Origin: Streptantibioticus parmotrematis
GTDB lineage: Bacteria > Actinomycetota > Actinomycetes > Streptomycetales > Streptomycetaceae
Length of the DNA: 64,000 nucleotides
NCBI RefSeq assembly: GCF_019890615.1
Contig: NZ_JAINVZ010000015.1
Location: forward strand, 62,001 to 126,000
Direction: 5' to 3'
In this document: in pieces, positions 1 through 64,000 of the stretch
Numbering within the stretch: position 1 is the stretch's first letter
Layout: every line of letters starts with the position of its first letter
The notes under the pieces: generated by a model
What the model was told of the DNA's origin: nothing
What the model saw: the letters and a program-made list of their open reading frames with translations, nothing else
Database searches by the model: none
Program-made: the position numbers and the translations under genes

Positions 1-3000
1 CAGCGCGTCACGCAGTTGCCGGATCGACTCGCCGACCCGTTCCCGGCCCGCCACCAGCTCTCCGCCGTCGGCGTAGTGGTCAAGCAGCACCGCCAGCCTG
101 TGGGCCTGCGCCAGTCCCGAACCAGGCACTTCCTCTGCCGCGGGAACCGATTCCGGCTCAGGCTCGGGCTCACCCTCCTGGTCCGCTCCACCCGCCGCGG
201 TCTGGATATCTACCTCGGCCGGTCCGATGTTCTCGGCAGCGCTACGCACGCCCAGTACCGCAGCGTCGATCTCCGGGCTGGCGGGCCTGCCGGTAGGGGA
301 GACGGCTTTGATCTCGAAGCGGGCGCCGTCCGGCCCCGACAGCGCGATACCGTCCGAGTTCTCCTCCACGCTCATCCCGTCGGCGAGGAGCTGCGCGATA
401 CCGGCCGCCAGGTCGACGCCGCTGAACGGGCCGGTGCGCACGCCCTCGGGACCGGTGACGGTGTACTGGTCGAAGATGGATAGGCCGGGGATGGACTCCA
501 GTGCCTCGTTGTCCGCGACGGTGATCGGCTCGTCACCGTCCCACCACTGCTGGAAGGCCGTGGTCTCGCGGTCCTCCACGGTGGCGCGGTAGCGGACTGC
601 GTGGTCGCGCAACGCGTAGGCCATCTCCCAGGTGCGCCTCATCACCACCGGGCCACGCTGCTCGCGGTCCCACTGCTCAGCGACCTTGCGGGCCAAGTCG
701 GTCGCGGCCTGGAGCACCGGCCAGTCGGCCACCTGCTCCAGTCCCAGCAACCGGCTGCGACGGGCTTCTTGGAACTGCGAGAGCATCAGCTGCGCGGCGG
801 CCACCAGGCTGACCTCGGCATCGGTGCCGTCGACCAGGCGGGTGCCGAACTCCTGCTGCCACGTCCGGTAACCCTCCAACGCGGCATGCTCGGCGGCCCA
901 GTACTCGGCGCGGTCGGCGTACGGCTCCGCCGTAGCCTGCTTCTCGCCGGAGCCGGCCGTGGCCGGTTCGGCAGCCGAGGGGCGCTCCGCCGCCGCGGTG
1001 TCGTCCTCATACAAGTCCTGGCCGGTGGCCTGGCTCTCGATCTCGGCGTCGAGGCGGGCCTGTTCGGCGCGGGCCCGGTGGAGCTTGTCGAGCTTGGTGA
1101 ACGGCTGGTCGACCAGCTTCTGGGCGCGGTTGATCTCCTGCTTCAGCTCCTCCACGGCGCCCAGCAGCCGAGTGTGAATCTCATCCAGCCGCTCGCACAG
1201 GTTCTCCATACGAGTCACCACACCGAGCGGGGACTTGCCGTCGCTGATGAGCGCGCCGACGTCGTCGATGGTGAAGGTGGCCTGGGGAATGTCGCGCAGG
1301 CCGCGGATGCGGAACTCGATGTAGTCGTGGACGGAGTTGATGCGGGCCTCGAACTGCTGGCCACCCACAGTGGCCACGTTCTCCCAGCGGCTGACCGGCC
1401 CGTAGCTCATGCGCTGCGCCAGCACGAGCTGGGTGCGCAGGGCGGTGGCCGCCTCGCCGCGCTTGGTGACGACGGTGCCGTTGGGCAGCTCCGTCCGGAA
1501 GGCGCCGCCCTTGGTGTCGGCGCGCATCGTGAGCGCCTGCGCCACCAGGTCGGCCCGCTCCTGGGCCTTGGCCAGGGTTTCGTCGGCGGTGTCGACCACG
1601 GTGCGCAGGTGCTTGTGGGTGCGCTGCCAGCTCTTGTAGGCCGCCTCCAGCTGGCGGACCTCCTCGTCGGCCTGCAGCTTCTTCAGTAGCAGCGGGTTGC
1701 CGGTCGCGATGGCCTTGATCTCGCCGTATTCCAGGTAGTCCTTGCCCAGGTCGCCGTCGAGCGCCTGGTCCTGCTCGTCCAGCTCCCGGCCGGTGCGGAC
1801 CTGGTCGATGAAGCGCGCCTTGCGCTCGACCGTCTGCCACATGAACGCGTCAAAAGAGCCGGCTTTTGTCCACCGGTAGAGCTGGACGGGAACGCCCTGG
1901 GTGAAGTGCTGGTTGAACTGCCGGATGATGCGGCCCTCGCGCTGAGTGACGTCGGAGGGCCGCCAGGGGCAGTCCAGGTGGTGCAGCGCGATCGCCCGGT
2001 CCTGCACGTTGACGCCGACGCCCATGGTGTCGGTGGAGCCGATCAGTACGGCGACCTTGCCCGCGCGGGCGTCGGCGAAGAGCTTCTCCTTCGCCTCGGC
2101 GGTCCGTGCGTCCTGGGAGTAGCGGATCTTGTCCTCTGGGATGCCGCGCTTGACCAGCTCGTCGCGCAGGTAGTCGTAGGCGATGAACTTCCCGCGCTTC
2201 TTGGCCTCCTCCGAGGCGGTGCCGCGGTCGGCGAACACCAGTTGGAGGGCGCCGGTCAGCTCGCTGGGGGTGCCCTCGCGGTCGGCGTAACGGTGGTCTT
2301 TGTACTCCTGCCAGATCTGGGCGATCTTGTCGGCGGCGGTGTCCAGCTTGCCGGGACCGTCGGGGGACATGCCCACCATCCGCAGGTCCATGGCAGCCAG
2401 ACGACCGTCGTTGCTGATATTGAGTAGGTTGTCCTGGGTGGGGTCGACGTCGCGAGCGCGCACGGCCTCTGCGCGGTCGGCGATCTCCGCCATGTACTCG
2501 CGGTCGGCGTCGGTGGCGGGGACCACGATGGTCTCGCTGGTGCAGTTCGGGACCGGCAGGTTCAGATCGTGCTTGGTCTTGACGTCTGCTATGGACTTCC
2601 ACAGCTGGCTGAACGACTTGGCATTGCGGAAACCGCCGATTCGCTCCTTGATCCGCGGAATGCCCTCCGGGGAGATTTCCGGGGCCATGGTCTCCGCGAG
2701 GTACTGCGCCTGGAAGGAGGAGAATGCCGATATCTCTGCGGCCTGGAGCAGGTCCGGGCGGAAAAGATCAAGCATTACGTACGACTGGGGCATCGCGTTA
2801 GGGAACGGGGTTCCCGTGGAGCCGAGACCGACCTTGCGACCATACGCTTTGAACATCGAGCGCAGCTTGACCTTCAGGTCCTTGGCCTGCGCGGAGACCG
2901 GTAGCGCCAACTCGGAGTTGTTCGCTCCAACCTCACCGTTGGCGAAGTCCTGGACTTCGTCCACAGCGATGAAGTCGATGCCGGTCTGCTCCCACGAAAT

Positions 3001-6000
3001 GCCCGTCGTGGTTGTCTTACCGAGGTTCTTCTCAACTCGCTGCGTGTGGCGCTTCAGGTCACCCTGCAGCTTCTTGATGGTGGCCTTGGAAACGGGCCGG
3101 CCACCACTGACAGCCGTCACCGCGTCCAGCGCATCGGCGATCAGCGGGTCGCCACCGGGGTTGAGCGCTGGGTCAAGCGCCTGGTCGCTGCCGGTGAGCG
3201 CCTTGTGGATGCGGGCCCGGTACTCGGCCGTCTGGTCGGCGACGAACTGAGCCTGGCCGCGCCCGGACATCGGGATCCGTTTGAAGAGGGACTGGGGCAG
3301 GATGACGGCGTCCCAGTCGCCGTTGGCGATCTGCGCGACGTACGCTGTGGCGGACTCCTTGGTGAACTCGCTGCTGTCGATCGCCAGTACACGCGCCCGC
3401 GGATAGGCTTTGAGGAAGTCGTTGCGGAAGTCGTTGATCGTCGAATTCTTCACCACGATTGACGGCTTGCTCATCATGCCCAGGCGCTTCATCTCCATGA
3501 CCGTCATGGCGATGGTGTAGGTCTTGCCGGCTCCAACCTCGTAGTCGAAGAAGGTGCCGTACGGCTCGGACAGCGCGCGGGCTACGCCGGCGCGCTGGTG
3601 CGGCAGCGGGGTGATCGTCTCCGACAGGCCGGGGAACGTCAGATGTGAGCCGTCGCCCTGGTAGGGGATGTATGAGTTGTAGAGCCGGTTGTAGGTGCCC
3701 AGGACATCCTTGGTGCGCTCGGCGTCCTGCCATAGCCAGTCGGCGAACAGCCGGTTGAGCTCGTCCGCCTTCGCGATTGCCTGCTCGGTCTGGTCTGCGG
3801 CCCACCGCTTGCCGTTCCGTAACTCTTCCGGGGTGGTGTTCTCGTCCGGCTTAGGCGGTTTGACCACGAGGGTGGCCCGCCGCAGCATCCGAAAGAACAG
3901 CTCCACAGCATCCCGGCGCACGGTGCCGTAGACCTTGGTGGCCGTCCGGGAGACGTGCACCGCCTTCGGCGCGTCGACCTCCCAGTCCGCCCCGGAGGCG
4001 CGGGTCACGGTAACGGCTTTGGTCTGCAGCAGCTGCCGTATGAACTGCTCGTAGTACTTTGGTGCGACCCAGGTCGCACCGATCTCGACGTTCTCGATGT
4101 CGCCGGGCTGGGCGTCGGGCGGCAGCACCCCGCGCAACGCGGTGACGTTGAGCTGCAGCGGGTGCTCGGCCCGAGTCTCTTCCGAAACCATCCGCAGGAT
4201 CTTCTCGGCCTGCTCGATCTTCTCTCGGACGTTCCCGCTCAGGTACTCGGCGGCGGGCACAAGCCGCTGGCTGCCCGGTTCGTTGAACACCATCTCGCCG
4301 AGGGCGTCCCGAGCCTCGTCCAAGGACTCCATGCCGAGCAGACGGGCGACCTCGCCGAGTTCCACCTTGCCGTAGGCGTTCAGGCTGATCGCCAGCGCGT
4401 CCTGGGGGGTCTCGGCGCGGGTATGCTCCGCCTGCGGCTTGGTGACTGCCCGGGTGAAGATCGCCGACTTCTTGGCTGTGCGCGAGTCCTTGTCGTAGAC
4501 CTCCAGCGCGTACACGCCAGCGGCGTACGGCTCGGTGCGGAACGCACCGTGCGCGCTGCGGCGGTCACGCCGGTCACTGCGACCCTCACGGTCGTTGAGG
4601 AACCCGAACTTGGCGACGTAGGCGTCGTAGTGGGCGTTGAGCTGACCGCGCAGCGCGGTGGCCTGCGCGTCCTGCCCGGTGGACTCCGCGCTGAGCAGGT
4701 CGACGTAGGTGTCGCGCAGGCGCAGCAGTGCGCGCAGCTCGTCCGCCGCGTTCTTGAACACCGGGCGGTCGGCCAGCTCGCCGCCGACGACCTGGAGGAA
4801 CGTTCCGTCTCCCTGGTCGATGAGGGTGCCCTCGAATCGCTGGAGTTCCTCGCCAAACATCTCCTGCGCCTGGCGCATCCGCTCGGCACGCTGCTCGACG
4901 GCCGCCCGCTGGACGGCGTCCGGGGAGGCGCTCATCGTCAGGCCCATCTCGTGGGCCTGACAGGTGATCGTGGCCAGCGCCTCGGTCAGCGTCTGTGTGA
5001 GGTCGGCGACCTCCTTGGGGCGGACGGTCAGGTCGTCGCGGCCATACTGGGTGCTGGTCAGCCCGATCGTGCCCAGCACCATCTGGGGGTGCTTGGCGAA
5101 GTAGTTGTTGACCAGCACGTTGGTCTCGGCGCCGACTTGCACCGGGGACAGGCCCACCCACTCCGGCGGAGTTGCCGGAGCCTTGCCGTCGCGGCGGCGC
5201 AGGATGAGGATGTCGGTGACGACGTCCGTGCCCGCGGCCCGCTGGTGCGCACCGGCTGGCAGCCGCACCGCGCCGACCAGGTCCGCCCGGTCGGCGATCT
5301 CCAACCGGGCGGTCCTGCCCATGGAGTCCAGGGTGTAGCGGCTGGTGATGACAGCGACCAGGCCGCCAGGCCGGGTCAGTTCGAGGGACTTGACGATGGT
5401 GTAGTTGTGCAGGGCGAGCCGCAGCGGGTTGTGGACGGGATCGGTCGGGGCGATCTCGTCGAAGGGGACACTACCGATGACGCCGTCGAAGTAGCCCTCG
5501 GGCAGGCGGGTGTCCTTGAAGTCCTGTCCGCGGATCTCCGTGTCCGGGTAGAGGGCGGCGGCGATCTCGGCGGTTGTCGGATCGAGCTCGACGCCGGTCA
5601 TCGTCGCCTCGGACGGGGCGAAGGCGAGGAAGTTTCCACTGCCGCAGCCCGGCTCCAGCACCCGGCCCTCGGAGAATCCCAGGTCCTTGAGGGCCTGCCA
5701 GATCGGCTGCACCAGGGAGGCGTCGGTGAAGTGCGCGTTGCGGACAGTCGCCTCGGCCGCGTACCACTCCTGTTCGGTCAGCAGCGACCGCAGGTCCCCG
5801 CGCACCCCGGCGAACTCCGGCTTGCGCGGGTCGAAGACCTGCCAGGCAGCCCCCCAGGAACTCCACCGCGCCAGTACCGCCTGCTCGGCCTCGGTCGCGG
5901 GCCGCTTCTCCTCCCGCAAGGTGTGCAGCACGAGGATCGCGGCGATGTTCGCCCGGATCCGCGCCAGCGGCCCGGACGGAGCGAGGTCATCTTGGCTGCG

Positions 6001-6741
6001 CGGCCGGAACCGGGGCCGCTCCACCCCTGCTTCCGCCCGCCCCGGGCCGGCAGCCCGGCGCATCGCGACCCTGGCGATGTCGACGGGGTACGGCTCTTCG
6101 TCGCCGTCGACGTCCTGCACCAGCAGCTCTCCGCCGGTGCTGTCGACCACCACCGTCTCGACGAGGTCGTCGGAAACGTCTTGCGCCTCCTGCCCGGCAG
6201 GCACGTTCACGGCCGACTCGTAGGCCGGGAGCGTGCCGGACCGGTGGGCGATGAGGTCCCCGGGCCGGAAGTCCGCAGCATCCCGCGGCGCCGTCTCCCA
6301 AACCGCGTTCTCTTCCAACGGGGGCGTGGTGGGGTTGGGTCGCCACAGCTGCGGATCGTCATCCAGCCGGGGATCCGGGCCGCTGGTGACGTCGGTGACG
6401 AGGGCCTGCTCCGCCGCCGTCAGCGCGTCGCCGCCGTCCGGATCGATGGGCAGGCTCTCCTCTTCCAAGGCCTGCCAGAGCCGGTCGAAGAGGTCTTCGG
6501 CCCACCGTCGGTGCGGCAGTACCTGGGAGGAGGCGACCTCGTGCACCGCCCCGTCGAGCCCCACCCGGACAAGCAAGTAGCCGTCGCGCTCGGTGTAGGC
6601 GGCCTGCGGGTTGTCGACACCGATGGTGTAGAGCCGGTACTGCCACGGCCCCGCCTCCGGGCTGGTCGAAGCGCGGAAGACGATCGCCTGGGAGGCAGCT
6701 TGGGCATCCAGGTCGGAGAGCTGTCGGGGGGTCTGGTACAT
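1..6741 (-). CDS. Giant DarB-like DNA methylase / SNF2-type helicase fusion (3' end off window)
   Basis: One open frame of 2247 codons from an ATG at 6741 with GGAGG seven bases upstream runs off the left edge. The methyltransferase module has SAM motif I (VLEPGCGSGNF, about residues 361-371). The motif IV position reads SVPF (424-427) instead of N/D-P-P-Y/F. The helicase module follows: Walker A EVGAGKT (1068-1074), DEVQ (1261-1264), STGTPFPN (1308-1315), GVGVNVQ (about 1573-1579) and QREGRIIR (1600-1607). A Glu/Ala-rich tail with coiled-coil character follows. Methylase-helicase fusions of about 2200 residues include phage P1 DarB, an antirestriction protein; similar giants are common on conjugative elements, where they may protect incoming DNA. 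It is the most distal gene seen in the transfer operon. The function is inferred from domain order and context. Confidence 0.85.
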   Translation of the reverse strand, partial: MYQTPRQLSDLDAQAASQAIVFRASTSPEAGPWQYRLYTIGVDNPQAAYTERDGYLLVRVGLDGAVHEVASSQVLPHRRWAEDLFDRLWQALEEESLPIDPDGGDALTAAEQALVTDVTSGPDPRLDDDPQLWRPNPTTPPLEENAVWETAPRDAADFRPGDLIAHRSGTLPAYESAVNVPAGQEAQDVSDDLVETVVVDSTGGELLVQDVDGDEEPYPVDIARVAMRRAAGPGRAEAGVERPRFRPRSQDDLAPSGPLARIRANIAAILVLHTLREEKRPATEAEQAVLARWSSWGAAWQVFDPRKPEFAGVRGDLRSLLTEQEWYAAEATVRNAHFTDASLVQPIWQALKDLGFSEGRVLEPGCGSGNFLAFAPSEATMTGVELDPTTAEIAAALYPDTEIRGQDFKDTRLPEGYFDGVIGSVPFDEIAPTDPVHNPLRLALHNYTIVKSLELTRPGGLVAVITSRYTLDSMGRTARLEIADRADLVGAVRLPAGAHQRAAGTDVVTDILILRRRDGKAPATPPEWVGLSPVQVGAETNVLVNNYFAKHPQMVLGTIGLTSTQYGRDDLTVRPKEVADLTQTLTEALATITCQAHEMGLTMSASPDAVQRAAVEQRAERMRQAQEMFGEELQRFEGTLIDQGDGTFLQVVGGELADRPVFKNAADELRALLRLRDTYVDLLSAESTGQDAQATALRGQLNAHYDAYVAKFGFLNDREGRSDRRDRRSAHGAFRTEPYAAGVYALEVYDKDSRTAKKSAIFTRAVTKPQAEHTRAETPQDALAISLNAYGKVELGEVARLLGMESLDEARDALGEMVFNEPGSQRLVPAAEYLSGNVREKIEQAEKILRMVSEETRAEHPLQLNVTALRGVLPPDAQPGDIENVEIGATWVAPKYYEQFIRQLLQTKAVTVTRASGADWEVDAPKAVHVSRTATKVYGTVRRDAVELFFRMLRRATLVVKPPKPDENTTPEELRNGKRWAADQTEQAIAKADELNRLFADWLWQDAERTKDVLGTYNRLYNSYIPYQGDGSHLTFPGLSETITPLPHQRAGVARALSEPYGTFFDYEVGAGKTYTIAMTVMEMKRLGMMSKPSIVVKNSTINDFRNDFLKAYPRARVLAIDSSEFTKESATAYVAQIANGDWDAVILPQSLFKRIPMSGRGQAQFVADQTAEYRARIHKALTGSDQALDPALNPGGDPLIADALDAVTAVSGGRPVSKATIKKLQGDLKRHTQRVEKNLGKTTTTGISWEQTGIDFIAVDEVQDFANGEVGANNSELALPVSAQAKDLKVKLRSMFKAYGRKVGLGSTGTPFPNAMPQSYVMLDLFRPDLLQAAEISAFSSFQAQYLAETMAPEISPEGIPRIKERIGGFRNAKSFSQLWKSIADVKTKHDLNLPVPNCTSETIVVPATDADREYMAEIADRAEAVRARDVDPTQDNLLNISNDGRLAAMDLRMVGMSPDGPGKLDTAADKIAQIWQEYKDHRYADREGTPSELTGALQLVFADRGTASEEAKKRGKFIAYDYLRDELVKRGIPEDKIRYSQDARTAEAKEKLFADARAGKVAVLIGSTDTMGVGVNVQDRAIALHHLDCPWRPSDVTQREGRIIRQFNQHFTQGVPVQLYRWTKAGSFDAFMWQTVERKARFIDQVRTGRELDEQDQALDGDLGKDYLEYGEIKAIATGNPLLLKKLQADEEVRQLEAAYKSWQRTHKHLRTVVDTADETLAKAQERADLVAQALTMRADTKGGAFRTELPNGTVVTKRGEAATALRTQLVLAQRMSYGPVSRWENVATVGGQQFEARINSVHDYIEFRIRGLRDIPQATFTIDDVGALISDGKSPLGVVTRMENLCERLDEIHTRLLGAVEELKQEINRAQKLVDQPFTKLDKLHRARAEQARLDAEIESQATGQDLYEDDTAAAERPSAAEPATAGSGEKQATAEPYADRAEYWAAEHAALEGYRTWQQEFGTRLVDGTDAEVSLVAAAQLMLSQFQEARRSRLLGLEQVADWPVLQAATDLARKVAEQWDREQRGPVVMRRTWEMAYALRDHAVRYRATVEDRETTAFQQWWDGDEPITVADNEALESIPGLSIFDQYTVTGPEGVRTGPFSGVDLAAGIAQLLADGMSVEENSDGIALSGPDGARFEIKAVSPTGRPASPEIDAAVLGVRSAAENIGPAEVDIQTAAGGADQEGEPEPEPESVPAAEEVPGSGLAQAHRLAVLLDHYADGGELVAGRERVGESIRQLRDAL

Positions 6742-6796
6742 CGCGATCCTCCACCACGTCGCGGCACGGTCGATCTGGTCCGGAGGTGGGCGGGCG

Positions 6797-7324
6797 CTAC
6801 ACGTTGCGTCCCCGGGACCGCAGGTCCTCCACCGACGTGTCGACCAGGCGCAGGAACGAGGGCGTCATGTAGTCGAGCACCTGCCGCAGTTGCTCGTCAG
6901 TGAGGTCGTCCACAGTGGTGGTGCCGTCGATCAGGGCGTCGGCGGTGAAGCTGACCCACTCGGTGTGCTCTTGGACGTCCCGCGTGCGGGCGGCAAACTG
7001 CTCGTCGCTCTCCAGCAGTCCGTCGTCAGCCTCATCCCCCACCGCGGTGTCGGGCTCGGGCGGCAACCGCACCAGCTCACCCAGCACCTCGTACTCGGCG
7101 CGGGCCTTGAGCATCCCTAGCCGCCCGACGCGCTGCTCGTGGGTTTCCTCCGCCGGCGGCTGGTCGTTGATCACCATCTGGTCCCACAGGTCGCCGACCT
7201 GCTGCTCGACCTGCTCACCGAGGTTGGTAAAGAAGGCGGTGGGGTCGGGGATGGCGGCGCAGCGCTTGGGCAGCCACCGCCGCCAGTACGCCCGCGCTTC
7301 GATGCCGTACCGGTTCATGGCCAT
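6797..7324 (-). CDS. Hypothetical acidic protein of the transfer operon (175 aa)
   Basis: No family is recognised. The start is the ATG at 7324, with GAGGAG six to seven bases upstream; a second ATG lies two codons in. The N-terminus (residues about 3-20) is basic and aromatic (RYGIEARAYWRRW). The centre and C-terminus are rich in Glu and Asp and predicted helical, with no membrane segment. It sits 55 bp before the giant methylase-helicase and 16 bp after the DUF4913 gene, so all three are probably co-transcribed with the mating genes. A role as an accessory or chaperone to one of the large neighbours is possible but is only inference from position. Confidence 0.65.
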   Translation of the reverse strand: MAMNRYGIEARAYWRRWLPKRCAAIPDPTAFFTNLGEQVEQQVGDLWDQMVINDQPPAEETHEQRVGRLGMLKARAEYEVLGELVRLPPEPDTAVGDEADDGLLESDEQFAARTRDVQEHTEWVSFTADALIDGTTTVDDLTDEQLRQVLDYMTPSFLRLVDTSVEDLRSRGRNV

Positions 7325-7340
7325 CGCAGTCTCCTCGGTG

Positions 7341-7994
7341 TTACTCGCTGTCAGGTGGGGTGTCATCGTCTCCGGGCTCCTCGCCAGCCGGATCAGCGGA
7401 GTCTCCGTCCTCCCCGCCCCCCTCGGGGGGCGCGGGTACGGTGGCGAGGATCGCGGCGAGGTACTTCTCGTCGCCGTCCCACTGCTCGCGGTGGCGATCA
7501 CGGTGCTGGCCGTTGCGGCAGGTGCCGACCCACAGGCGGCCGATGCGCTCGATCGCGCGGGCGAGAGCGTCCTGCCACAGGTACGGGGCGGAACCGGCGT
7601 CCTCGCTAAGGGCGTAGGCCGACTGGTGGGAGGTCCACAGCGCGGTCAGTTCCTCGACCACGGCACCGTGCTGCCACCAGCACTGCCGCGGAATCTGGTC
7701 GTTGGTGATCCCATAGCGGTCGGCCATCCAGATGACCCAGACGACGAACTCGCGCCACAGGGCCACGCGTTCGGCCGGTACAAGGTCGTCCCAGCGCACC
7801 GGGGCGCCAGCGACGCGCTCTTCCTCTTCACCGCCTTCGCCTGCGCCGGCGCTGCCTCCGCCCGCGCCTTCGCCGCGGTCCTCCTCCAGGATCTTCAAGC
7901 GTTCGGCTTGCAGAACCAGCTCGGCGTTCAGCGACACGATCTCTTCGTTGATCGTGGCCAGTTGCCTGAACAGGTCGTCAAATCCGTTAGCCAT
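7341..7994 (-). CDS. DUF4913-type protein of actinobacterial mobile elements
   Basis: 217 residues. The N-terminal 40 residues form a likely coiled coil (LRQ-like heptads, ending KILEEDRGEG). A Gly/Ala/Glu linker follows, then a Trp-rich globular domain at about 75-180 (WDDLVPAERVALWREF, WVIWMADRYG, PRQCWWQH, ALWTSHQSAY) that resembles DUF4913 proteins found on actinobacterial plasmids and conjugative elements. The C-terminus is acidic and disordered. No catalytic motif is seen. Its ATG overlaps the TAA of the coupling-protein gene by eight bases, so the two are translationally coupled. It may act with the coupling protein or in DNA processing, but the family has no established function. Confidence 0.7.
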   Translation of the reverse strand: MANGFDDLFRQLATINEEIVSLNAELVLQAERLKILEEDRGEGAGGGSAGAGEGGEEEERVAGAPVRWDDLVPAERVALWREFVVWVIWMADRYGITNDQIPRQCWWQHGAVVEELTALWTSHQSAYALSEDAGSAPYLWQDALARAIERIGRLWVGTCRNGQHRDRHREQWDGDEKYLAAILATVPAPPEGGGEDGDSADPAGEEPGDDDTPPDSE

Positions 7995-9807
7995 CGGTGT
8001 GGCCCGCCTTGTCCAGCATCACCCGGCGACCCGCCACGATTTCGCGGGCCTTGCCGATGGCGGCCTTGATCTCCTCGGCGCGCGGTCCTTCGTGGGCGCG
8101 GGTGAAGGTGACGAGGGTGGCCGGGGTGCGGCGGTGGATGACCAACCCGCCGCGCTCGGGGATCATGCGGATATCGACCGGCTCCCGTACCGCGCGGCGC
8201 CGCAGCGAGGTAGACACCGACACGCGGTCGCCGTCGTCAGAGATTGAGACTACGTCTTCGTCGAAGTCTCCGGCCAGCTCGGAGTAGGCCTTGAGCTCTT
8301 CGGGGTCGGAAATGCCACCGAGGAAAACCTTCACGGTTCCGGCAGCCATCATCTTGCGCACGCCGAGCTGCCCCCACCGTTCTTCTGCCTGTGCGTAGGA
8401 CTGCAAGACGGCCATGACGAAGATGTTCTGGGAGCCTGAGACGCTCATCAGGCTGGGGATCCCCGGCAGCGGGGCGACGTTGGCCATCTCGTCCAGGAAG
8501 CACCCGAAAGGGATGGGCAGTCGCCCGTTCGGCGCACGCCCGGCGATTGCCTTGGCCGTGTCGAAGAGCGCCTTGGCGAACGCGGCCGCCAGCGGCGCGA
8601 GCGCCGAGCCCTCCTCATCCTCGCCGATCAGGAACAGCGTGCCGCCCTCGGTGAGGAACTTCTCGATGTCGAAAATGTTTTCGTCGCCCTCGGGAGCGAA
8701 GATCTCGGCGACCTTGTCGTCGTACAGGGCGATGAAGGACTGCTGGGCGGTGCGCCAGGTCGCGCTGCGCTCCTCCTCCGCAGCCGCGTGCTGACCAGCC
8801 AAGGCCTCGGCGAGGGCATGTCTGCCCTTCGCCGTGAGCAGATCGACGGCCTCCCTGTTGTCTGGGTCGGCCGCCCAGCTGAGCACATCGGCGACCGGCC
8901 GCTTGTTCAGCGCGGCGGCGTGCAGCCAGCAGGTGATCAGCGTCTTGGCGTTCAAGCTGAAATAGCCGCCGTTGGAGGTGCCCTCCTCGCTCTTGGTGGT
9001 GGCCACCAGCGTCTCGGCCCGCTTGCGGGCGATCGGGTAGCGCTCGCAGCCGGCAGTCAGCGGCCACCGCACTTGGTTCGGCCACCCGGACAGCCCGGTA
9101 GGGTCGAGCACCCCCACGAGGCCGTAGTCCTCGCGCAGCACCGCGGTGTTGTAGAGGACATCGGTTTTAGAGCTAGTGGCAAAGACCGTGCCTTCGAAGT
9201 CCAGGATGCCGGGAAGGATGATCTGGCTCGTTTTACCCTCACGCGGCGGTGCGACTAAGACCACGCTTTCTTCGATCGTCACCCACAGCCGGATGTCCGT
9301 GGGGTCGGAGACGCCGATGTTCACCGCGACGTGCCGGACCGTGATCGAAGTAGGATCGGTCTCGTACAGGATCGGCCGAAGTGAGGATGCCCGGCCCAGC
9401 GCCTGCTTCTCCCCCATCGCCTTTTCCAACTGCGCGGCGGTGGCCTTGCCGTCGGCACCGTCGGCACCGCGACGCTTCCACCACCAATGGCCCTTCCACG
9501 CCCCGTAGCCGGAGCCGCCCAGCAGCCACGCGAAGCACGCCCAGAAGGCGATGGGGCCGCCGACCCCGGTGCCGGGCCAGGCGACGGCCGGATTATCGGG
9601 ATGAGCGAGCACGACGAGGATGCCGCTTCCCGCGGCGTTCCAGCCGACCACCGCGGGTTGGCCATGCTGCAGCAGCCCGGAGAGCACTGCGGAGAACCAC
9701 AGCAGCGCGGTGAGCACGAACGCGCCGATCAGGGGAATCACCCAGATCGCGTCGCGGCCCATCCGCAGCCGCACGGCGGTCTTCGGGACAGCGGCCTTGG
9801 GCATCAT
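7987..9807 (-). CDS. VirD4/TraG-type type IV coupling protein
   Basis: 606 residues. Membrane segments lie at about 21-45 and 84-103, followed by a cytoplasmic ATPase: Walker A APPREGKTS (about 186-194), Walker B region FGCFLDEMANVAPLPGIP (about 430-447) and a conserved stretch SGSQNIFVMAVLQSYAQ, all diagnostic of the TraG/TraD/VirD4 family. Such proteins deliver the relaxase-bound DNA strand to the secretion channel at the membrane. Its ATG overlaps the stop of the VirB4-like ATPase gene (ATGA), and its own stop overlaps the DUF4913 start, so three genes are tightly coupled. Conjugation in many Streptomyces elements instead uses an FtsK-like TraB; here the machinery is of the VirB/VirD4 kind. 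Family assignment is secure. Confidence 0.9.
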   Translation of the reverse strand: MMPKAAVPKTAVRLRMGRDAIWVIPLIGAFVLTALLWFSAVLSGLLQHGQPAVVGWNAAGSGILVVLAHPDNPAVAWPGTGVGGPIAFWACFAWLLGGSGYGAWKGHWWWKRRGADGADGKATAAQLEKAMGEKQALGRASSLRPILYETDPTSITVRHVAVNIGVSDPTDIRLWVTIEESVVLVAPPREGKTSQIILPGILDFEGTVFATSSKTDVLYNTAVLREDYGLVGVLDPTGLSGWPNQVRWPLTAGCERYPIARKRAETLVATTKSEEGTSNGGYFSLNAKTLITCWLHAAALNKRPVADVLSWAADPDNREAVDLLTAKGRHALAEALAGQHAAAEEERSATWRTAQQSFIALYDDKVAEIFAPEGDENIFDIEKFLTEGGTLFLIGEDEEGSALAPLAAAFAKALFDTAKAIAGRAPNGRLPIPFGCFLDEMANVAPLPGIPSLMSVSGSQNIFVMAVLQSYAQAEERWGQLGVRKMMAAGTVKVFLGGISDPEELKAYSELAGDFDEDVVSISDDGDRVSVSTSLRRRAVREPVDIRMIPERGGLVIHRRTPATLVTFTRAHEGPRAEEIKAAIGKAREIVAGRRVMLDKAGHTDG

Positions 9808-11171
9808 GCGGCGGCTCTCCTGCGCAGACGGACCATCGGAGCGGACGGCGGTGCGGCCTCAGAGCCAGCACTTTCCGTCATGCGCCGATTGGTGTCGGTC
9901 AGCCGGATCTCCGTGGCCGTTCGGATGTGTTCCACGAGGTTGATGCGGGAGCCGACTTGCCAGATTGCCCGCCCGGGGGCGCAGATGTTCGCCCCGTCCG
10001 GCAGGGACTTGCGGGCCCAGGAGGTCAGCCCCAGATAGTCGGCGGTCTTCTCGGCCTCGTCTCGGTCCAGGTGGTAGACCACGCGCGTCGCCGTGAGTTT
10101 GAGGATCGCGGCCGCCTCGGGGGCTTCCTCCAGGACCAGGTCGGCCAGGTGGTGCAGGATCGCCCAGAACGACAGCCCGAGCCGCCGCCCGTAGCGGACC
10201 AGTTCCTCGAACAGGCGGGCTACCGGGCGGTGGCTGAGGATGTGCCAAGCCTCTTCGACGATCAGGGTGCGCTTGATGCTGTCGCCGGGCTTGATCCACC
10301 CGAAGCGGATCCACGGGCCGATGACGGCCATCAGCAGCGGCATGGCCTCGCCTTCGCGTGGCAGCCGGGTCAGGTCGAAGACGATCAGGCGGGCGTCCAG
10401 GTCGATGCCCTCGCTGGTCGGGCCGTCGAACAGCCCGGCCAGGTCGCGGTCGGGGTTGCACAGCTCGTCCAGAGCGAGCGCGGCTGGTTGGCCCCACTCG
10501 ATCAGCTCCTGCGGGCTGATGGGCTGCTGGCCGAGCAAGGCCTCGCACGGGGCGGTCAGCGCGTCCAGGACATCGGAGAGCACCGCGACGCGGCCCCCCG
10601 CACGGGCCTCGGCAGAGGCTGCCTTGTGGGCCTCGGCGAGCGCGAACTTCGTCTGTGAGGACAACTCACCGACCAGGATTTCCATCATGGAGACGAGCAC
10701 CTTGAACTGGTGCTCAGCCGGGATACGCACGTCGAGCGGGTTGATACGGATGCCCTCGCCGGAGTCTGCGTCCCCGTAGACCGGGCGGATCGGGGTGATG
10801 CCCAGCTCCCGGGCGATGCCGTCCCACTCGCCGCTGCCGTCCTCGCCCTGGGCGTCCAGGATGCAGAAGCTTCTGTCACGGAACCGCAGTTGACGCAACA
10901 CGTAGGTCTTCTCCAGCGCCGACTTGCCATGCCCGGACTTGCCGAGCACCAGCACGTGCGGGCTGGGCAGGCGCACGCGCGCCTTCGGGTCGTACAGGAT
11001 GAATGGGTCGAAAATATAGGCCTTGCCGCTGTAGGCCTCCCGGCCGATGATCACCCCGCGCGGGTCCATACTCGCCGCGCCCACGGCCGGGTACAGGCCG
11101 CAGGCGTTGCTGGAAGTGGAGCGGATCGCCCGACGCCTGGTCTGGGTCTGGGTACGGAGCATGTCCAACAC
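9804..11171 (-). CDS. VirB4/TraC-like conjugation ATPase, C-terminal half
   Basis: About 455 residues from a GTG at 11171; AGGAAGGG lies 11 bases upstream inside the end of the preceding gene. An ATG three codons in is the alternative. The frame stays open further upstream, but that part is antisense-like and overlaps the upstream gene. Walker A is LGKSGHGKSA (about 77-86) and Walker B is LIVEEAWHIL, followed by VRYGRRLGLSFWAILHHLADL, typical of VirB4/TraC ATPase domains. The N-terminal VirB4 region is missing and is supplied by the separate upstream gene. The protein would power assembly of the mating channel at the inner face of the membrane. High confidence in family, moderate in start. 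Confidence 0.87.
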   Translation of the reverse strand: MLDMLRTQTQTRRRAIRSTSSNACGLYPAVGAASMDPRGVIIGREAYSGKAYIFDPFILYDPKARVRLPSPHVLVLGKSGHGKSALEKTYVLRQLRFRDRSFCILDAQGEDGSGEWDGIARELGITPIRPVYGDADSGEGIRINPLDVRIPAEHQFKVLVSMMEILVGELSSQTKFALAEAHKAASAEARAGGRVAVLSDVLDALTAPCEALLGQQPISPQELIEWGQPAALALDELCNPDRDLAGLFDGPTSEGIDLDARLIVFDLTRLPREGEAMPLLMAVIGPWIRFGWIKPGDSIKRTLIVEEAWHILSHRPVARLFEELVRYGRRLGLSFWAILHHLADLVLEEAPEAAAILKLTATRVVYHLDRDEAEKTADYLGLTSWARKSLPDGANICAPGRAIWQVGSRINLVEHIRTATEIRLTDTNRRMTESAGSEAAPPSAPMVRLRRRAAA

Positions 11172-11176
11172 GGCGA

Positions 11177-12676
11177 TCAGCGCCCTTCCTTGAGCAGGCC
11201 GCCGCCGAACGGCAGCGTGTTGGCGAAGGCTCGGTGGTGTTCCCTGTCGCACCACTCCAGGCGCAGCCCGCTGCGGGTGACGGCGTTGCGGATGGTGTCG
11301 GCGTCCCGGCGCAGGTGCTCGCTGCTGGAGGAGGTGACGGTCACCCAGCCCGCCAGGCGGATGCCGGCCGCGCCGTTGGCGATCTCCTGCATCGTGGAAA
11401 GGGACGCCCTCTGTGCCTTCTGCTCGCGCGGGTCCTCGATCTTCCCGGTCCGCTTGTCGGCCTGCCCCAGCTCGTTGGTGGCGTCCGCCATCGCCTCGGT
11501 GATGGCCTGATCGGTGGGAACCAGGTCCATGGTCACCGACATCGAGATGATGACGTCCTGGACGTAGAGCAGCAGCGGGGCGAGGAAGTTGATCCCGACC
11601 GGCAGAACCGGCCACTCCTTGACCCAGGCGGTGCGCGAGTGCCAAGCGTCGGGGGATGATTCCCAGCTCCGGGAGACCATGTGGTCGGCCGACCGGGCGT
11701 CCAGCTCCGCGGGCCAGGCGGTGACCCGGTCCATTCCGGTGGTGTCGTCGATCCAGTGGCTCGGGTCGTAGGCGTGGTGCAGGTAGGAAGCGAGCGCGGC
11801 CTCGTCCAGGTTGCGAACGTGCCGCAGCTGGCCGCCCGCCAGGGAGCGTATGAACGACTCGATGTCCTTGCCCAGGGTGACCGCGTAGCCCTCGTGAAGG
11901 GTGTTGTAGCGGCGGGCCTCGGCGACGAGGTCGGAGGTGTAGGGGATGCCGAGGGCGAGAATGAGCCGGCGGTCCTCGGCGGTGACTGCGACCTGGCGGA
12001 TCAGCTCACCGTAGGAGTGGTCCAGCCAGGCCGGGGCGTGCGGGTCGCGGCGCGCGGCCGCGTCCCGCACGTGCGCGTTGGGGTCGGTGGGGATGATCCG
12101 GGCGATCCACTGCAGGCGGCGAATCCGCCCGCCGCCGTCCGCCGTGGATTTCAGCAGGGATTCATATGCCCGGATCAGCGCCTCCTTGTCGTCGGTGTCC
12201 AGGCTGCCGAAATCGCGCATCGCCTCGACCTCGACCGCCGCGGTGAAGGTCAGCTCGTGTGGCTGGAGGAGGGTGGCGATCTGCCCAAACGCCGTGCGTG
12301 CCGAGATCCACTCCATGTCCTTCGGCACGCCCGGCGGCACGTCGATGGGCACCCGGCGGCCGTCGGCCATCCGGCCCGCGATCGGCGCCTTCGACCGGTA
12401 CAGCAGCGAGCCGTCTCTCAGCAGCTTCTTGTAGGTCCGGCTGATCTCGAACCACTTCAGGTAGGTCCGCCCCTTGTATGGGGCGAGCGTCGCCCAGGCG
12501 CAACTTCCCGCGATCACCGCGAACGCGAGGACCTTGACGATGATGCCGCTGAGCATCCAGACCATGAGCAGGCCGCCGACGAACCCGGCGCCCAGGATGA
12601 GCTGTTCGTCGGACTCCAGCTTCCGGCCGAGCAGTCCGCGCGGCCGCGGCCGCGGGAAGGTGAAGGTACGTGGCAT
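11177..12676 (-). CDS. SCO6880-family membrane protein, VirB3/VirB4 N-terminal-like
   Basis: 499 residues. A Pro/Arg-rich start (residues 1-17) is followed by two membrane segments at about 28-65, then a soluble domain with VirB4 N-terminal character (FEISRTYKKLLRDGS, the IATLLQPHELTFTAAVEVEAMRDFG region, and AGWVTVTSSSSEHLRRDADTI near the C-terminus). There is no Walker A. The ATPase half is the next gene, five bases downstream. In Actinobacteria such SCO6880-type proteins accompany VirB4-like ATPases, giving a split VirB3-VirB4 equivalent. The likely role is the membrane scaffold of the secretion channel. The ATG start has only a weak GGAAG upstream. Family recognition is from memory of this arrangement. 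Confidence 0.82.
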   Translation of the reverse strand: MPRTFTFPRPRPRGLLGRKLESDEQLILGAGFVGGLLMVWMLSGIIVKVLAFAVIAGSCAWATLAPYKGRTYLKWFEISRTYKKLLRDGSLLYRSKAPIAGRMADGRRVPIDVPPGVPKDMEWISARTAFGQIATLLQPHELTFTAAVEVEAMRDFGSLDTDDKEALIRAYESLLKSTADGGGRIRRLQWIARIIPTDPNAHVRDAAARRDPHAPAWLDHSYGELIRQVAVTAEDRRLILALGIPYTSDLVAEARRYNTLHEGYAVTLGKDIESFIRSLAGGQLRHVRNLDEAALASYLHHAYDPSHWIDDTTGMDRVTAWPAELDARSADHMVSRSWESSPDAWHSRTAWVKEWPVLPVGINFLAPLLLYVQDVIISMSVTMDLVPTDQAITEAMADATNELGQADKRTGKIEDPREQKAQRASLSTMQEIANGAAGIRLAGWVTVTSSSSEHLRRDADTIRNAVTRSGLRLEWCDREHHRAFANTLPFGGGLLKEGR

Positions 12677-12706
12677 GGGGTCAACTTCCGCTCATCAGGG
12701 ACTCGG

Positions 12707-14266
12707 TCATCTCGGCTGGTCGCCCTCCGGCTCCGACGGCGGCTCGTGGGGCGCGGGCTCGGACGGCGGCCATGGCGGCGGAGGCCCCGTCGTCTCGGCG
12801 CCTGTCGGCGCAGACGGCGGCGGTGCGTGGACTTCGGAGAAGCGCGCAGTTCCCTCAGGGCCAGGCTCGTCCGCGCTGGACCCGCTGCCGCCGGGCCCGC
12901 CAGGGCTGGCGTCCGTACCGGAGCCGAGGTCGGGGCCGGTCGGCGGGGCGCCCTGGGTGTCGTCGCCGGTGCCCGCCGTGGTGCCGTCCACCCCGCGCTC
13001 GGCCGCCTGCTGGGCCTGGTCCTTGGCCATGTCGACGCCCTTCTTGCCCCCCGCGACGGCCGCGCCGACCCCGGTGGACGCCGCCGCGCCCTCGGCTCCC
13101 GCGGCCTCCTCGCCACCGCCGCCCTCTCTCCCGCCGCCACCGTCGTCGGCATCCTCACCGCCTCCGCCGCCGAACCGGCTCCTGAGCTCGCCGAAAGTGT
13201 CACCGGCTTGGCTGCCGAGGTTCTGCGCCCGGCCCTTGAGGTCGTCGCGGGCCTGGTGCATGTGCTGCAGCTCATCGCCCATCAGCGGCAGGAATCTGGC
13301 CAGGGTGAAGGGCAGGAACAGCGCGAGGCACAGCAACGCGAGCGCGGTAAAGACGGTGGCGAAGGCCTGGACGACCGAGGTGTCCCCGTGGACACTGGAC
13401 GCCAGCATGCCCGTGGCCAGGGCGATCGTGGTCAAGGTGACGTACTTGCTGGCGATGACGGCGCCCATCACCCCGGCCCACCGCCTGTTGTGGTTCCACA
13501 GGCTCTTGTCCACCAGCCCACTGAACACTGAGGTACCGAACACCAGGCCTGCCAGGATCAGGGCGTTGCGGACGATCAACTCCAGCCACACCCCTGCCAC
13601 CGCGGTGAGCATGCCCATCGCCAGGAACAGCACGATCACCGAGCCTCCCGGGATCGCCATCAACGTGGCCATCGCCCCCGTGACCGTGACCACCATGCTC
13701 GCCGCGTCCCCGGCCACGGGGGCGAACATCGCCTCAGCTGCCTCGTCGAACATCTCGGTGACGTAGGCGACGGCGGCCGGCGCCAAAGCCGAGACCGCCA
13801 CTGAGATCAGCAGGAAGCCGGTCGACTCGCCCAGGGCCTGCAGCGGAGGCACCCCTTGCAGCGCCCGCTTGGCCACCGCGAACAGCCACAAGATCACCGT
13901 GAGCACAGAGGAAGCGGCGAACGCCATGGTGTAGGTGCGCAGGAAACCGGGGTTGCCCCAGTCGATCCGTGTGGTGGACAACAGCGCCTTGACCATCTGG
14001 GTGAAGAGCGAGGTGACCGCGTTGTTGAAGAACTGCGCGATGTACCCAAGCGGGTCACTCACGAAGTCGATGGCCCGGTTCGTGGACTCGACCGTGTGAC
14101 AGATCGTGTCCGCGAAAGGGATGTTCTTGCACGACCAGTCGCTGAAGCCGTTGGCTCGCGCCTGTCCGGCCACGAAGAACACCTGGAAGGTGATGGTCAG
14201 AGCGGTGATCAGTAATAGCCGGATGTGCAGGCGCTGCATCGTCTCAGCCGACATACGGAGGCGCAT
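12707..14266 (-). CDS. VirB6/TrbL-like polytopic membrane protein
   Basis: 519 residues. An N-terminal hydrophobic segment (about 14-38, ending ...GQARA) looks like a signal peptide or signal anchor. It is followed by about six membrane helices between 100 and 370, then a long hydrophilic tail (about 385-519) that is Gly/Pro/Glu/Ala-rich and low-complexity. This layout matches VirB6/TrbL-type channel proteins of Gram-positive conjugation systems. The ATG at 14266 has GGAG four to five bases upstream and overlaps the end of the VirB8-like gene by 23 bases; an internal ATG at 14254 is an alternative. Two Cys in SWSCKNIPFADTICHT may form a disulfide outside the membrane. Assignment rests on topology and neighbours rather than on a motif. 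Confidence 0.8.
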   Translation of the reverse strand: MRLRMSAETMQRLHIRLLLITALTITFQVFFVAGQARANGFSDWSCKNIPFADTICHTVESTNRAIDFVSDPLGYIAQFFNNAVTSLFTQMVKALLSTTRIDWGNPGFLRTYTMAFAASSVLTVILWLFAVAKRALQGVPPLQALGESTGFLLISVAVSALAPAAVAYVTEMFDEAAEAMFAPVAGDAASMVVTVTGAMATLMAIPGGSVIVLFLAMGMLTAVAGVWLELIVRNALILAGLVFGTSVFSGLVDKSLWNHNRRWAGVMGAVIASKYVTLTTIALATGMLASSVHGDTSVVQAFATVFTALALLCLALFLPFTLARFLPLMGDELQHMHQARDDLKGRAQNLGSQAGDTFGELRSRFGGGGGEDADDGGGGREGGGGEEAAGAEGAAASTGVGAAVAGGKKGVDMAKDQAQQAAERGVDGTTAGTGDDTQGAPPTGPDLGSGTDASPGGPGGSGSSADEPGPEGTARFSEVHAPPPSAPTGAETTGPPPPWPPSEPAPHEPPSEPEGDQPR

Positions 14267-15059
14267 CGAACTCCCCGTTGAGCGTGCGGAAGTCGTCGAC
14301 CGAACTCGGGTCGCTGCCCGTGGACACAGGTGTCGGGCCGTTGACCGAGTTGACCGACGCCAGCTTCCAGTCGCCGTCCTGCCATTGGAGGGTGAGGGTG
14401 TAAGTCGTCCAGGACGACGAGACCGGCAGCGGCGCGTTGTTGCTGGTCGTCCCGATCAGCCCGGCCATCCACACTTCGACGGTGGCGACCTGGTCGGTGT
14501 AGCTGTCGGCCTTGGTGCCCATGGCCGCAGCCCGCGCCACGAGCGTGTCGGCGCCTGCACCGCTGATGCCGAGTGAGGCGAGCACCTGCTTCATGCCGGC
14601 GTCGTCGTTGGCAATCAGCTGGGCGCGCGCCCCGGATGTCGCCATCGCCGCGATGGTCTTGTGGCGGATTGCGGTATCGGTGAAGTACTTCGCCGAGGAG
14701 CGCGCGATCTGGTAGTTGACCGCGGCCTCGACCGCACCGGCCTGCGTGTGGGCGTAGCCGACCGGGACCCCGTCGAGGACCTTCAAGGCGACCGTCTGTG
14801 GATTCCCGCCTGTACCGTCGGCGTTCTGCCCCGGCACCGTGCTCTGTGTCGCTCCAGGCGTGGCATCCCTGTTCGAGCTGCCGGAACTTCCGCCATCGCG
14901 GCTGAGGTTGACCACCGTCGCCAGGATGAGCAACGCCGCGAACAGCCCTCCTGCGATCGCCGCGCCGCGCCACCACGGCTTGTTCTCCTGTACCGAACCG
15001 CTATCGGCTCCGCCGAGCATCTTGGTACCACGGCGCGGCGGTGGGGTGCTGCGAGCCAT
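14244..15059 (-). CDS. VirB8/TcpC-like bitopic conjugation protein
   Basis: 271 residues: a short cytoplasmic N-terminus (about 1-28, basic), one membrane helix at about 31-50 (GAAIAGGLFAALLILATVV), a Ser/Gly/Asn-rich linker to about 85, and an extracytoplasmic alpha+beta domain with the NTF2-like features of VirB8/TcpC proteins (YTLTLQWQDGDWKLASVN near the C-terminus). These proteins nucleate the mating channel on the outer face of the membrane. It starts at an ATG one base after the stop of the small membrane gene and overlaps the VirB6-like gene, consistent with a coupled operon. Overall topology and position fit well; sequence identity to VirB8 is likely low. Confidence 0.78.
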   Translation of the reverse strand: MARSTPPPRRGTKMLGGADSGSVQENKPWWRGAAIAGGLFAALLILATVVNLSRDGGSSGSSNRDATPGATQSTVPGQNADGTGGNPQTVALKVLDGVPVGYAHTQAGAVEAAVNYQIARSSAKYFTDTAIRHKTIAAMATSGARAQLIANDDAGMKQVLASLGISGAGADTLVARAAAMGTKADSYTDQVATVEVWMAGLIGTTSNNAPLPVSSSWTTYTLTLQWQDGDWKLASVNSVNGPTPVSTGSDPSSVDDFRTLNGEFDAPPYVG

Positions 15060-15060
15060 G

Positions 15061-15384
15061 TCAGATCCCCATCCCGTAGACGATCGTGAAGATCGTGCCG
15101 AGCGATGCGACGACGAACGCGCCGATCAGGGAGCCACCGACTTCCTTCTTGCCCTTGGAGACCTGTGCGACATCGTGCTGGCTCTCGCCCACCCGGATGT
15201 TGAAAGCTCCAAGAGCTGCCCGGCCCAGGAGCGCTAGCACCACCGCAGCCATGATCGCCTCGACCACCGTGCGCGCGGTCTTGCCCAAAGCGCCGAAGGG
15301 GCCCCAGTCCGGGGCCAACCCGTTGACCAGGCTCCCGATGCTGCCGTTGGCGGCCAGCACCACCAGGTGGTGCGCAACAGTCAT
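15061..15384 (-). CDS. Small two-helix membrane protein, pilin/VirB2-like position
   Basis: 107 residues from an ATG at 15384, with AAGGGG six bases upstream; an in-frame ATG at 15402 has no ribosome site. Two hydrophobic helices lie at about 40-60 (TVVEAIMAAVVLALLGRAALG) and 85-107 (GSLIGAFVVASLGTIFTIVYGMGI), separated by a polar loop with KGKKEVG. There is no clear signal peptide. It is the first gene of the leftward mating operon. Small two-helix proteins at this position are usually the VirB2 pilin analogue or an associated channel subunit, but no diagnostic residue is present, so that role is inferred. Confidence 0.65.
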   Translation of the reverse strand: MTVAHHLVVLAANGSIGSLVNGLAPDWGPFGALGKTARTVVEAIMAAVVLALLGRAALGAFNIRVGESQHDVAQVSKGKKEVGGSLIGAFVVASLGTIFTIVYGMGI

Positions 15385-15649
15385 CCCCAACCCCTTACCC
15401 ATCCGCGTCGTGGAGCTGGACCCAGCACGAACCGAACTGACCTCAAAGTACACAGACTGACACTTGACAACAACTGTTTATGACTATGAGAAGAGGCTAG
15501 GATGCTGCCTTCAAGACGGATCCACCAGCTTTCAGATTTCCTTGCCGAAGTCAGAGGCATCGCAGCGACATCCAGCCCCGCTTCAGCTGGAGCAGGCGCA
15601 ATCCGAAAAAGCTCCTATCTATTCACATGTGTTAACACGTGGAGGTCAG
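15385..15649. promoter_or_regulatory. Divergent intergenic region of the mating genes
   Basis: This 265-bp, comparatively AT-rich gap separates the leftward mating operon from the rightward hydrolase gene. On the plus strand TTGACA (15464-15469) is followed 15 bases later by TATGAG (15485-15490), a sub-optimally spaced sigma-70-like promoter for the hydrolase. No convincing minus-strand hexamer pair was found. Its position makes it the likely control region for the whole transfer operon. Confidence 0.4.
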
Positions 15650-16762
15650 GTGAAGACCGCGCTGAGCGTCGGCATCGCGATATTCGCGGCCTCCCTAGCC
15701 GTGATGGCTCTGTCCGTCCTGGTCGTGGCCGGAGCCACGGGCGCCGCCAACGCGCAGACCTGCAGCGGCGGTCTGGAGTCCATCGGCGACGGTCAGAGCG
15801 GCGCCGGGACAGCCGGCGATCCGGTGAGGTTCGACGGGTCCACCCAACCCATCGACGGTCAGGCCATCGTCCCGGTCAACCCGCAAGGCCCGCAGTCGCA
15901 CTCCGCGTGGAACGACGAGCAGGTACGCAACGCCTCAACGATCACCAACATCGCACGAACTCGGAGCCTCTCTCCTCGCGCCGCCGTCATAGCGGTAGCC
16001 ACCGCGATGCAAGAATCCGGCCTCAACAACCTCACCCACGGTGACCTGGACAGTGTGGGGCTCTTCCAGCAGCGCCCCAGCCAGGGGTGGGGCACCGTCG
16101 GCCAGCTCACCGATCCGGTCTACGCGACCGACAGGTTCTACGACGCCTTGATCAAGGTGGCCGACTGGCAGACCATGCCCCTGGCGCAGGCCGCACAGAC
16201 CGTACAGCAGAGCGACGTACCCAACGCATACGCCAAGTGGGAGCAGGACGCCGGTGCCCTCGTCGCCAAGACCTGGGGGCTACATGCGGTCACCTCGGTG
16301 TCCACTGGATGCGACAGCGACGGCAGCCACGACCCGGCCGCCCATTTCACCACCACGAATCCCCGCACGCCCGTCCAGGCGATCGCCGCGGCCCGTAAGG
16401 CGGCTGGATCCACCGGGTGGTACCGCCGGTGCGACAACTTCGTCGCGCAGGCCTACGGCTGGGGAAGCAGCGGCTCAGTCAGCGCCAACGCCCACTGGAA
16501 CCGGCTCGTCGACGCGGGCCTCGCTCACCCCGGGGACAATGCCCCACCCCCCGGCGCGCTGCTCTTCTACGACACCGGCGAATCAGCCGGCCACGTCGCC
16601 CTCTACCTCGGCGACGACATGGTCGCCAGCAACGACATCGTCAGCGACGGCACCATCGGCATCGTCCACCGCAAGGACCTCACCGACGGCACCTGGCGCC
16701 TCCGCTACCGCGGCTGGGCCGAGCCTTCGTTCCCCGACGCCGGTGGCACAAGCGTTATCTGA
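15650..16762 (+). CDS. Secreted conjugation peptidoglycan hydrolase: transglycosylase-like plus NlpC/CHAP-type domains
   Basis: 370 residues from a GTG at 15650 with GGAGG four bases upstream; the frame is open further upstream but lacks a ribosome site. A signal peptide or anchor (residues about 1-33) ends ...GAANA before QTCSGG. The first domain (about 85-190) carries a lysozyme/transglycosylase-like Glu (ATAMQESGLNNL) and SVGLFQQRPSQGWGT. The second domain (about 230-365) has the nucleophile region RRCDNFVAQAYGWG and the His region AGHVALYLGDD of NlpC/P60 or CHAP peptidases. Two-domain wall hydrolases of this kind locally open the wall for type IV secretion in Gram-positives. Its divergent placement next to the mating operon fits this role. 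Confidence 0.87.
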   Translation: MKTALSVGIAIFAASLAVMALSVLVVAGATGAANAQTCSGGLESIGDGQSGAGTAGDPVRFDGSTQPIDGQAIVPVNPQGPQSHSAWNDEQVRNASTITNIARTRSLSPRAAVIAVATAMQESGLNNLTHGDLDSVGLFQQRPSQGWGTVGQLTDPVYATDRFYDALIKVADWQTMPLAQAAQTVQQSDVPNAYAKWEQDAGALVAKTWGLHAVTSVSTGCDSDGSHDPAAHFTTTNPRTPVQAIAAARKAAGSTGWYRRCDNFVAQAYGWGSSGSVSANAHWNRLVDAGLAHPGDNAPPPGALLFYDTGESAGHVALYLGDDMVASNDIVSDGTIGIVHRKDLTDGTWRLRYRGWAEPSFPDAGGTSVI

Positions 16763-16787
16763 CACACCACCAGAAAGCGAGAAGGTC

Positions 16788-17570
16788 GTGAACCCCATCG
16801 ACACGATGGTCCAGGTCCACATCACCACCGACGGAACATGCTTCATTGACGATGAGTTCTTCGCCCCTCCTCCTGGCGTCTCGCTCAACGATGCCGTCCT
16901 CTCCCACCTCCGACTGGAGGCCGCAGCCGCCGAAGCCCCCATCCCCGTCGTCATCCGGGATGAGCGAGCCAACTACACCATGGCCATCCAGATCAACGCC
17001 GATGGCACCAGTCAGCCGCTTCAAGGACACCGTGGGACAACTGCCACGCACACCACGCCCCAGGCAGCTCCCGAACCAGAACCCACCCCGATACCTTGGG
17101 GGGACCCTCTTCCCACGAATCGACCCCACGAGTCGCTCCCCGAGCCGTACCGATCACGACTCGAAGCCGTGTGTGCGAGCGCTCGACAGAACTGCAACAT
17201 CGATGCCGCTAAGGCCGCGGACCAATTGATAGGTGAACTTGCAGGCCGATACGGCTCAACTCACCTCTTCACACTCACTGTTGGCGTCGTCCGCGGTGAC
17301 ATCGCCTGGCTCATGCGCGACAATGGCTACGGACTCAAGGTCTGGATCTACATCGCCAGAGCCTGCCAAACACTTCTCGGGGCCGCCCACAAGACCACCA
17401 TCCGGGCCGTGGGGAACGCAGTTGGCTGCTGGCGACGTCTCCCTTCTGCTGAGCAGCTGGCGGAAGGAAATGAGATCACTGCGCTCCTACGAGATGTCCC
17501 CATCCCTGAAGCGATACCCAACCTCAAAGCCGTCCACGACCGCATCAGGCTTATAACCGTCACCAGTTGA
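16788..17570 (+). CDS. Hypothetical element-borne protein (260 aa)
   Basis: No family is recognised. The GTG at 16788 follows the hydrolase stop by 25 bases; the closest purine-rich run (GAGAAGG) is only two bases away, so the start is uncertain and an in-frame ATG at 16806 is possible. Residues 1-65 look beta-rich (MVQVHITTDGTCFIDDEFF), a Pro/Thr/Glu-rich linker occupies about 80-115, and 120-260 is helical with paired Cys/Trp positions (CRR-like, WRRLPSAEQL). There is no signal peptide or membrane helix. It is probably co-transcribed with the hydrolase and the next small membrane gene. It could be a cytoplasmic accessory of transfer; no function can be assigned. Confidence 0.65.
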   Translation: MNPIDTMVQVHITTDGTCFIDDEFFAPPPGVSLNDAVLSHLRLEAAAAEAPIPVVIRDERANYTMAIQINADGTSQPLQGHRGTTATHTTPQAAPEPEPTPIPWGDPLPTNRPHESLPEPYRSRLEAVCASARQNCNIDAAKAADQLIGELAGRYGSTHLFTLTVGVVRGDIAWLMRDNGYGLKVWIYIARACQTLLGAAHKTTIRAVGNAVGCWRRLPSAEQLAEGNEITALLRDVPIPEAIPNLKAVHDRIRLITVTS

Positions 17571-17585
17571 GGAAAGGTAAACCTC

Positions 17586-17771
17586 ATGAACCCCCTCCGC
17601 ACCGGCCGAGCAGTTCTGTTCTTCCTCCCTTACGTTCTCGTGGTCTTCGGATTCCTGGTAGCCGGCCAGGAAGCTGCCAACTCGCGCACGCACGCTGCGC
17701 TTCAGGCGCTCGCGGTCGCGGCCGTTGGACTGTTCTGGGCCTGCTTGCGCGCCCGCCGCTCACGCAACTGA
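17586..17771 (+). CDS. Small two-helix membrane protein (61 aa)
   Basis: An ATG at 17586 has GAGGAAAGG eight bases upstream. Two hydrophobic stretches (about 8-27, AVLFFLPYVLVVFGFLVAG, and about 38-54, LQALAVAAVGLFWACLR) flank a short polar loop, and the C-terminus is Arg-rich. The gene starts 15 bp after the preceding hypothetical, so it is probably the last gene of the hydrolase transcript. The family is unknown. An entry-exclusion or membrane accessory role would fit the context but nothing in the sequence proves it. Confidence 0.6.
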   Translation: MNPLRTGRAVLFFLPYVLVVFGFLVAGQEAANSRTHAALQALAVAAVGLFWACLRARRSRN

Positions 17772-17941
17772 CAACGGGCGGCCAGGACCTCATAGCCGGA
17801 AGGCATCGTCTTGGGCTGTGGCAAGGTCTTGTAAGACGCGTCGAACCTCACTGCGTTCAACCTAGCCGACGCGCCTTCCGTGCACGTCGAAGCCATCACG
17901 CGCCATCCCCCGACTCACCCTCGGCGGAGGCCTTCCGGCTC

Positions 17942-19066
17942 TCAGGGACCATCCAATCCCGCCGGCGAGCCAAGGATCGCATTGCGACCGCAGAATGCGT
18001 CAGGCGGATTATCACGGGACCCGAGTCGTGAGCACGATGTTGAGGTGACGAAAGTTCCAGTGCTCGTCCACCTTGGCCCGTACTGCGCTTTGTACGGCAA
18101 TTGATGAGCCAGGGTTCGCCCTAAATCGAAGCGCACGAATCCCGATTTAGTCAGATCTCGGATTAAGAAACGCAGCAGGGCATGGCCGGGTGCGAGAGAA
18201 GCTGCGCCTGGGTTCATTGCCGTCACCAGCGAATAGCACACCCTGTCGCCCAGCAGGCAGAGCTGGGCAGCCACAACATCACGGTCGACCCTCAACGTAG
18301 CGATCGTAGCCATTCGATCCGAGTGGGAATTCAGGACCCCGCGCCAGGTACGCTCGTCCTCGCCCACCGTGCCCGCCACTACACGCTCGGCAGCACCCCA
18401 GCGTAGGCGGTGCAGACGGGCCAGATCAGGAAACGCATATAACAGCTCTTCATTACTGGAGGTTCGACGGTATTCGACGTGCCCCTCAAGTGTCGCCCAT
18501 TCACGCTTGCGCCTACGATGATTCCTCCGGGTGGCCGCTGACAGGGCATCCATGTCTAAAGGAAGGGGCACGCTGGCACAAGCAGACGAGCCAACGTGAT
18601 TCCAGTCTTCTCGCCTGGAGAGATGCCTCCCCAGAGCGCTTTCCAGTGGCACGTCCGGCAAGACTATATGCCGTTCCGCGGCGAGCACATCCAGCTGGTC
18701 GACGATAGCCCTAATGACGTCCTCGTCCTCAGCTTGAGACCCAACTGGTCGCACATACTCGGCGTGAGGCGATGAGAGCGGTGCTAGCTGAAGCCTGAGT
18801 TCATCACCTGCTTCATCAACGCGTTCACGAAGGGCGATAGCCGCTACAGGAGAACGTGTAGCGTTTTCGACGACGACTACCACTAGGGACGAGCACGAGG
18901 TTAATTGGCCAGCCCAGCCGTTTACCCATTCCGCCGACTGATAAGGGGTCGCCTGGCCATCTGCCTCAGCCAGATCCGCCCAGCGATTTCGGATGAATTC
19001 CCGCCCGACCTGTCCTTCAAGCAACCTACAGCGAGCCGAGCCCCTTACCACAGCAATGGATCGCAT
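17942..19066 (-). CDS. BioF2-like/CelD-type GNAT acetyltransferase
   Basis: About 374 residues from an ATG at 19066 (AAGGAG about 11 bases upstream); the frame is open to a TTG at 19141. The C-terminal half has the Acetyltransf_6/FemAB-like pattern: SAATRRNHRRRKREW, LARLHRLRWG, a beta-strand pair VVAAQLCLLGDRVCYSLVTAMNP, the helix GHALLRFLIRDLTKSG, FDLGRT and LPYKAQYGPRW. Such enzymes transfer acyl or aminoacyl groups to polysaccharides or peptides. The gene is isolated between the hydrolase transcript and a region of broken mobile genes, and its codon use is less biased than its neighbours, suggesting recent arrival. The tail after YGPRW is longer than usual and of unclear quality. The substrate is unknown. 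Confidence 0.75.
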   Translation of the reverse strand: MRSIAVVRGSARCRLLEGQVGREFIRNRWADLAEADGQATPYQSAEWVNGWAGQLTSCSSLVVVVVENATRSPVAAIALRERVDEAGDELRLQLAPLSSPHAEYVRPVGSQAEDEDVIRAIVDQLDVLAAERHIVLPDVPLESALGRHLSRREDWNHVGSSACASVPLPLDMDALSAATRRNHRRRKREWATLEGHVEYRRTSSNEELLYAFPDLARLHRLRWGAAERVVAGTVGEDERTWRGVLNSHSDRMATIATLRVDRDVVAAQLCLLGDRVCYSLVTAMNPGAASLAPGHALLRFLIRDLTKSGFVRFDLGRTLAHQLPYKAQYGPRWTSTGTFVTSTSCSRLGSRDNPPDAFCGRNAILGSPAGLDGP

Positions 19067-19739
19067 TGGCGGAAAAACTCCTTCGTCTCGCCTGGCATGA
19101 TCACAGATTTCCGGTGCCAGGACACTCAAATGACGACGCAACCGTTGACCTCAGCGTTCGGTGCAAAGGCAACGCCACTTCCGCTGCAGACACCCGTCCT
19201 CCCGCACGCAGAGGGCGCGGGCGCACGGCGACATCCGGCCTACGTGCACGAGGCACGGGCGTTGCCCCGATCGCTTGCCGAGGCCCAAGTCCTGCCTGAG
19301 TGCAGCCGTTTGGCTCCAGATCAACCGTGTCGCCATCCTCAAATAAGGATGCGTTCCCGACCATAGCCGCATGGGCGCGGTGCTTCGAGTGCGAAATGTT
19401 CTGTACTGTAACTAGTATCGCTATTTACGCATTTGCAACTGTGAACAACATCGGGTCAGCTCAGCGAAGTTGAGGGCATCGCCTCTCTTTCGGCAGCACC
19501 ATCGGCCGCCTCCTTGAGTCCGAGCAGTCCCTTCGGTAACCACCCGCCCCTCTCCAGCGCTGGCTCGTGGGAATCCCGTCGCTCTGCATCGCCACAAAGC
19601 CGATCGGTGGCAGCGGCACCGCCGCCACGGGACCCCGGGGTCGAGGAACATCCGAACGAAAGCTGGCGCTAAGGCTGGACTTGGCCGGCCGCCAGGCTCG
19701 GGTGAAGCCGTAGGTTGCCCGGCCGCGGACCAGGCGCCG
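19067..19739. other. Gene-poor stretch
   Basis: About 670 bases without a convincing gene. Short overlapping frames on both strands lack ribosome sites and coding bias. The base composition changes abruptly near 19.4 kb. It probably represents decayed DNA around the recombinase remnant that follows. Confidence 0.5.
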
Positions 19740-20085
19740 CAGCGCGCAGCGCGAGGAGTTCGTGCTGGAGACGGTGTCTGGAACGCCGGCACCGCCCGGC
19801 TGCTGCCCCGGGGGACACCGGACTCGCGCGGCTGTCGTACGGACAGGCCCGCGCCCTCCTGGACGCCCACACGGCCGTCGGCGGGGTGCCGGGCACGGCT
19901 GGGGCCTGCACGAGTACCGGCACTCCGGCTTCACCCACCTCAGGGAACAGGGCGTCAGCCTGCCGATGCTGATGGCGAAGTCGCGGCACGAGAAGCCAGG
20001 GAACGCACGGAAGTACTTCCACCCCTCGGCAGAGTCGATTGCCGAGGTCACCAGCCTGCTCGCGCCCGGCGACAGCAGGCGCTGA
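19740..20085 (+). pseudogene. Frameshifted tyrosine-recombinase C-terminal remnant
   Basis: The last 63 codons read [15 protein letters not shown] ... [19 protein letters not shown], which is the catalytic box II (H-E-Y-R-H), SRH and C-terminal Tyr region of a phage/Xer-type integrase. Immediately upstream the homologous reading ([18 protein letters not shown]) continues in a different frame; the switch is at about 19897, in a G-rich run. No start codon or N-terminal arm-binding domain is present. It is therefore a 5'-truncated, frameshifted integrase, a scar of an earlier integration nested in this element. Its stop abuts the stop of the next, oppositely oriented gene. Confidence 0.8.
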
Positions 20086-20673
20086 TCAGCGATGGGGGTT
20101 GAGCGCCCGCAAACGCTCCGGGAAGAACGGGTCGCGCTGCGGCGGGGTGACGCTTCCGGTCGCCGGGTCGAGGTGCCCCCATGTCCCGCGCTCGCCCTGT
20201 CCGCACAGCATCAGGGTCATGGTTGCGCCCGGGGCCGTGTGCAGCTCGACCACCTCGTGGTAGAGATCCCGGCCGACGGGGTTGGCGGTGCCCTGCACGT
20301 GCTTCCTCCCCGTCTCGGCGCGGACCTGGCCACCATCGAGGACGTACCGGTCCTCGGTGTAGCCGCCGAGCAAGATCTTCGACTCGAACGGCCACGGGTG
20401 CGAGTGCGGGCAGGGAACCCCACCCGGTCCCCGAAGGTCGGGTGCGTACCACACATTGAACTTGACGGTCCGGTCCCGCCCCTCTGCCAGCGTGAGTTCG
20501 GCTTTGCTGAGCCGACCGCTGCCGTCCGGAACCAGCCACCACGACATCGGCGAGATGAACTGCTCCCACGTGAGCGGGGCGAGGTCGGCTGCGTAGGCGG
20601 CGGCACCCACCGCCGCCGTCTCGTAGAGCACGTCGGTGAGCGTCAGCCCGGGGGCGATCAGTACAGGGTCCAT
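20086..20673 (-). CDS. Hypothetical protein, 195 aa, beta-rich
   Basis: The ATG at 20673 is chosen over an upstream TTG; there is no strong ribosome site. The sequence is rich in aromatic and His residues (PMSWWLVPDGSGRLSKAEL, VKFNVWYAPDLRG, PHSHPWPFESKILLGGY, VELHTAPGATMTLMLCGQG) and ends with WGHLDPATG, suggesting a cupin-like or jelly-roll fold, possibly metal binding through CPHSHPWPF and LYHEVVELH. No established family is recognised with certainty. It lies between two pieces of dead mobile genes, with a long palindrome directly upstream that may control it. Codon bias is coding-like, so it appears intact. Confidence 0.6.
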   Translation of the reverse strand: MDPVLIAPGLTLTDVLYETAAVGAAAYAADLAPLTWEQFISPMSWWLVPDGSGRLSKAELTLAEGRDRTVKFNVWYAPDLRGPGGVPCPHSHPWPFESKILLGGYTEDRYVLDGGQVRAETGRKHVQGTANPVGRDLYHEVVELHTAPGATMTLMLCGQGERGTWGHLDPATGSVTPPQRDPFFPERLRALNPHR

Positions 20674-20712
20674 GAACAGGAGACTTCCCCACAAAACTGG
20701 GTCTGAGCAGGG

Positions 20713-20748
20713 GTTTCCTGTTTCAAATCCGGATTGGAAACAGGAAAC
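20713..20748. repeat. 36-bp near-perfect palindrome followed by GGAAACA tandem units
   Basis: Arms GTTTCCTGTTTC (20713-20724) and GAAACAGGAAAC (20737-20748) are exact reverse complements, and the centre AATCCGGATT (20726-20735) is itself palindromic apart from one flanking mismatched pair. GGAAACA-type units continue to about 20758. It lies between the dead transposase and the start of the 195-aa gene, so it could be a terminator or an operator. There is no T tract on either side. Confidence 0.7.
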
Positions 20749-20760
20749 AGGAAACAGGTC

Positions 20761-21242
20761 TCAGACCGCTTCGTCGGACGTGGCCTTGTCCCGCAGGGGC
20801 CGCAGCCCACCGAGCAGGTCGGGTAACTGGAAGGAGTACCGGCCGAGCACGCTGACGTGGTGCCGGACGAACGGGGAGAGGCGGGCGACGTCCTCGTCGC
20901 GGACCTCGAAGCCGTCCGCGCGCAGCTGGTTGACCGCGCCTCACCTCCGGTCACCGAGGTGAACGCCTGGTCGACGCTGGTCCACGCGAACATCTCCGGC
21001 AGCACCGCGGGCAGGTCGACCCGGGGCAGGACCACCCGCAGCTCCAGCAGGGAGACCGGTTCAGGCTCCGGCACCAGGGCGACGAAGTGCAGGGGGCTTT
21101 CGTCGTCGAACACGATCTGCGAGTTCGCCGGCACCCGGGCAGCGACCTCGCGGCAGGTGCCGTCTCGCCGCGCGGCCCGCACCGCCAGGTGCTCGCCCGC
21201 CTCGGCGGGCAGGCTGAAGGAGGCCAGCCCGTAACGCACCAC
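20761..21242 (-). pseudogene. Tn3-family transposase remnant with internal deletion and frameshift
   Basis: Two separated parts of one transposase are joined. Positions 21242 to about 20946 encode LRVVLPRVDLPAVLPEMFAW and the following FTSVTGGEAR, matching the middle of Tn3 transposases. From 20945 to the TGA at 20761 a different frame encodes NQLRADGFEVRDEDVARLSP, HHVSVLGRYSFQLPDL and GGLRPLRD, the extreme C-terminus. The catalytic region between them is missing, so the gene is dead. The 5' part is also missing at 21242, where it abuts the 113-aa gene. No complete terminal inverted repeats were identified. Confidence 0.8.
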
Positions 21243-21247
21243 GAGAT

Positions 21248-21589
21248 CTAGGAGTCCTGCCTTCGCAGCCCAAGGACTTCGGCGATCAGCACTCGCGGTA
21301 CAGCAGGAAGTAGACGCGCAAGCGCTTCCAGCGTAGAAATCGAGTCCGCATCGTTGCGCATTGCTTCTGCAGCGGCGAACGGATCTCCCACCTCAGGCGA
21401 GTAGAAAAGGTGGTCCCCGTAGTGAGTACGAACGAGTACTGCTGCTACCGGACCCGCTTGCCCAACCGGATGTAGCTTGAGTAGCGGCATTTCGCTCACG
21501 AGAATCCCACCGACTGGCTGCTTGTCCCTCGCGCCGGCCTCCAGCTCTGCATCCGATAAGCACGGTTCGGGATCTTGGTGTTCCGCCAT
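21248..21589 (-). CDS. Hypothetical small protein (113 aa)
   Basis: The ATG at 21589 has a GGGGG run about seven bases upstream; a longer upstream frame exists but is poorly supported. The sequence is an acidic N-terminus, a beta-rich centre (VGGILVSEMPLLKLHPVG, PVAAVLVRTHYGDHLFYSP) and a helical C-terminus (LEALARLLPAVPRVLIAEVLGLRRQDS). No family is recognised. It is divergent from the XRE/ImmA operon and lies directly upstream of the Tn3 fragment, so it may be an old passenger gene. It looks intact from codon bias but its role is unknown. Confidence 0.5.
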   Translation of the reverse strand: MAEHQDPEPCLSDAELEAGARDKQPVGGILVSEMPLLKLHPVGQAGPVAAVLVRTHYGDHLFYSPEVGDPFAAAEAMRNDADSISTLEALARLLPAVPRVLIAEVLGLRRQDS

Positions 21590-21890
21590 CGTCGGCCCCC
21601 CATCACATGGACGACGCGCGCGGCACGACTTCACTGCAAGACCATCGGAAAACCCACCCGCACGTTGGTTACCCGTCGCCCCACGCACCCCAGACAAGGA
21701 TCTTGCGCAGTCAAGCACCCGACTGTCAAGGAATTTGGGGCGATGCACCGCCAGCAGCGCTCATTTTGGGCGTTTTCATACGGTTTACACCGGTTCTTTT
21801 TCCAGTTTATTTGAAATTACGTGTCGTCACTTGCTGTGCTCTCGCGCAGGGTTGATCTAGACTCAGCACCGTCGACGGCGAGGGGGCTAC

Positions 21891-22382
21891 GTGAAGACAC
21901 AGGGCGATACCGAGGAGTCGGCGGCCCAGTTCGCCGAACGCTTCAACCGGCTGAACCAAGTACTCTACAGCGCCGAAGTTGGGCGCCCGTACACCGAGCA
22001 GGAGATCGCCGCGCAAGTCGGGTTGTCTACGAGCCAGGTGAGCAACCTCCGGAACGGTCGATCCCTTCCACGGGCTGACAGAGCTCATCGACTCGCACAA
22101 CTCTACGGCGTCACAGCTGACTTCTTCTTTCTGCCGCCCGATGCCCCGTATGTCGTTGATGTCGAGTCTCAACTTGACGCGATCGAGCAAGAACGACGCG
22201 GTGTCCCACAACACCGCGCCAACCGGTCGGCCGGCTCTTCGGCCGGCGACGATGAGGTTCGCCGTATCGCGGAAGGTGTGGCTGACCTCCCACCGGACAT
22301 GCGCGAAACCGTCGCAAAGTTGGTAGATCAACTGCGCCAGGTAGCTGGCCGACGACGCCTCCGCCGACACAGCAGGAGTTAG
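21891..22382 (+). CDS. XRE-family regulator of the ImmA-type trio
   Basis: 163 residues from a GTG at 21891, with GAGGGG about six bases upstream. A helix-turn-helix of the XRE type spans about 15-65 (YTEQEIAAQVGLSTSQVSNLRNGRS, here described in two parts: recognition helix STSQVSNLRNG and lead helix EQEIAAQVG). A C-terminal helical region (about 115-163) may mediate dimerisation or protease contact. It is followed immediately by an ImmA/IrrE-type metalloprotease gene, the classic pairing in which the protease cleaves or relieves the repressor to induce a mobile element or stress genes. It is likely autoregulated from the 300-bp divergent gap upstream. Confidence 0.83.
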   Translation: MKTQGDTEESAAQFAERFNRLNQVLYSAEVGRPYTEQEIAAQVGLSTSQVSNLRNGRSLPRADRAHRLAQLYGVTADFFFLPPDAPYVVDVESQLDAIEQERRGVPQHRANRSAGSSAGDDEVRRIAEGVADLPPDMRETVAKLVDQLRQVAGRRRLRRHSRS

Positions 22383-22384
22383 TG

Positions 22385-22909
22385 GTGACAGAATCCCGGC
22401 TTGAGACGACATGGCAAAACCCGGAGGGGGATAGCGACATGGGGATACGAGCTGAACGACGAAGGGTGCGCCAGACTCTCGACCAGTTGGGGTTACCGCG
22501 GCATCCCACGATGGATGAGCTTGTGACCGCTTACCAGCTTAAGACGGGTCGTACGCTCAGCATGATCGAGCGAGACGTAGAGCCTGGCCAGCCCTCCGGT
22601 CTCTACGAGCAGTACCTGTTGGAAGACCGGATCTACTTCCCACGGACCACTTCTCCCGCTCATCAGGCGCTCGTCGTATGCCACGAGTTGGCCCACCTAC
22701 TCCTCGGCCACACGCCTCGCAGCCACGGGCCCATCGATTCTAATGTGGTTCGCCGAGTTCTGGGACGAGACCACTACGCCGCGCCCGCTGAGAGGGAAGC
22801 GGAACTCTTCGGCACCCTGCTGTTTCATGAGCTCAACCTCGAACCGCGAGCCGGGGCGGAGGAACGAGTAGCACCGGCGCTCACCCACCGCGAGGGACGT
22901 CATGCATAG
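22385..22909 (+). CDS. ImmA/IrrE-family metallopeptidase
   Basis: 174 residues from the GTG at 22385 (GGAG six bases upstream, within the end of the XRE gene; an adjacent GTG at 22382 is an alternative). The zinc motif VVCHELAHLLLGH (about 96-108) gives H-E-x-x-H, and the downstream Glu in PAEREAELFGTLL is the probable third ligand, as in the ImmA/IrrE (M78) family. The first part (ERRRVRQTLDQLGL, TMDELVTAYQLKTGRTL) is the helical substrate-binding lobe. It partners with the XRE regulator upstream and overlaps the next gene by eight bases. Proteolytic relief of repression is known for the family; the target here is inferred. Confidence 0.85.
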   Translation: MTESRLETTWQNPEGDSDMGIRAERRRVRQTLDQLGLPRHPTMDELVTAYQLKTGRTLSMIERDVEPGQPSGLYEQYLLEDRIYFPRTTSPAHQALVVCHELAHLLLGHTPRSHGPIDSNVVRRVLGRDHYAAPAEREAELFGTLLFHELNLEPRAGAEERVAPALTHREGRHA

Positions 22910-24119
22910 CCTTGAGATCTTCTACGACCTTGGCTACTTGCCGATCGCCTTCTGCATGCTTGGGCTTTCACTCTACAAGACCCGCGCTTGGTTGAACGAA
23001 CGCATTCCTAGTCTTCTCATTATGACAGGGGCAGCGCTTACATCCGCCGTCGGCTTCACTTCTGCGGCGCCGGTCTTCTACCGCCAGATCGACAACGCCG
23101 TAGGCAGATCGAACTTCGCAACTCTCGTAGTTTACAGCGCAATTACCATGTGCTGCGCTTTCTTCTTGCTCTTGGTGAGGCTCTGGTCCGGCAATAGTTC
23201 GCCAACCGAGGAGCAGGGTCGTCGGGAAACCGAGCTACAACGACTTCGGGTCGCAGGAAAGATCGTAGGACCCGCTTACATAGTTCTACTGATCCTAATG
23301 GCCACTTTCTTCCTGAGGTCGCATATACCCACCGGAGAGAAACCTCTCACTTTTGACGCGTCATTCGCAGCCACACCCTGCGTAACTACCTTCCTGCTAC
23401 TGTTTCAAGCGGGTTACGGATTCGCCAACTGGTCGATGGCATTTCTAACTTGGCGCTATTCGCGACAGCTCGGAGATAGTGATCTCAGTGCCGGCCTGAG
23501 AATCACATCCACAGGATGCGTCTTTATCGCATTCTACGGCGTGCTGAAGATAGTCGCCATCATCGGAATTATCGCAGGCGTCAAGTCCATGGCCCCTATA
23601 AGTAATTCCGTAGCCCCTGCCTCTGCATCGATCGGCGGCGCAATTGCGATTGTCGGCTGGATCCATCCGGCACGACAAGGAAGGCGGCGTAGACTTAGAG
23701 AATTCCGAGCATTGGAATCGCTCTGGCGGGTAGTGACCCAGGAAGAGCCAGGGTTGATCCTCAGAACGAAGCTTCCGCGATCTGACTGGGGTCTCCAACT
23801 CTTGGCTATCCGTCGTGCTGGTGAGATTCGCGATGGTCAGCTCTCACTCCGACCTTGGATCTCAGAACACGTGGTGTCCGAGGCCAGACGCTTGGCGGAA
23901 GAAGAGGACCTCAGGCCTTCAGAGCGAGAAGCTCTCGCCGCAGCTGCTGCTCTCCAGGGCGCCCTGAAATCCAGAGAATCGGAAACTGCTCCGTCACTGC
24001 CGTGTCAGACGCCGCCAGGAATGAGCATTCCGCCTCATGCCGAGCGAGAACATCTAGTTCTCGTTGGCCACTTCCTGAACAGCCACTTGGTCACGCAGAT
24101 CTTGCAGCACACTGCCTGA
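22902..24119 (+). CDS. MAB_1171c-type polytopic membrane protein
   Basis: 405 residues. Roughly seven membrane helices lie at about 7-22, 37-57, 74-97, 118-142, 160-180, 205-228 and 235-255, followed by a cytoplasmic helical region (about 260-370, LREFRALESLWRVVT, RAGEIRDGQLSLRPWI). Membrane proteins of this layout repeatedly follow XRE/ImmA pairs in Actinobacteria and are often annotated as MAB_1171c-family putative transporters. No transport motif is visible. It overlaps the protease gene by eight bases and ends before a strong terminator, so the three genes form one operon. Codon use is more AT-rich than surrounding genes. A sensor or effector role is equally possible. Confidence 0.78.
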   Translation: MHSLEIFYDLGYLPIAFCMLGLSLYKTRAWLNERIPSLLIMTGAALTSAVGFTSAAPVFYRQIDNAVGRSNFATLVVYSAITMCCAFFLLLVRLWSGNSSPTEEQGRRETELQRLRVAGKIVGPAYIVLLILMATFFLRSHIPTGEKPLTFDASFAATPCVTTFLLLFQAGYGFANWSMAFLTWRYSRQLGDSDLSAGLRITSTGCVFIAFYGVLKIVAIIGIIAGVKSMAPISNSVAPASASIGGAIAIVGWIHPARQGRRRRLREFRALESLWRVVTQEEPGLILRTKLPRSDWGLQLLAIRRAGEIRDGQLSLRPWISEHVVSEARRLAEEEDLRPSEREALAAAAALQGALKSRESETAPSLPCQTPPGMSIPPHAEREHLVLVGHFLNSHLVTQILQHTA

Positions 24120-24167
24120 GCGGCAGGCCGCGTCATCGCCGTGCGGTGGAAGAGCAAACGTAGCAAA

Positions 24168-24214
24168 GTGGCGGGCGGTCCCCCTCAATACGCGTGAGGG
24201 GGACCGCCCGCCAC
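24168..24214. terminator. Strong bidirectional terminator hairpin
   Basis: A perfect 20-bp inverted repeat (GTGGCGGGCGGTCCCCCTCA at 24168-24187 and its exact reverse complement at 24195-24214) has a 7-base loop. It lies between the convergent XRE/ImmA/membrane operon and the DUF397/XRE pair, so it can terminate both. Confidence 0.88.
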
Positions 24215-24225
24215 TGTTGTAGAGG

Positions 24226-24465
24226 TCAGACGAGGCTGAAGTCGGCTTCACCGGAGCGAACCAGATCGATGAACGACGCCCACGCTTTCGGGGAGACGAC
24301 TAGTGCTGGGCCAGCCTTGTCCTTTGAGTCTCGGATCCCGACCGCGGCTGTCAGGTCCGCGACCTCAACACAGTTGTTTCCTCCGCCGCCGCTGTAGCTG
24401 CTTTTAAACCAAGCGCCTTCGGGGGCTACCTGGGGCGCGGTGATGGTCTTGGCGTTGATGGCTGC
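24226..24465 (-). pseudogene. DUF397 protein without a start codon
   Basis: The frame encodes AINAKTITAPQVAPEGAW, FKSSYSGGGGNNCVEVADL, VGIRDSKDKAGPALVVSP and AWASFIDLVRSGEADFSLV, an excellent DUF397 match of about 79 residues. This family normally pairs with XRE-DUF5753 regulators in Streptomyces. However, the only ATG at its head (24471-24469) is followed directly by TGA, the stop of the upstream regulator, and no ATG, GTG or TTG follows before the conserved body. Either a point mutation destroyed the start, or it is made by readthrough of UGA or from a non-standard codon such as AUC at position 24459. The coding body itself is intact. Confidence 0.7.
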
Positions 24466-25332
24466 TCACATCTTTCTTGCTAGATCGTGCAGGAAGTCCG
24501 GCGTCTCTGCCGGGCCGAGTGCCGTTGCCCGCAAGCTGTCGAACCTGCGGGTGAACCGTTGGACCTCGGAGCGCTTGTCCGTCATCGTGCTGGTGCCCAT
24601 GACGGTGTCCGCCTGTACGACCGGGTCGAGAACGCCCTCCTCGAAGTCCAGGAGCGTGAAGTCGCCAGCGCCTCCCACCGTGCCGCCCTTACAGAAGGGC
24701 AGGATCTGCACCTCGACATTTGGGAGGCTACTCAGTTCGATGATGCGATCGAACTGTGCCCTCATGGTGCCGGCGTAGATGTGGCGAAGCGAAGCTTCGT
24801 CCTGGATCACGGAGAGCCGGGTCGGTGAGTCCGCACGCGTGATGATGTCCTGGCGGGTGCGCCGTAGCTCGACGTGCTTCTCCTGGAACTCAAGGGTGGT
24901 GTCGTCTACTGCGCGGTGCTGCTCGAACAGCGCGCGGGCGTAGTCCTCGGTCTGCAGGAGGCCGTGGATGATGTTGGGTTGCCAGGCTCGGATGGTGTGC
25001 GCGCCGCCTTCGAGCTGGACGAACGTCATCATGCCCGAGGGCATGTAGGAGCGGAACGGGGACCACCAGCCCTTGGCGAGGGCGTTGCGATGGAGCTCCA
25101 GGAGGAACTCCTTGTCCTCGGGATCGGTGACCTGGTACCGCTTGAGGAGTCTCTCCAGGTCGCTTGCGCGCTTGAGGCTGCCGTTGCCCTTCTCAACCCG
25201 CGACAGCGTGGTCTGGTTGATGCCGTCGAGTTGTTCGACGTCCTCCATCGTGAGTGCGGCTTGTTCGCGCAACCGCCTCAGCTCGCCTCCGAGTTGGAAC
25301 CGGCGAATCGTCGACTGGCTCTTCGGTGGCAC
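24466..25332 (-). CDS. XRE-family regulator with DUF5753 domain
   Basis: 288 residues from a GTG at 25332 with AGGAGG six bases upstream. The N-terminal helix-turn-helix (about 13-70: LGGELRRLREQAALTMEDV, INQTTLSRVEKGNGSL) is followed by a DUF5753 domain from about 95 (WWSPFRSYMPSG, IRAWQPNIIHGLLQTEDYAR, RLSVIQDEASLRHIYAGTM, VQILPFCKGG, FTLLDFE). Such regulators are numerous in Streptomyces and are generally linked with a DUF397 partner that lies directly downstream, here in the same frame after the TGA. The family controls development or antibiotic production in studied cases. A promoter probably lies in the 436-bp upstream gap. Confidence 0.87.
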   Translation of the reverse strand: MPPKSQSTIRRFQLGGELRRLREQAALTMEDVEQLDGINQTTLSRVEKGNGSLKRASDLERLLKRYQVTDPEDKEFLLELHRNALAKGWWSPFRSYMPSGMMTFVQLEGGAHTIRAWQPNIIHGLLQTEDYARALFEQHRAVDDTTLEFQEKHVELRRTRQDIITRADSPTRLSVIQDEASLRHIYAGTMRAQFDRIIELSSLPNVEVQILPFCKGGTVGGAGDFTLLDFEEGVLDPVVQADTVMGTSTMTDKRSEVQRFTRRFDSLRATALGPAETPDFLHDLARKM

Positions 25333-25768
25333 CTTCTACCTCCTGTCCCGTTCGCCCGCTCAGCACGAACGATAGCCGTGTTGCGGCGCCTGATAGCCCC
25401 GCTCTAGGTCTTATCAACCGCATGATCAGGGGCGATCGCCCGAGTGTGACACGCGATCACGTCAGCAGAGAACCACCTGGCATATGCCATTGAATATTCG
25501 ATTGAGGATGCTATTGCCCTTGCACCTGACTTTGCGTCACCGTGGAGTCCGTTGCCGCTAGTGCTGGCGGGCTGACAGCCCGTAGGTGGAGTGGAGGTGG
25601 TTCGCCGTGCCCGAACGCGACTTGACTGGCCCCCGGCCTGGTCGTAGACCCTGCCGCCCCCGTCATCGGATGGCACTTCGGCTCACGTCACGTGATCGGA
25701 GACCTGGGCTACGTGGCGCCAAGGGCGCTCTGCACCACCCACACCACTGCCTACTGGGGAGGATCGCG
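25333..25768. promoter_or_regulatory. Divergent intergenic region
   Basis: The region lies between the XRE-DUF5753 gene (leftward) and the RsbW-like gene (rightward). On the minus strand TTGATA and TATCAG with a 16-base spacer, about 70-90 bp before the regulator start, form a possible promoter. An AT-rich patch at about 25480-25530 may hold regulator sites. No gene is seen: open frames here lack ribosome sites. Confidence 0.35.
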
Positions 25769-26212
25769 ATGGCCTCGATGACGGCTACGTCGACCACCGT
25801 GATGACAGGCGCCTTCGAGACGGTCTTCGCGCCCGAGCAGAGCCGGGTCGCCGACATGCGGCATCTCAGCGAGTCCTTCCTGGAACTGTGGCGGGTGCCC
25901 GGGTCCTTGGCGGAGAGCGTGGTGCTCGTGGTGTCCGAGCTGGTGACCAACTCCATCGAGCACGGATGGGGCGATGTCGGGGTCCGCGTCCGTTGTGAGC
26001 AGGCAAGCTTGACGGTCGAAGTCACGGACTCCAACCCGGCGCCCGCCCGGCTGCGAGTGGCGGACGACGACGCCCTCGACGGCCGCGGTCTGCTCCTCGT
26101 CCAGGTTGTCGCTGACGCCTGGGGGGTCAGCCGGGACGGCACGACCACCTGGGCGACCTGGCGCCTGAACGCGGACTCCCGCGTGGCGGCTGCTGGCGGG
26201 GCGCAGCGGTGA
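25769..26212 (+). CDS. RsbW/anti-sigma-like ATP-binding protein (HATPase_c_2)
   Basis: 147 residues from an ATG at 25769, with GGGGAGG six bases upstream; a longer frame lacks this site. The GHKL ATPase signature is present: N-box VLVVSELVTNSIEHGWG (about 50-66), then VEVTDSNPAPARLR (G1-like Asp) and DGRGLLLVQVVADAWGVS (G2-like). The fold is that of the anti-sigma factor kinases RsbW/SpoIIAB, which phosphorylate antagonist proteins and bind sigma factors; many Streptomyces paralogues have unknown partners. Its stop overlaps the start of the next gene (GTGA), tying it to the conservon that follows. A regulatory ATPase is secure; the partner is unknown. Confidence 0.85.
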   Translation: MASMTATSTTVMTGAFETVFAPEQSRVADMRHLSESFLELWRVPGSLAESVVLVVSELVTNSIEHGWGDVGVRVRCEQASLTVEVTDSNPAPARLRVADDDALDGRGLLLVQVVADAWGVSRDGTTTWATWRLNADSRVAAAGGAQR

Positions 26213-26715
26213 GCGCGCTGCCGAGTAGTCGTCACGTGTGGCGGTTACGCCTGGGCGAGACGCCCGGACCGGAGGAGGTGGCCCGCCGCTACGACGTCGT
26301 GCGGATCACCAGCGCTCTGGGGTTCGCCGGGTTGGACGTGCTGCGGGACGCCGATCGTCCGGTCGGGCCGGTGCTGTGCTGCGCAGCCCACCGGTACTTG
26401 TTCGTACCGGTGCCCACCGGGGCGTCGTACCGGTGGCGCGCCCCGCACTCGGTCTGCGCGGCCCGGCCGGAGTGCGAGGGCTACGGGCCGTGCCGTAGCC
26501 GGTTCTGGGCGATACCGCCCGAACCGGAGTGCGCGGCGGTCACCGACGACGGTGAGCTGCACGACGCGCTGAGCCTGGTGAGCGCCCGGATGCGGCGCGC
26601 GGCCAGCTGGCCGGGGCCGCCACGGCTACCTCCCGACCCGGCGGAGGTGCCGCTGCCGATCCCGCAGCCGCGCTCGCCCCAGCCCAGCAGACCAGCAACT
26701 CCCGTGAGGATCTGA
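26209..26715 (+). CDS. Hypothetical Cys-containing protein upstream of conservon
   Basis: 168 residues, GTG start at 26209 overlapping the RsbW-like gene by four bases. Residues 20-90 (YDVVRITSALGFAGLDVL, PVGPVLCCAAHRYLFVPVP, GASYRWRAPHSVC) faintly resemble the N-terminal portion of Streptomyces PrimPol-like hypothetical proteins. Five to six Cys residues follow (SVCAARPECEGYGPCRSR, EPECAAV) and could bind zinc. The C-terminus is Pro-rich and disordered. There is no signal peptide. It ends two bases before the conservon sensor gene, so it is part of the same transcript. The role is unknown. Confidence 0.65.
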   Translation: MSALPSSRHVWRLRLGETPGPEEVARRYDVVRITSALGFAGLDVLRDADRPVGPVLCCAAHRYLFVPVPTGASYRWRAPHSVCAARPECEGYGPCRSRFWAIPPEPECAAVTDDGELHDALSLVSARMRRAASWPGPPRLPPDPAEVPLPIPQPRSPQPSRPATPVRI

Positions 26716-26716
26716 C

Positions 26717-28303
26717 GTGATAGAGCCATCGGCCTCCGCCCCCGTATCGACGGGACGGCACAGCGCCCGCAAACCTTCGGCCGGCGCGCGCACACCGTCG
26801 GCGGTGCGCGGCGCCGCCTTGGGCGCGGCCGTGGTCGGTGGCGGATGGGCGCTCTGCGGGCTGCACGTCACCTCGGCAGGCGGGGCGATCCTGAGCGCGT
26901 GCGCTGGAGCGGGCGCCGTGCTGGCGTGGGCCGCCGCGCGGTCACGATCGGCGGCCGGCAGCCCCGTCCCGCCGCCACCGGTCGAAGAGCCGCACGACGG
27001 TGAGTCGTTGGAGCAGGCGGTGCTGTTGGCCACGGTCGCGGGCAGTGACCACATCCGGTGGGCGCTGGATCAGGTGGCGACGGGCCGGGCGAACACCGGA
27101 TTCGAGCCGCTGGAGCAGCTCACGCTGAGCGGTGATCCACAGGGCGACGCGCTCGCCGCGGTGCGGTTCCTCGACGGTCAGGCGTGGCGGGCGGTGCTGT
27201 CCGCAGCGGCGGACCGGCAGCGGGCCCTGGAGCCGGGGGCTGAACTCGGCGAGTTGCTGCGGACGTTCGTGCCGCGCCTGCAGTTGCTGGTCGAGAAGGC
27301 GATCGCGGTCGCCTCCGGGCTGGAGGCGGAGGTGGAGGACCCGGACGTGCTCCACGGGCTCTTCGGTGCCGACCACCTGCTAACGCAGATGCGCCGAGCC
27401 ACACAGAATCTGGCGATCCTCAGCGGCAGCCTTCCCTCCCGTTCCGACCCGCCGATGCTGATCGCGACGGTCATCCGTTCCGCGATCTCGGAGATCGGAG
27501 AGTACGCGCGGGTGCGCCACGCCCTGCGGCTGGTCGATGACGCGCTGCCGGGATACGTCAGCGTCAGCGTGACGCATCTGCTCGCGGAGCTGATGGAGAA
27601 CGCCACCCGCTACTCCAGTGACGTGGTCGAGATTCACACGCGCCGAACTCCACACCACGGCGTCGCCGTCGAGATCACCGACCGCGGACCGGGCATGTCC
27701 GAGGCCAAACGCACGGCGCTCAACCGGCTGCTGGCCGAACCAGAGCGCGAGAACCCGTGGCAGCACCTGCGGGAGGGCCGGCTCGGGCTGCTGGTGGCGG
27801 CCAAACTCGCCCAGCGGTACCGGATCCGCATCGAGCTGCACCCCAGCATCCTGGGCGGCATCACCGCCACCGTGCTGCTGCCGCCCGAACTCCTCGTCCC
27901 CGGCGACCGTGTCCCCCAGCCCGCGCCCGTGCCAGAACCTGCCACGGCAACCGTCACGCAGGTCACGCCGACACAACCTCGTCCGTCCGCGGGCCTCATA
28001 CCGCCGCCTGCCGAGCCCGGCCCGCCGCACCAGTCGGCGCTCCTGCCCCGGCGAGTCCGGCACGACCCGCCCACCAGGACCGTGGGCGAACCCGCCGGTT
28101 CGGCCCGTCCTGCCTTGCCGACCCGCCCGGTCACCGGGCCCGCCGCACCGGCCTGGGACGAAGGCGCCCGCGCCGGCGGACCGCTGAGACGGCCGAGCGG
28201 CCAGCTGATGGCCGAGTTCGGTGCCGCCTCATCCCATGCGGCCGGGCCGACGCCGTCGAAGGACGGCCCGTCGGCCGCATCCCACCCCACCACTCAGGAG
28301 TGA
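26717..28303 (+). CDS. Conservon sensor histidine-kinase-like protein (CvnA type)
   Basis: 528 residues from a GTG at 26717 with GAGG eight bases upstream. Two hydrophobic segments (about 31-52 and 55-75) anchor the N-terminus, with almost no extracytoplasmic sensor loop, much smaller than most CvnA sensors. A dimerisation helical region (about 100-250) precedes a HATPase domain: HLLAELMENATRYSSDVV (N-box), VEITDRGPGMSEAKR (G1) and GRLGLLVAAKLAQRYRI (G2). The C-terminal 130 residues are Pro/Ala-rich. It heads the gene set for roadblock, DUF742 and GTPase proteins, which defines a conservon. In known conservons this complex acts at the membrane in G-protein-like signalling. No phosphoacceptor His is obvious. 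Confidence 0.87.
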   Translation: MIEPSASAPVSTGRHSARKPSAGARTPSAVRGAALGAAVVGGGWALCGLHVTSAGGAILSACAGAGAVLAWAAARSRSAAGSPVPPPPVEEPHDGESLEQAVLLATVAGSDHIRWALDQVATGRANTGFEPLEQLTLSGDPQGDALAAVRFLDGQAWRAVLSAAADRQRALEPGAELGELLRTFVPRLQLLVEKAIAVASGLEAEVEDPDVLHGLFGADHLLTQMRRATQNLAILSGSLPSRSDPPMLIATVIRSAISEIGEYARVRHALRLVDDALPGYVSVSVTHLLAELMENATRYSSDVVEIHTRRTPHHGVAVEITDRGPGMSEAKRTALNRLLAEPERENPWQHLREGRLGLLVAAKLAQRYRIRIELHPSILGGITATVLLPPELLVPGDRVPQPAPVPEPATATVTQVTPTQPRPSAGLIPPPAEPGPPHQSALLPRRVRHDPPTRTVGEPAGSARPALPTRPVTGPAAPAWDEGARAGGPLRRPSGQLMAEFGAASSHAAGPTPSKDGPSAASHPTTQE

Positions 28304-28305
28304 TC

Positions 28306-28752
28306 ATGGCTGATGGACAGAGCACGCCGGGCCGGGCCCGCGACCAGCTCTCGGGACTGCTGACACAGCTGACCGGCCGCGTTCCCGGGATGACTCATGC
28401 CGCGCTCACCACCGGCGACGGGCTGCTGGTGGCGGCCTGCGACGCCTGCGACAAGGACACCGTGGACCGGCTGGCGGCGAGCACCACCGGCATCTACTCG
28501 CTGGGAGGTGCCAGCTTCCAGGGCCTGCCCGGCGGCGTGCGGCAGATCGTGATCGAGCACGACGCGGGCTGCCTGTTCGTCATGGCCGCCGGGCTCGCCG
28601 GCGGCGCGGCGGTGGGCACGATCCTGGTGGTGCGGACCACGCCGGAGGCGGACGCGGGACTGGTCGGGCACCTGATGACCGAGTTCATCCGGGGCCTCGA
28701 TGAGCACCTGGTCGTCGCCGCCCGGCGCAACGACACCTACAGCCTCCGGTGA
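28306..28752 (+). CDS. Roadblock/LC7-domain conservon protein (CvnB type)
   Basis: 148 residues from an ATG at 28306 (CAGGAG five bases upstream), two bases after the sensor stop. The roadblock/LC7 fold pattern is visible across the whole length: LLTQLTGRVPGMTHAALTT, GLLVAACD, DRLAASTTGIYSLGG, VRQIVIEHDAGCLFVMAAG, VGTILVVRTTPEADAGLVGH. Such proteins regulate Ras-like GTPases; in conservons the B protein modulates the D GTPase. It overlaps the DUF742 gene by four bases (GTGA), consistent with stoichiometric co-expression. Confidence 0.9.
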   Translation: MADGQSTPGRARDQLSGLLTQLTGRVPGMTHAALTTGDGLLVAACDACDKDTVDRLAASTTGIYSLGGASFQGLPGGVRQIVIEHDAGCLFVMAAGLAGGAAVGTILVVRTTPEADAGLVGHLMTEFIRGLDEHLVVAARRNDTYSLR

Positions 28753-29114
28753 CCGTGCGCCCAGGGTGGTCCGGGGCCGCGTTAGGCGAGGTCCGCCCCT
28801 ACACGGTCACCCGGGGCCGGACCCGCCCGCACCACCACCTGCTGCTCACCACCCGCCTGGCCGGACACGCCCCCGGAGCGGCGGTCGCGCTGGCGACCCC
28901 CGAGCACGAGGCGCTGCTGCGGCTGTGCCGCGCGATGCCGTACTCCGTGGCCGAACTGGCCGCCCGGCTGCGGCAGCCGGTGCAGGTGACCAAGATCATC
29001 GCCGCCGACCTCCTGGACTCCCGGGCCCTCATCCTGCTCGGCGTCGGCGGCAGCCCCCAATCCCCCGACAGATCCATGCTGGAGGCAGTGCTCGATGGTC
29101 TACGACGGCTGTGA
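28749..29114 (+). CDS. DUF742 conservon protein (CvnC type)
   Basis: 121 residues, GTG at 28749 overlapping the roadblock stop. The DUF742 signature is present: VRPYTVTRGRTRPHHHLLLT, LATPEHEALLRLCRAMPYSV, AELAARLRQPVQVTKIIAAD, LLDSRALILLG. The winged-helix-like C-terminal half (SVAELAARLRQPVQVTKII) is typical. CvnC proteins are required scaffold components of the conservon complex, though their biochemical role is unclear. It overlaps the GTPase gene by 20 bases. Confidence 0.9.
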   Translation: MTVRPGWSGAALGEVRPYTVTRGRTRPHHHLLLTTRLAGHAPGAAVALATPEHEALLRLCRAMPYSVAELAARLRQPVQVTKIIAADLLDSRALILLGVGGSPQSPDRSMLEAVLDGLRRL

Positions 29115-29691
29115 GACGACATCGGAGCCGGCGGCGTTGAAGATCCTGGTGGCCGGGGGGTTCGGGGCAGGCAAGACCACGCTGGTCGGCGCGGTCAGCG
29201 AGATCGAACCGCTGTCCACCGAGGCCGTCATGACCGACCGCAGCACCGGCGTCGACGACCTGCGGGGCCTTGAATCCAAGACGCGCACGACGGTGGCGCT
29301 CGACTTCGGCCGCATCACCTTCGACCACCCGATCCCCATGATCCTCTACCTGTTCGGGACACCGGGCCAGACGCGGTTCCGGTTCTTGTGGCGCGACCTG
29401 GGCCAAGGGGCGATCGGCGCCGTGGTGCTGGTCGACACCCGCCGCCTGCAGGACTCCTTCACCGCCATCGGCTGGGCCGAGGCGCACCGGCTGCCGTTCG
29501 TCATCGGCATCAACGAGTTCGAGACCGACGCCCACCGCTACACCCCGGACGAGGTCCGCGAAGCCCTGCGCCTGCCGCCGGCCGTGCCCGTCCTGACGTG
29601 CGACGCCCGGCGGCGAGACCGCGTCACCGGCCTGCTGATCGCCCTGGTCGAACACCATCTGCACCGCCTTGCCACGGGAGCCTTGAGATGA
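29095..29691 (+). CDS. Ras-like conservon GTPase (CvnD type)
   Basis: 198 residues. P-loop GGFGAGKTTLVGAVSEIEP (G1, about 21-39); switch region Thr in KTRTTVALDFGRITF (G2); LFGTPGQTRFRFLW (G3, DxxG variant GTPGQ); GINEFE (N-x-E variant of G4, in place of NKxD) at about 140-145; then TCDARRRDRV (G5 area). This set, with GTPGQ and N-x-E/F, is typical of the conservon ATP/GTP-binding protein family. It is the output switch of the conservon. Its stop overlaps the GAF gene start (ATGA), so the GAF protein is probably a functional partner. Confidence 0.9.
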   Translation: MVYDGCETTSEPAALKILVAGGFGAGKTTLVGAVSEIEPLSTEAVMTDRSTGVDDLRGLESKTRTTVALDFGRITFDHPIPMILYLFGTPGQTRFRFLWRDLGQGAIGAVVLVDTRRLQDSFTAIGWAEAHRLPFVIGINEFETDAHRYTPDEVREALRLPPAVPVLTCDARRRDRVTGLLIALVEHHLHRLATGALR

Positions 29692-30326
29692 CGATGCACC
29701 ACGACACCCACATCGCGGTGCCGCCCACTGCGGGCGGGGACCGGCGGGCGGTCCTCCTGGGCGCCCTTGGCCTGGACGGCGTCACAGCCGATCCCCAACT
29801 CGACGCATTTGCCACCCAGTTGGCTGCGGCGGCAGGCGTGCCGTACGCGATGGTCAACCTCGTCGGCCCCGACCAGCAGCGCTTCGTCGGCCTGTGCACC
29901 CCGCCGGACGATCAGCAGTTGCCGCCAGTCGACCGCCAGATGAGCCTGGAGCACGGCTACTGCCCGGAAGTCGTCCGGCGCAGGAAGGCACTGCCGCTGC
30001 CGGACGTGTGCGCGCACCCCCGATTCTCCGCGAACGCGGTCGTGGACTTGATAGGCATCCGCACCTATGCCGGGGCCCCGCTGATCTACCAGGGCGGCGT
30101 GCTGGGCACAGTGTGTTTCGTCGGACGCGAACCGCGGCCTCAGTCCGTGGGCCGGGACTACCTGGAGCTGATCAAGTCCCACCGGGACGCCGTCCTGGAC
30201 TACCTGGTGACACGCGCCGCGACGGCGCCGCCGGCACTCCCCGGTCCGGCCACCGCGCTCACCGGCCGCCGGGAGCCCCGGCCGGACGCAGCCCGCCCTC
30301 ACCACGGCCCGGCACCGCAGCGATAG
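29688..30326 (+). CDS. GAF-domain protein, conservon-associated
   Basis: 212 residues from an ATG overlapping the GTPase stop. A GAF domain spans about 22-175: LGALGLDGVTADPQLDAFA, AAAAGVPYAMVNLVGPDQQR, FVGLCTPPDD, SLEHGYCPEVVRRRKALPLP, DVCAHPRFSANAVVD, IRTYAGAPLIYQGGVLGTVC. The pattern CxP-x(n)-HGYC resembles GAF proteins that sense redox state or bind heme or other ligands, but the ligand cannot be read. The C-terminus is Pro/Arg-rich and disordered. In a conservon this fifth gene could be sensor or effector of the GTPase. Position and overlap make co-regulation certain; mechanism is inferred. Confidence 0.85.
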   Translation: MTMHHDTHIAVPPTAGGDRRAVLLGALGLDGVTADPQLDAFATQLAAAAGVPYAMVNLVGPDQQRFVGLCTPPDDQQLPPVDRQMSLEHGYCPEVVRRRKALPLPDVCAHPRFSANAVVDLIGIRTYAGAPLIYQGGVLGTVCFVGREPRPQSVGRDYLELIKSHRDAVLDYLVTRAATAPPALPGPATALTGRREPRPDAARPHHGPAPQR

Positions 30327-30384
30327 CCCGATCCCACGGCCCGAGCCGCGCTCCGACCTTCGTCCACTCACCACGGGGAGCCCG

Positions 30385-31584
30385 ATGTCCGACGCCTATT
30401 ACCTCACTGAGAAGCACCGTGCCCTAAGACAGGAGGTGCGCGAGTTCGCCGAGAAGCGGATCGCTCCGCACGTGCCGCGGATGGAGGCCAGCGCGGCGGT
30501 GGAACATGATCTCGTGCGGGAGATCGCCCGCCGCGGCTGGATCGCCGTCACCGTCGCCCCACGCTACGGAGGGATAGGCGCCGGGCACCTGGCCCGAATG
30601 CTGGTGGTGGAGGAGATCTCCCGGGTCAGCGCGGCCATGGGCGCGGCAACTCAGGCGTCCCAGCTGGGCGTGGCAAAGATCATGCGCTACGGCACCTCGC
30701 AGCAGAAGCACCGATGGCTGCCGAAAGTGGCGTCCGGCGAGTGCCTGCCGACGATCGCGGTGACCGAACCCGGCTCCGGCAGCCACGTACTGGGCATGGA
30801 AGCCACCGCCCGGCGGACCGGCAAGCACTACGTACTCAACGGCTCGAAGGTGTTCGTCGGCAATTCGCACATCGGCGACGTGCACGGCGTCGTCGCGCGG
30901 ACCGCCGAGGGATCGAAGGGGTTGACGGCGTTCCTGGTTGAGGCCGACCGCTCCGGCCTCACCATCGTCGAGCACCCCACCACGCTGGGCCTGCGCGGCT
31001 TCTCCTTCGGCGAGTTGCGACTGGACAACTGCCGTATCCCGGCCGGCAACAGGATCGGTGCCGAAGGCCAGGGCCGAGACGTGGCCTACTCCTCCAGCAT
31101 CCTGTACGGCCGCCCCAACTTGGCCGCAGTGGCCCTCGGTCTGCACCAGGCCGTCATGGACACCACCGTGAACCTGTGCCGGGAGCGCACCCGCTACGGC
31201 GCTCCGCTGCACGAGCTGGACACGGTCCGCGACAAGGTCGGCCGGATGCAGTCGGCGCTGATGACCGCCCGCCTGACCGCCTACCACGCAGCCGCCCTCC
31301 TCGACCGGCAACGCTGCCGCATCACGCACCCCTGTGACGACGCGTTGATGAACGCCAAGCTCGTGGGCGTGGAACTGCTGCTGGACTCCGCTCGCCTCGC
31401 GATGGAGATCCACGGCGCCGCCGCCCTGACACCCGGGCGGCCCATGGAGCGCTACTGGCGCGACGCCCAGTGCCTGTTCGCCCCGGCGGGCACCAGCGAC
31501 ATCCAGCGGCTGCGGCTCGCCGCATACGCACTGGGCCTGGACGACCGCCACTACTCCGCACCGTCCCACCCCCCGCCCGCCTGA
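30385..31584 (+). CDS. Acyl-CoA dehydrogenase-like flavoprotein lacking catalytic Glu
   Basis: 399 residues, the usual ACAD length. N-terminal helices (EKHRALRQEVREFAEKRIAP), the FAD-contacting strand region (LPTIAVTEPGSGSHVLGMEA, about 117-136), KHYVLNGSKVFVGNSHIGDV and the C-terminal helical domain (RERTRYGAPLHELDTVRDKV, EIHGAAALTPGRPMERYWRD) are all present. The segment that normally reads (Y)EGTSEIQR reads PAGTSDIQR, so the catalytic base of short/medium-chain enzymes is Ala. The alternative Glu of isovaleryl/long-chain enzymes is not seen in the ILYGRPNLAAVALG helix either. A non-dehydrogenase role, such as flavin oxygenation in a biosynthetic cassette, is likely. It follows the GAF gene by 58 bp and may join the conservon transcript. 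Confidence 0.87.
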   Translation: MSDAYYLTEKHRALRQEVREFAEKRIAPHVPRMEASAAVEHDLVREIARRGWIAVTVAPRYGGIGAGHLARMLVVEEISRVSAAMGAATQASQLGVAKIMRYGTSQQKHRWLPKVASGECLPTIAVTEPGSGSHVLGMEATARRTGKHYVLNGSKVFVGNSHIGDVHGVVARTAEGSKGLTAFLVEADRSGLTIVEHPTTLGLRGFSFGELRLDNCRIPAGNRIGAEGQGRDVAYSSSILYGRPNLAAVALGLHQAVMDTTVNLCRERTRYGAPLHELDTVRDKVGRMQSALMTARLTAYHAAALLDRQRCRITHPCDDALMNAKLVGVELLLDSARLAMEIHGAAALTPGRPMERYWRDAQCLFAPAGTSDIQRLRLAAYALGLDDRHYSAPSHPPPA

Positions 31585-31932
31585 GCGACGAGCCGCGCCG
31601 CCCCGCGCTCGCCCGCCCGAGCCTGACGCGCGAATGGACCGATTGCCATGCTGGATCAACCACCGTCCCCACCGAGGCCCCCGCTCACGCGGGTGCGGCC
31701 CTTCCGCCTGACGCCCACCGAGACCCAGCTCGCGCAGCGGGCGCAGCCGGAGAAACCCGCGATCGCCGCGGACCTCGGAACCCCCCGGGGCCGTCGGCCA
31801 GCGTCTGCTGCGGATCGAGGTCTTCACGGCCCATGACGCCGGCGCGAGCACCGGCAACAAGCCGCCGCCGACCACACCACCGTGCCCGCCCCCCTTGCGG
31901 ACAGACCACCGCCACCGTGCTTGGAGAAGTCG
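31585..31932. other. Intergenic stretch before TPR regulator
   Basis: About 350 bases, Pro/Arg/Ala-coding in most frames as GC-rich noncoding DNA tends to be. A 62-codon frame from ATG 31648 has no ribosome site and no recognisable content. No clear promoter or hairpin stands out, though a promoter for the regulator and radical SAM cassette probably lies here. Confidence 0.4.
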
Positions 31933-33195
31933 ATGACCAACCGTCACGCCACGGCCTACGAGAGCCTGCCGCGGCCCACCCGCGCGGTATGCCGGATCCT
32001 CACCGAGCTGCCCGTCCCCGATCTCGACGAGCTAATGACCGCGGCCTCCTGCAACGTGAGCCCGCAGCGCGCTCGTTACCACCTCGCACTCCTTCGGGGC
32101 CGGGGTCTGCTGAAGGTGACACACGGCGATCCGCCCCCGCTGCGGAGGCGTTGCCTGGGATTCCCCGCCGGCGCCGCCGACGCGATCCGGGAGCGCACCG
32201 CACACGAAGACCCTGAGGCTCAGCGAGAAGGCGTCCGACGGCTACTGGACTTCCTGCTGGCACAGGCCAGCGCCGCGGAACGCCTCCTGACACCCACTCA
32301 CCGCCCGTTGCCCCGCGACATCCGCTACCCACCCGCGTACCCGCAGCGATTCTCGGACCTGGCCAAGGCTCTCAGGTGGCTGGAGAGTTACACCGCCATC
32401 TACACCAGTGCCCTGCGCGCGGCAGCCGGGTTGGGCGAGTACGCCATGACCTGTCAGCTCGCTCACGCGCTGTGGCCGCTGCTGCACCTGCGCAACCCGG
32501 AGCCGCTGAGGGAGATCGCCGACACCCTCGGCCTGGAAGCCGCCCGCCGTACCGACGGGCCCGAAGGACGCCTCGCCCTTCGGGAAATGCTCAACTCCTA
32601 TGGCGTGGGCGAGCGGACCCGGGGCCGGTACCGCAGCGCCATCACCGCGACCACCGAGGCCCTGGGGCTGGCCCGGCAGGACGGAGACCGGCTCAGTGAG
32701 GCCCAGCACCTGCATGATCTCGGCGTCGCGCAACGCGAGTGCGGCGACTTGGAGCCCGCGCGCGAGCACCTGGAAGCCGCCCTCGCGCTGCGCCGGGAGC
32801 TGGATTACACCCGCGGCGTCGGCCTGACGCTGCTGGAACTCGGCCACACCCGCTGTGAAGATGCGCCGAGGCGGGCGATGAGCCTGCTCTTCCAGGCCCA
32901 TCACATCCTCACCGGCGTGGACGACCCGTTTGACGCGGCCCGCGCACATGCACTGATCGGCCGCGCCGTACTGGCCTGCGGTGACCAGCGCGACGCGGCC
33001 GGCTTCCTGCAACAGGCCCTGGAAACCTACAAGGCCCTGGGCATCCCCGACGCGAACCCGTGCTGTATCCAGGCCCGCGACCTGCTCGCCCAGACCCACG
33101 ACACTGGCGCGCAGCCCTCGTTCCCGCAACAGCCGAAGCCAGCTCAAGCCGACTCGGGAGCAGACGACTCGGTCCGTCCGCGCCCCGAGATCTGA
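31933..33195 (+). CDS. Winged-helix/TPR putative regulator
   Basis: 420 residues from the ATG at 31933 with GGAGA six bases upstream. The N-terminus (about 13-80: RPTRAVCRILTELPVPDLDE, RARYHLALLRGRGLLKV) looks like a winged helix DNA-binding or ArsR-like domain. The rest is helical repeats of TPR type: GRYRSAITATTEALGLARQ, LSEAQHLHDLGVAQRECGDL, ARAHALIGRAVLACGDQRDA, AGFLQQALETYKALG. No nucleotide-binding domain is present, unlike SARP/AfsR proteins. It precedes a Cys-rich mini-protein and the radical SAM gene on the same strand, 79 bp upstream of the first, suggesting a cluster-specific regulator. A sequence fragment with similar TPR units lies at 38.6 kb. Confidence 0.75.
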   Translation: MTNRHATAYESLPRPTRAVCRILTELPVPDLDELMTAASCNVSPQRARYHLALLRGRGLLKVTHGDPPPLRRRCLGFPAGAADAIRERTAHEDPEAQREGVRRLLDFLLAQASAAERLLTPTHRPLPRDIRYPPAYPQRFSDLAKALRWLESYTAIYTSALRAAAGLGEYAMTCQLAHALWPLLHLRNPEPLREIADTLGLEAARRTDGPEGRLALREMLNSYGVGERTRGRYRSAITATTEALGLARQDGDRLSEAQHLHDLGVAQRECGDLEPAREHLEAALALRRELDYTRGVGLTLLELGHTRCEDAPRRAMSLLFQAHHILTGVDDPFDAARAHALIGRAVLACGDQRDAAGFLQQALETYKALGIPDANPCCIQARDLLAQTHDTGAQPSFPQQPKPAQADSGADDSVRPRPEI

Positions 33196-33274
33196 CAGTC
33201 CAGCTGCTGCAGCCACCCCAATCCCGTCCCGCTTCGGCATTTACCTACCTTACCGATTCCCCAAGGAGAAACGC

Positions 33275-33508
33275 ATGTCAGAAAAAAGCCGGTGCCCCGT
33301 TACCAACAAGCGGAGTTTCCCAAGCTATGAATCGGCCAGTGCTTTTCTTCTCGAAAAGGCGCAACAGCACGGCGGAGCCCCGATATCCGTCTATTCTTGT
33401 GAACACTGCGAGGGGTTCCATACTTCCACAAAGTTCACGACACGCGCGGCCAGGAATCGAGGTGGCGGAATGCATCGGGCACCCAAGAAGCACTATCGGC
33501 GCAGGTGA
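33275..33508 (+). CDS. Cys-containing mini-protein (77 aa), putative zinc binder
   Basis: ATG at 33275 with a strong AAGGAG six bases upstream. The sequence has CPVTNKRSFPSYESASAFL at the start and VYSCEHCEGFHTSTKF in the middle: Cys8, then C-x-x-C plus His, a plausible zinc knuckle. The C-terminus is strongly basic (KKHYRRR), suggesting nucleic acid contact. Similar small zinc-ribbon proteins are frequent on mobile elements. It sits between the TPR regulator and the radical SAM gene, so it could also be an adaptor or substrate protein of that enzyme. Codons are less GC-biased than its neighbours. Function unassigned. Confidence 0.75.
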   Translation: MSEKSRCPVTNKRSFPSYESASAFLLEKAQQHGGAPISVYSCEHCEGFHTSTKFTTRAARNRGGGMHRAPKKHYRRR

Positions 33509-33531
33509 GATGAGCACGGTACAGGCGTTCG

Positions 33532-33693
33532 CTGGCGCAGCGAACCGGTCAAGGTGTCAATGTTCCGTGGACCGTGGCGCCGGACGGCATCGGCGAGTTC
33601 GGGCGGTCCAGTTCAGGAGCGACCGAACACGCCGGCGTGAATTGCAGGAGACGAGCCAAACCGGAGGAGCGAGTATGGGCGATCGATGCGTGA
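33532..33693 (+). CDS. Possible small peptide gene overlapping radical SAM start
   Basis: Between the mini-protein and the radical SAM gene, a frame different from both is coding-like: GQGVNVPWTVAPDGIGEFG then RSSSGATEHAGVN, with G/C-biased third positions, ending at TGA 33691. It lacks an ATG. A CTG at 33532 has AGG six bases before it, and a GTG lies at 33574. It would overlap the radical SAM start by 19 bases, like a coupled precursor or small subunit. It could equally be the remains of a frameshifted peptide that began at ATG 33510. Low confidence. Confidence 0.22.
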   Translation: MAQRTGQGVNVPWTVAPDGIGEFGRSSSGATEHAGVNCRRRAKPEERVWAIDA

Positions 33694-35825
33694 CCGGGCC
33701 GCTGGAACGGTTAGTGCAAGCTGTGCGGCTGGCCGTGCGCGGAACTGTCGAGACCGACACCTTCTGCCGGCCGGCAGAATCAGTTCTGCTTGATCCGGCG
33801 CTGCTTCGGGAATGGGCCGAGGGGATGCTGCCGGGCGGTCGGCGGATCTGTGTGGCCGGAGCCCTCGATCGTCGGCTCGTGTTCATCCAGCGCGAGCCGG
33901 GTTCGTGGGTCGCAGTGGATCTGTCGGGCCGACCGCATGCCTCTCGTCGCTGGCCGTCCTGGACTCGGGACCAGGTGCGGCTGCACGAGCCCGATTCCTG
34001 GCTGTCGGAAGCCGTGTTGTCCGACGCGGCGGTCTTCCGTCTGACCCGCCCGCGAGTGCTGCTGGCGGCCTTGTACCACCCGGAGTTCTTCCCGCTGCCG
34101 CGGTTTCCGCTGGGGATCAGCGATGTGGCCCGCGCGGCCCGGGCCACCTTGATGGGAACGGTCACCCTGTCCGACATGCAGCTCGGCACCACCGTCGAGG
34201 ACCTGATCAAACAGGTCAGCACCGAACCGCCGGACATCCTCGGGATCTCGGCGACGTTCGGCCAGCACGACCTGCTGATCCAGCTCCTGGACGCGGCCTT
34301 CGCCCTGCGCGAGCCCCCGATGGTGGTGGCCGGCGGCAGCCTCACCGCCCGCAACGAGCAGCTGCTCCTGGAGCGCTACCCGAACCTGCTCGTCGCCCGC
34401 GGTGGCGGCGAGGCCACCATCGAGGCGATGCTGGCGCACTGGCACGGTGACGTTGCGCGGGAGGAGATACCCGGCATCGGCTACACCGGCGCGGCCCGGG
34501 GCGGCGGTCTCGCCGTCGGCCGTCGCCGTACCGCCAGGCCCGTCGCCCGGGACGCCAGCGGTGACATCCTGCCCGAACTCGACCTGCTGCCCGCCACCTT
34601 CGACCATCACGGGGTCGCCCAGCTGGAGACTAGCCGCGGCTGTACCAACACGTGCTCGTTCTGCCCCCGCGGTCATAAGGGCCGCTGGGCCGGCACCCCA
34701 CCGGAGCAGCTCCGGTGGATGCTGTCGCAGATCGGCCAGGTCCTCGACCGCTACCCCGGCGTCTCCCGCACCCTGTACCTGGTCGACGAGGAGATCATCG
34801 GGGGTGGCGCGGACGCCGTCGAGCGGATCCTGCGCCTGGCCCGCGCCCTGCATGAGGCCGGGTTCACCTGGGAGTCCAGCTGCCGTATCGACCAGACCGT
34901 GCGCCTCGACCGCGACGAGAACTGGCACACCGAGCGCGCCGCCATGTGGCGCACCCTCGTGGAACTGGGGCTGCGGCGGATGCTGTTCGGCGTGGAGTCC
35001 GGCGTCGACTCCATCCTGACTCGTTTCAACAAGGAGACGACCGCCCGGCAGAACGCCCTGGCCATCCGCACCCTGTCCGCGCTCAACATCCCCACCCGCT
35101 ACACCTACATCACGTTCGACCCGCTGATGACCCTGGAGGAGCTCAAGGCCACCCACGCCTTCCAGGGGCGCACCGATCTCCTGCTGCGCCCCCAACCCGG
35201 TGTGGACGTGCGGGAGGTCGTACGCGGGGTCCGCGACGAAGGGTGGGCGGCCGCGCACGCGACCGGGCGGCCGCTTCATACCGGGATCAGCTACATGCTG
35301 GTGTCGATGGAGTGCCTGATCGGCGCCGCCTACACCCGGCAGGCAGCCGCCGCCGGGCTGACCGGCCAGGCCGAGCCGCTGATGGGCCGGGTCGCCTGCC
35401 GGTACCGGGACTGGCGGATCGGTGTGGCCAGCCGGTGGGCGCAGCGGTGGGTGGACCGCCACTTCGCGCTCGACTACACCCTCAAGAGCCTGGAGAAGGT
35501 CCTCGACGGCACGCCTCGGGCGGCCGTGCGGCAGGCCCGCGTGGTGCTGAAGAGCGCCGCCTACCAGGTGCTCGGCGACCTGATCACCGTGATCGAGCAG
35601 CATGATCTGCAACAGCCGGGCCGGCAGGAGGAGTTGTCCGGTCAGGCCGAGGCGGCACTGGAGGCGCGGGCGAGGGCGTTACGTGGGCAGATGGCGGAGA
35701 CGGTCGAACAGGTCGGCCACCGGCTGGCCGGGGAGCACGCCGCGATGCTCGCCCGAGAGTACGGCCGATGGCGGTCGGCCACCGGCTGGGAGCTGATCAA
35801 CGCGGGTGAGTCCTGTGCGCAGTGA
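33675..35825 (+). CDS. B12-binding-type radical SAM enzyme
   Basis: 716 residues from the ATG at 33675 with GGAGGAG about five to seven bases upstream; an in-frame ATG at 33510 has a poorer context. Residues about 125-270 form a Rossmann-like cobalamin-binding-type domain (VEDLIKQVSTEPPDILGISA, PPMVVAGGSLTARNEQLLLE, YPNLLVARGGGEATIEAML) without the classical D-x-H-x-x-G motif. The radical SAM core follows, with CxxxCxxC in TSRGCTNTCSFCPRGHKG (about 316-333), then LYLVDEEIIGG, FTWESSCRIDQTVRL, LRRMLFGVESGVDSILTRFN and YTYITFDPLMTLEELK. A helical C-terminal extension of about 150 residues follows. The architecture suits methylation, ring formation or other difficult chemistry on a small molecule or peptide. 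It is the core enzyme of the cassette; the substrate is unknown. Confidence 0.9.
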   Translation: MGDRCVTGPLERLVQAVRLAVRGTVETDTFCRPAESVLLDPALLREWAEGMLPGGRRICVAGALDRRLVFIQREPGSWVAVDLSGRPHASRRWPSWTRDQVRLHEPDSWLSEAVLSDAAVFRLTRPRVLLAALYHPEFFPLPRFPLGISDVARAARATLMGTVTLSDMQLGTTVEDLIKQVSTEPPDILGISATFGQHDLLIQLLDAAFALREPPMVVAGGSLTARNEQLLLERYPNLLVARGGGEATIEAMLAHWHGDVAREEIPGIGYTGAARGGGLAVGRRRTARPVARDASGDILPELDLLPATFDHHGVAQLETSRGCTNTCSFCPRGHKGRWAGTPPEQLRWMLSQIGQVLDRYPGVSRTLYLVDEEIIGGGADAVERILRLARALHEAGFTWESSCRIDQTVRLDRDENWHTERAAMWRTLVELGLRRMLFGVESGVDSILTRFNKETTARQNALAIRTLSALNIPTRYTYITFDPLMTLEELKATHAFQGRTDLLLRPQPGVDVREVVRGVRDEGWAAAHATGRPLHTGISYMLVSMECLIGAAYTRQAAAAGLTGQAEPLMGRVACRYRDWRIGVASRWAQRWVDRHFALDYTLKSLEKVLDGTPRAAVRQARVVLKSAAYQVLGDLITVIEQHDLQQPGRQEELSGQAEAALEARARALRGQMAETVEQVGHRLAGEHAAMLAREYGRWRSATGWELINAGESCAQ

Positions 35826-35886
35826 ACCGCGCCGGGCCCCGGCGCCCCGCCGCGCGATCGCGGTCGGGACGTGCCGGGCTGCTCGG

Positions 35887-36519
35887 TCAGGTACCGGTCT
35901 TCTCCGGGATCGGCACCCAGTCGAACTCCGGGCAGAACCTCGCGTAGGTGACGAGCTTCCAGGCCGCGTACTGCTCGGTCCGGCCCGAGCTGCGCAGCAG
36001 GTGCTTGACCCAGGTGTGCGCGATGCGCTCCTCCAGCGTCATCGTCTGGTCGATCCGGTCGAGCATCCGGCAGGCGACGGCGAAGTCCTCGACCGTCAGC
36101 GCGCTCAAGTCGATCTCGATGCCGTCCACGGTGAAGGAGAAGACCAGCCGGGAGGTCGAAAAGCGTGTCTTGCGCTCGCCGAGGAACGTGGTGTGCGGGG
36201 CAAGGGCCGCGCGCAGCCGGTCGCGGTCCTCGACCGGGTAGCCGATGCCCAGGTCCAGGTCGGAGGTCTCCAGGTTCAGCCGGGTTCCGAAGGAGCCGAC
36301 GTCACGGGGCGTATGCCCGGTCCACTTGGTGATCAGCTCGGCCGCCATGGCACGCACCTTCTCCAGGCGCTCGTCGTGGAAGCGCATCTGCTCGTAGAAG
36401 GCGCGGGCGCGCGCGAACTCGGCGTCGGTGAAATCGCCGCGGACCGTCCATCGGCGCTCCAGGATCGAGTTCAAGTCAAGTCCGGTACTGGGGGGTTGTG
36501 TCGTCACGCGAGGCACCAT
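35887..36519 (-). CDS. Nucleotidyltransferase-fold protein
   Basis: 210 residues from the ATG at 36519 with GGGAAG five bases upstream; a GTG six bases earlier is possible. The pol-beta-type signature is clear: DVGSFGTRLNLETSDLDLGI (about 75-95; GS..., then D-x-D), with a third acidic residue in GIEIDLSAL. An N-terminal helical segment (LERRWTVRGDFTDAEFARAR) and a C-terminal helical domain (YAAWKLVTYARFCPEFDWVP) follow the fold. Members add nucleotides to RNA, proteins or small molecules such as aminoglycosides. It is the only leftward gene in the cassette and converges on the radical SAM gene, with 61 bp between stops. Substrate unknown; it may also be an antitoxin-like MNT protein. Confidence 0.85.
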   Translation of the reverse strand: MVPRVTTQPPSTGLDLNSILERRWTVRGDFTDAEFARARAFYEQMRFHDERLEKVRAMAAELITKWTGHTPRDVGSFGTRLNLETSDLDLGIGYPVEDRDRLRAALAPHTTFLGERKTRFSTSRLVFSFTVDGIEIDLSALTVEDFAVACRMLDRIDQTMTLEERIAHTWVKHLLRSSGRTEQYAAWKLVTYARFCPEFDWVPIPEKTGT

Positions 36520-36581
36520 ACTCACTTCCCGAGACGATTCATCACTGTTTGCTGGGAATTGAGAGGAAGAGGGTACTTCTT

Positions 36582-37682
36582 GTGAGTGCTTCGCCGTCCC
36601 TGCCGCGCCGCACCCTCGCGCGTGGCCTGTCCGTCCACCCGGTCGGTATCGGCGGCTGGGCCCTAGGCGGCCCGGACACCAACCTCGGCCTGCCCATGGG
36701 CTGGTCCACCGCCGACGACACCGCCTCCCGCCACGGCCTGGAAGCCGCCCACGAACTCGGTGCGAACCTCATCGACACCGCCGACGTGTACGGGCACGGG
36801 CACTCCGAGCGGGTCATCGGCGACTTCGTCACCACCATCAACCGGGACACGGTGGTGCTGTCGTCCAAGGTCGGCTACCACCGGGGCACAGCCCGGCACG
36901 CCTACCTTCCCTCCGCGATGCGCCGCCAGCTGGAGACCACGCTGGAGAACCTGCGCACCGACCACCTCGACATCTACTTCTTCCACAACGCCGACTTCGG
37001 GCAGGACGACCGCTACCTGGAGGCGGCGGTCGCGCAGATGCGCGACTTCCAGCGCCAGGGCCTGGTCACCGCGGTCGGGATGCGCGGCCCGCACCGCTAC
37101 GCCACCGAACGGGTCACCGTCGCCAAGCAGGCGCGCGGCGACAAGTACGCCCGGTTCGCCCACCTCGCCGAGATAATCCGCCCCGACTACCTCGCGGCCC
37201 GCTTCAACGCCCTGACCCCGCAACCGGCCGCCGGACGCCCGGACGTCTTCGCCCTGGCCGCCTCGTACGGAGCGAGCGTGCTGATCAACAAGCCGCTGGC
37301 CCAGGGGCTGCTCACCGGCAAGTATGACCCGCACCACCCTCCCCTCTTCGGAGCCGGTGATCACCGGCTGCGCAAGGCGTGGTTCACTCCCGACGCCCTG
37401 AAGATCATCCACAGCGGACTCGACCCGCTGCGGGAGCGCTTCGGCGACACCCCGGCGGCACTGACAAGGGTTGCGCTGCAGTACTGCCTGCAACAGACCG
37501 ACAACGCGGCTGTCCTCGTCGGGTTCACCCGTCCCGAGCAGGTCACCGCCAACCTGACCGCCATCGGCACCCCGCTCACCGACGACGAACTCGGTTTCGT
37601 CCGCGAAACCCTCGGCCGCCTCCAGCGCACACTGGATGCCCACAGCGAGGTGTTCCTCGACGAGAAAGGCACCGGGCAATGA
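36582..37682 (+). CDS. Aldo/keto reductase
   Basis: 366 residues from a GTG at 36582; GAGAGGAAGAGG lies about 10-20 bases upstream, and no better start exists. The catalytic tetrad is visible: Asp and Tyr in IDTADVYGHGHSE (about 62-74), Lys in VVLSSKVGYH and His in DIYFFHNADFG. The cofactor-binding end includes ALQYCLQQTDNAAVLVGFTRPEQV, typical of NADPH contacts in AKRs. It starts divergently from the nucleotidyltransferase with 62 bp between starts, and its stop overlaps the EEP gene (ATGA), so those two are a translational unit. It probably reduces a carbonyl or imine intermediate of the cassette's product. Confidence 0.9.
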   Translation: MSASPSLPRRTLARGLSVHPVGIGGWALGGPDTNLGLPMGWSTADDTASRHGLEAAHELGANLIDTADVYGHGHSERVIGDFVTTINRDTVVLSSKVGYHRGTARHAYLPSAMRRQLETTLENLRTDHLDIYFFHNADFGQDDRYLEAAVAQMRDFQRQGLVTAVGMRGPHRYATERVTVAKQARGDKYARFAHLAEIIRPDYLAARFNALTPQPAAGRPDVFALAASYGASVLINKPLAQGLLTGKYDPHHPPLFGAGDHRLRKAWFTPDALKIIHSGLDPLRERFGDTPAALTRVALQYCLQQTDNAAVLVGFTRPEQVTANLTAIGTPLTDDELGFVRETLGRLQRTLDAHSEVFLDEKGTGQ

Positions 37683-38506
37683 CCGCCGGCCAACTGTCCC
37701 TGACCGCCGTCGAGGCGGTGCGGCTAATGCTGTTCAACGCCCAGCACGCCTCCCCGGACCGCTCCCGCCGCCAGGCCGAATGGATCGCCGCCCAGGAGAT
37801 CGCCGACATCGCCGTCCTGACCGAGGTCTCCTCCACCGGCGGCGGCGACGCCCTCACCACCGCGCTCGCCGACCGCGGGTACGCCACCGTGATCGCACCA
37901 CAGCCGCCCACCCGCGACTACCGCACCGTCATCGCCTGCCGCACCCCCAACGCCCAGCCCGTACCGAGCCCGGTGACCGTCACCCCGCACCGCGCCCCGG
38001 CCGCCCGGATCACCCTCGGCGACCACCACGTCGGCGTCCTGGGCCTGTACGTCCCCTCCCGCGGCCCCCGGCAGCACCGCAACGTCGCCAAACGCGCCTT
38101 CCAGAACGCCGTCACCAAGGCCCTGCCGCAACTGCACGCCCTCTTCCCCGCGATGCCCGTGATCGTCGCCGGGGACCTCAACGTCATCGAGCCCGGCCAC
38201 CAGCCCCCGCACAAGGTCTTCGGCACGTGGGAATACGACTTCTACAACGCCTTCCCGGCATCCGGGTTCACCGACGCCTTCCGGCACCTCCACCCCGAGC
38301 AAACCGCTCACTCCTGGTACGGGCGCAGCGGCAACGGGTTCCGCTTCGACCACATCCACCTCACACGCACCCACGCTGCCCAGATCACCGCCTGCGACTA
38401 CCACCACGAACCCCGCGAGAACGGGCTGTCGGACCACGCCGCCATGACCCTTCAACTCCGCCTGTCCGGCCCGAGCACGAGAGCGAGCCCGCCCCCGGAG
38501 GGCTGA
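37679..38506 (+). CDS. Endonuclease/exonuclease/phosphatase (EEP) family protein
   Basis: 275 residues, ATG overlapping the AKR stop. EEP-fold motifs: LMLFNAQHASPDRSRRQAEW (N in strand 1), IADIAVLTEVSSTGGG (catalytic Glu), ITLGDHHVGVLGLYVPSRGP, MPVIVAGDLNVIEPGHQPP (D-x-N), FRFDHIHLT and LSDHAAMTLQL (D-H pair). All metal-binding residues of the family are present, so it should be active as a phosphodiesterase, nuclease or phosphatase. Next to a nucleotidyltransferase, this could make and break a nucleotidyl intermediate. It is the last gene of the cassette; the substrate is unknown. Confidence 0.88.
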   Translation: MTAGQLSLTAVEAVRLMLFNAQHASPDRSRRQAEWIAAQEIADIAVLTEVSSTGGGDALTTALADRGYATVIAPQPPTRDYRTVIACRTPNAQPVPSPVTVTPHRAPAARITLGDHHVGVLGLYVPSRGPRQHRNVAKRAFQNAVTKALPQLHALFPAMPVIVAGDLNVIEPGHQPPHKVFGTWEYDFYNAFPASGFTDAFRHLHPEQTAHSWYGRSGNGFRFDHIHLTRTHAAQITACDYHHEPRENGLSDHAAMTLQLRLSGPSTRASPPPEG

Positions 38507-38608
38507 TCGCTTCCCCGAACGAGCAAGATGGCAACACAGGAGCGATCCACCTCACTCTGGTGGCCGTTGCAATCATGCTCGAACTGGGATACGTCTGAAT
38601 GTTGAGCG

Positions 38609-38896
38609 GTGACCCCCGCGCAAGGCGATCACCTTCTCACTGACGCCCTCGTGATCCTCGCGTTCCGCGACCGCTACGACGCAGCACGCGCGTCGACCTT
38701 GTTCAGTGAAGCCTGCGTCGCCACAGGAAACCCGCAAGTTGCCGTCGAAGCCTTGCACCAGGCGCTGATCGCGTACCAGCAACTGGCCAGCCCCACCGTG
38801 ACGGCCGCGACAGCTTGGATCAGCCGTACCCGGAACTCGCTCGCTCAGATCTCAGACCCGGAAGCCGGCCCCCCATATCCCCAGGGTGAGCCGTGA
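38609..38896 (+). pseudogene. TPR-regulator C-terminal fragment
   Basis: A 95-codon frame beginning at a GTG with no clear ribosome site reads LILAFRDRYDAARASTLFSE-like helical repeats: DRYDAARASTLFSEACVATG, PQVAVEALHQALIAYQQLAS, TAWISRTRNSLAQ. The arrangement parallels the last repeats of the TPR regulator at 31.9 kb (ARAHALIGRAVLACGDQ, AGFLQQALETYKAL). It is most simply a decayed duplicate or a broken regulator tail. A short functional protein cannot be excluded. Confidence 0.45.
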
Positions 38897-39467
38897 TCTC
38901 CCACCGGGCCTGCCTGGCTCGATCTGCGGCTGACTACCGTTGGCCGACGCTGGGCGCGAAGCAGCGCCGGGGTGTGGCTCGCGCTCGCGCGGCATGCTCA
39001 TCGGCGAAGGGCTACGGCTGATGCCGAGGGGGCGACCCACTGACTGAACTTGCCCTAATCTCGACATGCCGTCCAGCAACAACCCGACGTAGCTGCTTCT
39101 CCTTGCAGCTGCTGAGCGAACGACCGACGCCGTCAGGAAGGTAGCCCGATGCTCTCATCGCCGCCGCTCTTGACAATGGCTTGCTTCACGAGGGCATCAA
39201 GGAGCCCGGTACCTCGAAGGGCTTCGTCCCTCTTCGACGAGCCGGACACGGCTGCTCAACGCCGCACCGCGTATCAGCCAAGGGCCTTTCGAATCCCGTC
39301 AAGCCACACACATTCGACAGTCCGAACCCGCGTGAGCAACTCGTAGTGCAAATCTATCGAAATAAAAAGTAAGACATACGGACAGGCACCATGGGCGAGA
39401 CTATTCAAACATCAGCATTCAATATTCCCAGCAATACCTTCACCCACCGGACCAGGTAAGGGTAGAA
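38897..39467. other. Gene-poor, AT-richer stretch
   Basis: About 570 bases without a supported gene; overlapping short frames lack ribosome sites. The right half (39340-39460) is unusually AT-rich for this genome, containing AAATAAAAAGTAAGACAT, and probably carries the promoter of the XRE regulator that follows. Confidence 0.5.
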
Positions 39468-39938
39468 ATGCCAGAGATCCCTGAATCAACTCAGCACTCT
39501 CAGACCCTAGCGCAGAAGCTAACACGCCTTAGGGAGCTAAAGGCCCCCAGAGGGGGGCGCCCCCCTTCCTACGAGGTCATTGCACGCGAGATCAGCGCTA
39601 CAGGAGTGAGTATCTCAGCTCCATATATTTGGGAATTGTGCACCGGAAAGACGACCACGCCGAAGACCAGCCACCTCGAAGGTCTAGCTAGGTACTTTGG
39701 CGTACCGGTCTCCTATCTTATAGACGACGAAGTAACCAAGAAGCTTGACCCGCAACTAAGCTTTCTTGAGGAACTGAAGGATAAAGGGGTTTATGATATC
39801 GCAGTGCAACTCACTCAAGGACATGAACTCTCATCATCTAGCTTGGAAACATTGAAGACCATGATTGAACAGCTGCAAAACCTGGAGGGCAGGGGATTCT
39901 CTACTGAGGTCCGGGAGGAACAGCAACCAGAATCCTGA
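39468..39938 (+). CDS. XRE/EspR-like helix-turn-helix regulator
   Basis: 156 residues from an ATG at 39468 with AAGGG five bases upstream. The helix-turn-helix (about 12-85: LAQKLTRLRELKAPRGGRPP, YEVIAREISATGVSISAPYI, WELCTGKTTTPKTSHLEGLA) has a long insertion and resembles the EspR/SutR-type DNA-binding domain of Actinobacteria (GxxTxPxxxxLxxLAxxFxV). The C-terminal half is helical (LSFLEELKDKGVYDIAVQL) and may dimerise. Codon usage is notably AT-rich compared with everything around it, marking it as recently acquired. It is placed between the cargo and the integration module and may regulate the element. Confidence 0.8.
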   Translation: MPEIPESTQHSQTLAQKLTRLRELKAPRGGRPPSYEVIAREISATGVSISAPYIWELCTGKTTTPKTSHLEGLARYFGVPVSYLIDDEVTKKLDPQLSFLEELKDKGVYDIAVQLTQGHELSSSSLETLKTMIEQLQNLEGRGFSTEVREEQQPES

Positions 39939-40106
39939 GAGATTCTCTTCGAGCCAAATTGGGTTCTCGGCGTGACATCCCGGCACGGTGCCCATCGGCG
40001 GTTATCACTGAGCGGCCTCGGACGGCGCGCAGACGGCCCAGCCCAGCGCCCCTCCTCGCCCCACCATACCGAACACACTTTCGATACAGTGGGCAAGAAG
40101 GTGGTG

Positions 40107-41129
40107 ATGATGGTGGAGCGCGAGCGGGTGATCATGCACGTGCGCTGTCCCCGCGAGGTGACGGAGGACGCCTACCACGAGGTCGTCGAGTTCCTCGGCT
40201 CGTTGACCCCGGTCGTGCAGGCCCTCCCGCCGGCCGCAGTGCTGGCGGACCTGACCGGGGCTCTGCGGTACTGGCGAGCCACTCCTCTCCAGCTGGCGCG
40301 TCGAGTCCGGCTGACCACTCTGGCTCGCTACGCGGTGGACACCCGCGTCGGCATCGGCCCTTCCCCCGCGGTGGCGGCGATGGCCAGCGGATCGCCCGAC
40401 CGCGACGGCATACGGATCGTGACGGGCGCCGACGCCGCGCAGGCCATCGCTCCGCTGCCCGTCTCAGAGCTCTACGGCGTCGGCCCGGCCCAGGCGAAAA
40501 CACTGACCGCCTACGGTCTGCACACCGTCGGAGCACTCGCCCAGGTCCCGACCGGCACCGTGCAGCGCCTCCTCGGCGGAAGACTCGGCCGCCAGGCCGC
40601 CGACCGCGCCCGCGGCATCGATCCCCGGCACGAACTCGACCGCAACGGCCGCGCGCGCACCGCCCTGTTGGACACCGTGGTGACCGTCGCCAGCAGACTG
40701 CGCCAACGCCGCCAGGTCGCGGGCGCACTCAGCGTGCACGTCGAGTGGGTCGGCAACGCGGCTGCGATCACACGAACCCGGACTCTCGCCGAACCAACCG
40801 CGCACACAGAAGAGCTTCGCGTCGCCGCCTACCAGCTCTGGGACGGCCTGGGCCTCCAGAGAGCGCGGATCGCCGCACTGTCGGTACGGGCCGAACGCCT
40901 CACCGACGGCGCCGCGGCGGCCCACCAGATGACCCTGGACGGCGCCCGCGAACGACTCTGGCGGGCGGAAGCCGCGATCGATCGTGCCAACCGGCGCTTC
41001 GGCGCGAACACCGTGCGGCCCGCCCGCCTTGCCCACAGGCCCATGCAAGAGGCCGCTGACCCGGGCCAGGACGGCGGCAGGCTGGGCGCTACCGAAGACG
41101 CAACGGCTCAGCGTCACGAAGAACCCTGA
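40107..41129 (+). CDS. Y-family DNA polymerase-like protein without catalytic palm motif (ImuB-like)
   Basis: 340 residues from the ATG at 40107 with AAGG five to six bases upstream. It starts where a Y-polymerase palm is half complete; the segment aligning with SIDE-A-x-L-D-x-T-G reads PPAAVLADLTGALRYW, so the catalytic Asp-Glu are missing, and the N-terminal D-x-F-x-x-x-E part is absent. What remains is GIGPSPAVAAMAS, helix-hairpin-helix thumb (ELYGVGPAQAKTLTAYGLHT, VGALAQVPTGTVQRLLG, GIDPRHELD) and a little-finger domain to about 305. Such proteins resemble ImuB, a non-catalytic partner in mutasomes. It may tune repair or mutagenesis of element DNA. No DnaE2-like partner is present here. 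Confidence 0.8.
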   Translation: MMVERERVIMHVRCPREVTEDAYHEVVEFLGSLTPVVQALPPAAVLADLTGALRYWRATPLQLARRVRLTTLARYAVDTRVGIGPSPAVAAMASGSPDRDGIRIVTGADAAQAIAPLPVSELYGVGPAQAKTLTAYGLHTVGALAQVPTGTVQRLLGGRLGRQAADRARGIDPRHELDRNGRARTALLDTVVTVASRLRQRRQVAGALSVHVEWVGNAAAITRTRTLAEPTAHTEELRVAAYQLWDGLGLQRARIAALSVRAERLTDGAAAAHQMTLDGARERLWRAEAAIDRANRRFGANTVRPARLAHRPMQEAADPGQDGGRLGATEDATAQRHEEP

Positions 41130-41256
41130 CCCAGGAGCCTCGCCCGCCGCGTGCGTTGCGATGGAAGCCTCGGCGCACGGCTGCCCGAGCCTGATGGCCC
41201 GGGGCGCCAACTCCTTCCCTGGATCTCCAACGACCAGGGGCGACAACAACCCGGTG

Positions 41257-42309
41257 ATGCCCTACCGTGTGGCGATGATTGTCCTGGATACCAACCAGCT
41301 GGAACATGTTCAACCGCCCCACGGGCCGGGGTTGGCCATGCTGCGTACGATCGCGCGCGAGACCGGGCATGAACTCGCCCTGCCGGAGATGGCGTTCGAG
41401 GAACACCTCGCGCACATCCACCACCGCGTACAGAAAGCCGAATCCAAGATCACGGGCGGGATCAACGAGCTTCAGCGGCTCGCGCCCTTCTGGCCCGGTA
41501 ACGTCTCTCCGCTCCCCGGCGACCACGTGCTGCGGAACCATCGCGATGAACTAATGAAGATCTTTCGCGTCCTGCAAACCCCAGACGGCGTCGCACGCGA
41601 GGCCCTGCTGCGTGAAACCCAACGCCGCCTGCCAGCCGCCGGCTCCTGGGAGCTGCCAGGCACCGGTGGCCGCGATGTCGCGATCTGGCTGACCGCTCTC
41701 GACGAGTGCCGGCAGTCGGGAATGAAGATGTACTTCGTCTCCATGGACAAGAACGCCTTCGGCGGCCCCACCCTTCATCCCGAGCTGCGTGAGGACATCA
41801 CCAAGGCTCTCGCCGGCCGCGCCGAGCTGTTCCACTACTGCAACGGCGTAACCGCCCTACTGGAAGAACTTGCCGAAAAAAGGCAAAACCGGCTCACTAA
41901 GAACCGTGTAGCGAAGTCCCTGCCCGTCCGCGACGCCCTGACCGCCCTGGGCACCGGTCACGAGTTCCGCATGGAGCTGATCGACGCCGCTGGCCTTGCC
42001 AATGTAACCGTGGCCTCCGGTCCCGAACTTGATCACCTGGAACTGACCAAGCTGGAGCACGAGACCTCCTATCAACTCGGCGATTCGGCCTGGGCGACGG
42101 CACGTGCGACCTGGCAGGCCGCGAAGCACATCACGGCGTCCTGGTTCGGCACCCATGGGCAAGACATTTCGATCACACACGAGGTACAAGTGGTCTTCAC
42201 CGTGACCACCACGTTGCTCATGCAACTGGACGCGACAGGCGCCATCACCGCAGCAGAGATCGCAGCGCGAACCCGCTGTACCAACATCACCTCGAACATC
42301 GTGCGCTGA
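41257..42309 (+). CDS. PIN-like (DUF4935-type) ribonuclease-fold protein
   Basis: 350 residues if the ATG at 41257 is used; the ATG at 41275 gives MIVLDTNQLEHV, the canonical PIN start, and neither has a strong ribosome site. Acidic PIN residues: Asp in VLDTNQL, Glu in MAFEEHLAHIH and Asp in SMDKNAFGG, the last preceded by IWLTALDECRQSGMKMYFVS. The C-terminal half (about 200-350) is a separate beta-rich domain (HEFRMELIDAAGLANVTVAS, EVQVVFTVTTTLLMQL) of unknown role. Large PIN-like proteins of this sort occur on mobile elements and may be abortive-infection or stress RNases. No antitoxin gene is adjacent. Confidence 0.75.
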   Translation: MPYRVAMIVLDTNQLEHVQPPHGPGLAMLRTIARETGHELALPEMAFEEHLAHIHHRVQKAESKITGGINELQRLAPFWPGNVSPLPGDHVLRNHRDELMKIFRVLQTPDGVAREALLRETQRRLPAAGSWELPGTGGRDVAIWLTALDECRQSGMKMYFVSMDKNAFGGPTLHPELREDITKALAGRAELFHYCNGVTALLEELAEKRQNRLTKNRVAKSLPVRDALTALGTGHEFRMELIDAAGLANVTVASGPELDHLELTKLEHETSYQLGDSAWATARATWQAAKHITASWFGTHGQDISITHEVQVVFTVTTTLLMQLDATGAITAAEIAARTRCTNITSNIVR

Positions 42310-42823
42310 ACGACGGACACCCCAAATGCCGAAGCAAACCCAGGTTGTGGCTTGACCTGACTGGCTATCCGTGTCTACCACCCACCACTCCGTGGGCGCG
42401 CCCACGCCGACGGGTCAGCCGAACATTGTCGATAGCCGCACGAGGCGTGGGCCGGACGGGCGCGCCCGCCGTCGCTTCTGCCCCCCCCCGGGAGCATCAT
42501 GAGCAGTACCGGGTAGTTCGACGGCTTCGCTCGCATTGCGAGCGATCAGGGCTTCCGATGTCGTCCACGTCTCTGTTCGGGCGTCCGCACCTTCGTCGGC
42601 CGGTCCCATTCGGCAGGGCGCCTGACTTCCGCAAGTCGTCCGTGGAGTCCATCGCAGCAACATGGCCCCGCCGCGCTGTTACCGCCAGTCTTGGCCAACA
42701 CCTATGGTAACAACCTCCATTCGCCAAGGGCGCCAAGGAAGTTTCGCAGCCCTGGCGATCACGCACGAACAGCGGCGGCCCAGAGGACCATCGTGGCAAA
42801 CCACACCCTCGTAGCCTTGGGAC
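42310..42823. other. Gene-poor stretch
   Basis: About 510 bases with no supported gene on either strand; short frames lack ribosome sites and coding bias. A homopolymeric C run (about 42481-42489) is present. I see no hairpin or repeat of note. Confidence 0.5.
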
Positions 42824-43093
42824 TTACCGATCCATGTAGGCAGCCAAGAGCAGTTCCGTCTCCGGGGAGAGCGACACGGCCAAAGTCTGACCCCCGGCGC
42901 GGTAGGTGAGGGTGCCGGGCACATCTCCCACCGCCGGATGGTAGTCCCCGCGCTTGAGCGTGGGGAGAACCGCAGTCCGCAAGCCCTCGCGCATGGCCAG
43001 GGACGCCATGACGGGGACAGAGAGGTCGACTGTGGGGTCCGCGACGAGGGCGGCCAGCATCGCGCGTACCTGTTCCTTCGTAGGTTCGGTCAC
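42824..43093 (-). CDS. Hypothetical small protein (89 aa)
   Basis: A GTG at 43093 is used as the start (weak GGGT upstream); the longer upstream frame is unlikely coding. Content is EQVRAMLAALVADPTVDLSV, MASLAMREGLRTAVLPTLKR and LTYRAGGQTLAVSLSPETEL. The G-L-R-x-x-x-L-x-x-L-x-x-x-D spacing is faintly reminiscent of tyrosine recombinases, but the protein is too short and lacks the other boxes. Third positions are GC-biased, so it is probably a real gene of the element's integration end. Role unknown. Confidence 0.5.
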   Translation of the reverse strand: MTEPTKEQVRAMLAALVADPTVDLSVPVMASLAMREGLRTAVLPTLKRGDYHPAVGDVPGTLTYRAGGQTLAVSLSPETELLLAAYMDR

Positions 43094-43470
43094 AGACCCA
43101 GTATCGACTGAACTACCCCTGAAAGCACGCCAATCAGTGAGGTTCCGCATAGCGCCAAGCCTCAGTCGATACCGCAAGGCGGCCGGGGCGCCGTCACAAC
43201 TCGGAGGGTGCTGGGCACACCCCAAAGGGCCATCACCGAGGCTGAAGTTTGGCACATAAGGAAAATTAGGCCCATATAGCTACGAATCGACGTTCGCCGG
43301 TTCACTGACCGCCAGGGATGCGTTACCGTCAGGTTCATTAACGCCTGTGAACGCCACTTGCGTACAAAGTTCCTGATTGCCCGTTATGTTGAGGGCCTAC
43401 CGGCCTCGACGGTGGATCGGAGGACCGTCTTGCGTACACACCCGCCAACGACGCACACCCTGCTGACGCC
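43094..43470. promoter_or_regulatory. Region upstream of excisionase/integrase with short direct repeats
   Basis: CTTGCGTACA occurs at 43357-43366 and again at 43429-43438, 72 bases apart, upstream of the excisionase-like gene. Such spaced repeats could be regulator or integrase arm sites. No gene is supported in this gap. Confidence 0.4.
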
Positions 43471-43797
43471 GTGATGGGGAGCAGCAGAGACAGGTCGACT
43501 TCCGGGGCTGCGGACGTCGACAGATTCATAGCCCCCGCCGAGGTGGAACGCCGGTTGGGCATTTCGCCCGCAACGCGGCGTCGGTGGACTAATCGCGGAC
43601 TACTTACGGCTTACCCTTTAGGTCCACATTATCAGCCCGGCCACGGAAACAATAGAAATGGGAATCGCAACGGGAGCAGGGTGCGCTATATTGACTCTGA
43701 AGTCGACGCCCTTTTTCAACGCATCAGAAGCGGTGAGCTGGCCAATTCACCGAAGCCGGTAGAGTGCGGCCGGGAAGGGCGCGGTCCCGACGTTTAA
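43471..43797 (+). CDS. Excisionase-like HTH protein
   Basis: 108 residues from GTG 43471 (ATG at 43474 is the next codon); no good ribosome site. A MerR/excisionase-type helix-turn-helix is visible at about 20-75: FIAPAEVERRLGISPATRRR, WTNRGLLTAYPLG, then a Gly/Asn-rich loop and SRVRYIDSEVDALFQRI. This pattern matches the small DNA-binding Xis proteins encoded directly before actinobacterial integrases; here the gap to the integrase is ten bases. It should bias the integrase toward excision. Assignment from domain plus position. Confidence 0.75.
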   Translation: MMGSSRDRSTSGAADVDRFIAPAEVERRLGISPATRRRWTNRGLLTAYPLGPHYQPGHGNNRNGNRNGSRVRYIDSEVDALFQRIRSGELANSPKPVECGREGRGPDV

Positions 43798-43807
43798 GGA
43801 AGGGGAC

Positions 43808-45136
43808 ATGAAGGAGTCAGATGCCCCGTTCGACCGGTGGCACAAGAAGTACCCGAAGTCAGGCGACACTCCCTGCCGCTGTGGGACGCAGCGTAATCCA
43901 CTCTATCCGTCAGCAGACCACGGGCGTGGGAAGCGTTGGCAAGCCAGGTACGTCGGGCCTGACGGCAAGTCTCACCGCCCCGTGTTTGACTCACGGGAGC
44001 AGGCTCGCGCCCACCTGGAGCAGGTTCGGCATGCACTCCAGGAGGATACCTGGGAGCAGGAGACCAGCGGCACAAAGAAACTAGAGTTCTACTCCAGTGA
44101 ATTCATCAGCCGCCGAAGGAAGAAGAACAAGAGGGAGAGCACGACAGAAACTTATGAGACCCATCTCAGAATTCACATATTGCCATATGCAGGCTGTCGC
44201 GTCGCCAAGGCACTTCGACGCAAGGACACCATGGCCTTAGTCGACCACCTCCTGGACAAGGGGACCATCGCACCCGGCTACATCGTCCAGATATTCAAGA
44301 CGTGGCGCATCCTCATGAATTACCTGATCGATGAGGATGTTCCCCTTCCGGCCAACATCTGCGCCCGGATCGAATTACCCGAGGTCGAGCCTCGGGTCAA
44401 GGTGGTATTGACCGCGGAGCAGGTATGTCGCCTGGCGGCCGCGATGCGTCAGGTCGAGCCGCGCTATGAGCTGTTGATCTGGATCGCGGCTTGCGCCGGC
44501 CTGCGTGAAGGCGAGGCATTCGGCCTCACGCATGACGCAGTCGGTTGGGAGACCGATGTCCTCTACGTCGAGGAACAGCGCCAAAAGGGGAAGGCTGTAC
44601 CACTCAAGACCAAGTCCTCCAGAGCCACGTTGCCCGTCGACCACTTCCTCATCGAGAGGATCGTTGAGCACGTCCGGCGCATCCCGCGGATGAGGCCGGT
44701 GTCCCGGAACGCGGAGCTGAAGCGCCAACGGCGCGGGTGGATCCCGCCGACTGACGAGGGGTTGATCGTCACCAACCGTGATGGACGGCCTGTGCAGCGG
44801 TCGGACTTCAACGAGAAGTTCCGGATGGCTGTCGTGCTCGCCGATCTGCCGCCGGAGACATGGTTCCACGACTTGAAGCACTGGTACACCACTCGACTGG
44901 GGGCCAGCGGCAAGTTCGACCCCAAGACGGTGCAGGCGCTCTCGCGGCACGCCGAGTTCTCGGAAACGTGGGACACCTACGCCCATCCACCACTGGCCGT
45001 TCAGGGCGTCAAGGTGGAGGCGTTCAGCGAGTTGTTCACCGCTGAGACGGGCTTCGACGAGCGGCAAGCCAATCACGCCCGGCGCTTGACCTCAACCGCC
45101 CCCGATGTGCCACACTCTCTACCCACGCGAGGCTAA
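43808..45136 (+). CDS. Tyrosine recombinase (element integrase)
   Basis: 442 residues from an ATG at 43808 with AAGGAAGGGG two bases upstream. An N-terminal arm-binding-like region (RWQARYVGPDGKSHRPVFDS) and a SAM-like core-binding domain (about 90-190) precede the catalytic domain: Arg I in CAGLREGEAFGL (about 233-244), Lys beta region, box II FHDLKHWYTTRLGASG (H-x-x-K-H, with Lys in place of the usual Arg), SRHAEFSETWDTYAHP with the likely nucleophilic Tyr. It is the terminal gene of the element; its stop is about 125 bp from the mature rnpB 3' end, where attachment is expected. Integration site inferred from position. Confidence 0.92.
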   Translation: MKESDAPFDRWHKKYPKSGDTPCRCGTQRNPLYPSADHGRGKRWQARYVGPDGKSHRPVFDSREQARAHLEQVRHALQEDTWEQETSGTKKLEFYSSEFISRRRKKNKRESTTETYETHLRIHILPYAGCRVAKALRRKDTMALVDHLLDKGTIAPGYIVQIFKTWRILMNYLIDEDVPLPANICARIELPEVEPRVKVVLTAEQVCRLAAAMRQVEPRYELLIWIAACAGLREGEAFGLTHDAVGWETDVLYVEEQRQKGKAVPLKTKSSRATLPVDHFLIERIVEHVRRIPRMRPVSRNAELKRQRRGWIPPTDEGLIVTNRDGRPVQRSDFNEKFRMAVVLADLPPETWFHDLKHWYTTRLGASGKFDPKTVQALSRHAEFSETWDTYAHPPLAVQGVKVEAFSELFTAETGFDERQANHARRLTSTAPDVPHSLPTRG

Positions 45137-45152
45137 CCACCGCAGCGCGAGG

Positions 45153-45180
45153 GTGAGCGGCCCTTGGAACGGCTGCTCAC
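45153..45180 (+). terminator. Hairpin after integrase
   Basis: GTGAGCGGCC (45153-45162) pairs with GGCTGCTCAC (45171-45180) over ten pairs, one of them G-U, with an 8-base loop, 17 bases after the integrase stop. Probable terminator of the excisionase-integrase transcript. Confidence 0.7.
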
Positions 45181-45182
45181 CT

Positions 45183-45204
45183 GATTCGACCCCGATTCGA
45201 CCCC
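45183..45204. repeat. Tandem 11-bp repeat at element end
   Basis: GATTCGACCCC is repeated head to tail at 45183-45193 and 45194-45204. It lies between the integrase terminator and the rnpB terminator, where the attachment core or integrase arm sites would be expected. Confidence 0.6.
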
Positions 45205-45227
45205 GGGGGCACACGTTGGAAGGGACA

Positions 45228-45253
45228 CCCCTTCCGACCTGGGCCGGAAGGGG
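45228..45253 (-). terminator. rnpB terminator hairpin
   Basis: CCCCTTCCG (45228-45236) and CGGAAGGGG (45245-45253) form a perfect 9-bp stem with an 8-base loop, immediately downstream of the rnpB 3' end on the minus strand. Confidence 0.8.
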
Positions 45254-45261
45254 TGGGGCAG

Positions 45262-45659
45262 ACGACCCGTGCTGTACGCCGGGTTCTGTCTCCGGGGGAC
45301 CTCGCGGTCCGCCGGGAGGCGGTCATCCATCTAGGGCCGACGTTGCCGCCGGCCTCGTGCGGTCTACCCGCGGACTCGGGCGGGCAGCCCTCGAACATCC
45401 GCGCAGGACGCCCTGGGGCGTCCCTCTTGACCTTGCTCCGGGTGGGGTTTACCTAGCTGCCCAGGTCACCCTGGGCACTGGTGGTCTCTTACACCACCGT
45501 TTCACCCTTACCGGGGACCGAGGTCCCCGGCGGTCTGCTTTCTGTGGCACTTTCCCGCGGGTCACCCCGGGTGGGCGTTACCCACCACCCTGCCCTGTGG
45601 AGCCCGGACGTTCCTCGGCAGGACCGGATGTCCTGACGCGACCGCCCGCACGACTCGTC
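45262..45659 (-). ncRNA. rnpB: RNase P RNA (bacterial class A)
   Basis: On the minus strand the sequence carries the hallmark elements: GAGGAACGTCCGGGCTCCA near the 5' end (P4 5' half), GTGCCACAGAAAGCAGACCG, GGTAAGGGTGAAACGGTG, GTAAACCCCACCCGGAGCAA, and AGATGGATGACCGCC followed by GACAGAACCCGGCGTACA near the 3' end. The 5' and 3' termini (GACGAGTCGTGC and GCACGGGTCGTC) pair as P1 with one mismatch. It is the catalytic RNA that matures tRNA 5' ends. A -10-like TAGGAT (minus strand, 45672-45677) lies 12 bases upstream. The intact gene borders the mobile element at its 3' end. Ends are estimated from P1. Confidence 0.96.
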
Positions 45660-45740
45660 TGCCGTCCCGCCATCCTAGTCGACCGCCGGGGCGTCGTAGG
45701 CTGCACGGGATCCGTCACCGGCCGTACGAGGGAGAACACC

Positions 45741-46526
45741 GTGCTCGTCCTGCTTCCGCCGTCCGAGGGCAAGGCCTCAGGGGGCGAGGGACCCGCCCTC
45801 GATCTGGACGCCCTCGCGCTGCCCGGGCTGACCGAGGCGCGGCGCACGGTGCTGGGCGAGCTGGTGGAGCTGTGCCGGGGCGACGAGGAGAAGGCCCTCG
45901 ACGTGCTCGGGCTCGGGGAGCGGCTGCGGGGCGAGGTGGCCAAGAACGCGGCCCTGGAGACCGCCCCGGCCCTGCCGGCGGGCGAGGTCTACACCGGGGT
46001 GCTGTACGACGCCCTGGGGCTGGGCGATCTCGGCCCGCGCGCGCTGGGGCTCGCTCGCGAGTCGCTGCTCGTCTTCTCCGGGCTGTGGGGCGCCGTGCGG
46101 ATCGGCGACCGCATCCCGTCCTACCGCTGCCCGATGGGCGTGAAGCTCCCCGCCCTCGGCGCGCTGGCCGCGTTCTGGCGCGGGCCGATGGCCCAGGTCA
46201 TGCCGGAGGCGGCCGGGGACGGGCTGGTGCTGGACCTGCGCTCGTCCGCGTACGCCGCCGCCTGGAAGCCCAAGGGCGACCTCGCCCGCAGGACGGCCTC
46301 CGTGCGGGTGCTCCAGGTGCGGATGGTGGACGGCGTGGAGCGGCGCAGCGTGGTCAGCCACTTCAACAAGGCCACCAAGGGTCGCCTGGTCCGCGCCCTC
46401 CTCGAAGCCGACGCGCGCCCCGCGACCTGCGCCGAACTCGCCGACGTCTGGCGGGACTTGGGCTTCACCGTGGAGCAGCAGGCCAAGCCGGGTCAGCTCG
46501 ACGTGCTGGTCTCGGACGTGCACTGA
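45741..46526 (+). CDS. yaaA: YaaA-family peroxide-stress protein
   Basis: 261 residues from a GTG at 45741; GAGGGAGA lies 6-12 bases upstream. The family pattern is clear: LVLLPPSEGKASGG at the N-terminus, AGEVYTGVLYDALGL, LVFSGLWGAVRIGDRIPSYR, GLVLDLRSSAYAAAW and VSHFNKATKGRLVRALLE. YaaA (UPF0246) lowers the free-iron-dependent damage from peroxide in E. coli and has DNA-binding ability; the role in Actinobacteria is presumed similar. It is read away from rnpB, with divergent promoters in the 80-bp gap. Standalone gene converging on the PadR gene. Confidence 0.9.
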   Translation: MLVLLPPSEGKASGGEGPALDLDALALPGLTEARRTVLGELVELCRGDEEKALDVLGLGERLRGEVAKNAALETAPALPAGEVYTGVLYDALGLGDLGPRALGLARESLLVFSGLWGAVRIGDRIPSYRCPMGVKLPALGALAAFWRGPMAQVMPEAAGDGLVLDLRSSAYAAAWKPKGDLARRTASVRVLQVRMVDGVERRSVVSHFNKATKGRLVRALLEADARPATCAELADVWRDLGFTVEQQAKPGQLDVLVSDVH

Positions 46527-46545
46527 GCCGAGGTCCGCGGGCTGC

Positions 46546-47145
46546 TCATCGCGGCCCCGGCTCTTCCCCGTCCTCGGGTCCCGACTGCTCCAGCTCCTCG
46601 ATCAGCCCGCGCAGCCACGCCAGTTCGGCCGCCCGCATCGTGCGCAGGTAGTCGTACTCGACGAGGTTGATCCGTTCGACGCCGCCCGGGATCGTGGCGA
46701 GGCCCTCGGCGACCTCCGCGTCCTCGCGTTCCAGGCGTTCGGCGACCGACGCGGCCCGTTCGCGCAGCGCCTCCAGCACCGTCGGCCGGGGCAGCGCGCC
46801 GAGGAAGGCCAGCGCGGCGGGGAAGGCCGGGTACTCGTCCAGCGGCTCGGCCAGCAGGTCCAGCAGCCAGCGCCTGCCGGTCTCCACGCCGCGCTCGGTC
46901 GTGCGGTAGACGGTGCGGTCGCGCGGGCCGCCCGGGTCGACCGCCTCGATCAGCCCGGAGCGGGCCAGCCGGTCGACCGTCTGGTAGACGGAGGTGCGCT
47001 GGCCGACGTTGACCACGCGGTCTTTGTCCCACGCGTAGATCCGCTGCCGCAGGGCGTACGGGTGCAGGGGCTCGATGCCGAGCAGCAGCAGGACGGTCAT
47101 GGCCAGCGTGGAGCGGCGCGGGCTCGGGGCGTCGGCGGTGGCCAT
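46546..47145 (-). CDS. PadR-family transcriptional regulator
   Basis: 199 residues from an ATG at 47145; AAGGAG lies 12 bases upstream, so a slightly different start is possible. The N-terminal winged helix is typical of PadR (AMTVLLLLGIEPLHPYALRQ, RTSVYQTVDRLARSGLIEAV, RDRTVYRTTERGVETGRRWL) and a helical C-terminal dimerisation arm follows (about 100-190). It lies directly downstream of the FAD monooxygenase gene on the same strand, 217 bp after its stop. A palindromic operator in the monooxygenase promoter is a likely target. The ligand may be an aromatic compound handled by the monooxygenase. Confidence 0.88.
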   Translation of the reverse strand: MATADAPSPRRSTLAMTVLLLLGIEPLHPYALRQRIYAWDKDRVVNVGQRTSVYQTVDRLARSGLIEAVDPGGPRDRTVYRTTERGVETGRRWLLDLLAEPLDEYPAFPAALAFLGALPRPTVLEALRERAASVAERLEREDAEVAEGLATIPGGVERINLVEYDYLRTMRAAELAWLRGLIEELEQSGPEDGEEPGPR

Positions 47146-47362
47146 GGGACTGTGGGTCTCCTTCTGCTTGCGCGCGGGTTCCGTTTGCGCGCGGGTTCTG
47201 CTTGCGCGCGGGCCGCGGAACGCTGCGGCGGGCCGCGGTCGGGAACGGCGCCGCGCACGAGGTGTGTCCGTACGCGGATCACCGTACGCGGCCGCCCCGC
47301 GCCGACGCCCCGCGGCCACCGTCCCGCGCCGACCGCCCGCGACCGCCCCGAGCAGCGGTCCC

Positions 47363-48700
47363 TCACCTCTCCCGCCCCTCCGTGCGCTTCGCCATCATCG
47401 CCTCCGTGAACTTCCGCTTGACCGGCGGCGCGTGGTTCACCGTGCGCAGGAACGCGCGTTGGGCGCCCAGCATCAGGCGGCCCACGTACGGCTTGTGGAT
47501 CACGCTGTCGGAGCTCATCCGCTCGCGGGAGGCGATGACCGCCTTGAAGCCGTAGTCGCGCATCCGCTCCTCGTAGCCGCCGACCGCCTCGGTCAGGGTG
47601 CGCCCGCCGTCGCGGTACGCGGTCAGCGCCCGGCACAGCTCGACCGCGTCGATGAGCGCGGTGTTGGCGCCGACGCCCATGCCGGGGGTCATGGTGTGGA
47701 TGGCGTCGCCGATGAGGGTGACCGGGGTCGGCCGCCACGGGTCGACGGGGACCGAGGTGCGGATGGCGAGGGCGAACGCCGAGGAGGCGTCGGACAGTTC
47801 CATCAGGCGGCGCAGGTTCGGGTGCCAGTGCGGGGTGAGGCGCAGCGCGAGGTCGGCCACGTCCGTGCCGCGCAGCCGGGCGGCACCGGGCGGGAACTTG
47901 TCGGCGGCGGCCCACACCGACCAGTTGATGTAGTCGCGGGTGTTGTCGAAGAGCAACCCGGGCCATTCGGCGAGGAGTTCGGCGTCGTTGCCACCGATGC
48001 CGTTCTTCAGGGCGCCGGAGCGGTCCCACTTGAACTCCATGGTGTGCAGGATGCCGCCGAAGCCGCGCGGTGCCATCACCATGCCGATGCCCTGCGAGAC
48101 GTTCTCGGGCAGCAACGCGCGGGTGGCGTCGGTGAGCGGGACCTTGGCGGCCAGCGCGACGATGCCGGAGTCCAGCACAGTCGCGTGCGGCAGATACTGC
48201 TGCCGTACGCGGGAGTTGGCGCCGTCCGCCGCGACCAGCACGTCCCCGGTGACGCTGCTGCCGTCGGCGAAGTGCGCGGTGACCCGGCCGTCCGGCAGCT
48301 GCTCGTAGCGCGTGAACGTCTTGTCGAAGTGCACGACGTCCTCAAGGCCGGTCAGCAGTACCTGACGCAGCGTCATGCGACTGACGGAGTGGCCGGCGCC
48401 CTCCTCGGCGAGGGGGACGTCCAAGGTGGTGCGCAGCCCTTCGGAGAGCATCACGAAGTGCCGGGGCGAGCGGGCGCAGGTGGCCAGGAAGGTGCGGTAC
48501 AGCTCGGGCGGCAGGCTGCGTTCCAGCGCCCGGGAGCCGTCGGGGTCGATACCGACGCGGTAGCCGTGCAGGCCGTCGGAGCGGGTGCGGTCGCGTTCGT
48601 AGACGTCCACCGCGATGCCGGCCCGCTGGAGGCCGTGCGCGAGGGCCATGCCGCCGAAGCCTGCGCCGATGACGATGACGTGCGGGGATGTGCGGGACAT
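47363..48700 (-). CDS. FAD-dependent aromatic-ring monooxygenase
   Basis: 445 residues, ATG at 48700 with GGAG seven bases upstream. FAD motifs: VIVIGAGFGGMALAHGLQRA (GxGxxG, about 8-27), DVLVAADGANSRVRQQYL (DG, about 157-174) and PVTLIGDAIHTMTPGMGVG (GD, about 315-333). This is the PHBH/TetX-type hydroxylase family acting on aromatic or polyketide substrates, or inactivating tetracycline-like drugs. The C-terminus (MLGAQRAFLRTVNHAPPVKR) fits. Its promoter contains a 29-bp palindrome, and a PadR gene follows, suggesting drug- or phenolic-inducible control. Confidence 0.9.
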   Translation of the reverse strand: MSRTSPHVIVIGAGFGGMALAHGLQRAGIAVDVYERDRTRSDGLHGYRVGIDPDGSRALERSLPPELYRTFLATCARSPRHFVMLSEGLRTTLDVPLAEEGAGHSVSRMTLRQVLLTGLEDVVHFDKTFTRYEQLPDGRVTAHFADGSSVTGDVLVAADGANSRVRQQYLPHATVLDSGIVALAAKVPLTDATRALLPENVSQGIGMVMAPRGFGGILHTMEFKWDRSGALKNGIGGNDAELLAEWPGLLFDNTRDYINWSVWAAADKFPPGAARLRGTDVADLALRLTPHWHPNLRRLMELSDASSAFALAIRTSVPVDPWRPTPVTLIGDAIHTMTPGMGVGANTALIDAVELCRALTAYRDGGRTLTEAVGGYEERMRDYGFKAVIASRERMSSDSVIHKPYVGRLMLGAQRAFLRTVNHAPPVKRKFTEAMMAKRTEGRER

Positions 48701-48752
48701 GAGGGTCTCCGTGGGGTGGATGGGATGCCGCGTCCCGGTCCGGGACGACGAC

Positions 48753-48791
48753 TCGCGATATTCATATTATGACTATCGCGATACATGTCAA
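48753..48791 (-). promoter_or_regulatory. Monooxygenase promoter with overlapping palindromic operator
   Basis: On the minus strand TTGACA (48786-48791) and TAATAT (48764-48769) are spaced 16 bases, a strong consensus promoter for the monooxygenase. Across it lie exact arms TCGCGATA (48753-48760) and TATCGCGA (48774-48781), with inner TCATA/TATGA also paired. TATCGCG half-sites recur at 48882-48888 and 48904-48910. PadR binding is the natural inference. Confidence 0.75.
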
Positions 48792-48920
48792 GGCGGCGCC
48801 GGAAGCCGGAAGCATGGGGAGACCCCAGGAATAGCAAGGGGGCCGGGCAGGCGAGGGGGCCAACCGGGAACCCCGGCCGTATATCGCGATCAACGGGTAC
48901 GGGTATCGCGTTGCGGCACC

Positions 48921-48936
48921 CGCAACAGTTGTTGCG
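48921..48936. promoter_or_regulatory. Small palindrome upstream of KDPG aldolase gene
   Basis: CGCAACA (48921-48927) and TGTTGCG (48930-48936) are exact inverted arms with a GT centre, 22 bases before the KDPG aldolase start. It fits a GntR/LacI-type operator, but no regulator for it is in view. Confidence 0.5.
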
Positions 48937-48958
48937 GAGGCCGAACCCGGGCGGCACG

Positions 48959-49681
48959 ATGACGGCCATGCCCGACGCGCCCGCCTCCGGACCCTCCGCT
49001 CCGTCCGTCCCCTCTGTTCTCGACCTCGCACCCGTCATCCCCGTCGTCACGCTGCACGACGCCGGTGACGCGGTGCCGCTGGCCCGGGCACTGGTGGCGG
49101 GCGGCCTGCCCGCTGTCGAGATCACACTGCGGACGCCCGCCGGGCTCGACGCCGTGTGCGCGGTCGCGCGGGACGTACCGGGCGCGATCGTCGGCGCGGG
49201 AACGGTGTTGACGGAGCGTCAGGTGAACGGCGCGCTGGACGCGGGCGCGCGCTTCCTCGTCAGCCCGGGGTGCACCGGCGGGTTGCTGACGGCGATGCTG
49301 GATTCCGGGGCGCCGGTGCTGCCCGGGGTGGCCACCGCGTCGGAGGCGATGGCGCTGCTGGAACGCGGGGTGGAGGACATGAAGTTCTTCCCGGCCGAGG
49401 CGGCGGGCGGCGTCCGGTATCTGCGGTCACTGGCCGCGCCGTTGCCCTCGGCACGCTTCTGCGCCACCGGAGGGATCGACGCGAGCCGCGCGGCGGACTA
49501 CCTCGCGTTGCCCAACGTGCCGTGCGTGGGCGGGAGTTGGATGGTCCCGGACGATGCCGTACGGGCCGGTGACTGGGGGCGCGTCGAGCGGCTGGCCCGG
49601 GCGGCGGCCGCCGTGGGCGGCGCGCCGACGGTGGCCCCGGAGCCCAGAACCGTCAACTCCGCAGGTGCGCCGTGTCGTTGA
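48959..49681 (+). CDS. eda: KDPG/KHG aldolase
   Basis: 240 residues from the ATG at 48959 (an ATG at 48968 is equally possible). Class I aldolase features: PAVEITLRTP (catalytic Glu, about 53-62), VGAGTVLTERQVNGALDAGA, FLVSPGCTGGLL, and MKFFPAEAAGG with the Schiff-base Lys (about 142). FCATGGIDASRAADYL and VGGSWMVPDDAVRAGDWG complete the phosphate site. It cleaves 2-keto-3-deoxy-6-phosphogluconate (or 4-hydroxy-2-oxoglutarate) to pyruvate plus an aldehyde in sugar-acid catabolism. No kinase or dehydratase is adjacent. Its 3' end overlaps that of the convergent RNase H gene by 29 bases. Confidence 0.92.
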   Translation: MTAMPDAPASGPSAPSVPSVLDLAPVIPVVTLHDAGDAVPLARALVAGGLPAVEITLRTPAGLDAVCAVARDVPGAIVGAGTVLTERQVNGALDAGARFLVSPGCTGGLLTAMLDSGAPVLPGVATASEAMALLERGVEDMKFFPAEAAGGVRYLRSLAAPLPSARFCATGGIDASRAADYLALPNVPCVGGSWMVPDDAVRAGDWGRVERLARAAAAVGGAPTVAPEPRTVNSAGAPCR

Positions 49682-50912
49682 GCAGGCGCAGCGACGCGTT
49701 GCCGTCCGCGTAGTACGCGACCGCCGACAGCGAGGCGGCGGACAGCTCCATGCGGAACAGCGACTCCGGCGGCGCGCCCAGCGCGAGCCGGACCAGCGTC
49801 TTGACCGGGGTGACGTGGGTGACCAGCAGCACGGTCTGCCCCGCGTGGCGGGCGATCAGCCGGTCGCGGGCGGCCGCCACCCGGCGAGCCACCGTCGCGA
49901 AGCTCTCGCCGTCGCCGGTCGGCCGGGCCTTCGCCGAGGCCAGCCACGCCTGGAGGGCGTCCGGGTACCGCTCCCCCACCTCGGCGAACGTCAGCCCTTC
50001 CCACGCCCCGAAGTCGGTCTCGCGCAGGCCCTCCTCGACGCTCACCTCCAGGCCGAGCCGGTCGGCCACGGCCTGCGCGGTCTGGCGGCAGCGGGCCAGC
50101 GGTGAGGTGACGACGGCCTGGACGGTGCCCCGGGCGGCCAGCGCGTCGGCGGCGCGGGCGGCCTGCCACCGGCCCTTCTCGGACAGCTCCGGGTCGTCGC
50201 CGCCCGAGCCGGAGAAGCGCTTGAGCGGGGTCAGCGCGGTCTCGCCGTGCCGCAGCAGTACGAACGTGGTCGGCGCACCGAGGTCGGCTGCGCCCCAGCC
50301 GACCGGAACGGCGGTGGGCTCGGCGAGCGGCTCTGCGACGGGTTCGACGTCAGGCCCGGCGGCCGGTCCCGCACTCGGCGCCACGCCTGACTCAACGACG
50401 TCGTCCGCACCGCGAACTGACGTCACGTCAGCTTCTGAAGTCCCTTGTCCACGGGCCGACTTGAGCGCGGCCGTGGAAGAGGCGGGATCCCACTGCTCGC
50501 CGCGCTTGCCCGCGTCCATCGCCTCGTTGGCGAGGCGGTCGGCGTGCTTGTTGCGCGAGCGCGGGATCCACTCGTACGACACGCGGTCGGGCGGGAAGAT
50601 CCCACGGGCCTCGGCGGCCAGCGGCTGCATGCCGGGGTGCTTGATCTTCCAGCGGCCGGACATCTGCTCGACGACGAGCTTGGAGTCCATCCGCACCTGG
50701 ATCGTGGCGTCCGGGTCGAGTTGATGCGCCGCGCGCAGGCCCGCGATCAGGCCGCGGTACTCGGCGACGTTGTTGGTGGCGGTGCCGATGTATTCGGCCG
50801 CCTCCACGAGGGTCTCGCCGCTCGCCGCGTCGGCGACGACGGCGCCGTAGCCCGCGGGCCCCGGGTTGCCCCGGGACCCTCCGTCCGCCTCGACGACGAA
50901 CGCGTTGCTCAC
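49653..50912 (-). CDS. Bifunctional RNase HI / histidine-phosphatase protein
   Basis: 419 residues, GTG start at 50912 overlapping the zinc-ribbon stop. The N-terminal RNase HI domain (about 1-135) has the DEDD set: FVVEADGGSRGNPGPAG (Asp), YIGTATNNVAEYRGL (Glu), IQVRMDSKLVVEQMSGRWK (Asp), HADRLANEAMD (Asp). A Pro/Glu/Val linker (about 145-215) joins it to a histidine-phosphatase domain: TFVLLRHGETALT (RHG), SPLARCRQTAQAVADRLG, FGAWEGLTFAEV and LLVTHVTPVKTLVRL. This two-domain arrangement is characteristic of Streptomyces and Mycobacterium proteins that remove RNA from RNA-DNA hybrids and hydrolyse phosphoesters such as alpha-ribazole phosphate. It is the last gene of a three-gene operon. Confidence 0.93.
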   Translation of the reverse strand: MSNAFVVEADGGSRGNPGPAGYGAVVADAASGETLVEAAEYIGTATNNVAEYRGLIAGLRAAHQLDPDATIQVRMDSKLVVEQMSGRWKIKHPGMQPLAAEARGIFPPDRVSYEWIPRSRNKHADRLANEAMDAGKRGEQWDPASSTAALKSARGQGTSEADVTSVRGADDVVESGVAPSAGPAAGPDVEPVAEPLAEPTAVPVGWGAADLGAPTTFVLLRHGETALTPLKRFSGSGGDDPELSEKGRWQAARAADALAARGTVQAVVTSPLARCRQTAQAVADRLGLEVSVEEGLRETDFGAWEGLTFAEVGERYPDALQAWLASAKARPTGDGESFATVARRVAAARDRLIARHAGQTVLLVTHVTPVKTLVRLALGAPPESLFRMELSAASLSAVAYYADGNASLRLLNDTAHLRS

Positions 50913-51652
50913 AGGCCGGAGTCCGGGGTGCGCACCAGGATGCGGCGGCAGTTCTCGCAGCGCACGATCTCGTCGGGAGCGGCGGCCCTGACCTCGTTCA
51001 GCTCGGTGATGTTCAGCTCCAGGCGGCAGCCCTCGCAGCGCTTCTGGTAGAGCTTGGCCGCGCCGACGCCGCCCAACTGGGCCCGCAGCTTGTCGTAGAG
51101 CGCGATCAGGTCGGCGGGGACGGAGGCGGCGACGATCTCGCGCTCCTTGCCGGCCGTGAAGCCCTCCTCGTCGATCTGCTTCAGCACCTCGGCCCGGCGC
51201 GCCTCCGCCTCGGCGACCTTGGCCTGCACCGACTCCAGGCGCTGGGTCAGCTCGGCGACGCGCTCCTGGGCGGCCTCACGGCGCTCCATGACCTCCAGCA
51301 CGACGTCCTCCAGGTCGCCCTGGCGCTTGGCGAGCGAGGCGATCTCGCGCTGGAGGTTCTCCAGGTCCTTCGGCGAGGTGACCACGCCGGAGTCCAGCCG
51401 CTTCTGGTCGCGGGTGGCGCGCTGGCGCACCTGGTCCACGTCCTGCTCGGCCTTGGTCTGCTCGCGCGCGGTGTCGCTCTCCTGCGTCTGCGCGGCCACG
51501 AGCAGGTCGCGCAGCTGGCCCGCGTCGGCGGACAGCCGCTCGACCTCGGCGTGCTCGGGCAGGTGGGTGCGCTTGTGCTCCAGCTGCCCCAGACGCACGT
51601 CGAGGGCCTGGAGGTCGAGAAGGCGGATCTGGTCGGCGGGCGCGGCGTTCAG
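50909..51652 (-). CDS. C4-type zinc-ribbon coiled-coil protein, CTG start
   Basis: 247 residues. The conserved N-terminus NAAPADQIRLLDLQALDVRL begins right after a CTG at 51652, which has AGGAG seven bases upstream; there is no ATG, GTG or TTG nearby in frame, so CTG is the likely start. A long coiled coil (about 20-170) is followed by a zinc ribbon near the C-terminus: KRCEGCRLELNITEL and DEIVRCENCRRILVR (C-x-x-C ... C-x-x-C). The family (DUF164/zf-RING_7) is found between Nif3 and RNase H genes across Actinobacteria; nucleic-acid binding is presumed. It overlaps both neighbours by four bases. Confidence 0.88.
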   Translation of the reverse strand: MNAAPADQIRLLDLQALDVRLGQLEHKRTHLPEHAEVERLSADAGQLRDLLVAAQTQESDTAREQTKAEQDVDQVRQRATRDQKRLDSGVVTSPKDLENLQREIASLAKRQGDLEDVVLEVMERREAAQERVAELTQRLESVQAKVAEAEARRAEVLKQIDEEGFTAGKEREIVAASVPADLIALYDKLRAQLGGVGAAKLYQKRCEGCRLELNITELNEVRAAAPDEIVRCENCRRILVRTPDSGL

Positions 51653-52545
51653 TTCGGGGCTCCTGAGCTGCTGGAGGGGGCGGAATCCGGTTCCGGGACC
51701 GGAGGGACTTCCGGGGCCGGGGGGACGGACGCGTGCAGCGTCCACGGGTCGGTGACCTGGCGGGAGACGTGGACGCGCAGGCTCCAGCCGTGCCGGTCGG
51801 AGATCTGGTCCAGCTCCGCCGCGGCCTGCTCGCACCACGGCCACTCGGTGGCCCAGTGCGCGGCGTCGATGAGCGCGGGGCCGCCGTGCTGGGTGGCCTC
51901 GGACGCGGGGTGGTGGCGCAGGTCGGCGGTGAGGTAGGCGTCCACCCCGGCGGCGCGCACCTGGTCGAAGAGGCTGTCGCCGGAGCCGCCGCAGACGGCG
52001 ACGGTACGGATCTCGCGCTCCGGATCGCCCGCGACGCGCAGTCCGGTGGCGGTACGCGGCAGGCCACGGGCGGCCCGCGCGGCGAAGTCGGCCAGCGTCA
52101 GCGGGACCGTCAGCTCCCCCACCCTGCCGAGGCCGCGACGGCCCGCCGGGTCGTCGGGGTCGGGCACGAGGGGACCGGTGACGCGCAGGCCCACGGCGGC
52201 GGCGAGGGCGTCGGAGACGCCGGGATCGGCCCGGTCCGCGTTGGTGTGGGCGACGTGCAGCGCGATGTCGTGCTTGATCAGCTCGTGGACGACGCGGCCC
52301 TTGAAGTGGGTCGCCGCGACCGTCGTCGTGCCGCGCAGGTAGAGCGGATGATGCGTGACCAGCAGGTCCGCGCCGATCCGTATCGCCTCCTCGGCGACCT
52401 CCCGCACCGGGTCCACCGCGAACAGCACCCGGCCGACCTCGGCGTCGGGGTCGCCGCAGACCAGTCCCACGGCGTCCCACTGCTCGGCCCGGTCGGCGGG
52501 CCACAGGCCGTCGAGGGCGGCGATCACGTCGGACAGTTTGGGCAC
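51649..52545 (-). CDS. Nif3-like (YbgI/DUF34) metal-binding protein
   Basis: 298 residues from a GTG at 52545 (an ATG seven codons upstream is an alternative). Family motifs: EQWDAVGLVCGDPDAEVGRV, ADLLVTHHPLYLRGTTTVAA (paired His metal ligands), IALHVAHTNADRADPGVSDA, VAVCGGSGDSLFDQVRAAGV, AYLTADLRHHPASEATQHG and ALIDAAHWATEW. The protein forms a toroid with a dinuclear metal site; GTP cyclohydrolase-like activity has been proposed for the family but its role is uncertain. First gene of an operon with the zinc-ribbon and RNase H/phosphatase genes. The last 20 residues are Pro/Ser-rich. Confidence 0.9.
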   Translation of the reverse strand: MPKLSDVIAALDGLWPADRAEQWDAVGLVCGDPDAEVGRVLFAVDPVREVAEEAIRIGADLLVTHHPLYLRGTTTVAATHFKGRVVHELIKHDIALHVAHTNADRADPGVSDALAAAVGLRVTGPLVPDPDDPAGRRGLGRVGELTVPLTLADFAARAARGLPRTATGLRVAGDPEREIRTVAVCGGSGDSLFDQVRAAGVDAYLTADLRHHPASEATQHGGPALIDAAHWATEWPWCEQAAAELDQISDRHGWSLRVHVSRQVTDPWTLHASVPPAPEVPPVPEPDSAPSSSSGAPN

Positions 52546-52747
52546 GGGTGGAAGGTTACCTCTCATGGCGGCCCCGGGGCCTCCCGCCGGGTACAGGAGG
52601 GTTCCCGGCGGGGGCGCGCAGCACATCCGAGCGCCCGTTTCACGCCGTTCCGGAACGCGGCCACCCTTATGTGTGAAGCGCGCCAACTCGTGGCGATCGG
52701 CTGGGCGTACGAAAACTAGCGTCTGCGATCGGAGGTGACGCAGGAAG

Positions 52748-54496
52748 ATGACCGTCTTGGCCACGCACACCGCGAATTCCGCCGCGACCGGTTTCGGCCC
52801 GACCGGCACGAGGACGCTGCGCGTCGCGATGCCGGGGGCGCCTTCGGGGACGGGGGCGCCGTCCGTGGGGATTCGGGACGCGGCGGAGGCGGACGCACCC
52901 GTACCGGGGTCTGCCGAGGCGTCTTCCGGGCCCGCGGAGGCGTCGTCCGAACCGGCGGAACCGGCCGTACCGGCCGAACCGGCGAAGGCCGAGCCGTCCC
53001 GCAGCCCGGACGCGGACCCGGGAGCCCCGCGGGCCGCCGCACCCCGCACCGCTCCCCCTCCCCCGCAGGGCGCCGCACCGCAGGCGTCCGCCTCGCCCCG
53101 CCCCCGCGCCGCCGTCCCGCTCACCGCCCCGCGCCGCACCGGGTTCGCCGTCACCCGGGACGGGTCGTACGGGGCCTGCCTCGCCGATCACGGGGACGGG
53201 GGCTGGTACCCGGAGCGCTGGACGCTGGGCGGGCCCGAGCCGTACACCGTACGACTGCCCGGCGCGCGGCCGGAGTCGTCGGACGCCCAGGTGCTGCCGC
53301 TGCCGGACGGCCGCGTCCTCATCCGCCGCCCCGGCGAGGGCGACCGCCACGACCTCGCGCTGCTCTACCCGACCGGCCCCGGCACCGGGGAGCTGCCCGT
53401 CGGCTTCCTCCACGGCGAACAGGTGCGCCTGCTGCCCGCGGCGGCCGACGGTTCCGCGTACGCGCTGACCCACGCCGACGGCGTGAGCACGGTCTGGCTG
53501 GTGCACGGCGGTCCCGGGCTCGCCCCGCTCGCCGAGGTGCCCGGCCGTTGCACCGGGGGCATCTGGCTGGACCGCGAGGGGCGGACACTGGCGCTCGACC
53601 GGGAGAGCGACGGGCGGACGAAGACGGTCGCCGTGGACCTCGCGAACGGTGCCGTGCACCCGTTGCTCCAGATCACCGAGGACAGCGACGACCGGTTGCT
53701 GCTCGCCGACCCCGACAGCGGCCTGCTGCTGATGCGCAGCAACGCGCCGGGCGACGACCGGCTGGGCTGGGGCGTGCTGGGCAGCACCCGCCCGGTGCGC
53801 TTCCCCGAGTGCCTGCGCGATCCCGGTACGGTGCCGCTGGCCGTGCAGCCGGGGCAGGCGCTGACGCCCGAGGCGTGCGCGGTGGCGCTGCGGATCGGGC
53901 AGCGGGCGGTGCTGTGGCGGCCGTCGACCCGGCGCCTGGAACCGTTGCCGACGCCGCCGGGGTGGCTGGTGGACGGTGCGTGGTGGGGCGACGGCGACAC
54001 GTTGCGTCTTCCGTACGCCCGGCCGGAACAGCCGTACGGCGTGCGCGACATCACCCTCAGGGCTGACGTGCGGGATGTTTACGCCGCCGCGTCCACAGAA
54101 GCGAAGGGTGACGCCGGGCGGTCCGCTCCCACGCCGCTCGCCCCCGCGCCGCCCGAAGCGCGTCTCGAAGCGCATCCAGAAGCGCATCCCGAAGTGCCGG
54201 GGCCACCGTCCGACGCGCCTTCCGACACCGCTCCGGCGCCCTCCGGCACCCCGCCCGCCGGGCCGCCGGACGCCCCCTCCGACCTGGCCAAGGACCCGGC
54301 CTCCGACCCTCCCGCCAACCGCGTCGTCCCGCTCCAACAGGCGCCGATGTCCGCCGCGGAGGGGCCTGTGCGCACAGCCGCGGAAAGCCCTGCGCGCACA
54401 AACGATTCAGCGTCACCGTCGCGCCACGATTCGGCAACAACCGCCGTGACACACGCGAGTCGGACCGCCGGTTTCAGTGATCATGTCCACGGTTAG
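52748..54496 (+). CDS. Propeller-like hypothetical protein with disordered ends
   Basis: 582 residues; the ATG at 52748 has GGAGGTGACGCAGGAAG within 20 bases upstream. Residues 1-125 and 445-582 are Pro/Ala/Glu-rich and disordered. The central 320 residues have repeated beta-strand units (RTGFAVTRDGSYGACLADHG, QVLPLPDGRVLIRRPGEGD, GVSTVWLVHGGPGLAPLAEV, GGIWLDREGRTLALDRESDG, QRAVLWRPSTRRLEPLPTPP), suggesting a WD/TolB-like propeller. There is no signal peptide or catalytic motif. Similar proteins follow the Nif3 operon in streptomycetes. Function unknown. Confidence 0.75.
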   Translation: MTVLATHTANSAATGFGPTGTRTLRVAMPGAPSGTGAPSVGIRDAAEADAPVPGSAEASSGPAEASSEPAEPAVPAEPAKAEPSRSPDADPGAPRAAAPRTAPPPPQGAAPQASASPRPRAAVPLTAPRRTGFAVTRDGSYGACLADHGDGGWYPERWTLGGPEPYTVRLPGARPESSDAQVLPLPDGRVLIRRPGEGDRHDLALLYPTGPGTGELPVGFLHGEQVRLLPAAADGSAYALTHADGVSTVWLVHGGPGLAPLAEVPGRCTGGIWLDREGRTLALDRESDGRTKTVAVDLANGAVHPLLQITEDSDDRLLLADPDSGLLLMRSNAPGDDRLGWGVLGSTRPVRFPECLRDPGTVPLAVQPGQALTPEACAVALRIGQRAVLWRPSTRRLEPLPTPPGWLVDGAWWGDGDTLRLPYARPEQPYGVRDITLRADVRDVYAAASTEAKGDAGRSAPTPLAPAPPEARLEAHPEAHPEVPGPPSDAPSDTAPAPSGTPPAGPPDAPSDLAKDPASDPPANRVVPLQQAPMSAAEGPVRTAAESPARTNDSASPSRHDSATTAVTHASRTAGFSDHVHG

Positions 54497-54630
54497 ACTT
54501 GAGACGGGGGCTGCACAGCCGGACGACCCGGCCACGTCAGGTGCGCAACGGGCGGTTGTGTCAAGGCGCGTCATGTGTCGTGCGCCCCGACTCGCCATCC
54601 CAGTAAGCGATCCCGACGGAGAGACTTCTG

Positions 54631-54789
54631 ATGTCCGAAGCCCGTACCGACGTCACCGACGACCGCGCCCTGCAGGCGGCCGGCCTGGGAGCCGAGGGCG
54701 CGAAGCACCGTGGTCCCGCCTCCGCCGCCGACGAGACCGACATCCCGGCCCACGGCAAGCACCGCAAGGTCGAGCAGGACCACGGCTGA
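54631..54789 (+). CDS. Small conserved-type hydrophilic protein (52 aa)
   Basis: ATG at 54631 with GGAGAG seven bases upstream. The product begins SEARTDVTDDRALQAAGLG and ends in a run of alternating basic and acidic residues (HGKHRKVEQDHG). It is Ala/Gly/Asp-rich, with no Cys and no membrane segment, and is probably disordered. Small proteins of this sort are conserved between streptomycetes near this locus as far as I recall. Too short for a functional call. Confidence 0.7.
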   Translation: MSEARTDVTDDRALQAAGLGAEGAKHRGPASAADETDIPAHGKHRKVEQDHG

Positions 54790-54913
54790 GCAGGCGGACC
54801 CCTCACGCCACCACACCGCGGCGGCCGGCCCGGGAGCGTCCCCGGACCGGCCGCCGTGGCATGTCCGCGAGCCCTTCCTCGTCAACTTGACCCGCAATCA
54901 ACTCATTGACTCG

Positions 54914-54949
54914 CACTCAACGTTGATCAATATTGATCAACGTTGAGTG
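54914..54949. repeat. 36-bp perfect palindrome at VOC gene end
   Basis: CACTCAACGTTGATCAAT (54914-54931) is followed without a loop by its exact reverse complement (54932-54949). It includes the stop codon of the VOC gene and two nested TTGATCAA elements. It is AT-rich with no T tract, so it could be an operator or cruciform as well as a terminator. Confidence 0.85.
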
Positions 54950-55371
54950 TCCCCCGGCACATCGTGCAGAGCGGGCGCGTAGGAGATCCCGACGATCAGC
55001 CCGTCCGCCGTGAGGAGTCTGGCCACCGTCTGGCCCCACGGTTCGGTGCGGGCGGGGTGCAGCAGCTCGAAGCCCGCGCGTCGGAGTTCGGCACCGGCGG
55101 CCGCGACGGCTTCCGCGTCGGCCACCTCGAACTCGATCGACGCCTGCGGCACCACCCGGTCGGCGGGCCACTCGGCCGTGCCGAAGCACGCCTCGGCCGC
55201 CTGCGAGAGTGGCCACAGGCCGAAGTGCTTGCTGCCGGGCACGTTCCCGCTGGAGTAGTAGCCGTCGCCCTCGCCCTCCAGCGGCAGCCCGAGAGCCTCG
55301 ACGAACAGCTTGCGGCTCAGCGGCGGGTCGGCGACGACCGCCGCCACGCTCGTGATGAAGAGAACGTCCAT
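54937..55371 (-). CDS. VOC-superfamily (glyoxalase/bleomycin-resistance fold) protein
   Basis: 144 residues from the ATG at 55371; AAGGAGG lies 11 bases upstream. Paired beta-alpha-beta-beta-beta units: FITSVAAVVADPPLSRKLFV, EALGLPLEGEGDGYYSSGNV, KHFGLWPLSQAAEACFG and ASIEFEVADAEAVAAAGAEL, RRAGFELLHPARTEPWGQTV. The metal ligands typical of dioxygenases are not obvious, so it may bind rather than convert a small molecule. Standalone gene; its last codons lie inside a long palindrome. Confidence 0.87.
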   Translation of the reverse strand: MDVLFITSVAAVVADPPLSRKLFVEALGLPLEGEGDGYYSSGNVPGSKHFGLWPLSQAAEACFGTAEWPADRVVPQASIEFEVADAEAVAAAGAELRRAGFELLHPARTEPWGQTVARLLTADGLIVGISYAPALHDVPGDTQR

Positions 55372-55643
55372 GCCGGTGGTGGCCTCCTTGCCGCGCCCCG
55401 ACCGCGGGGGCCGGGGATCCGGCCTGGTCGGCACCGCTTTCAGCGGCCGGTCCCCACTCGTCGCGGCCGCCCGCCTCTCAACGTAGCCGCCCGTTCCCGG
55501 CGGCCGAGGCACCCGCGCCCGCGTCGGACACGCCGTCACCCGATCGGGCCGGATGGCCCGGCACCCCGCCGGCGCACCATGATGGAGCCGCACGGGGACC
55601 AGCCCTGACGAGGGCACGCGGACACGAGGAACGGACGAGGCGG

Positions 55644-56918
55644 ATGGCGGGCAACCGGGGGACGCGGGCGCGGCATGCCTGGCAGGAGGCGCGGCGGTGG
55701 TGGGGCCGTGTGGAGGCGTCGCGGCAGGGTTCCGGGACGCCGCGGCAGCGTGGGCAGAACCTCCTGGAGGTCCACGACCTGGGCTCGTTGCAGGGCGCCG
55801 AGCTCGACTCGTACATCGAACGCATCAAGCGGCCGGACAGCCGGATCATGCTGCCGTGGCTGACGATCATGGTGGCCCCGGCTGCGGACGTGCTGCACCA
55901 CCGGGCGCACCCGGCGTGGCTGGCATGGCTCGCGCTCGCCGCGTTCTGCGCGCTGTACGCAATGAGTGTGATCTCGGCGTTCGACGAGCGGCCGCGGTTC
56001 GGGGTGTCGCCGCGGGTGATGGTGTGCGCGAGCGCGGTGATCGCCTACGCGGGCGCGATCGGGTTCCGGCACAACTGGATCACGTTGATCGTGATGCTGG
56101 CGTTCGCGTGCGGGACGGTCTTCCGGGGGCGGCACCTGGGCCGGATCGTGGCGGTGCTCGCCGTCTCGGCCGGGATCGTCGCCGGGCACGGCGGCGCCAG
56201 TCTGTGGAGCGCGGCGAGCATCGCGTACGCGACGTTCGTCTCCGGCCTGGTGACCGGCGCGATCCTGTCGTTGTACGAGGTGATCGGCCAACTGCGGTCC
56301 GCACGGCAGGAGTTGGCGCGGGCGGCGGTCAACCAGGAGCGGCTGCGCTTCTCCCGTGACCTGCACGACCTGCTGGGGCACACCATGTCGGTGGTCGTGG
56401 TGAAGGCGGAGGCGGTGCGCAGGCTGGCGCCGCGTGACCTGGACGCGGCGCTGGGGCAGGCGGCGGACATCGAGTCGGTGGCCCGGCAGGCGCTCACCGA
56501 GATCCGCGAGGCGGTCTCCGGCTACCGGGAGGGCAGCCTCACCACGGAACTGGACCGCGCGCGCTCGGCGTTGGAGGCGTCCGACGTCGAGCTGACGGTG
56601 ACGGAGTCCGGCCCGCCGCTGCCCCCGCAGGCGGCGGCGTTGCTGGGCTGGGTGGTGCGCGAGGGCGTGACGAACGTCGTGCGGCACAGTGGCGCGGCGT
56701 CCTGCCGGATCGACCTGCGCACCGAGGAGGGCCGCGCGCGACTGGAGATCACGGACGACGGCGACGGTTCAGGCGCCGGCGGAGGCAGCGGCAACGGCCT
56801 GAAGGGCCTCAAGGAACGCCTGGCGATGGCGGGAGGCTCCCTGACGTCGGGCCCGACCCCCCGAGGCGGCTTCCGCCTGACGGCGCAACTGCCAGTGGAC
56901 GGGGAGGAGTTGGGGTAA
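55644..56918 (+). CDS. DesK-type sensor histidine kinase
   Basis: 424 residues, ATG at 55644. Five to six membrane helices between about 70 and 215 (PAWLAWLALAAFCALYAMSV, WITLIVMLAFACGTVF, IVAVLAVSAGIVAGHGG, ATFVSGLVTGAILSLYEV), then HisKA_3: RLRFSRDLHDLLGHTMSVVV with phosphoacceptor His (about 242). GHKL ATPase boxes: LGWVVREGVTNVVRHSGAAS (N), ARLEITDDGDGSGAGG (G1), NGLKGLKERLAMAGGSL (G2). Membrane-embedded kinases of this type sense lipid or membrane state. The expected NarL-family response regulator is not adjacent but lies at 60.88 kb, separated by other genes. Confident family call. Confidence 0.92.
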   Translation: MAGNRGTRARHAWQEARRWWGRVEASRQGSGTPRQRGQNLLEVHDLGSLQGAELDSYIERIKRPDSRIMLPWLTIMVAPAADVLHHRAHPAWLAWLALAAFCALYAMSVISAFDERPRFGVSPRVMVCASAVIAYAGAIGFRHNWITLIVMLAFACGTVFRGRHLGRIVAVLAVSAGIVAGHGGASLWSAASIAYATFVSGLVTGAILSLYEVIGQLRSARQELARAAVNQERLRFSRDLHDLLGHTMSVVVVKAEAVRRLAPRDLDAALGQAADIESVARQALTEIREAVSGYREGSLTTELDRARSALEASDVELTVTESGPPLPPQAAALLGWVVREGVTNVVRHSGAASCRIDLRTEEGRARLEITDDGDGSGAGGGSGNGLKGLKERLAMAGGSLTSGPTPRGGFRLTAQLPVDGEELG

Positions 56919-56952
56919 GGGGGCACCCCCGCTGCGGTGCGCACACGACTGT

Positions 56953-57975
56953 TCAGACGGATGCCTTCTGCCTGCCGACCTCGCTCGCCCGGGTGAGCAC
57001 GCCGCGTGCGGTGCGATGGGTACGGTACGGCCTGAGTGTCGCGCGCAGGGTGGCGAAGTGCTCGTCGGCGCGGGCCGAGGAGAGGTTCTCGTAGTCGTCG
57101 AGGAAGTTCTCCCACGTGGCACACGAGGCTTCGAGGTGCCCGGCCTCCAGACGACGTTGGGCGAGCAGGGCGTTGGCGTGGGCGCGACCCTGCTTCTCCA
57201 TGGGCGGGCGGACGCGGTTGGAGTCCTGCATCGCCTTGATGGACGCGGGCAGGTCGCCGAGCGCGTAGGTCACGCTGGAGACGTGGAAGTAGTACGCGGC
57301 GAGGTCGTAGCCACCGATCGCGTCGCGCCGGTCGTCCGCCTGGGACAGCGCCGCTTCCGTCTCGGCGAGCCGGGTGAACGCCTGACGCCGGTCACCGACC
57401 AGGGCGGCGCCGTGGGCCTGCTGGCCGGTGAGGAACGCGCGCAGACGCGGCCCGGACCCGGGTGCCGCCTGCGCCGCCGAGTCGGCGAGGTCGAGGGCCC
57501 GTTGGCCCAGCTTCAGGTTGGCCGCCTGGAGGGCCATGCCGCGCAGCGTGCGGCAGTACGTCACGTGGTCGTCGGCGTCCCGCGCGAGCGTGAGGGCCCG
57601 GTGGTACCACTGCTGCGCGCGCCCGTGCTCCTTCTCGTACATGGCCATCCACCCGGTCAGGTAGACGAGGTCGGACGCGGCGGAGAGCATGTCCCGCTGC
57701 ACGGCGTCGGACGCGTCGGCCCGCAGGTACGGGCCGAGGGTGTTCACGATGAACGAGGCCGCCATGGGGCGGGCGATGGCACCGCCGTGTTCGTCCAGGA
57801 TGTCGGCGATCGAGTCGGTCACCCCGCGAACGGTCTCAACGTGCCCTTTTCCGATGCGGGTTGTGGGGGCGGCGGCGTGCTTCTCCGCCCGCTCGGCGGC
57901 TTCGTGGAAGGCCGGGATGGGCAGCGCCGCGGAGTAGAGCGTCGTGGCGAGGAACTTCCGCCGTGAGGGGTCCAT
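56953..57975 (-). CDS. TPR protein of split XRE-regulator type
   Basis: 340 residues from the ATG at 57975. The N-terminus (MDPSRRKFLATTLYSAALPI) looks like a twin-arginine or regulator linker segment, followed by helical TPR-like repeats: AASDLVYLTGWMAMYEKEHG, RAQQWYHRALTLARDADDHV, LRGMALQAANLKLGQRALDL, ALLAQRRLEAGHLEASCATW. Such proteins are the C-terminal sensory part of XRE/TPR regulators; here the DNA-binding part is a separate gene 66 bp upstream. It probably functions with that gene. Ligand unknown. Confidence 0.78.
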   Translation of the reverse strand: MDPSRRKFLATTLYSAALPIPAFHEAAERAEKHAAAPTTRIGKGHVETVRGVTDSIADILDEHGGAIARPMAASFIVNTLGPYLRADASDAVQRDMLSAASDLVYLTGWMAMYEKEHGRAQQWYHRALTLARDADDHVTYCRTLRGMALQAANLKLGQRALDLADSAAQAAPGSGPRLRAFLTGQQAHGAALVGDRRQAFTRLAETEAALSQADDRRDAIGGYDLAAYYFHVSSVTYALGDLPASIKAMQDSNRVRPPMEKQGRAHANALLAQRRLEAGHLEASCATWENFLDDYENLSSARADEHFATLRATLRPYRTHRTARGVLTRASEVGRQKASV

Positions 57976-58041
57976 GTCTTCCCTTCCGGTAGTGAGAAGT
58001 CCTTCCAGAGTGTCCCCCGGCGGGTCGGCGGCGGGTGCTGA

Positions 58042-58305
58042 TCAGGCCACGGCGAACGGGAAGCCCGCTTCGGCCAGGGTGACGGGACGTCGTAAACGGC
58101 GGGCCAGCGCCTCCACCACCAGGGGTCTGATGGCTTCGCGGGGCGTGGTCCCCCCGATCCACTTGTTCACCGTGTACTTGTCGCACCGCAGGTGGCTCCC
58201 GGCCTCCTGGGCCAGCCGGTTGACCGCTCCGGCGACCTGGCTCTGCGACATGCCGGCTTCGCCGAGGAGCGCCGCCAGGCTCCGGTTCGGCTTCCGCTCT
58301 CCCAT
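58042..58305 (-). CDS. XRE-type helix-turn-helix protein, partner of TPR protein
   Basis: 87 residues from ATG 58305 (GGTGGGGG upstream); a GTG at 58335 with GGAG eight bases upstream would add ten residues (VESALAKVGV). The helix-turn-helix is in SLAALLGEAGMSQSQVAGAV, NRLAQEAGSHLRCDKYTVNK and WIGGTTPREAIRPLVVEALA. This matches the first domain of Streptomyces XRE/TPR regulators, separated from its TPR half by only 66 bp. Likely controls the divergent small genes that follow. Confidence 0.75.
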   Translation of the reverse strand: MGERKPNRSLAALLGEAGMSQSQVAGAVNRLAQEAGSHLRCDKYTVNKWIGGTTPREAIRPLVVEALARRLRRPVTLAEAGFPFAVA

Positions 58306-58435
58306 GACCCCCACCTTCGCGAGGGCGCTTTCCACGGTTTCCACTCCGGCGCCCCTCCACACGGTACCGCTGTGCGTGGTCGTCCGGTTGCCTGGAGTGA
58401 GTAAGAACAGCCAGGCACTCGAAGGGAGTTGGGCC

Positions 58436-58633
58436 GTGGAGTCCGATGCCACTCGCCGGTCGACGTGCGGTACGCGGGACGGACTCGCCGAGCCGACCCC
58501 CGTGGTCCTCCAACGGGTCGTACCGGCGTGGTGGCCGATGGAGGCGGGCGTGCGGACCGTGGACGTGATCGAGCGGGTGCGGGAGGGCCTGCGACGGGGG
58601 ATCGATCCGGGCCTCGCCGCGGACGTGGAGTGA
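58436..58633 (+). CDS. Hypothetical small protein (65 aa)
   Basis: GTG at 58436 with AAGGGAG seven bases upstream. Content: ESDATRRSTCGTRDGLAEPT, VVLQRVVPAWWPMEAGVRTV and DVIERVREGLRRGIDPGLAA. It is divergent from the XRE gene with about 100-130 bp between, and its stop overlaps the next gene by one base. Small proteins of this kind accompany XRE/TPR regulators in Streptomyces. Function unknown. Confidence 0.6.
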   Translation: MESDATRRSTCGTRDGLAEPTPVVLQRVVPAWWPMEAGVRTVDVIERVREGLRRGIDPGLAADVE

Positions 58634-58863
58634 TGGACGGCGCCGACATGGTCGAAGGCGCGGACCCGCCCCACCGTTCTCCGCTCGCCTTCCCGCCCTG
58701 CGCCTGCGGAGCCCCCGGATGCCCTGACAGGCGGAAGCGCGACGGAGACGACGGCGACGGCAACGGCGGGGACAGCGAAACGCTCGCCACGCTGCGCGCA
58801 CGCATCCGCGAGCTCAACGAAGAACGCCGCCGGGCCAGGTGGCTCCGGTCGGGACCCCAGTGA
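58633..58863 (+). CDS. Hypothetical small protein with Cys cluster (76 aa)
   Basis: ATG at 58633 overlapping the preceding stop. PPCACGAPGCPDRRKRDGDD holds three Cys that might bind a metal; an acidic Gly/Asp linker and a short helix (LATLRARIRELNEERRRARW) follow. Translational coupling makes it part of the same small operon. Confidence 0.6.
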   Translation: MDGADMVEGADPPHRSPLAFPPCACGAPGCPDRRKRDGDDGDGNGGDSETLATLRARIRELNEERRRARWLRSGPQ

Positions 58864-58888
58864 CGAGGACGGCGACAGGAGGACCGCG

Positions 58889-59068
58889 ATGCCCAGGACG
58901 AACAAGCGGCGTCAGGCGAAAGGAAATCGCTGGGCGGAATCCGCAGCGGCGAAGGACCACGCGAGCGAACTCCGCCAACTGCGCTTTCACACGGACCTGT
59001 TGAACCGCATGCGCGCGAAGAGCCGACGAGCTTTACCGGCAAGGGAGGAAGAGGACCCGCCGTCATGA
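58889..59068 (+). CDS. Hypothetical very basic small protein (59 aa)
   Basis: ATG at 58889 with AGGAGG six bases upstream. The peptide begins PRTNKRRQAKGNRWAESAAA and continues as an amphipathic helix rich in Arg and Leu (ELRQLRFHTDLLNRMRAKSR). Too basic for a membrane protein; nucleic-acid contact is conceivable. Last gene of the small operon; an ATG overlapping its stop (59065) opens a frame that is only antisense to the TetR gene. Confidence 0.6.
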   Translation: MPRTNKRRQAKGNRWAESAAAKDHASELRQLRFHTDLLNRMRAKSRRALPAREEEDPPS

Positions 59069-59124
59069 CGGACGCCACCCGGGCGTGGACTCGCCACCGC
59101 GGGCTCACGCGGCGACAAGAACCC

Positions 59125-59796
59125 TCAGCCCAGCACCCCCGCCAACGCCCTGATGAGGACCGCCGGCAGGCGGTCGGTGGGTGGGTCCGCTTCGGGGGGT
59201 GTCGTGAAGAGGGCTGCCACCCTCGGGTGGTGGCCCGCCTGCGCCACGTGGCGCAGGTACGCCGCCTGCCGCTGCGCGCCCGGGGCGTCCGCCGCCGCCT
59301 CGTTCTGGACGAACAGCGCCGTGAGCGCGTTCAGGATCGCGAACGCCTCCAGCTTCCGGGCGGGTTGGGCCGGGTGGTCCGCCAGGACGTCGAGCACGTG
59401 CTCCAGCAGGTCCGCGCCGTTCGGTCCGAGGGTCGGCCGGGTGATGACCACGCCGGGCAGCCACGGGTGGCGGCGCATGATGTGCCGGGCCTGCTCCGCG
59501 ACGCGCAGCAGATCCGCCTGCCAGTCGCCGCTCGGCGCCGGCAGGTCGTACTCGGCCGCCGTGCTGTCCGTCATCAGGTCGAGCAGGTCGTCTCGGGTGG
59601 CCACGTACCGGTAAAGGGAGGCTGCTCCGGTGCCGAGCGCGGCAGCGACCCGGCGCATCGAGACGGCGTCCAAGCCCTCGCGGTCGGCCAGTTCGACCGC
59701 CACGGCGGTGATCTCGGCGCGACTGCGCTCGGCGGGACGTCCGACCTGCGCCTGCTCCGGCCGCAGCCAGATCACCGGCTCCCGCTGTCCAGCCAC
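59125..59796 (-). CDS. TetR-family regulator
   Basis: 223 residues from a GTG at 59796 with GGAGGG 11 bases upstream; longer versions have weaker support. The HTH is typical of TetR: RAEITAVAVELADREGLDAV, SMRRVAAALGTGAASLYRYV, ATRDDLLDLMTDSTAAEYDL. A TetR_C-type helical domain follows (RHPWLPGVVITRPTLGPNGA, LEAFAILNALTALFVQNEAA). It is divergent from the alpha/beta hydrolase gene with operator-like palindromes between, so it is probably its repressor. Ligand unknown. Confidence 0.88.
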   Translation of the reverse strand: MAGQREPVIWLRPEQAQVGRPAERSRAEITAVAVELADREGLDAVSMRRVAAALGTGAASLYRYVATRDDLLDLMTDSTAAEYDLPAPSGDWQADLLRVAEQARHIMRRHPWLPGVVITRPTLGPNGADLLEHVLDVLADHPAQPARKLEAFAILNALTALFVQNEAAADAPGAQRQAAYLRHVAQAGHHPRVAALFTTPPEADPPTDRLPAVLIRALAGVLG

Positions 59797-59858
59797 CGCC
59801 GCACCATCCCTCCGGCCTCCCGCGCACGTTGCCGTCACCCTACCTCTTCGCATACGGT

Positions 59859-59895
59859 GTTCGCATACATCGTTCGCGAACAACGTTCCGCGAAC
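59859..59895. promoter_or_regulatory. TetR operator-like palindromes
   Basis: GTTCGCGAAC (59872-59881) is a perfect palindrome; related GTTCGCATAC (from 59859) and GTTCCGCGAAC (59885-59895) flank it. They lie between the divergent TetR and hydrolase genes, the usual place for a TetR operator. Confidence 0.65.
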
Positions 59896-59917
59896 GCTCG
59901 AGGATGGGGAGAGCGCT

Positions 59918-60838
59918 GTGACCACACGCTTCGCGCACAACGGAGAGACCCGGATCGCCTTCGAGGAACTCGGCGGCTCCGGCGGCGTCCCCCTGCTGCT
60001 GCTCATGGGGCTCGGCACGTCGCGTTTCTGGTTCCCCGACGGACTCGTGGCCGCGCTCGTCAGCCGCGGCTTCCACGTCGTCGCCTACGACCAGCGCGAC
60101 GCGGGCGAGTCCAGCCGTCTGCCCGACCGCCGCGTCGGCCCGCCCCTCGCCGCTCTGCTGCGCCGCGAGGCACCGGCTTACAGCGCCGAGGACCTGACCG
60201 ACGACGGGGTGGCCGTCCTCGACGCGCTGGGCTGGGACGACGCCCACCTCTTCGGCCACTCCATGGGCGGCCTGATCGCCCAGCGTCTCGCCATCCGCCA
60301 CCCGCGCCGCGTCCGCAGCCTCACGACGTCCTCGGCCGTGCCCAGCGACACCAAGGGCCTGAGTGTCCTGCGCTACCTGCGCCTGAAGTCCGTCGTCCGC
60401 TTCGCGGCGCTGCACTACCCCGAGACCCCGGAGGGCAACCTCGCCCTGGCCACCCGCGTCGCCCGGCTGCTGGCAGCGCCCGGCCAGCGGCTCGACGAGG
60501 ACGACGTACGGGAGTTCGTCGACAAGGAGGCGGCGCACGGCGTGACCAGCTTCCGCGACGCGAAGGCGCAGAGCCGCCAGGTCGGCGCCAAGTGGCACGG
60601 GGGCGCCCTGGCCGGGATCACCGCGCCGACACTCGTCCTGCACGGCGAGGGCGACCCGTTCCTGCGGGTGCGGGCCGCGTACGACATCGCCGCCGCCGTC
60701 CCCGGAGCCCGCCTGCGCACGATGCCGGGCGTCGGCCACTTCCTGGCCCGCGCCTCCTGGCCCGCCTACGCCGACGAGATCCGCGCCCTCGCCGACCGCG
60801 CGGACACCCGGCCGTCGGTGGCGGGTTGGGCCACCTGA
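59918..60838 (+). CDS. Alpha/beta-fold hydrolase
   Basis: 306 residues from a GTG at 59918; GGGGAGAG lies just upstream. Catalytic features: oxyanion LLLMGLGTSRFWFPD, nucleophile elbow GHSMGGLIAQ (Ser, about 106-115), acid in VLHGEGDPFLRVRAAY and His in PGVGHFLARASWPAY. Family members include esterases, epoxide hydrolases and haloperoxidases; the substrate cannot be read. Divergent TetR gene upstream suggests inducible expression by its substrate or a related compound. Confidence 0.9.
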   Translation: MTTRFAHNGETRIAFEELGGSGGVPLLLLMGLGTSRFWFPDGLVAALVSRGFHVVAYDQRDAGESSRLPDRRVGPPLAALLRREAPAYSAEDLTDDGVAVLDALGWDDAHLFGHSMGGLIAQRLAIRHPRRVRSLTTSSAVPSDTKGLSVLRYLRLKSVVRFAALHYPETPEGNLALATRVARLLAAPGQRLDEDDVREFVDKEAAHGVTSFRDAKAQSRQVGAKWHGGALAGITAPTLVLHGEGDPFLRVRAAYDIAAAVPGARLRTMPGVGHFLARASWPAYADEIRALADRADTRPSVAGWAT

Positions 60839-60879
60839 CGGCCCGCCATGGGGCACGGGACACCCCTTAAGCTGCCCGC

Positions 60880-61521
60880 ATGACTGACGCTTCCGGCGAG
60901 TCCGCCGCCAGCAGCCGCGTGAAGATCCTGCTCGCCGAGGACCAGGGCATGATGCGGGGCGCCCTCGCGCTGCTGCTGGGGCTGGAGGACGACATGGAGG
61001 TCGTCGCCCAGGTGTCGGACGGCGAGGCCATCGTGGCGACCGCGCTCGACGCACGGCCGGACGTCGCGCTGCTCGACATCGAACTCCCGGGCCGCAGCGG
61101 GCTGGACGCCGCCGCGGAGCTGCGCACCGCCCTGCCGGAGTGCCGGGTGCTGATACTCACCACCTTCGGGCGGCCCGGCTACCTGCGGCGGGCGATGGAG
61201 GCGGGCGCGTCCGGGTTCCTGGTCAAGGACGGGCCCGTCGAGGAACTGGCCGCCGCGATCCGGCGGGTGCTGGCGGGCGAGCGGGTCATCGATCCGGCGC
61301 TGGCCGCCGCCGCGTTGAGCGCGGGCCCCAACCCGTTGACCACGCGCGAACGGGACGTGCTGACCGCGTCGGCGGACGGTGCCACGGTCGCCGACATCGC
61401 GACCAAGCTGCACCTGTCGGAGTCCACCGTGCGCAACTACCTGTCCTCCGCCATCGGCAAGACCAGCACCCGCAACCGCACCGAGGCGGCCCGCACCGCC
61501 CGTACCCATGGATGGCTGTGA
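60880..61521 (+). CDS. NarL/DesR-type response regulator
   Basis: 213 residues, ATG at 60880. Receiver: ILLAEDQGMMRGALALLLGL (acidic pair), DVALLDIELPGRSGLDAAAE (phospho-Asp), LILTTFGRPGYLRRAMEAGA (Thr), GFLVKDGPVEELAAAI (Lys). LuxR-type HTH: LTTRERDVLTASADGATVAD, IATKLHLSESTVRNYLSSAI, GKTSTRNRTEAARTA. It is the likely partner of the DesK-type kinase at 55.6 kb, the two normally being adjacent, but here about 4 kb apart. Target may be the MFS gene that follows convergently. Confidence 0.92.
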   Translation: MTDASGESAASSRVKILLAEDQGMMRGALALLLGLEDDMEVVAQVSDGEAIVATALDARPDVALLDIELPGRSGLDAAAELRTALPECRVLILTTFGRPGYLRRAMEAGASGFLVKDGPVEELAAAIRRVLAGERVIDPALAAAALSAGPNPLTTRERDVLTASADGATVADIATKLHLSESTVRNYLSSAIGKTSTRNRTEAARTARTHGWL

Positions 61522-61545
61522 CGGCCGGCCAGGCATGACTGACCG

Positions 61546-63219
61546 TCAACTTCGACTTGACTGCCCATCAACTCCCGTCGCAGCGGGCGGCATTGCTCCC
61601 GGCACCACCGCCGGTTCCTCCTGCGTGACCCTCGTCCCCGGGTGCCACAGGGCGACGAGGAACGCGACCGCCAGCGCGGCGGCCATGCCGTAGAAGACCG
61701 CCTGGTTGCCCTGGGCGAAGTCGTTGCGCACGGTTGCCATCGCGCCGCGTGCGAACGTCGCCGCCGGGCCGTTGCCGGTGGGCGCGCTCGCGTTGCCACG
61801 GCCGGAGATGGACTGGCTGATCTGGTGGGCGACGCTGTGCGAGACGGACGGCGGGATGCCACGGGCCTGGAACGAGGAGATGATCCGGTCGGTCGTGACG
61901 TGGCTCAGCACGGTGCCGAAGACGGCGAGGCCGATCGCGGCGGAGAAGTTGCGGACGGTCTGCGTGATGCCGGTGACCTCGCCGTAACTGGCGTCGATGG
62001 CACGGTTGACCGCGTCGGTCGAGGCCGGGGCGAGCAGGAAGCCGATGCCCGCGCCCGCCATCACCACGAACCACCACTGCCTGCTGAGCGACAGGTCCGT
62101 CAGCCTGCCCGCCCACAACGCGAATCCCACCGCGCCGAGCGCCGTGCCCAGCAGCATCGCGGGCCGTGCGCCGTTGCGGTCCAGGATGCGCCCGCCGAGC
62201 TGCGAGGCGATGGCGAACCCGGCGAAGAAGATGAACAGGTACGAGCCCGCCTCGCTGGGCGACATGCTCAGGCACACCTGCCCGTAGACGGAGGCGAAGA
62301 AGAACAGCGGGACGAACGCCATCATGGCGAAGAACAGCACGCCGTTGTCGACGGCGAACGCGCGGTCGCGGAAGACCCGCAGCTTGATCAGCGGGTGCCG
62401 GGTGGCGAGTTCGACCCGGCAGAAGACCGCCAGGACGGCGAGACCGCCCACGATGCACACCCACGTCTTCCAGTCGCCCCAGCCCCACGTCGTCGACTGC
62501 TGCAAGCCCAGCACCGCGCCGCCCATGCCGAGGGCGACCAGCGCGGCGCCCCGCCAGTCCATCGCCTCGCGGCGCGGCCGGTCGCGCAGCTTGGCCATCA
62601 GCGTGAGCGTGACGGCGATGACGGCGACGGGCACGTTGACCCAGAAGATCGCCCGCCACGTCCACGTGGTGAGCCAGCCGCCGAGGATCGGGCCGATCGC
62701 GGTCAGCGCGCCGGAGATGCCGAAGAACAGCGCCAGCGCGCGGCCCCGGCGCTCGACCGGGAAGACCGCGACGACCACGGCGAGCGCGGCCGGGAACAGC
62801 AGCGCGGCGCCGAAGCCCTGGATGGCGCGGCAGGTGATGAGCCAGGCCAGCGCGCCCGACCCCTTGGGCACCGCGCCGCACAGCGCCGAGGCGACGACGA
62901 AGACGATCGTGCCGCCGAGCGCGACCCGGCGCGGGCCCAGCAGGTCGGCGAGGCGTCCGCCGAACGCGAAGAACGCGGCCAGCGCGAGCAGGTAGGCGTT
63001 GACCACCCACTGCATGCCGGACGCGGTCAGGTTCAGCTCGTCGATGATGTCGGGCGCCGCGATCGCGACGATGGTCTGGTCGATGAACGTCATCGAGACC
63101 GTGAAGAGCATGGCCGCCAGGACGAGGGTCTGGCGGCCCGGACGCATCGGCCCGCCGGAGACCACCACGTCCGATCGCTCGGTGCGGGAACTCGCGGCGG
63201 AGGGGGTACCGCTGCTCAT
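61546..63219 (-). CDS. DHA2-type MFS exporter, 14 helices
   Basis: 557 residues from ATG 63219; the ribosome site is weak. Fourteen membrane helices fit the length. Signature regions: FIDQTIVAIAAPDIIDEL (motif D1-like), GGRLADLLGPRRVALGGT (motif A, about 87-104), CRAIQGFGAALLFPAALAVV (motif B-like) and SGALTAIGPILGGWLTTWTW (motif C). Proton-driven drug or metabolite efflux is the family role. It converges on the response regulator gene with only 24 bp between stops. The C-terminal loop (SISGRGNASAPTGNG) is long and flexible. Confidence 0.92.
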   Translation of the reverse strand: MSSGTPSAASSRTERSDVVVSGGPMRPGRQTLVLAAMLFTVSMTFIDQTIVAIAAPDIIDELNLTASGMQWVVNAYLLALAAFFAFGGRLADLLGPRRVALGGTIVFVVASALCGAVPKGSGALAWLITCRAIQGFGAALLFPAALAVVVAVFPVERRGRALALFFGISGALTAIGPILGGWLTTWTWRAIFWVNVPVAVIAVTLTLMAKLRDRPRREAMDWRGAALVALGMGGAVLGLQQSTTWGWGDWKTWVCIVGGLAVLAVFCRVELATRHPLIKLRVFRDRAFAVDNGVLFFAMMAFVPLFFFASVYGQVCLSMSPSEAGSYLFIFFAGFAIASQLGGRILDRNGARPAMLLGTALGAVGFALWAGRLTDLSLSRQWWFVVMAGAGIGFLLAPASTDAVNRAIDASYGEVTGITQTVRNFSAAIGLAVFGTVLSHVTTDRIISSFQARGIPPSVSHSVAHQISQSISGRGNASAPTGNGPAATFARGAMATVRNDFAQGNQAVFYGMAAALAVAFLVALWHPGTRVTQEEPAVVPGAMPPAATGVDGQSSRS

Positions 63220-63304
63220 GCGTTTGATTGTGGCCCCATACGGGACGACCCGCAGCCGGAGAGCGATCAGCGCACGCACCCCGGCACGCCTCCCGGCCGG
63301 CTCC

Positions 63305-64000
63305 TCAGCCCGTCTTCACCGCGCGCGCCGCGGGCCGGGGCAGCGCCACCGCCATCAGCACCGCCGCGACCAGCAGGAACCCGGTGGCGACCAGGAACAC
63401 CCTGCCGTATCCGGCGGCCAGCGCGGCGGCCGAGGTCGCGGTGCCGGTGCGGTCGGCGGCGACCGTGGCCAGGATGGTCAGACCCAGCGCGCCACCCATC
63501 TGGCGCGAGGTGTTGACCAGGCCCGACACCAGTCCCGCCTCCGTCGGCGCGACCCCCGAGGTGGCCGCCGCGGCGAGCGGTGTCATCGACAGCCCGGCGC
63601 CCAGCGACATCAGCACCGCCGGACCCAGGATCGTCCCGGTGAAGGTGCCGTGCGCGCTCATCCTGCTCTCCCAGGCGAAACCAGCCGCCTGCGACAGCGC
63701 GCCCACCACGCACAGCAGCCGCGCGTCGACCCGGGCCATCAGCCGGGGCGCGAGCTTCGAGCCGAGGATGATCGACAACGTGAACGGCAGGAAGGCGAAC
63801 CCGGCGCGCAACGGCGAGTAGCGCAGCACGTTCTGCATGTAGAGCGACATGAAGTACCACATCGAGAACATCGCGGAACCGCACACCAGCATGACCGCGT
63901 TGCCCGCCGACACCGACCTGACCCGCAGCAGTCCCAGCGGCATCAACGGCTCCCGGGACAGCGCCTGCACGACACCGAACGCCACCAGCAGCGCCGCCCC
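63305..64000 (-). CDS. MFS transporter, C-terminal half (5' end off window)
   Basis: At least 231 codons; the frame stays open to the right edge, so the start lies outside. Seven hydrophobic helices are visible (SAGNAVMLVCGSAMFSMWYF, MSLYMQNVLRYSPLRAGFAF, PFTLSIILGSKLAPRLMA, LGPAVLMSLGAGLSMTPLAA, YGRVFLVATGFLLVAAVLMA), matching the C-terminal half of DHA2-type 14-helix exporters. The region PTEAGLVSGLVNTSRQMGGA is typical of that subfamily. It lies upstream of the other exporter on the same strand with 85 bp between, so the two may be co-transcribed. Confidence 0.9.
   Translation of the reverse strand, partial: GAALLVAFGVVQALSREPLMPLGLLRVRSVSAGNAVMLVCGSAMFSMWYFMSLYMQNVLRYSPLRAGFAFLPFTLSIILGSKLAPRLMARVDARLLCVVGALSQAAGFAWESRMSAHGTFTGTILGPAVLMSLGAGLSMTPLAAAATSGVAPTEAGLVSGLVNTSRQMGGALGLTILATVAADRTGTATSAAALAAGYGRVFLVATGFLLVAAVLMAVALPRPAARAVKTG

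Follow-up and report, generated by a model that had tools for sequence, protein, structure and literature searches.

According to section 9 of PMC13331322, only two natural oxetane nucleosides have been reported, and the two OxsB-family enzymes described work with different partners. In the same source, ring contraction by OxsB or AlsB gives an aldehyde and a non-specific alcohol dehydrogenase is needed; the route to oxetanocin A, an antiviral, reportedly relies on such a dehydrogenase for its aldehyde. The albucidin region includes genes annotated as thymidylate kinase and pyruvate phosphate dikinase that are dispensable for albucidin in a heterologous host. A review describes TokK and TsrM as lacking the OxsB N-terminal domain. 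Here we describe a four-gene unit that contains an OxsB-like gene and lies in a mobile part of the chromosome of the soil bacterium Streptantibioticus parmotrematis; no report of this unit was recognised in a literature search, which misses most subscription papers.

Gene content and extent of the unit

The following features were identified in the window, i.e. the whole stretch of 64,000 nucleotides that was analysed:

30385–31584, plus strand: acyl-CoA dehydrogenase-like gene (ACAD), from Pfam; outside the unit
31933–33195 (longest frame from 31882), plus strand: TPR protein whose N-terminal part weakly matches an HTH, from Pfam; outside the unit
33275–33508, plus strand: 77-aa Cys-containing protein matching no family; outside the unit
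33675–35825, plus strand: OxsB-like cobalamin-dependent radical SAM enzyme, 716 aa, from profile, phmmer, Foldseek and motif
35887–36525, minus strand: small putative Pol-beta-type nucleotidyltransferase (NTase), 212 aa, from an invariant motif pattern and fold matches
36526–36581, no strand: divergent intergenic gap of 56 bases between the NTase and AKR starts, from alignment
about 36582–37682, plus strand: aldo/keto reductase (AKR), candidate reductase of the aldehyde of the OxsB-like enzyme, PF00248
37679–38506, plus strand: EEP (endonuclease/exonuclease/phosphatase-family) hydrolase, 275 aa, PF03372

All seven genes of the preliminary description exist as open frames. They had been presented as one cassette, a grouping that was rejected because tblastn searches around the examined relatives (E cut-offs of 1e-5, 1e-15 or 1e-4, by locus set) found neither the ACAD nor the TPR protein nor the Cys-containing protein; the unit is therefore taken to span 33675–38506. 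The 77-aa protein matched no Pfam family at E 0.01, and no family was assigned to it. The four adjacent genes for the radical SAM enzyme, NTase, AKR and EEP hydrolase form a recurring unit on mobile DNA.

Mobile setting and distribution

The proposed location on a mobile element was borne out: the window encodes a coupling protein of the TraG type as well as a tyrosine integrase, and some relatives of the unit are plasmid copies. A 19-base fragment of the rnpB 3' end, together with a 23-base repeat, occurs at either end of a possible 105-kb element; RNase P was the sole match in an Rfam scan of the window. In an empty-site test with one other genome of the genus, one portion of the left flank aligned to a site that lacks an RNase P RNA within 10 kb, and the left end of the element thus stays putative.

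The OxsB-like gene is sporadic, occurring in 12 of 297 genomes of the family (one partial 28% match was set aside), and screening a larger set of 394 family genomes with a 13-row profile (E up to 1e-40) yielded the same 12 genomes and no more. One IMG/VR contig (L116) carries all four genes; its IMG/VR label alone does not make the contig viral. A search of 50,697 phage records returned nothing for the radical SAM enzyme, and at E 0.01 none of the four proteins (radical SAM enzyme, NTase, AKR and EEP hydrolase) matched a PADLOC family.

The OxsB-like radical SAM enzyme

The set of enzymes had been said to match no known pathway, which does not hold for the radical SAM enzyme, a clear OxsB homologue by both sequence and fold. 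OxsB is the sole solved protein matched by its profile at E 0.01 (E 3.9e-96), and profile positions 37–619 align with OxsB 25–627, covering the N-terminal, cobalamin and radical SAM domains and reaching into the C-terminal part. With the single sequence, phmmer gave 3.9e-69 for OxsB versus 0.0017 for TokK. The best Foldseek match in the PDB is also OxsB (5ul4, E 7.8e-33, TM 0.64, fold alignment at about 25% identity), with TokK second (9.3e-9); this fold match is graded as moderate because the mean pLDDT of the model is only 72.8. Among Pfam families, Radical_SAM (4.8e-7) and B12-binding (3.8e-7, just below the curated cut-off) were found. The cluster motif CX3CX2C is present in all 13 aligned homologues, and the first gap of the OxsB motif is one residue longer. 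Thr194, invariant in the 13 homologues, aligns with Asn186 of OxsB, the residue under the cobalt, so the chemistry may differ from that of OxsB. The gene contains two TTA codons.

The reductase, the hydrolase and the nucleotidyltransferase

The AKR matches PF00248 (Aldo_ket_red, 4.7e-40), and D66, Y71, K97 and H136, which we take to be the Asp/Tyr/Lys/His tetrad, are invariant in 11 sequences. Its start is most likely GTG 36582, since the upstream extension holds a stop in 11 of 15 relatives. The EEP hydrolase matches PF03372 (Exo_endo_phos, 7.7e-7), and its nearest solved relatives are of the ExoIII/APE type; N20, E49, D166, N168, D252 and H253, presumably the metal-site residues, are invariant in 11 sequences. 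The ATGA overlap noted earlier between the two genes was confirmed (EEP ATG 37679–37681, AKR TGA 37680–37682), and the same overlap occurs at 10 of 15 other loci, with starts chosen by script.

At E 0.01, neither Pfam nor NCBIfam has a family for the NTase, and a sequence search against the PDB gave nothing useful. Its label is suggested by a GS-x-G...SDLDL plus E-x-D-x-S pattern that is invariant in 13 sequences (G77, S78, D89, D91, E137 and D139), together with middling fold matches (TUT7, 4.8e-4; CoaE, Z 10.4; GrpB, Z 9.6; others, Z of at most 8.3). The 56-base gap between the NTase and AKR is conserved in nine near relatives, and positions 36505–36600 aligned with eight relatives show 92% mean column identity over 96 columns that include both gene starts.

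An exclusive association of the NTase with the radical SAM gene was rejected, as four of the eight NTase loci in the class sample, from three of seven genomes, lack a complete radical SAM gene alongside: L108 and L109 match only its last 88 residues, L110 has no radical SAM match, and L111, where the NTase is cut, has no radical SAM gene either. These four loci are read as decay. The NTase as an obligatory partner was likewise rejected, being absent at 7 of 29 loci with the OxsB-like gene. In the family sample, eight weak NTase relatives (E 5.7e-23 to 2.0e-5) were found, none beside OxsB-like genes.

Co-occurrence of the four genes

The preliminary description had proposed searching for clustering of the four genes in other contexts, and the outcome was strongly positive. 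Among 29 loci with a near-full-length OxsB-like homologue, AKR is present at 29, EEP at 25 and NTase at 22. Left out of this count were L024 (on a contig shared with L033), L077 (40% identity), L068 and the plasmid matches H6 and H7 (partial, <30% identity), H5 (radical SAM match covering 46%) and L108–L111 (no full radical SAM gene). Since 15 of the 29 loci were recruited by the NTase, the bias-free rates are those of the samples driven by the radical SAM gene; the family sample drawn in this way comprises 13 loci, with AKR at 13, EEP at 10 and NTase at 8.

The neighbourhoods of the 29 loci differ and the gene order is sometimes changed, the set being kept in rearranged order at L116 (all four genes) and L080 (three). 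Across 11 loci, the four proteins show correlated pairwise identities (r 0.79–0.93). The analysis establishes homology, co-inheritance and intact motifs. At L065, L066, L076 and L080 the EEP is present and this NTase is not, and at the first three of these the EEP is distant (31–35% identity) and does not adjoin the AKR; the NTase occurs without EEP at L081. Within 9 kb of an Agrobacterium homologue (40% identical) no AKR was matched, and a second radical SAM gene follows this homologue instead. Nucleotide-type neighbours were found at some relatives, i.e. HAD, a weak PRTase match, NUDIX, SAH-hydrolase-like, dTMP-kinase-like, CYTH and NTP_transf_6 proteins. The Streptomyces europaeiscabiei locus has a DegT-type aminotransferase and a formyltransferase as neighbours, and the Nocardia locus an aminotransferase and a formyltransferase.

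Proposed pathway and alternative explanations

We favour, at a probability of roughly 0.55, a mobile cassette of four genes whose product is a nucleotide-derived metabolite of the same kind as oxetanocin and albucidin. The substrate of the OxsB-like enzyme would be a (deoxy)nucleotide, with a purine 2'-deoxynucleotide as the likeliest candidate; using cobalamin and AdoMet radicals, the enzyme would rearrange its sugar into a strained, ring-contracted aldehyde. The AKR would reduce this aldehyde to the alcohol, and the EEP hydrolase would remove phosphate, replacing the unrelated HD hydrolase OxsA. The divergently transcribed NTase might add a nucleotidyl group to the product for tailoring or self-protection. 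We infer the substrate, the product and the roles of the three partner enzymes, those of the NTase and EEP hydrolase being guesses from family chemistry. The product is probably an oxetanocin-related, new nucleoside compound. A modified small molecule or peptide as cargo had been suggested earlier; the small molecule remains the best reading, narrowed to a nucleotide-derived metabolite, and the peptide variant was dropped, as no evidence supporting a peptide substrate was found. Counted against the favoured pathway are Thr194 in place of Asn186, the absence of the NTase at 7/29 and of the EEP at 4/29 loci, the distant, non-adjacent EEP at L065, L066 and L076, the Agrobacterium homologue without AKR, the 4/8 class-sample NTase loci without a full radical SAM gene and the model pLDDT of 72.8.

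If the proposal is true, a third OxsB-family lineage with its own reductase gene would provide a fuller enzyme set for this chemistry, would allow the resolution of the strained intermediate to be tested and would offer a genomic handle for new nucleoside antibiotics, antivirals or herbicides.

The enzyme could instead share OxsB ancestry while acting on another substrate or by another reaction (methylation or another rearrangement), with the AKR serving a different carbonyl. The change beneath the cobalt (Asn186 to Thr194), the low identity to OxsB (25%) and the widely varying neighbours, including the aminotransferase/formyltransferase pairs at the S. europaeiscabiei and Nocardia loci, lend this explanation some weight, but the OxsB match extends from the N-terminal to the C-terminal part and lies far above that of TokK, and several neighbours are nucleotide-type enzymes; we consider it possible, though on the unlikely side. 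A rather unlikely proposal, held only tentatively, is that the NTase and EEP hydrolase act as a reversible masking pair, in which the producer's own NTase would attach a nucleotidyl group to the mature toxic product and the EEP hydrolase would cleave the bond on or before export. This is a finer version of the favoured pathway. The divergent orientation of the NTase relative to AKR–EEP across the conserved 56-base gap and the invariant motifs of both enzymes are consistent with such a pair, while the EEP hydrolase without NTase at four loci (L065, L066, L076 and L080) and the NTase without EEP hydrolase at L081 argue against it.

A viperin-like defence, in which an intracellular chain-terminating nucleotide harms phages or rival elements and the NTase and EEP hydrolase set its level, would accord with the mobile and plasmid location, the sporadic distribution (12/297 family genomes) and the description of oxetanocin A as antiviral in PMC13331322. 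No evidence was found for the defence signal that had been suggested earlier: none of the four genes has a PADLOC family, the radical SAM enzyme has no match in the 50,697 phage records, and a defence system was rejected on these grounds. In addition, MFS transporter genes at several loci fit an exported metabolite, and the defence explanation appears improbable. That conjugative elements would protect their host from phages with an oxetane-type terminator, made inside the cell from a normal deoxynucleotide by the OxsB-family enzyme, the AKR fixing the reactive aldehyde and the NTase and EEP hydrolase switching the terminator off and on, is very improbable. Chance adjacency of genes from unrelated pathways is scarcely conceivable for the four genes. 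Each family is common alone, and 21 AKR matches were found in the 7.4 Mb of the window's own genome, but this genome, the only one used for the estimate, gives an expectation of about 0.06 AKR matches per 20 kb, and the AKR at 29/29 loci, the rearranged orders and the correlated divergence already refute chance for these genes; it fits the ACAD, TPR and Cys-containing proteins.

Comparison with known systems

The NTase shares the catalytic motif, and may share the core fold, of Pol-beta-superfamily NTases; it differs from them in matching neither a Pfam nor an NCBIfam family at E 0.01 and in its middling fold matches, with CoaE and GrpB at the top. The cobalamin-dependent radical SAM methylases TokK, CysS and TsrM resemble the OxsB-like enzyme in their cobalamin and radical SAM domains and broad fold, but their fold match is far weaker, and the sequence match to TokK is limited to residues 186–333.

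The albucidin pathway of Streptomyces albus subsp. chlorinus, which uses AlsB/AlbB and a second radical SAM enzyme, AlsA/AlbA, likewise places an OxsB-family enzyme in a streptomycete, and genes similar to the thymidylate kinase and pyruvate phosphate dikinase genes of its region occur at some relatives of the cassette. It differs in that the cassette has AKR and EEP and no AlsA-type second radical SAM enzyme, none being present among the ten window proteins scanned (30.4–42.3 kb); no AlsB was identified among the hits.

The oxetanocin A pathway of Bacillus megaterium shares with the cassette a homologous cobalamin-dependent radical SAM enzyme (OxsB), a hydrolase in the gene set (there the HD phosphohydrolase OxsA) and, going by the title of a reference that places it on a plasmid, a mobile location. 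The cassette has AKR, EEP and NTase instead of an OxsA-type HD hydrolase, for which the same ten proteins gave no match (one YfbR-like match lies elsewhere in the genome), and Thr194 in place of Asn186, a feature of OxsB and not necessarily of its family. Whereas the oxetanocin A route reportedly depends on a non-specific dehydrogenase, all 29 counted loci pair the OxsB-like gene with one for a reductase. The best reading of the cassette is a third OxsB-family pathway.

Gene content of the cassette region

Seven reading frames were identified within 30385-38506, matching the preliminary description, on contig C7 of a 7.4-Mb genome comprising 83 contigs. Pfam and NCBIfam support the ACAD, TPR, B12-binding/radical SAM, AKR and EEP assignments; two proteins matched no family in either database, the Cys protein (77 aa) and the one encoded on the minus strand (212 aa). 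These genes, together with two mobility genes, are as follows.

7990-9807, TraG/TraD-type coupling protein
30385-31584, ACAD
31933-33195, TPR protein
33275-33508, 77-aa Cys protein
33675-35825, OxsB-like radical SAM enzyme
35887-36525, minus strand, nucleotidyltransferase (NTase)
~36582-37682, AKR
37679-38506, EEP
43808-45133, tyrosine integrase

The AKR and EEP genes are joined by an ATGA overlap. Of the seven genes checked, only the radical SAM gene contains TTA codons (two), a pattern that would fit bldA-linked control. Directly 5' of the ACAD gene, positions 26717-29691 encode sensor-like, small and GTPase-like proteins, which resemble a streptomycete conservon; single pieces of this set also have matches near two relatives of the cassette, L030 and L031. 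On the 3' side (39468-42309) lie genes for an XRE-type HTH protein (weak capH match), a PolY-like frame (so labelled by reading) and a PIN-domain protein (PF16289), none of which had a match near the OxsB-like relatives examined.

Homology of the radical SAM enzyme and the NTase

When a profile of 11 homologues of the radical SAM protein was compared with solved structures (E-value threshold, 0.01), one distinct sequence was retrieved, namely the oxetanocin A enzyme OxsB (3.9e-96), with profile positions 37-619 aligned to OxsB residues 25-627. The window protein alone retrieved OxsB at 3.9e-69 and the cobalamin radical SAM methylase TokK at 0.0017, and its AlphaFold model (moderate; mean pLDDT, 72.8) matched them at 7.8e-33 and 9.3e-9, respectively. 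Two differences from OxsB were observed: in the alignment, the cluster motif is CX3CX2C here, whereas the first gap of OxsB is longer by one residue, and OxsB Asn186, which is described in PMC13331322 as holding a water beneath the cobalt, is replaced by Thr194, which is invariant in 13 homologues, including one from Agrobacterium. At three loci (L027, L031 and L033), identity to the window's proteins is 82-86% for the NTase and AKR and only ~67-70% for the radical SAM protein, which suggests a swap of the radical SAM gene within the cassette.

The 212-aa protein contains the invariant glycine-serine, the SDLDL pattern and the third acidic site of a nucleotidyltransferase. The best Foldseek match of its model (mean pLDDT, 81.9) was a terminal uridylyltransferase (E = 4.8e-4); by VIA-align, CoaE (Z = 10.4) and GrpB (Z = 9.6) ranked on top, with many NTase-fold chains at Z <=8.3. 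Distant NTase relatives (~30% identity) were also found at L042, L043 and L046 within another recurring gene set. In L042, this set encodes a JmjC-type cupin, an AKR, a methyltransferase, an HTH protein and a weakly APH-like protein; L043 and L046 have homologues. A relaxase-like gene lies close by in L042 and L043, and the set may represent a further NTase/AKR pathway carried by mobile DNA.

Recurrence of the four-gene unit

Besides the window, 15 loci recruited by the NTase (one duplicate contig removed) carry all four genes in the same arrangement, with the NTase gene divergent. Repeated clustering of the radical SAM, NTase, AKR and EEP genes elsewhere, which the preliminary description had proposed as a check on its seven-gene cassette, was thus borne out for four genes; the ACAD, TPR and Cys proteins had no match near these 15 loci or near the further loci recruited by the radical SAM protein.

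To escape NTase-biased recruiting, the radical SAM protein was used as a second query in a family sample of equal size. It matched 13 of 297 genomes, and after one partial 28% match was set aside, 12 genomes with 13 loci were kept, which contain the AKR, EEP and NTase at 13, 10 and 8 loci, respectively. The identical 12 genomes were obtained from a larger family sample (394 genomes). In a class sample (394 genomes), five matched, including the window's own; among the other four, the AKR is present in four and the NTase and EEP in three each. Three more loci were found on plasmids (Streptomyces sp. MMBL 11-1, S. europaeiscabiei and Nocardia sp.; identity, at least 54%) and one more, L116, in IMG/VR. 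In total, 29 distinct loci (the window, L025-L039, L063-L067, L074-L076, L078-L081 and L116) encode a near-full-length homologue with at least 54% identity, with L067 and L081 included, where the match to the radical SAM protein falls into two pieces. The AKR is present at 29/29, the EEP at 25/29 (distant, with 31-35% identity, and not adjoining the AKR gene at L065, L066 and L076) and the NTase at 22/29. The window's genome contains 21 AKR matches per 7.4 Mb, or ~0.06 expected per 20 kb, and the constant presence of the AKR is therefore not due to chance.

The gene order is AKR-EEP-radical SAM at both L116, where the NTase gene follows on the opposite strand, and L080, which is without the NTase, indicating that the set survives rearrangement. 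Pairwise identities of the four proteins are correlated (r, 0.79 to 0.93; 11 four-gene loci), and at most 1/5000 label shuffles reached any of these values.

The distribution of the NTase speaks against a fixed unit: four of the eight NTase loci in a 388-genome class sample have only part of the radical SAM gene or none of it, and some of the genes there are cut or broken. In the family sample, 14 of 297 genomes match the NTase, strongly (E <1e-90) in seven, corresponding to eight loci including the window, and a search of the genome collection yielded nine loci, all nine named ones being Streptomyces.

Neighbours of the relatives

Among the 16 four-gene loci (the window and L025-L039), a family with a weak phosphoribosyltransferase match occurs at eight, a HAD hydrolase at seven and a SAH-hydrolase-like protein at six. 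The MMBL 11-1 locus is annotated with phosphoribosyltransferase, HAD, NUDIX and MFS genes. L065 and L066, which are without this NTase, contain a dTMP-kinase-like gene (L065, the one scanned, scored under the NCBIfam cut-off) and proteins resembling, by eye, DegT aminotransferases and NTP_transf_6. The S. europaeiscabiei locus encodes a fused dTMP-kinase-like/DegT protein, a formyltransferase and an NTP_transf_6 protein (Pfam or NCBIfam), and a CYTH-type protein is common to L063, L064 and L067. The proteins scanned around the window's cassette included none of these families. The accessory neighbours point to nucleotide chemistry, but what the loci have in common is the core.

Mobility and apparent decay

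The integrase gene adjoins the RNase P RNA gene, rnpB (region 43808-45657). Two sequences recur 105 kb leftward (L096; contig C7, ~1862-2003), a 19-base segment from the 3' end of rnpB and a 23-base repeat, and they may mark the element ends. The arrangement suggests an integrative element with rnpB as the attachment site; an empty site was not found in the one relative checked, and the left end was not confirmed.

Apparently decayed cassette copies were observed at L108, L109, L110, L111, L067 and L081, in which the radical SAM gene is missing or cut to its last 88 residues, the NTase gene is cut, or radical SAM or AKR matches are split in two. The cassette thus seems to be dispensable and to have been lost in some lineages.

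Proposed pathway and comparison with known systems

The four-gene unit is best read as a variant nucleoside-type pathway of the OxsB family, one that brings a reductase gene of its own. On the basis of homology, the OxsB-like enzyme would catalyze a radical rearrangement of a nucleotide sugar; the AKR, given its constant pairing and known family chemistry, would then reduce an aldehyde. From the chemistry of their families, the EEP might remove phosphate in place of OxsA, and the NTase might cap or tailor the product. No description of this set was recognized in the literature searched, which omits most subscription papers.

In PMC13331322, ring contraction of the sugar in 2'-deoxyadenosine nucleotides is ascribed to OxsB and AlsB and proceeds via a strained [2.1.0] bicycle. 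The same source describes an aldehyde intermediate on the oxetanocin route, with a reported need for a non-specific alcohol dehydrogenase at that step, assigns phosphate removal to OxsA, and names oxetanocin A and albucidin as the sole two natural oxetane nucleosides known. As stated in PMC7074753, two radical SAM genes are essential for albucidin, and the oxetanocin A cluster does not encode aldehyde reduction. The ten scanned proteins of the cassette region include neither an OxsA-like HD hydrolase, as in oxetanocin, nor a second radical SAM protein, as in albucidin. On an Agrobacterium pusense plasmid (L077, 8869-12739), an OxsB-like gene (40% identity) has a second radical SAM gene (NF045502 type) immediately after it, together with a NUDIX gene; the AKR had no match within 9 kb. 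By analogy, this layout looks more like the albucidin pair. The cassette AKR, in which the motifs are intact and which is present at every locus counted, could supply the missing aldehyde-reduction step.
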